A stretch of DNA of 14,858 bases from the NCBI GenBank assembly GCA_002352945.1, contig DDHL01000099.1, positions 3,013 to 17,870 on the forward strand, read 5' to 3'. Shown piece after piece: positions 1 to 14,858 of this stretch. Source of the stretch: Campylobacteraceae bacterium UBA1877 (GTDB lineage Bacteria; Campylobacterota; Campylobacteria; Campylobacterales; Campylobacteraceae). A model generated the notes under the pieces. That model worked only from the letters and a program-made list of their open reading frames with translations. It made no database searches and had not been told where the DNA came from. The position numbers were made by a program, and so were the translations under genes. Positions within the stretch are counted from its first letter, which is position 1. Each line of letters opens with the position of its first letter.

Positions 1-898
1 TTACCATCACTTCAACAGCTGCCATTCTATCGCCACTTTTTGTACGTACAAGACGCTGGGAAATCACCCCCTGCAAAACCGACGAGAGGGACATTTTGAT
101 TCTATTTTGATCGCTTCCTTGAAACATTCCAATGATTCTATTAATAGTCTCTTTTGCATCAACGGTATGTAGTGTTGAGAGAACCAAATGGCCGGTTTCT
201 GCTGCATGCAAGGCTGTCTCGATGGTTTCTAAATCACGCATTTCGCCTACTAAAATAACATCTGGATCTTCCCTTAAAGCAGCGCGCAATGAATCGGCAA
301 AATTCAGTGCATCTTGGCCAATAGCTCTTTGATTAATGATGCAGTTATCATCTTTATAAACATACTCTACTGGATCCTCAATGGTAATTATATGCTTTTT
401 ATAGTGCTTATTTATGTAGTTTATCATGGATGCAAGAGTAGTTGTCTTACCGCTTCCTGTTGGTCCGGTTACCAAAACCATTCCTCTTGAAAAGTTACAA
501 AAACGCTTAATTACTGGTGGAAGCTTTAATGAATCAAAGGTTGGCAAAGTTGATGGAATCGTCCTAAAAACAGCAGATACCCCATCAACTTGAAAGAAGA
601 TATTAACCCTAAAGCGATAAGAGTCATCTAATTTGAAAGTAAAATCTACATTCTTTTTTTCAACCAGCTCCACAAAACGGGTTCGCAACAACTCCTTTGC
701 AAGGGTTACTCCATCATTATGGCTTAAAACCTCATTTCCAATGGGCACAATCTCGCCATTTACTCGACCGCGCATACATGAGCCAGTCTTTACATGTAAA
801 TCGCTCCCGCCTATTTTGACCAAATGTGCCAAATATTGACGAAGTTTTTTAGTCATTTCAAAAGTAAGTTCATTAACATTTACTTCAATATTTGACAT
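1..898 (-). CDS. pilT: PilT-type twitching motility / type IV pilus retraction ATPase (partial, C-terminus cut by window edge)
   Basis: This is a secretion-type hexameric ATPase of the PilT family, which powers retraction of type IV pili from the cytoplasmic side of the inner membrane. The window holds 299 residues from the ATG at 898; the C-terminal end lies off the left edge. Visible motifs in order are the N-terminal SDLHV motif (residues 32-36), Walker A GPTGSGKTT (145-153), the Asp box IEDPVE (173-178), Walker B ILVGEMRD (215-222) and the His box TGHLVLSTLHT (235-245). A strong ribosome site, GGAGGAGAGG, lies directly before the ATG and overlaps the stop codon of tal, so the two genes are probably cotranscribed. 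Pilus structural genes are not in view. PilU or another paralogue of PilT is possible because the diagnostic C-terminus is missing. One TTTACATGTAAA copy encodes LHVK inside the conserved SDLHV motif. Confidence 0.9.
   Translation of the reverse strand, partial: MSNIEVNVNELTFEMTKKLRQYLAHLVKIGGSDLHVKTGSCMRGRVNGEIVPIGNEVLSHNDGVTLAKELLRTRFVELVEKKNVDFTFKLDDSYRFRVNIFFQVDGVSAVFRTIPSTLPTFDSLKLPPVIKRFCNFSRGMVLVTGPTGSGKTTTLASMINYINKHYKKHIITIEDPVEYVYKDDNCIINQRAIGQDALNFADSLRAALREDPDVILVGEMRDLETIETALHAAETGHLVLSTLHTVDAKETINRIIGMFQGSDQNRIKMSLSSVLQGVISQRLVRTKSGDRMAAVEVMV
789..800. repeat. TTTACATGTAAA copy 1 (exact)
   Basis: Inside pilT, encoding LHVK within the SDLHV motif. Protein constraint may explain part of this copy. 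Confidence 0.9.
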
Positions 899-907
899 CC
901 TCTCCTC

Positions 908-1891
908 CTAGAAAGCGGCTAAAATATCCTTAAATGCATCATGGAAAGCTTTTACGCCTTCTTGGATTAGCTCATCATACACTTTTTGCATATCAATGCC
1001 CGATTGAGATATAGTATCGAAAAATTGGGTTATTGTCTCTTTATCTGGACAATTTACTACTTGATTGCTCTTGTTTTTCATAAATGCGTAAATTGTATCA
1101 AGAGGAGCAGTGTTGATTGAGTGGGCAAAAAGTAATTCTTGAACATAATATGCAGCCGGCAATGCATCACTTTTAACACCTGTGCTTGCAAAAAGAGTTC
1201 GCACATTTGGCATATCTGCTTCTTTTATAAGCTGGTAAATTGCTGCTGCATTCATAATACCGACTCGACTAGTTGGCAAGCCTTTTTCTTGCAAAATAGG
1301 ATCAAGTTTTCTATCAAACCTACTAACAAATACGCTTATAACTCCTTGAGGTAGCTTGCCTTTACATGTAAGGCTTGCTTTTTTAAATGCTTCAATACAG
1401 CCTTTAGCTTGCTTGGGAGAGAAAACAAGCGTAGCATTTATGTTTATTCCCTCAGACATAAGCACTTGCATCGCTTCAAATCCAGCCTTGGTTGCTGGAA
1501 TTTTAATCATTACATTAGCTCTATCAATCGCTTTGAAAAGACGCCTTCCTTCAGCTATTGTAGCCTTTGCATCATCACTTAAGAAAGGATCAACTTCAAT
1601 ACTGATAAATCCATCATCTTTTGCATCATAAAGTGGCTTTAGCGTATCGGCTGCTATTTTAATATCCTCAATTGCTAGAGCCTCATAAATCTCTTTTGGA
1701 CTTTTACTGGCCAAAGCTTTTTTAGATTCTTGATAGGCCGATGAATTTAAAAAGGCAGATTTAAAAATGGCTGGATTGCTTGTAGCTCCGTTTACTTTCC
1801 CATCTTTAATTAACTCTAAAAACTCCCCTTTTAAAAAACTCTTTTCAACAAAGTCGCACCATAGCGAAAACTTTTCCTCTTTAAAATACAT
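908..1891 (-). CDS. tal: Transaldolase
   Basis: Transaldolase moves a three-carbon dihydroxyacetone unit between sedoheptulose 7-phosphate and glyceraldehyde 3-phosphate in the non-oxidative pentose phosphate pathway, in the cytoplasm. The protein has 327 residues, a usual length for the family. It shows GATSNPAIF (35-43), SIEVDPFLS (97-105) and the Schiff-base lysine K130 in NVMIKIPAT. Further on come the NATLVFSPKQA segment and FASTGVKSDALPAAYYV, both typical of the barrel. The start is supported by a GGAAGA ribosome site just upstream. It sits 21 bp after serB and 9 bp before pilT, which suggests one transcript. The same tal-serB-cheW order is remembered for Campylobacter. Position 1361-1372 carries a one-mismatch copy of the dispersed palindrome, read as LTCK. 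Confidence 0.95.
   Translation of the reverse strand: MYFKEEKFSLWCDFVEKSFLKGEFLELIKDGKVNGATSNPAIFKSAFLNSSAYQESKKALASKSPKEIYEALAIEDIKIAADTLKPLYDAKDDGFISIEVDPFLSDDAKATIAEGRRLFKAIDRANVMIKIPATKAGFEAMQVLMSEGININATLVFSPKQAKGCIEAFKKASLTCKGKLPQGVISVFVSRFDRKLDPILQEKGLPTSRVGIMNAAAIYQLIKEADMPNVRTLFASTGVKSDALPAAYYVQELLFAHSINTAPLDTIYAFMKNKSNQVVNCPDKETITQFFDTISQSGIDMQKVYDELIQEGVKAFHDAFKDILAAF
1361..1372. repeat. TTTACATGTAAA copy 2 (one mismatch)
   Basis: Inside tal; plus strand reads TTTACATGTAAG. Read as LTCK on the coding strand, a different codon phase from the LHVK copies. Confidence 0.75.
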
Positions 1892-1912
1892 CTTTCTTCC
1901 TTGGTAAATTGT

Positions 1913-2539
1913 TTATATAAATTTTATAATCTCTTCTAAATTTTTCTCATCTACGCAATAAGTTGCCGCCTCTTTTAAAATCGGCTTTGCACAAAAAGCA
2001 ATTTTTAAATCTGCATGGGCAAACATAGACCTATCGTTTGCTCCATCTCCAACGGCCATTGTCTCTTCTGGCTTTACATGTAAAAGACGCTGGATGGTTT
2101 GAAGCATTGTCCCTTTTGAGGTATCAAACATCATCTCTCCTCCAACTTCGCCTGTTAATTTTCCATCCTTTACATGTAAAGTATTTGAAAAATCTGCATC
2201 AAAACCCAAAACTTCTCTAGCATGAGATGTAGCTGGCTTAAACCCGCCACTAAAGACAACCACTCTTATGCCGCGATCTTTTAAAGTTTTGATGCACTTG
2301 CTAGCTCCTGGCATATAAGGCAGGTTTTGGCAAATTGCTTGTACATCTTTATAATCTAAGCCCTTTAACAATCTTACCCGTTTAGTAAGCGATTCAAAAA
2401 AGTCCAACTTACCTTGCATTGCAGCTTCGGTTATTTTAGATACCTCTTCTTGGATTCCTAACGGTTTTGCTAAAAAATCTATCGTCTCCCCATCCATCAG
2501 GGTTGAATCAAAATCAAATACACACAGTTTTATTGACAC
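1913..2539 (-). CDS. serB: Phosphoserine phosphatase (GTG start)
   Basis: This HAD-family enzyme releases phosphate from O-phosphoserine, the last step of serine synthesis. I place the start at the GTG at 2537-2539, giving 208 residues beginning (M)SIKLCVFDFDSTL. The GTG has an AAGGAA ribosome site about five bases upstream, while the longer ATG start at 2581 would translate through a strong hairpin and add 14 residues unlike the family. Motif I is DFDST with nucleophile D9 and acid D11, motif II is VVFSGGF with S97, the motif III lysine is probably K142, and motif IV is GDGAND (164-169). The gene lies between cheW and tal. Two exact TTTACATGTAAA copies, 96 bp apart, both encode LHVK. Substrate is assigned from the family and from conserved neighbours, and the call is firm. 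Confidence 0.92.
   Translation of the reverse strand: MSIKLCVFDFDSTLMDGETIDFLAKPLGIQEEVSKITEAAMQGKLDFFESLTKRVRLLKGLDYKDVQAICQNLPYMPGASKCIKTLKDRGIRVVVFSGGFKPATSHAREVLGFDADFSNTLHVKDGKLTGEVGGEMMFDTSKGTMLQTIQRLLHVKPEETMAVGDGANDRSMFAHADLKIAFCAKPILKEAATYCVDEKNLEEIIKFI
2073..2084. repeat. TTTACATGTAAA copy 3 (exact)
   Basis: Inside serB, encoding LHVK in RLLHVKPEE, 96 bp from copy 4. Confidence 0.9.
2169..2180. repeat. TTTACATGTAAA copy 4 (exact)
   Basis: Inside serB, encoding LHVK in NTLHVKDGK. Flanked by C and G, so the palindrome extends to 14 bases. Confidence 0.9.
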
Positions 2540-2562
2540 TTTATTTCCTTGTAGAAGCAAAT

Positions 2563-2580
2563 TGGGGAAAATCTTCCCCA
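2563..2580 (-). other. Intercistronic hairpin between cheW and serB
   Basis: A perfect 7-bp GC-rich stem, TGGGGAA / TTCCCCA, encloses a 4-base loop. It lies just after the cheW stop codon and about 24 bases before the serB GTG start. No uridine run follows it on the minus strand, so it does not look like a strong intrinsic terminator. It could protect the 3' end of the upstream che message, weaken serB expression, or be an attenuator. The function is inferred from position only. Confidence 0.5.
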
Positions 2581-2585
2581 TAAAA

Positions 2586-3083
2586 TCAAAAGTCGCGTTT
2601 TAGCAGGGATTCTACTTTTAAAATCGTAAGGATGCTATCTTCTCGCTTTCCAATACCATAAATCATCCCTTTATCTTTATGGAGTGTTTCTGGAGCTGGA
2701 TCGATGCGATCTTTGCGAATTCGGATTGCTTCAGTTAGACGATCGATTACAAAACCGGCGATATTATTTTCGCCTTTCATGACAATGTAGCGTGTCTCTT
2801 CAGTCTGTTTTGTAGCTTCAAGGTTGAATTTTTTGCGCAAATCAATTAGCGGGATAACATTTCCTCGTAAATTAAAAACACCCAAAATATAATCAGGCAC
2901 ACTTGGGACCCTTGTGTACTCAATTGGCTTAATTATCTCTTGAATATTGAGCATTGGAATAGCATACTCTTCATCGCTAACGATAAATCCCACAAGCTGC
3001 ATTATCTCTTCATTACTCTTTGCATCAGGCTCTGTGAGCTGTTTTTGCTGCTTTGATAAAATCTTATTTAATCTATCATTCAT
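2586..3083 (-). CDS. cheW: Chemotaxis coupling protein CheW
   Basis: CheW links methyl-accepting receptors to the kinase CheA in the polar chemoreceptor array. The 165-residue protein is a single CheW-like domain (about residues 29-160) after a 25-residue polar leader. It shows FIVSDEEYAIPMLNIQEII, then VPSVPDYILGVFNLRGNVIPLIDLR, the segment characteristic of CheW and CheV. The ATG lies inside the end of cheA: the two genes overlap by 8 bp, and a GGAGCAG sequence in the cheA tail serves as ribosome site. Overlap predicts translational coupling and matched stoichiometry with CheA. It is the last che gene of the cheV-cheA-cheW run and is followed by a hairpin. The call is secure. Confidence 0.95.
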   Translation of the reverse strand: MNDRLNKILSKQQKQLTEPDAKSNEEIMQLVGFIVSDEEYAIPMLNIQEIIKPIEYTRVPSVPDYILGVFNLRGNVIPLIDLRKKFNLEATKQTEETRYIVMKGENNIAGFVIDRLTEAIRIRKDRIDPAPETLHKDKGMIYGIGKREDSILTILKVESLLKRDF

Positions 3084-5421
3084 GGGACTGCTCCGGTAAT
3101 TTTATATTTTTGCGCACAACGCTCTCTAAATACTCAGGCGAGTAAGGCTTAGTAATATACTCTGTCATACCTACTTCAACACCGCGCAATCTATCTGATT
3201 TTGAGGTTCTTGAAGTTACTGCAATGAGTGGAAGGTTTTTATATTTTGAGTATTTTCTAATCTCTCCTGCTAGAGTGTATCCATCCATTCGTGGCATCTC
3301 AATATCAATAAGCACTGCATCAATACTATGCTCGCCTGATTTGATGATATTTAAAGCCTCAAGTCCATTTGTTGCCTCTATTGGCGTAATTCCTAGTGGC
3401 TGCATAGATTTAATCATAATATTTCTATCCATTTTACTATCATCAACCACTAAAACCTTATAATCACTTGGCTTAGTTTTTACACTGTTTTGATTATCAT
3501 TTGATGCACGAACGTCTACTTTAATTCCCTTTGCCATCTCCATGAGTGCAGCTACATCGACAATGAGTGTAACCCTACCACCACCGCGAATCGTTGCACC
3601 AGCAATTCCTTCGATTCCTTGCAAGTAATCACCCATGGATTTAATAACAATCTCTTCTTGACCTATAAGAGTATCTACCATAACACCAAGTTTTGATTCG
3701 GCTAAACCTATCACAACTACATAGGTCATATCGCCGCCTTCGAATACTTGCTTAACTCCAAATACATCAGATAGTCTTACTAAAGAGAGTACCTCATCTC
3801 GAAGTCTTAATACATTTTTACCCTCAATTGTATAAATGTCATCGATTGGCACACGAACAGTTTCTAAAACTGAAGCTAGAGGAATTGCATAATACTCTTC
3901 TTGGGCTCCAACAAGCAAGGATTGAATAATAGCAAGGGTAAGCGGTATTTTTAATTTTATAACAGTTCCCCGACCAAGCTCTGAATCAATATCGATAATA
4001 CCGTTGAGTTTTTCGATATTGGTTCGAACAACATCCATTCCAACGCCCCGTCCTGAAACATTGGTTACTTGTTTAGCCATTGAAAAACCAGGCTTAAAGA
4101 TAAGATTAAAGGCCTCTTTGTCACTCATTGCATCTGCTTCGCGCTCGGTAATGAGTCCTTTTTCCATCGCTTTCATCTTTAATAAATCTGGATCTAAGCC
4201 CTTACCGTCATCGGTAATTTCAATAACAATATGGTTGCCCTCATGATAAGCTTTAAGCTCAATCAAACCTTTTTCTGGCTTATTTGTAGTTGCACGCACA
4301 CTTGGCTCTTCAATGCCATGGTCACATGAGTTGCGAATGATATGTACAAGAGGATCGCCAATCTCTTCAACAATAGATTTATCAAGCTCTGTCTCTTCAC
4401 CTGTAATTTCAAGCTCAATTGACTTTCCAAGTTCACGCGAAAGATCACGAACCATCCTTGGAAATTTGTTAAAGACTTTGGCAATTGGAAGCATCCTCGT
4501 TTTCATAACTGCAATTTGCAAATCAGTTGTAACAATAGAAATTGAAGATACTACTTGGTTAAGTTCTTCTAAAAACTGCTCCCCTTCATAACGCTCTTCC
4601 ACATCATCATAAATTTTAATAAGGCGGTTTTTGCCCAAAACAAGCTCACCAATAAGATTCATCAAATCATCAAGCCTTTTAGCCTCAACCCGAATTGTCT
4701 GCTCAATGGATGAGCCTTTTTTAGCTGGGGCTGCTTTTTTAGCTTGGGGTTTTTTGGGAGCAGGTTTTTTAGCTGGGGCCGACTCTTTAGCTTCTGGCTG
4801 ACTCGCCTCTTTAGCCTTTTTAGCAGCTTTACGTTTGCGGTCTTCTTCTTTTCGCTCTTTTAAAAGACGTTCAATTTCAGCTTCAATCTCTTCATCGCTT
4901 AATTTAGACACATCAATTTCTTCTTCTTGTGAAGACTCGCTGCTTGAGCTAGGCTTGTCCTCTTTTGATGACTGGGCGCTTGAATCAGGTTTATCCTCTT
5001 TAGACTCTTCTTTGGCTGGCAAAATCTCATCTTTATTCGAAATTGCAGTAAGCCTCGCGCAAATATCATCAATATCGATTCCTACATCTGTATCATTTCC
5101 ATAGTCTCGAATACCATGCAAGAGCGCTTTCATCATATCGATTGATTCTAAAACCACATCCATAATTTCAGGTGTTATAACAAGCTCTGCACGACGGGCT
5201 TTATTTAAAACATCCTCCATATGGTGCGTTAGCTTTGTAAGCACATCAAAATTCAAAAATGATGAAGAGCCTTTTATAGTATGTGCAACCCTAAAAATCC
5301 TATTAAGCAGTTCCAAATCTTCTGGATTTGCCTCTAGCTCCACTAAATCTTGATCGATTTGATCAATCAGCTCAAAAGCTTCGACCAAAAAATCTTCGAG
5401 AATTTCTTGAATATCTTCCAT
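3076..5421 (-). CDS. cheA: Chemotaxis histidine kinase CheA with C-terminal receiver domain (CheA-REC / CheAY)
   Basis: This is the central chemotaxis kinase, 781 residues. Domains in order are an N-terminal HPt with phospho-accepting H47 in AHTIKGSSSF; a long low-complexity linker (about 135-237); a dimerisation helix pair (about 238-310); the HATPase core with N box HIIRNSCDHGIE (360-371), G1 DDGKGLD (404-410) and GRGVGMDVV (457-465); a CheW-like regulatory domain (about 495-630); and a receiver domain (about 654-773) with D660/D661, phospho-acceptor D706 and K758. The CheA-receiver fusion is usual in Campylobacterota and may act as a phosphate sink or self-regulator. No typical CheY-binding P2 domain is evident; the linker takes its place. 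The ribosome site GAGGTGGG precedes the ATG, and cheV ends 10 bp upstream. Confidence 0.96.
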   Translation of the reverse strand: MEDIQEILEDFLVEAFELIDQIDQDLVELEANPEDLELLNRIFRVAHTIKGSSSFLNFDVLTKLTHHMEDVLNKARRAELVITPEIMDVVLESIDMMKALLHGIRDYGNDTDVGIDIDDICARLTAISNKDEILPAKEESKEDKPDSSAQSSKEDKPSSSSESSQEEEIDVSKLSDEEIEAEIERLLKERKEEDRKRKAAKKAKEASQPEAKESAPAKKPAPKKPQAKKAAPAKKGSSIEQTIRVEAKRLDDLMNLIGELVLGKNRLIKIYDDVEERYEGEQFLEELNQVVSSISIVTTDLQIAVMKTRMLPIAKVFNKFPRMVRDLSRELGKSIELEITGEETELDKSIVEEIGDPLVHIIRNSCDHGIEEPSVRATTNKPEKGLIELKAYHEGNHIVIEITDDGKGLDPDLLKMKAMEKGLITEREADAMSDKEAFNLIFKPGFSMAKQVTNVSGRGVGMDVVRTNIEKLNGIIDIDSELGRGTVIKLKIPLTLAIIQSLLVGAQEEYYAIPLASVLETVRVPIDDIYTIEGKNVLRLRDEVLSLVRLSDVFGVKQVFEGGDMTYVVVIGLAESKLGVMVDTLIGQEEIVIKSMGDYLQGIEGIAGATIRGGGRVTLIVDVAALMEMAKGIKVDVRASNDNQNSVKTKPSDYKVLVVDDSKMDRNIMIKSMQPLGITPIEATNGLEALNIIKSGEHSIDAVLIDIEMPRMDGYTLAGEIRKYSKYKNLPLIAVTSRTSKSDRLRGVEVGMTEYITKPYSPEYLESVVRKNIKLPEQSHE
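4717..4779 (-). repeat. Imperfect direct repeats coding for the Ala/Lys/Pro-rich CheA linker
   Basis: The 15-base unit TTTTTTAGCTGGGGC (plus-strand sense) occurs exactly at 4717-4731 and 4765-4779, with a variant at 4735-4749. On the coding strand these give AKK/PAPKK-type segments (about residues 215-235 of CheA). An upstream serine and acid part contains a second repeat, SKEDKP, twice (near 139 and 152). Such repeats can expand and contract, so linker length may differ among strains. Confidence 0.7.
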
Positions 5422-5431
5422 AATCCCACCT

Positions 5432-6382
5432 CTACTCTGGAGCTTTTATATGAGCTTTGATAACTTTGAATACTTCTTTATAGAAGACCGATGCATCAAA
5501 TTTAGTTAAATAGGCCTCACCGCCCGCCTCTTTTCCTCTAATTTCACTAAAGTGGTCGCTAATGGAGGAGTTAAATACGATTGGAATCCTTGCAAATCGA
5601 GGATCTTCTTTCATATTTGCAGCAAAGTGAAACCCATCCATCCTTGGCATCTCAACATCACTAACAATGATGCGCAGCTCCTTTTCTAAGCTATCGCCGT
5701 AAGCTTCATAAAGCTCATTCATTTTTTCAATTCCCTCTGCCCCATCTCGAGCTTCAACAACTTTTAGACCCATTTTATTTAAAGCATCATGGACTAATTT
5801 TCGAGCAATTGTACTATCATCTAAAATAAGAGCTGTTCCACTAATCTTTTCAGGTTCAGTTTCGCTTTCATCCACTTTTGGCTTGTAAATTCCCAACTCT
5901 TCAACAACACTTTCTAAATCCAAAATAAGCAGCACTTCATCATTTTCGATACGAGTTACTCCTGTAATTTGGCTCCGATCTAACGCGCCCACACCTGTTG
6001 CAAAAGAGGCTGGCTCAATATCATCCCAGCTAATCCTTCGAATGCGTTTTGCTTCATGAACAATAAAACCAATAAGAATGTTGCTAAACTCAGCAATGAT
6101 AATTCGAGGTTTTAAACTCTTCTCCTCTGGCTCTTTAATATTCATCCATTTGGCTAGATTGACAACAGGAATTACCACTCCTCGCAGATCAAAAATACCC
6201 TCAACGTACTCAGGAACTCCCGGGAGTTCTGTGAGATTTGGAATTTTTATAATCTCTCGCACTTTTGCGACATTTACACCATAAATGCCCTCATATACAT
6301 GGTCGTTTTCTTGTTTAAAAATACGAAAATCGACCAGTTCCATTTCATTTGAGCCCACTTTGAGCACATTATCATCAAACAT
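5432..6382 (-). CDS. cheV: Chemotaxis coupling protein CheV (CheW-receiver fusion)
   Basis: CheV couples receptors to CheA like CheW but carries a phosphorylatable receiver domain that is thought to tune array output during adaptation. The 316-residue protein has a CheW-like domain (about 14-165) with LPGVPEYVEGIFDLRGVVIP (53-72), then a short acidic linker (171-180) and a receiver (about 183-310). The receiver has acidic pair D188/D189, phospho-acceptor D242 in IVSDVEMPRMDG, and conserved K294. It starts with an ATG inside the end of the upstream phosphoesterase gene (8-bp overlap) preceded by GGGGCA, and stops 10 bp before cheA. Position and domain make-up match the Campylobacter cheV-cheA-cheW order. 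Confidence 0.95.
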   Translation of the reverse strand: MFDDNVLKVGSNEMELVDFRIFKQENDHVYEGIYGVNVAKVREIIKIPNLTELPGVPEYVEGIFDLRGVVIPVVNLAKWMNIKEPEEKSLKPRIIIAEFSNILIGFIVHEAKRIRRISWDDIEPASFATGVGALDRSQITGVTRIENDEVLLILDLESVVEELGIYKPKVDESETEPEKISGTALILDDSTIARKLVHDALNKMGLKVVEARDGAEGIEKMNELYEAYGDSLEKELRIIVSDVEMPRMDGFHFAANMKEDPRFARIPIVFNSSISDHFSEIRGKEAGGEAYLTKFDASVFYKEVFKVIKAHIKAPE

Positions 6383-7118
6383 TGCTGCCCCTTAGTTGCA
6401 GTTTGGCACTTTGCATGCTTTTAGCGCATTGTACAACAAAATAACTTCGTTCACACGCAAAACTTGGAAAGTTAATATAATAAACATTTTCTAGCTTTTT
6501 CTCCAAACCTTGGTGAAAATGGCCCTCTGCAACTGCCCAAACATCTGCTAGCGGATATTTCTTTAGACGCAAAATAGTTTTTTGCTCAAAGTCCTCAATC
6601 TTTTTACAAATCTTTTTTAAAGACAGATCCTTTAAAATTTTTTTGCTGATGCTATGGTCTAATAACTTATCTAACCCATTCAAAAACGATAGCAAAAAGG
6701 AGTTACGGATAATTTTTGTATACAAGCGGTGTTTAAACGAGCCATACTTATCTCCATGCCAAAGAAGCATTTTACCTTTAGGCGTGTTTACATGTAAAGG
6801 TTGCTTTTGAATAGGAATAACCTTTACATGTAAAAATATTTTAGAGAGGTTAAAGTCATGATTTCCCTCTAAATAGTAGACTGGAATCTTTTGGGCCAAA
6901 GCTTCTAAACGAGAAATAATTGGGGCGTAAAATTGGCGAGTATATGTTACCTCGCCAACTAATAAATCAAAAATATCTCCCATTAAAAAAAGCTGGGTTG
7001 GCATCAAAGAGCTTTTATCTAAACCATTTAAGTACTCTTCTAAAAAGTGCCTATTAGCGTTTTCATGAGCATCGGCAATAAAAACTGCTCCAGTTTGGAG
7101 TGTAATATTATGGCACAT
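6375..7118 (-). CDS. LpxH-like calcineurin-fold metallophosphoesterase
   Basis: The 247-residue protein belongs to the metallophosphoesterase fold and is most like UDP-2,3-diacylglucosamine diphosphatase LpxH, which makes lipid X in lipid A synthesis at the inner membrane. Metal-binding blocks are DAH (16-18), GDIFD (47-51), GNHD (85-88), HGD (121-123) and GHFH (199-202). Classical LpxH has GNRD and GHTH; the arginine of the third block, which from memory contacts substrate in LpxH, is histidine here, so the substrate is not certain. Presence three genes downstream of lpxB supports a lipid A role. The ATG overlaps the end of argC by 11 bp and has almost no ribosome site, suggesting coupled translation. 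Two exact copies of TTTACATGTAAA, 36 bp apart, encode LHVK and LHVN. Confidence 0.75.
   Translation of the reverse strand: MCHNITLQTGAVFIADAHENANRHFLEEYLNGLDKSSLMPTQLFLMGDIFDLLVGEVTYTRQFYAPIISRLEALAQKIPVYYLEGNHDFNLSKIFLHVKVIPIQKQPLHVNTPKGKMLLWHGDKYGSFKHRLYTKIIRNSFLLSFLNGLDKLLDHSISKKILKDLSLKKICKKIEDFEQKTILRLKKYPLADVWAVAEGHFHQGLEKKLENVYYINFPSFACERSYFVVQCAKSMQSAKLQLRGSNV
6787..6798. repeat. TTTACATGTAAA copy 5 (exact)
   Basis: Inside the LpxH-like gene, encoding LHVN in QPLHVNTPK, 36 bp from copy 6. Confidence 0.9.
6823..6834. repeat. TTTACATGTAAA copy 6 (exact)
   Basis: Inside the LpxH-like gene, encoding LHVK in IFLHVKVIP. Confidence 0.9.
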
Positions 7119-8124
7119 AACTTAAGGTCGGAATTCCCATATCTTCATCAAAACCGTACATAAGATTGGCATTTGCAACTGCTTGAGATGAGGCTCCGCG
7201 TAAAAGATTGTCAATTGATGTGCTAATAAAGAGTGTTTTTCCTTGAGTTTTTGCAAATATATCGCAAAAATGTGTTCCAATGGTTGATTTTAATGTCACA
7301 GGAGCTGTGCGGATTCGAACGAATGGATCATTTTCATAAAACTTTTCTAATATTTCTAAAGGATTAATAACATTTTGTAACTGCACATAAATACTAACAA
7401 GCATTCCTCTAGTTGAAGCAATAAGCTGGGGAACAAAACAGACTTCAAACTCCTTATTTGATTGTATCTTGACTTGCTCTTTAATCTCAGGAGCGTGGCG
7501 GTGGGTCAAAGGATTGTAAGCAAACATATTTTCATTTACATTAACAAATTGTGTTGTAGGATTTGGCTTTTTGCCAGCTCCTGAAACACCGCTTTTTGCA
7601 TCAACTATAATAGGGCTATTTGGCTCGATATGGGGTAAAAACGGCACCAATCCTAAAAGTGTCGCTGTAGGATAGCATCCTGGATTGGCCACTAAGGATG
7701 CTTGAGGTATTTTTGAACGGTAAAGCTCTGGAAGTCCATAGACTGCATTTTTTAAATTTTCTGGATCTTCATGGGGGCAGTAATGGGCCTCATACACCTC
7801 TTTGCTTAAACGATAATCAGCCGAGAGGTCTACAACCTTAACACCCAAAGCAATTAACTCTTTTGCAAATCCCATGGCTGTTTTATGGGGCAAAGCTAAA
7901 AAGGCTAGCTCAGCCGCATCAGCAATCTTTTTTGCATCACTTTTTTGCACATCTGCTTTCATAATCCCCAAAAGAGAAGGATGCATAACATCCACCTCTT
8001 CTTTCCCTTCGCTTGTACCAATAAAAGTGATATTAAACATGGGATGATAGTTTAAAATTTTTAACAACTCCAATCCCGTATATCCGCTTGCTCCAACAAT
8101 TGCCACATTTATAGGCTTTGACAT
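7108..8124 (-). CDS. argC: N-acetyl-gamma-glutamyl-phosphate reductase
   Basis: ArgC reduces N-acetylglutamyl phosphate to the semialdehyde with NADPH, the third step of arginine synthesis. I start it at the ATG 8122-8124 (338 residues), which has an AAGGAG site six to seven bases upstream; a longer frame to 8166 would overlap greA and adds 14 unfamiliar residues. The dinucleotide-binding motif is VAIVGASGYTG (7-17), the catalytic cysteine is C150 in NPGCYPTA, and the conserved THRHAPEI (207-214) follows. Lengths and motifs fit the bacterial type 1 ArgC. It sits 10 bp after greA and overlaps the LpxH-like gene. From memory argC is not at this spot in C. jejuni, so it may have joined this gene run in this lineage. 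Confidence 0.95.
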   Translation of the reverse strand: MSKPINVAIVGASGYTGLELLKILNYHPMFNITFIGTSEGKEEVDVMHPSLLGIMKADVQKSDAKKIADAAELAFLALPHKTAMGFAKELIALGVKVVDLSADYRLSKEVYEAHYCPHEDPENLKNAVYGLPELYRSKIPQASLVANPGCYPTATLLGLVPFLPHIEPNSPIIVDAKSGVSGAGKKPNPTTQFVNVNENMFAYNPLTHRHAPEIKEQVKIQSNKEFEVCFVPQLIASTRGMLVSIYVQLQNVINPLEILEKFYENDPFVRIRTAPVTLKSTIGTHFCDIFAKTQGKTLFISTSIDNLLRGASSQAVANANLMYGFDEDMGIPTLSYVP

Positions 8125-8134
8125 ATAAACTCCT

Positions 8135-8626
8135 TTAATTTTCAAACGAGATTGGCTTGTACTCAATACTTACCACTTCATACTCTTGAACACCAGCAGG
8201 AAGTTTAACACTTACCTCATCTCCTTCTGATTTTCCCATAAGCTGTCTAGCTAAAGGAGAGCCCACTGATATGAGTCCGCGTTTTAAATCACTCTCTGTA
8301 ACTCCCACAATCGTATAAGTTACCAACTCTTGAGTATCTAAATTTTCCAAAGTTACCGTTGAGCCAAATCGAACTTTATCGTGTGAATAGCTTGATGGGT
8401 CTACAATGCTGGCTCTGCTCATTAAATCACTAAGCTCTGCGATGCGAGACTCAATAAAGGCTTGTTTCTCCTTTGCTGCATGGTATTCAGCATTCTCTTT
8501 TAAATCTCCATGACTTCTTGCAATATCGATCTCTTTTACAATAGCTGGACGTTGATTTTTTTTCAAATCATTCAATTCAGCTTCTAGCTTATTGTATCCA
8601 TATTGAGTCATTGGTTCAGCCTGCAT
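8135..8626 (-). CDS. greA: Transcription elongation factor GreA
   Basis: GreA enters the secondary channel of RNA polymerase and stimulates cleavage of backtracked transcripts. The 163-residue protein has the N-terminal coiled coil (about 9-80) with the acidic tip in [15 protein letters not shown] (D41 and E44), followed by an FKBP-like C-terminal domain (about 85-160) containing GSTVTLENL and [16 protein letters not shown], the usual C-terminal signature. A good ribosome site, AAGGAG, lies before the ATG. It lies 31 bp after lpxB and 10 bp before argC. A TATAAT hexamer overlaps the lpxB stop codon and may give greA its own promoter. Confidence 0.96.
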
Positions 8627-8656
8627 CTTTTGCTCCTTTTCTTAAAATAAACCTAT

Positions 8657-8662
8657 ATTATA
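8657..8662 (-). promoter_or_regulatory. Possible -10 box for greA
   Basis: A perfect TATAAT on the minus strand overlaps the lpxB stop codon and lies about 30 bases before the greA ATG. No good -35 element is seen at the usual distance, but -35 boxes are weak in this group. It would allow greA and downstream genes to be expressed apart from lpxB. Such hexamers are common by chance in AT-rich DNA. Confidence 0.25.
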
Positions 8663-9689
8663 CCGCAATCAGCTTTGTAATATTTGATGCGCTACCGTGT
8701 TTTAGGTAATTTCGAAGCTCCTTGGCACTTTTTATGAAACGGGTTGGATCGTTTGAGCTATAAGCATCCATAAGGGCTTTTGCATTAAGATCATTTTGAA
8801 GCAATTCTACATGTAAAGGGGGTTTATTCATAAAATCAAATAAAATATTAGCAAGTCCAGCATGCTCTAATTTTACAAAACGCCTTGCAATAAAATAATC
8901 AATTGGGTTTGCCTTGTAGGCTAGGACAAAAGGAACTCCTAAAAGAGCAGCCTCTAGGGTTGCAGTACCTGAGCAGATAAAGGCAAAATGGCTTTGAGTC
9001 AAAGCCTCCTTTGTATCAAAAACCAATTCAAATCCATCGCAATTTCCATAAATTTGTGCAATTTTATCTTTTTGAATAAATGGAGGAACTACAAGCAGCT
9101 TTTTACTTTTAAAATTTGGTGCAATTTGACGAAAAAGAGGCATTAAGCGCCCAATCTCTTTTGGTCTAGAGCCTGGCAAAAATGCAATTGGCGCTTCATT
9201 GCTTAGTAGCTCATTTCTTGCCAAAGGCAAAGAGTCCATAAGAGGATGACCCACATAAATTGCTCTTTTGTACCACTTTTTTTCAAAAGGCAAAATCGAG
9301 GCTAAATTATCACAGTAGCGCTCTACTTTTTTTACCCTATTTTCCTTCCATGCCCAAACCTGCGGAAGGATGTAGTAAGTTATTTTTACATTTGGATTGA
9401 GCTCTTTTATCGCCTTTGCTAGCGGCAGATTAAATGCAGGAGAGTCAATAAGAAGCACATGGTCTGCTTGCAAACTCTCTTTTGCTAAATCTTTTATAGC
9501 TCTTTTAGCTGCTGCAATTTTGGGCAAAACATCCCAAAAACCCATCACATTAAAAGTGCTTGAAGGAAGCGTTGGTTTTGCAAATTGGCTATCAAAAATC
9601 CCACTTAATTCAACATTTTTTAAATTATTTAAAATTGTTTTTAAATGGGCATTAGCCGATGGCTCTAGCGCACTTACTAAAAGTTTCAT
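8658..9689 (-). CDS. lpxB: Lipid-A-disaccharide synthase
   Basis: LpxB joins UDP-2,3-diacylglucosamine and lipid X to form the lipid A disaccharide at the inner membrane face. The 343-residue GT-B glycosyltransferase has the N-terminal SALEPSANAHL (6-16; the family more often reads ASGD here, while the PSAN form is remembered for Campylobacterota), IDSPAFN (81-87), a YYILPQVWAWKENR segment (105-118), GHPLMD (147-152), the nucleotide-binding LPGSRPKEI (171-179) and CSGTATLEAALLGVPFV (239-255). The ATG overlaps the stop codon of the upstream small gene (ATGA), with no clear ribosome site, so translation is probably coupled. A one-mismatch palindrome copy encodes LHVE near residues 291-300. Confidence 0.93.
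   Translation of the reverse strand: MKLLVSALEPSANAHLKTILNNLKNVELSGIFDSQFAKPTLPSSTFNVMGFWDVLPKIAAAKRAIKDLAKESLQADHVLLIDSPAFNLPLAKAIKELNPNVKITYYILPQVWAWKENRVKKVERYCDNLASILPFEKKWYKRAIYVGHPLMDSLPLARNELLSNEAPIAFLPGSRPKEIGRLMPLFRQIAPNFKSKKLLVVPPFIQKDKIAQIYGNCDGFELVFDTKEALTQSHFAFICSGTATLEAALLGVPFVLAYKANPIDYFIARRFVKLEHAGLANILFDFMNKPPLHVELLQNDLNAKALMDAYSSNDPTRFIKSAKELRNYLKHGSASNITKLIAV
8806..8817. repeat. TTTACATGTAAA copy 7 (one mismatch)
   Basis: Inside lpxB; plus strand reads TCTACATGTAAA, encoding LHVE. Confidence 0.7.
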
Positions 9690-9955
9690 TTGCCAATTAA
9701 GTCGTGATATTTTTTTTCAAATTCCAGCATTGCAAAGCGCACTTGATCTAGCATCACAGGAGGAAGATTTGGATCGCTTTTCCACACTAACTCATTGATA
9801 ACATCTGGATAATGAGCGCTTAAATCTTGGACACTTTTTTCAAACTCATCTAAGTCTTTACATGTAAAGCTTTTATCTCTATTTGGATCACATACTTTAA
9901 TGCACCATGAATCTTTTTTTTCATTGAGCATAATAGTGGCAATAAAAGGCTGCAT
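9686..9955 (-). CDS. Small conserved-looking protein of unknown function upstream of lpxB
   Basis: I do not recognise this 89-residue protein. It starts MQPFIATIMLNEKKDSW at the ATG 9953-9955, chosen because AAAAGGAG lies about five bases upstream and a TATAAT promoter about 26 bases upstream; a longer frame to 9982 would start inside the likely 5' leader. The protein is soluble, acidic-basic mixed, with two cysteines in its first half (in SWCIKVC) and a third in FTCK, and the C-terminal half looks helical. There is no signal peptide or membrane segment. Its stop overlaps the lpxB start as ATGA, which argues that it is a real, translated gene coupled to lpxB. It appears to be the first gene of the long lpxB-to-pilT run. 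One exact TTTACATGTAAA is read as FTCK. Confidence 0.75.
   Translation of the reverse strand: MQPFIATIMLNEKKDSWCIKVCDPNRDKSFTCKDLDEFEKSVQDLSAHYPDVINELVWKSDPNLPPVMLDQVRFAMLEFEKKYHDLIGK
9857..9868. repeat. TTTACATGTAAA copy 8 (exact)
   Basis: Inside the small gene upstream of lpxB, read as FTCK. Flanked by C and G, giving a 14-base palindrome. Confidence 0.9.
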
Positions 9956-9980
9956 AAAACTCCTTTTGCTCGTTTGCGCC

Positions 9981-9986
9981 ATTATA
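9981..9986 (-). promoter_or_regulatory. Likely promoter (-10 box) of the lpxB-greA-argC-che run
   Basis: The minus strand reads TTTGCTATAATGG, a consensus -10 hexamer with upstream TGC, about 26 bases before the ATG of the small gene at 9955. A start near 9974 would give a leader of about 20 bases holding the AAAAGGAG ribosome site. No strong -35 is visible, as is common for sigma-70 promoters in this phylum. The preceding 100 bases hold no gene. Confidence 0.55.
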
Positions 9987-10095
9987 GCAAACTAGCTATT
10001 AGAGCTGACTTCTTAAAAGCTTTTAGACGCATCAGTTTTAATAAAATTTTAGACCATTTATCTTTTGGGTAAAAATATAAACTAGTTTACTCTTT
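9987..10095. other. AT-rich intergenic stretch between the ectoine cassette and the lpxB run
   Basis: This is the longest part of the window without a gene apart from the adjoining leader. It contains two self-complementary words, TAAAAGCTTTTA (10014-10025) and TAAACTAGTTTA (10078-10089), and several A and T runs. No RNA gene or open frame of note is seen. It marks the boundary between two transcription units. Confidence 0.5.
10078..10089 (-). terminator. Weak terminator candidate after the M20 hydrolase gene
   Basis: The palindrome TAAACTAGTTTA lies 7 bases after the hydrolase stop codon and is followed on the minus strand by TATTTTTA. With a usable loop the stem is only about four AT pairs, so this would be a poor intrinsic terminator. 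It is listed because nothing better ends the cassette before the next promoter. Confidence 0.25.
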
Positions 10096-11250
10096 TTAGT
10101 CCCTTGGTCTAAACTTGGTTGCAAGTTTTATTAAAACCTTACTTACAGGCTCAATAAGCTTGTCATTAAAGTCGTAATTGCAATTATGGCAGGCAAAGGG
10201 TGCTCTTTTGCCATCATCGGCTCCAATTAACATAAACGCTCCTGGGCGCTCATTAAGATAGTAACTAAAATCTTCTGAAGCCATGATAGGCAAGGGCAGG
10301 TCAGAAAGATAAGACTCGCCAAGCTCCTCTTGTAATATTTTTCTTGCAAATTTTGCTTGCAATGGGTGGTTGATTGTAGCTTTATATCTTGGTCTTATCT
10401 CTACTTTGGCTTCTACTTTGTAGGCTTTTGCACTGCTTTTTACAATCTTTATAATTGCATCTTGAACCTTTTTTCGAATAAGCTCATCTGGAACCCTAAT
10501 ACTTCCTTCAACCAAAACGCTATCTGGAATGGAGGTAAGCCCGCTTCTTCCATCAATACTTGTAACTGATACAACGGCTGCATCTTGAGGTGCTAAGAAT
10601 CTACTTACAATTTGTTGTAAAGCTAGAGTAATTGCGCTAGCTGCTAGTATGGGATCACTGCATAATTCAGGTTGGGAAGCGTGGCCACCTTTGCCTATTA
10701 CTTCAATATGAAAGGTTCCATTTCCAGCCATGACTGTCTTATCTGGGCAAAGAGCTTTGGCAAATTTGATTGCGGGCCAATTGTGCCACCCATAAATTTC
10801 ACTAACTCCATCAAGCGCCCCATCTTCAATCATAGCTTTTGCGCCATGGCCACCCTCTTCAGCTGGCTGAAAAAGAAGCGTAACTGGATACTCCAAAGAT
10901 GATTCAATCGATTTTAAATATAAAGCTACTGCCATAAGCGTTGCACTATGTCCATCATGACCGCACGCATGCATAACCCCTTTTGTTTTGGAAGCATACT
11001 CTAAACCTGTCTTTTCATCAATTTCAAGGGCATCAATATCTGCTCTTAATGCCACACTTGGCCTATCTAAGTTTTTGCCAATAGTTGCGACGGTTCCATA
11101 TTGAGCACACTCTCGCCATGAAATTTTATGCTCATCAAGCATCTGCCTAATACGTTGCGCCGTATTTTTTTCATGCCAGGTTAACTCTGGATTTTCATGA
11201 AGAGTATGGCGAAACTCTACTGCTAAATCTATAATTTCAGACCATTTCAA
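10096..11250 (-). CDS. M20-family amidohydrolase, candidate N-acetyl-diaminobutyrate deacetylase (DoeB2-like)
   Basis: The 384-residue protein is a zinc or cobalt M20D aminoacylase of the hippurate hydrolase type, cutting an N-acyl group from an amino acid in the cytoplasm. Visible residues are the metal-site HACGHDGH (94-101, with C96 and H98), general base and metal ligand in PAEEGG (129-134), H156 in GWHNW, the lid-domain GGHASQP (188-194), ASEDFSYY (324-331) and H355 in CHNCNYDFND. As the last gene of an ectoine-type TRAP and DoeA cluster it most likely deacetylates N-acetyl-2,4-diaminobutyrate, the product of ectoine ring opening. Classical DoeB belongs to another family (AstE/aspartoacylase type), so this would be an alternative enzyme. 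It starts 28 bp after the usp gene with GGAGG before the ATG. General aminoacylase or HipO-like activity is the main alternative. Confidence 0.85.
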   Translation of the reverse strand: MKWSEIIDLAVEFRHTLHENPELTWHEKNTAQRIRQMLDEHKISWRECAQYGTVATIGKNLDRPSVALRADIDALEIDEKTGLEYASKTKGVMHACGHDGHSATLMAVALYLKSIESSLEYPVTLLFQPAEEGGHGAKAMIEDGALDGVSEIYGWHNWPAIKFAKALCPDKTVMAGNGTFHIEVIGKGGHASQPELCSDPILAASAITLALQQIVSRFLAPQDAAVVSVTSIDGRSGLTSIPDSVLVEGSIRVPDELIRKKVQDAIIKIVKSSAKAYKVEAKVEIRPRYKATINHPLQAKFARKILQEELGESYLSDLPLPIMASEDFSYYLNERPGAFMLIGADDGKRAPFACHNCNYDFNDKLIEPVSKVLIKLATKFRPRD

Positions 11251-11265
11251 TCCAGCCTCCTTGGC

Positions 11266-11277
11266 TTTACATGTAAA
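11266..11277. repeat. TTTACATGTAAA copy 9 (exact, intergenic)
   Basis: Fills most of the 28-bp gap between the usp stop codon (one base away) and the GGAGG ribosome site of the M20 hydrolase gene. It is the only copy outside a coding region. Confidence 0.9.
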
Positions 11278-11278
11278 A

Positions 11279-11719
11279 CTATACGACTAAAACGGGGCAT
11301 TTTGCCAAACCAACAACTTTATGCGAAACTCCGCCCAAAAGGTATCCGCTTAAATCTCCCTGCCCTTGCGAGCCAATTACAATAAGATCAATTTCACTCT
11401 TTTTTGCATAACTTAAAATCTGTTTTGCCACCTGTCCACCGCGTACAATACCTTTTATTTTAACTACTCCCTCTTTTCTTGCAATTGCCTTGCCCTCTTC
11501 TACAATCTCTTTAGCGTATGCGCTTAATGTTTCATCTAAACTTTCAGTCCTCTTAGCGATGCCAGCCATTGAAAATGAGCGCTCCATCATGCTGTGATGT
11601 CTAAAAACTGAGAGGATAACAATCTCGCTATCGTACACTTTTGCCATAGCACTTGCAAGTTTTACAGCCTCTAGAGCCTTTTGGGATCCATCTGTTGGAA
11701 CTAAAATTTTTTGAAACAT
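11279..11719 (-). CDS. teaD: Universal stress protein, TeaD-like
   Basis: The 146-residue UspA-domain protein has ILVPTDGS at 5-12 and the ATP-binding signature G116-S-Q-G119 followed nine residues later by G129-G-V-S, so it is of the nucleotide-binding class. In Halomonas elongata the teaABC operon ends with teaD, a Usp that lowers transporter activity, and marine uehABC operons also carry one; by position this protein is expected to bind ATP and adjust TeaABC uptake. It starts 9 bp after teaC with a GGGG-type ribosome site. The TeaD role is inferred from gene order, since Usp sequences alone do not fix partners. Confidence 0.85.
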   Translation of the reverse strand: MFQKILVPTDGSQKALEAVKLASAMAKVYDSEIVILSVFRHHSMMERSFSMAGIAKRTESLDETLSAYAKEIVEEGKAIARKEGVVKIKGIVRGGQVAKQILSYAKKSEIDLIVIGSQGQGDLSGYLLGGVSHKVVGLAKCPVLVV

Positions 11720-11728
11720 TTCAACCCC

Positions 11729-13018
11729 TTATTTATTAAAAGCAATATCTCTTAAAAAGAGTGCAATATCTGGAAAATATATAAGCAGTATTGCTACACC
11801 TAAGAGCATGAATATAAAAGGAGGAGTGCCGCGCACAACCTCAACATAAGGCCTTTTAAACACTGCAATTGCGGTAAAAATATCGCACCCAAAAGGTGGA
11901 GTAGCTGAGCCTATTGCAACTTGTAAGGTTATGATGGTTCCAACAAGAACAGGATCGAGCCCAACACTATTTACAACAGGGTCAAAAATAGGAACTAAAA
12001 CTAAAATAACAACAATTGGATCAACAAACATACAACCCACAAAAAATGCAATTGAGATAACAAAAAGAACACCAATTGGACCCATATCATATATACCAAT
12101 GGATGAGAGTATTTGCTGTGGCACTTGTGCAAAGGAGAGCACCCATGCAAAAGCTGCACCTGCTGCAACTAAAATAAACACTACAGCAGTAACCAATCCA
12201 GTTGAAAGAGCCGTATCGTACAAACCTTTTAAATCCAAGGTTTTAAAAATAACCATCTCTAAAAAAAGCGCATACGCAACACTAACAGCAGCTGCTTCTG
12301 TGGGGCTAAAAATACCTGTAAAAATACCTCCGATGATGATAAAAGGAAATCCTAAGGGCCAAATGGCTCTATAAATAGCTACAAATCGCTCCTTTATGGT
12401 AGCTTTTGGCTCAGTTGGAATATTGTTCATATACGCGTAAATAATGCTATAAACTGAAAACATAAATAAAATCAAAAGCCCAGGTCCAATTCCTGCGATA
12501 AATAGCTCTGGAATAGAAGTTTTTGACACTACTCCATAAATTATCATTCCAATGCTTGGAGGAATTAAAAAAGCAATATCACTTGAGTTGATAATAAGAG
12601 CCAAAATAAATGAATCTTTATATCCACCCTTTTTAAGCCGCGGTCGCAAAGGCGAACCAACTGCCACAACGGTTGCTTGAGTTGAGCCAGATACTGCTCC
12701 AAACATTGTACAAGCAGATGCCGTACTTACTGCTAAGCCCCCCTTAATATGGCCTACAAAGGCCATAACCAAATCGATCAGTCTGCCAGCTGAGTGTCCG
12801 CGAGTCATTATGTCGGCTGAGAGAATAAACATGGGCACTGCAATCAAAGATGCAGGGCGGATTCCTCCCATCATTTGCTGGATCATAAATTCCATCCGAC
12901 TCAAATCGCCATTAAAAAGCTCCCAAAAACCAACGGTAGCGCCAGCAATAAGAGGAATCATCATGGGAAAGCCTAGTAAAAGTAAAACAACCATTATTGA
13001 AAAAATCATCAATGCCAT
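11729..13018 (-). CDS. teaC: TRAP transporter large permease (DctM family), ectoine-type
   Basis: This 429-residue, very hydrophobic protein is the large membrane subunit of a tripartite ATP-independent periplasmic transporter, which imports solute with the sodium gradient. About a dozen membrane segments can be traced from residue 3 to near the end. Family blocks include MFGAVSGSTQATVVAVGSP (near 105-123), the IPPSIGMIIYG loop (near 152-162), and TPPFGCDIFTAIAVFKRPY (near 375-393), equivalent to the usual TPP-G motif. It follows teaB by 9 bp with AAGGGGAAG before the ATG and is followed by the usp gene. Substrate assignment comes from the adjacent receptor, not from this subunit. Confidence 0.9.
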   Translation of the reverse strand: MALMIFSIMVVLLLLGFPMMIPLIAGATVGFWELFNGDLSRMEFMIQQMMGGIRPASLIAVPMFILSADIMTRGHSAGRLIDLVMAFVGHIKGGLAVSTASACTMFGAVSGSTQATVVAVGSPLRPRLKKGGYKDSFILALIINSSDIAFLIPPSIGMIIYGVVSKTSIPELFIAGIGPGLLILFMFSVYSIIYAYMNNIPTEPKATIKERFVAIYRAIWPLGFPFIIIGGIFTGIFSPTEAAAVSVAYALFLEMVIFKTLDLKGLYDTALSTGLVTAVVFILVAAGAAFAWVLSFAQVPQQILSSIGIYDMGPIGVLFVISIAFFVGCMFVDPIVVILVLVPIFDPVVNSVGLDPVLVGTIITLQVAIGSATPPFGCDIFTAIAVFKRPYVEVVRGTPPFIFMLLGVAILLIYFPDIALFLRDIAFNK

Positions 13019-13027
13019 AACTTCCCC

Positions 13028-13603
13028 TTACACTTCAATATCGGCGTCTATATCGCCATACCCATCAAGAACATCTGTTGAAAGGTAGATATCTTTTTCT
13101 CGGATATTTTTAATCACAGTTAAAAGATATTGCACCCCTGTAACAAAAAATCCAACAGGAACCCAAATATACGCCCACCAAATGGGAACTCCAAGAGCTG
13201 GCATAATCCGTCCACGCTGGATGAGTGTATAAATGTATTCAACTGCATAGTAACAAAGAAAAAACATAAATGCAGCCGTAATTGCTGAAATACCTATCAT
13301 AAATACCTTTCTTGTCCAATCAGGAAGGGTGTCAAAAATTGCTGACATTCGTATATGTCTTCCCTGTCTTGCTGCATAACTAATGCCTGCAAATGTCACA
13401 ACGACTATAAAAATGGTATTTAATTCTTCAGTAAATGCAATGGAGTGGTTAAAAATAAACCTACTTATCACTCCAATGATTGTATTTGTTGCCATCAATA
13501 TAACACCAAGAGCCAGCATAAATCCTTCTAGTCTGCTAATTTGTCGGTCAACAAAATCGAGCACACGAAAAGAATACCCTCTTTCTTTCACATCTGTTTG
13601 CAT
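13028..13603 (-). CDS. teaB: TRAP transporter small permease (DctQ family), ectoine-type
   Basis: The small membrane subunit, 191 residues, works with the large permease and the periplasmic receptor. I start it at ATG 13601-13603 (MQTDVKERGYSF), which has GGAAG four bases upstream; a longer frame to 13648 would include a strong hairpin and adds 15 odd residues. Four membrane segments are visible at about residues 26-48, 56-76, 91-117 and 130-152, with the family-typical SYAARQGRHIRM after the second. The C-terminus is polar and acidic. It follows teaA after 52 bp and precedes teaC by 9 bp. Confidence 0.9.
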   Translation of the reverse strand: MQTDVKERGYSFRVLDFVDRQISRLEGFMLALGVILMATNTIIGVISRFIFNHSIAFTEELNTIFIVVVTFAGISYAARQGRHIRMSAIFDTLPDWTRKVFMIGISAITAAFMFFLCYYAVEYIYTLIQRGRIMPALGVPIWWAYIWVPVGFFVTGVQYLLTVIKNIREKDIYLSTDVLDGYGDIDADIEV

Positions 13604-13625
13604 ATGCTTCCTTTCACAACGAGGC

Positions 13626-13646
13626 GGCGACCCAAAAAGGGTCACC
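13626..13646 (-). promoter_or_regulatory. Intercistronic hairpin between teaA and teaB
   Basis: The minus strand reads GGTGACCC, five T, GGGTCGCC: an 8-bp stem with one G-T pair and a 5-base loop, 9 bases after the teaA stop and 22 before the teaB start. No uridine run follows, so it is not a classical terminator. In transporter operons such hairpins often stabilise the receptor message or reduce read-through to the permeases, which would give receptor in excess. That role is inferred. Confidence 0.6.
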
Positions 13647-13655
13647 AAGAGAGGC

Positions 13656-14666
13656 TTAGTGCATTGCTGCTTTCAAGTCAGCCTTCATTTGTTTTAAAAT
13701 CTCTTCTCCGCTTTTGCCAGCTTTTTTAATAAACTCTTGTTCAACTTGAGCTGAACGTTCACGAAAGAGATCGCGCTCTTGTTCTGTTAGGCGTACAATT
13801 TTATAGTCTGGATTACTCTTTTTAATTTTTTCTAACCCCGTTGCATCTAACTCTTGAGCCACTTTTAATATATGGCTTAATGCTGCAGCAGAAGCATCTT
13901 GAATGAGCTTTTTATCTTCATCACTTAAACCTTCATAAAAATTTAGCTCAGCCATAGCCGCGGCTGTAAAATGGTTATGCCCCATATAAGTCATCACTTT
14001 TGTTAACTCATCTAAACCGTAAGCTTCAATCCAAACAGTTGGATTTTCTTGACCATCAATCATATTTGTTTTTAGTGCTCCAATTAAATCTCCCCAACTC
14101 ATAGCAATTGGTGAAGCTCCAAAAGCCTTATAGGTTTCAAGCAACAGTGGAGATGGCATGGTACGAATCTTTTTGCCTTTTAAATCTGCTGGAGAGTGGA
14201 ACTCTTCCATGGTAGTAACAACTTGCTCACCTTCTGGAAACATAGCTAAAAGCTCAAGACCATGTTTTCTAAAAATCTTTGGAAACATTTCATTAATAGC
14301 TTTTCCATTGCGGAAAAATTTATCAAGCTGCTTTTCGTCTGTTGGCATCAAGTATGGCACAAAAAATACATCCATCTCGGGAATACTAGAGCCCATATAT
14401 CCAGTTGATTGTCCTACAAATTGCAATAATCCAGCTTGAGCTTGTTCTAAAATATCGGCCTCTTCACCAAGTGTGCCAACTGGATATATTTGCAATGTAT
14501 GATTGGAGTTTTTTTCAATCTCTTCTTTGAATTTGGAAGCAAAAATACCTTGTGGATCTTCCATTCCTTCGCCCAAAGCATACTTCCACTGGGCGGCTTG
14601 AAGACCTGGACCTATAACTGCTATTAAACACCCCACTACTAGTGTTTTTAAACTTTTTAATCTCAT
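13656..14666 (-). CDS. teaA: TRAP transporter periplasmic ectoine-binding receptor
   Basis: The DctP-family receptor captures the solute in the periplasm and hands it to TeaBC. It has 336 residues with a signal peptide (basic MRLKSLK, hydrophobic core, cut probably after LQA at 24). It matches my recall of Halomonas elongata TeaA closely over the whole length: WxYA (27-30), LQFVGQSTG (81-89), PYLMPTD (104-110), KAINEMFP (122-129), PEGEQVVTT (144-152), KIRTM with R168, ETYKAFGASP (177-186) and IDGQENP (203-209) followed by W212. R168 is the usual ligand arginine of the family, and E33 aligns with a TeaA ligand-region glutamate. Ectoine or hydroxyectoine is therefore the likely ligand. AAGGAA lies seven bases before the ATG. 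Confidence 0.92.
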   Translation of the reverse strand: MRLKSLKTLVVGCLIAVIGPGLQAAQWKYALGEGMEDPQGIFASKFKEEIEKNSNHTLQIYPVGTLGEEADILEQAQAGLLQFVGQSTGYMGSSIPEMDVFFVPYLMPTDEKQLDKFFRNGKAINEMFPKIFRKHGLELLAMFPEGEQVVTTMEEFHSPADLKGKKIRTMPSPLLLETYKAFGASPIAMSWGDLIGALKTNMIDGQENPTVWIEAYGLDELTKVMTYMGHNHFTAAAMAELNFYEGLSDEDKKLIQDASAAALSHILKVAQELDATGLEKIKKSNPDYKIVRLTEQERDLFRERSAQVEQEFIKKAGKSGEEILKQMKADLKAAMH

Positions 14667-14735
14667 CTTTTTTCCTTATGATAAATTATTTTTTTGTCCG
14701 CAGACACCTCGGCTTCAAATTTTTGCACCTCCTTT
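14663..14735 (-). promoter_or_regulatory. Leader before teaA with an orphan strong ribosome site and possible short ORF
   Basis: Between the M24 gene stop (14741) and the teaA start there is AAAGGAGG (14728-14735), a better ribosome site than that of teaA, yet no ordinary gene follows it. Two short frames could use it: GTG at 14728 (21 codons, ending in a TGA that overlaps the teaA ATG as ATGA) and TTG at 14718 (10 codons, ends at 14686). The GTG is very close to the ribosome site and the TTG is better spaced. It may be a leader peptide, a relic, or a device that loads ribosomes for teaA. Low confidence in any peptide. Confidence 0.35.
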
Positions 14736-14740
14736 CAAGT

Positions 14741-14858
14741 TTATTTGACAAACAGCTGCCTTGGGAAATTACACAAAGTCTCTACTCCCGTTGGAGTTAT
14801 CAAAATCGATTCAGTAATCTCTATTCCCCAATCATCTTGCGAGATACCGGGAATGCTT
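14741..14858 (-). CDS. doeA: M24-family hydrolase, ectoine hydrolase DoeA/EutD-like (C-terminal end only)
   Basis: Only the final 38 residues are in the window, running in from the right edge and ending QLFVK-stop. The fragment includes WGIEITESILITPTGVETL and then NFPRQLFVK. The GIEITES stretch matches the C-terminal metal-ligand region of M24 (creatinase and aminopeptidase P fold) enzymes. The closing NFPRQLFVK resembles ectoine hydrolases such as DoeA/EutD as I remember them, which open the ectoine ring to N-acetyl-2,4-diaminobutyrate. Its place directly upstream of a TeaA-like receptor supports this. A general Xaa-Pro peptidase cannot be excluded from so short a piece. Confidence 0.65.
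   Translation of the reverse strand, partial: SIPGISQDDWGIEITESILITPTGVETLCNFPRQLFVK

What the first reader, a model, noticed from the sequence alone, without database searches (positions are those of the whole stretch)
789..11277. Highly iterated 12-base palindrome TTTACATGTAAA across the window
Seven exact copies (789, 2073, 2169, 6787, 6823, 9857, 11266) and two one-mismatch copies (1361, 8806) are present. At about 40% GC a hand estimate expects roughly 0.004 exact copies in 14.9 kb. Copies lie in functionally unrelated genes and in unlike flanks, so they are not parts of a larger repeat or a mobile element. This resembles highly iterated palindromes such as cyanobacterial HIP1, or a motif tied to DNA methylation, DNA uptake, chromosome organisation or mismatch-linked recombination. 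I know of no description of this word in Campylobacterota.
Basis: partly seen in the sequence, partly recalled or inferred. Interest (0 to 1): 0.85.

Follow-up and report, generated by a model that had tools for sequence, protein, structure and literature searches.

The report
Iterated palindrome tied to DNA methylase
A 12-letter DNA palindrome is repeated hundreds of times in the genomes of Sulfurospirillum and some relatives, is kept intact by evolution, and fades in lineages that lost one solitary DNA-methylating enzyme, which suggests a new methylation-linked "self" mark on bacterial DNA.

Summary
TTTACATGTAAA occurs 559 times in the window's 1.94-Mb genome (control word: 1) and 549-792 times in 14 of 24 genomes of one Sulfurospirillum genus, but 0-2 times in 133 genomes of six other genera of its own family. 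The invariant core is TACATGTA.

The sites are actively maintained: orthologous cores are kept 19/19 and 13/16 between Sulfurospirillum species, while flanking 8-mers are kept 50% and 13%. About half lie in the 11-12% of DNA between genes, often just after stop codons.

The best correlate among those tested is a solitary D12 adenine methyltransferase, probably NlaIII-like (CATG). In 21 genomes of that genus with resolved status, all 15 carriers have more copies (258-792) than all 6 that lost the gene from its ancestral locus (14-235). In one loss lineage 0 of 24 sites survive. Exceptions exist outside the genus: G268 and G237, and several sparser genomes, keep the motif without a detected enzyme.

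It works like cyanobacterial HIP1; membership is unproven. Most likely role, inferred: a methylated self-DNA signal, perhaps for natural transformation. Enzyme specificity and DNA uptake were not tested.

The parts
789..800 (.). exact copy TTTACATGTAAA, inside a PilT-family ATPase gene (reads DLHVK)
1361..1372 (.). one-mismatch copy (outer base), inside the transaldolase gene (reads LTCKG)
2073..2084 (.). exact copy inside a HAD-family (SerB-like) phosphatase gene (reads LLHVK)
2169..2180 (.). exact copy inside the same HAD-family phosphatase gene (reads TLHVK)
6787..6798 (.). exact copy inside a metallophosphoesterase (LpxH-like) gene (reads PLHVN); close pair with the next site, 36 bases apart
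6823..6834 (.). exact copy inside the same metallophosphoesterase gene (reads FLHVK)
8806..8817 (.). one-mismatch copy (outer base), inside lpxB (reads PLHVE)
9857..9868 (.). exact copy inside a 98-residue open reading frame with no Pfam family (reads FTCKD)
11266..11277 (.). exact copy between an M20 peptidase gene and the stop codon of a universal-stress-protein gene (11279-11719, minus strand), i.e. just after a stop codon

Best explanation
TTTACATGTAAA is a HIP-like, actively maintained iterated palindrome. SHOWN: hundreds of copies per genome, an invariant TACATGTA core, conservation far above the flanks, and fewer or no copies in the Sulfurospirillum lineages that lost one solitary methyltransferase gene. 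INFERRED: that enzyme, a D12-class (probably NlaIII-type) adenine methyltransferase, methylates the adenine of the central CATG on both strands; the methylated site is a signal worth keeping, so copies are kept by selection or drive, and once methylation is gone they erode. Most likely use, inferred only: a mark of self DNA read during natural transformation, as the adenine methylation of RAATTY by CtsM is in Campylobacter. The confidence given is for methyltransferase-dependent maintenance in Sulfurospirillum (lowered from 0.6 to 0.55 on re-check, because further motif-bearing genomes without a detected enzyme had been left out); I give the methylated-uptake use about 0.3.
For: (1) Over-representation: 559 vs 1 control in the own genome; 106 vs 0.14 expected in 400 kb of a complete Sulfurospirillum-family chromosome G387; the core TACATGTA is 12-38 times expectation in 14 of 16 sampled genomes. 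(2) Maintenance: cores of G387 kept in G310 19/19, G213 13/16, G320 10/14 against flanking 8-mers 0.50, 0.13, 0.07; other 8-bp palindromes 0.63, 0.21, 0.13. Copies with one change in the inner eight bases are at chance (2 vs 2.4 expected in G000, 5 vs 3.5 in G387). (3) Methyltransferase link inside genus g31 (24 genomes): 15 carriers have 258-792 copies; 6 genomes with the gene missing between its intact neighbours have 14-235; 3 are unresolved (exact rank p 4e-5, not corrected for kinship). One-mismatch copies per exact copy, control subtracted: median 0.73 in carriers, 2.0 in the six. On a one-gene tree the 6 fall into four lineages; two of the separations are well supported. (4) Decay after loss: G225 keeps 0/24 orthologous cores and TACATGTA is back to chance (3 vs 2.6); G260 has 1 vs 0.9 with an excess of broken cores (8 vs 2.2). 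(5) The enzyme is a D12 adenine methyltransferase (Pfam) with DPPY motif; a few relatives are named 'Modification methylase NlaIII' (2 of 120 listed, 3 of 120); Pfam finds no restriction enzyme among ten neighbour genes tested, from five genomes. (6) A 363-residue Campylobacter jejuni adenine methylase, which I take to be CtsM, is a full-length relative, 30% identical.
Against: Outside g31 several motif-bearing genomes have no full-length family member by profile search: complete genome G268 (core 26 vs 2.2 expected) and draft G237 (19 vs 0.9) with intact cores, and sparser ones G422 (62 copies), G134 (21, 57% complete), G136 (11), G140 (11), G428 (11) and G393 (58; a fragment only), all clearly above the control word with one mismatch allowed. 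In g31 G320 has an intact core and no enzyme, though its whole locus is missing from the draft. Carrying a family member is not sufficient: genus g39 carriers have 0-8 copies and Campylobacter-side G126 has a full-length member and 0 copies. G423 carries the enzyme but has only 258 copies; G493 is counted as a carrier although its gene lies in two pieces of one draft contig. The high-copy genomes' enzymes group together only with weak support. The direction of cause is not shown: the enzyme may be lost after the motif's use is lost. No methylation data were available. ComEC (50/50) and PilT-family (80/80) genes do not discriminate.
Confidence: 0.55

Rival explanations
1. DNA uptake sequence in the strict sense: a receptor of the competence pilus prefers DNA with the palindrome, so conspecific uptake and recombination enrich it; methylation plays no part.
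For: Copy number of hundreds, enrichment between genes and often right after stop codons, strong conservation in permissive places and lineage dialects of the outer bases resemble what is reported for Neisseria and Haemophilus uptake sequences (PMC2397512 and PMC1939737, passages). ComEC is present in 50 of 50 genomes tested.
Against: Known uptake sequences are not palindromes (PMC1939737 passage). Competence genes do not track the motif: G225 lost all 24 tested sites, while its ComEC is uninterrupted and its PilT paralogue carries a single stop in an otherwise 94% identical protein; G310 has an interrupted PilT paralogue and 730 copies. The methyltransferase link would be unexplained.
Confidence: 0.2
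2. By-product of a methylation-directed mismatch repair or conversion process, as Elhai proposed for cyanobacterial HIP1: biased repair next to methylated sites creates and protects the palindrome without its having a use. (Compatible with the methyltransferase part of the best explanation.)
For: Link to a solitary methyltransferase that tracks the motif; single-base deviations concentrate at the outer positions, as reported for HIP1 (PMC4390886 abstract and first part of section 3.4).
Against: Half of the sites sit in the 11-12% of DNA between genes, which a sequence-blind ratchet does not predict as such; density is about one core per 2 kb and spacing is near random (CV 0.88-0.90). MutH-like or Vsr-like partners were not searched for.
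Confidence: 0.2
3. Binding site of a dimeric chromosome-organising protein (like ParB, Noc or MatP); the methyltransferase is a hitchhiker or regulator.
For: Two-fold symmetric graded site with A-rich flanks; dispersed over both arms of a complete chromosome, 0-11 per 20 kb, variance/mean 1.1; cores persist in G268 and G237 without a detected methyltransferase.
Against: No obvious bias towards origin or terminus in the 20 stretches sampled, by eye. No candidate protein was identified or searched for; an unbiased gene-content comparison was not possible with stretches alone.
Confidence: 0.2
4. Transcription-factor or terminator element.
For: Many copies lie within about 40 bases after stop codons.
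Against: About half lie inside genes; density is highest between convergent genes, which share no promoter, and in G387 lowest between divergent genes (3.0, 1.5 tandem, 0.7 per kb). A 12-base perfect palindrome without a loop is a poor terminator (recalled).
Confidence: 0.03
5. Local accident or base-composition effect.
For: None found.
Against: 559 vs 1; 0-2 copies in 133 genomes of six other genera in the same family; 75 vs 0.15 expected at Markov order 3.
Confidence: 0.005

Closest known systems
HIP1 and alternate HIPs of cyanobacteria (GCGATCGC; Elhai 2015, PMC4390886: abstract, section 3.1 and first part of section 3.4 seen)
   Same: Perfect palindrome, hundreds of dispersed copies in coding and non-coding DNA, solitary methyltransferase whose likely target lies in the centre, deviations at the outer bases, lineages with other dialects, and some genomes with the motif but no detected enzyme.
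   Different: 12 bases instead of 8, AT-rich instead of GC-rich, CATG instead of GATC centre, about 290 exact copies per Mb (G000) instead of the reported 1000-2000, other phylum, strong bias to between-gene DNA.
DNA uptake sequences of Neisseria and Haemophilus (PMC2397512 and PMC1939737, passages seen)
   Same: Copy number, enrichment in permissive and between-gene positions, conservation above flanks, dialects (dialects: PMC3630211, listing only).
   Different: Palindromic; no uptake data; competence-gene integrity does not track the motif.
CtsM / M.CjeNI (Cj0208) of Campylobacter: RAATTY adenine methylation needed for efficient natural transformation (PMC8468864, PMC8627207, PMC3526280, PMC4889913; passages seen)
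   Same: Same order; D12-type adenine methyltransferase with a palindromic site; full-length homology, 30% identity, assuming P0263 is CtsM.
   Different: CtsM's site is short and abundant (28,482 sites in one C. coli genome, PMC8627207 passage); I know of no iterated long palindrome described for it.
NlaIII-type (CATG) modification methylases
   Same: Sequence family by the name of a few relatives; CATG is the centre of the palindrome.
   Different: No restriction enzyme among the ten neighbour genes tested; the real specificity of these orthologues is unknown.

Membership tests
HIP (highly iterated palindromes) | Perfect palindrome grossly over-represented genome-wide | tested here: met
   559 vs 1 control; 106 vs 0.14 expected in G387
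HIP (highly iterated palindromes) | Solitary methyltransferase that recognises the inner sequence of the palindrome | tested here: inconclusive
   A solitary D12 methyltransferase tracks the motif within one genus, with exceptions outside it (G268, G237 and sparser genomes); its specificity was not measured
HIP (highly iterated palindromes) | Single-base deviations biased to the outermost positions | tested here: met
   Inner one-mismatch copies at chance, outer 42 vs 0.4 (G000) and 63 vs 0.8 (G387) expected
HIP (highly iterated palindromes) | GC-rich, about 1000-2000 copies per Mb, in cyanobacteria | tested here: not met
   AT-rich, about 290 per Mb in G000, Campylobacterota; feature as stated in PMC4390886 section 3.1
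DNA uptake sequence (DUS/USS) | Increases uptake or transformation of DNA that carries it | not testable with these tools
   Needs a transformation assay
DNA uptake sequence (DUS/USS) | Enriched in non-coding and permissive positions, conserved above flanks | tested here: met
DNA uptake sequence (DUS/USS) | Not a palindrome | tested here: not met
   The site is a perfect palindrome; feature as stated in PMC1939737
DNA uptake sequence (DUS/USS) | Naturally competent host | tested here: inconclusive
   ComEC family in 50 of 50 and PilT family in 80 of 80 genomes, motif-positive and -negative alike
D12 / NlaIII-type adenine methyltransferase (the linked gene) | D12 methyltransferase domain with DPPY catalytic motif | tested here: met
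   PF02086 positions 1-250 and 1-251 of 253; DPPY invariant in 17 of 17 sequences; model of a near-identical homologue matches only generic class I methyltransferases in the PDB
D12 / NlaIII-type adenine methyltransferase (the linked gene) | Methylates CATG | not testable with these tools
   Only the names of a few relatives say NlaIII

The most novel reading that the evidence does not exclude
A methylated DNA self-recognition sequence in Campylobacterota: a solitary CATG-family adenine methyltransferase marks a long palindrome, the competence machinery takes up or keeps DNA that carries the methylated palindrome, and this drive builds and conserves hundreds of copies. It would join three phenomena known apart: HIP palindromes, uptake sequences, and CtsM-type methylation-dependent transformation.
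Probability: 0.3. Interest if true: 0.9.

Novelty: new variant of a known kind. Interest (0 to 1): 0.74.

Why it matters
The role of HIP1, described in 1995 (reference seen in PMC1939737), is as far as I know still open. Here the same kind of element appears in another phylum, in a genus with complete genomes of named species, and with natural losses of the suspected enzyme in two to four lineages. That turns 'what are iterated palindromes for' into a test of one gene: remove the methyltransferase from a laboratory Sulfurospirillum strain and measure methylation, transformation and mutation next to the sites. If the self-DNA reading holds, it would explain how methylation marks and uptake sequences can grow into each other.

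Tried and rejected
Chance or composition: rejected by Markov and control-word counts. Larger repeat or mobile element: logos fall to background within about 7-10 bases of the core. Promoter or regulator site: disfavoured by location. Other methyltransferase class: N6_N4_Mtase PF01555 shows no pattern with motif count by eye; other classes (PF00145, PF02384, PF07669) were not searched. ComEC and PilT presence: uninformative. I first read pieces of ComEC in G453, G423 and G428 as damage; G453 is a contig end and the other two have no stop in the aligned part. A stop in the PilT paralogue of G225 cannot explain the loss of all tested sites because the gene is otherwise 94% identical to that of G387. 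I first read lower counts of the 12-mer as decay; in G290, G318, G141 and G270 the core stays enriched and only the outer bases are looser, i.e. a dialect. In G320 there is no core decay although no enzyme is detected. Motif inside the methyltransferase genes: 18 cores in 41 genes, nothing special except the plasmid-like copy. Structure search gave only generic class I methyltransferases. Mild TCATGA/ATCATGAT enrichment in G187 is too weak to call an alternate palindrome. A weak match in G372 (E 1e-3, seven stops, not at the ancestral locus) and two weak matches in a 686-residue frame of G225 are not counted as family members.

Limits: ORF calls are simple longest-frame calls; the kinship tree is from one protein with weak inner support; pairs are not independent; rests on sampled stretches (19, 16, 14, 24 and 8 sites); variance/mean of the counts is 1.1 in 20 stretches of G387 but 1.8 in 6 of G000. 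The panels were chosen by me from the genomes (67, 67, 62, 32, 50, 80 and 12 genomes). Names for G310 (S. multivorans), G268 (Sulfurimonas autotrophica) and G452 (Sulfurimonas denitrificans) are recalled from genome lengths; G213 (S. deleyianum), G339 (S. barnesii) and G300 (S. oryzae) are inferred from equal contig lengths; G290 (S. cavolei UCH003); G237 (S. arcachonense DSM 9755) from equal counts.


Full report
WHAT IS THERE. The nine sites are as reported: seven exact, two with one outer change; eight inside genes, one between genes. The window lies in a 1,943,928-base, 121-contig, 82%-complete genome, the only member of its genus in the set, in a family that includes Campylobacter (a methylase of family member G126, genus g5, is 97% identical to one of C. 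volucris). That genome holds 559 exact copies against 1 of the reversed control word. In a 274,829-base sample of it the word is seen 75 times against 0.15 expected at Markov order 3 (5.1 at order 5, whose counts contain the motif); TACATGTA 137 times against about 4.

WHO HAS IT. In the family (153 genomes) copy numbers are 559 (own), 338 and 122 (genus g12), 0-42 in 14 genomes of g10, 21, 2 and 4 in single genomes of g8, g9 and g11, and 0-2 in all 133 genomes of genera g2-g7. In the order (398 genomes drawn evenly) one family (44 genomes seen) stands out. It is Sulfurospirillaceae by its named members: S. cavolei and S. arcachonense loci lie in genomes with 144 and 283 copies. Its genus g31 (24 genomes) has 14-792 copies, 14 of 24 at 549 or more; genus g39 has 0-8, g57 7-310, g65 27-346. 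In a third family, probably Sulfurimonadaceae (names recalled), counts are 226, 86, 62, 21, 14 and 9 at the top and 0-8 in the rest. Other families have 0-3, like the control word (0-6).

ANATOMY. In the complete chromosome G387 (2,876,536 bases; 20 stretches of 20 kb taken along it) there are 106 copies of the 12-mer and 196 of TACATGTA against 0.14 and 4.8 expected, on both arms. The logo, taken on TACATGTA, is graded: T/A at the next two positions 76-93%, C before and G after the 12-mer at about 50%, then A-rich or T-rich flanks. Copies with one change inside the inner eight bases are at chance (2 vs 2.4 in G000; 5 vs 3.5 in G387), while outer changes are common. Spacing is near random (CV about 0.9; variance/mean of counts 1.1 in G387, 1.8 in six stretches of G000) apart from an excess of close pairs (9 of 87 gaps under 100 bases, 2.8 expected). 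About half the copies (52 of 106 in G387 with 2 more on gene boundaries; 35 of 75 in G000) lie in the 11-12% of DNA between genes, about fourfold enriched. Density is highest between convergent genes (3.0, 2.4 and 4.7 per kb in G387, G000 and G213+G310) against 1.4-1.7 between tandem and 0.7-1.8 between divergent genes; many sites are within about 40 bases after a stop codon. Inside genes only the two open frames are used, LHV more than FTCK (33:19 and 33:7).

IT IS MAINTAINED. At the methyltransferase locus of 14 genomes, sites with flank identity 80-90% are kept exactly in 26 of 31 pair comparisons (13% expected), 70-80% in 18 of 34 (4%), 90% or more in 30 of 33 (51%), below 70% in 4 of 12 (pairs not independent). 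Over all sampled stretches, cores of G387 are kept in G310 19/19, G213 13/16, G320 10/14 and G290 3/8, against flanking 8-mers kept 0.50, 0.13, 0.07 and 0.05 and other palindromic 8-mers 0.63, 0.21, 0.13 and 0.13. In G225, a close relative (PilT paralogue 94% identical), 0/24 are kept, against 50/330 flanking 8-mers (p = 0.034) and 52/180 other palindromes: the sites went at least as fast as their surroundings. Upkeep therefore needs something that G225 has lost.

THE CANDIDATE. A family search for D12 methyltransferases (67 genomes) showed, among other hits, a gene of about 325 residues in the high-copy genomes. Forty such genes (about 320-340 residues; one frame of 376 with an upstream start) align as one family; the high-copy enzymes branch together with weak support, G000 and its g12 relatives on a long branch. 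A few relatives are named 'Modification methylase NlaIII' (2 and 3 of 120 listed), i.e. CATG, the centre of the palindrome. Pfam on ten neighbour genes from five genomes finds transglutaminase-like, response-regulator, amidase, GGDEF, DJ-1, short-chain dehydrogenase and transporter families and no restriction enzyme (two small ORFs have no family). In genus g31, 15 carriers have 258-792 copies (14 of 15 at 549 or more; in G493 the gene lies in two pieces of a draft contig). In 6 genomes (G225 14, G453 62, G260 112, G372 124, G290 144, G408 235) the gene is missing between its two intact neighbours. Three are unresolved: G320 (271) lacks the whole locus in a draft, G478's (293) contig starts there, and G443 (412) is 86% complete. 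The separation is complete (rank p 4e-5, uncorrected for kinship). A one-protein tree places the six in four lineages; G225 and G453+G372 are well separated, but that G260 and G290+G408 are separate losses is weakly supported. After loss, G225 and G260 have TACATGTA at chance (3 vs 2.6; 1 vs 0.9), G260 with an excess of broken cores (8 vs 2.2); G372 is intermediate (13 vs 1.0). G290 and G408 carry another branch of the family about 20-26 kb away, and G290 has an ACATGT motif with loose outer bases. A 39.9-kb second contig of G171, plasmid-like (ParA/ParB-like frames by eye), carries its own family member, has 14 cores and no 12-mer, and 5 of its 20 ACATGT lie inside that gene.

AGAINST A SIMPLE STORY. 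G268 (complete) and G237 (draft) keep intact cores without a detected family member, and so, with fewer copies, do G422, G428, G134, G136, G140 and (fragment only) G393, whose one-mismatch counts are well above the control. Genomes with other branches of the family (g39; Campylobacter-side G126) have few or no copies. So the enzyme is neither always necessary nor sufficient; a reader protein is unidentified. Elhai reports the same kind of exception for HIP1 (PMC4390886 section 3.4).

WHAT IT MOST LIKELY DOES. The best match in kind is HIP1 with its solitary methyltransferases (PMC4390886; abstract, section 3.1 and first part of 3.4 seen). The placement in permissive DNA and the conservation match DNA uptake sequences (PMC2397512, PMC1939737; passages). 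The order already contains a methylation-dependent uptake system: Cj0208 (M.CjeNI) methylates RAATTY (PMC3526280 and PMC4889913 passages), and CtsM methylation of this motif (printed RATTY in one paper) is needed for efficient uptake (PMC8468864, PMC8627207 passages). A 363-residue C. jejuni adenine methylase (P0263) is a full-length relative of the palindrome-linked enzyme, 30% identical. I take it to be CtsM from its length (M.Cco280II, RAATTY, spans 1,095 bases), from relatives named 'EcoRI methylase' and from infC- and thrS-like neighbours in the related locus L286 (by eye; gene order in C. jejuni recalled). I therefore commit to a methylated self-DNA mark, with the uptake use at about 0.3. 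ComEC is present in all 50 genomes tested and PilT-family genes in all 80, so gene presence cannot decide.

NOVELTY. Papers with the 12-mer (3), with 'highly iterated palindrome' (10), with Sulfurospirillum and palindrom* (14; passages of one, PMC8865925, seen) and with uptake sequence, Campylobacter and palindrom* (4) show no description by title, listing or passages seen; a broader search on Sulfurospirillum methylomes listed 20 of 5,753 papers, none on this by title. Subscription journals and REBASE were not searchable. I file it as a new variant of a known kind.

Noticed in passing
G171 contig C2 (L291, L292), about 1692-2732: A 39.9-kb plasmid-like contig with ParA/ParB-like frames carries its own NlaIII-type methyltransferase; 5 of the contig's 20 ACATGT sites lie inside that one gene, and the contig uses the short dialect (14 TACATGTA, no 12-mer).
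   Followed up: partly
G225:C1:240528-241541 (L309): The PilT paralogue (same family as the window's 2-898 gene) has one in-frame TAG; described only.
   Followed up: partly
G310:C1 about 273660-275770 (L311): The same PilT paralogue is split by an insertion of about 0.9 kb; the two matched parts overlap by about ten residues, as an insertion sequence with target duplication might leave.
   Followed up: no
G187 (L259-L261, L220): Mild excess of another CATG palindrome, TCATGA 62 vs 31 and ATCATGAT 18 vs 5 expected; possible alternate dialect in genus g39.
   Followed up: no
L037, L042, L046, L048, L050, L065, L094, L102, L109: Nine of 80 listed viral contig pieces hold 2-4 copies of CTTTACATGTAAAG, some with similar spacing (132-145 or 332 bases); may be phages of motif-bearing hosts or unrelated binding-site repeats.
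   Followed up: no
G290 (S. cavolei; searched as G510) chromosome: Exact copies are patchy, with a 226-kb gap between 1,092,698 and 1,318,679 in the 100 positions listed; ACATGT stays common in two sparse stretches (L243, L244; 14 each).
   Followed up: partly
own genome sample and several relatives: GATC is depleted (496 vs 666 expected at order 1 in G000; 30 vs 203 in G318), pointing to an unrelated GATC restriction or avoidance.
   Followed up: no
window 11729-14666: Three genes that look like TRAP-transporter genes (DctM, DctQ, DctP, by sequence look only) beside a universal stress protein gene.
   Followed up: no
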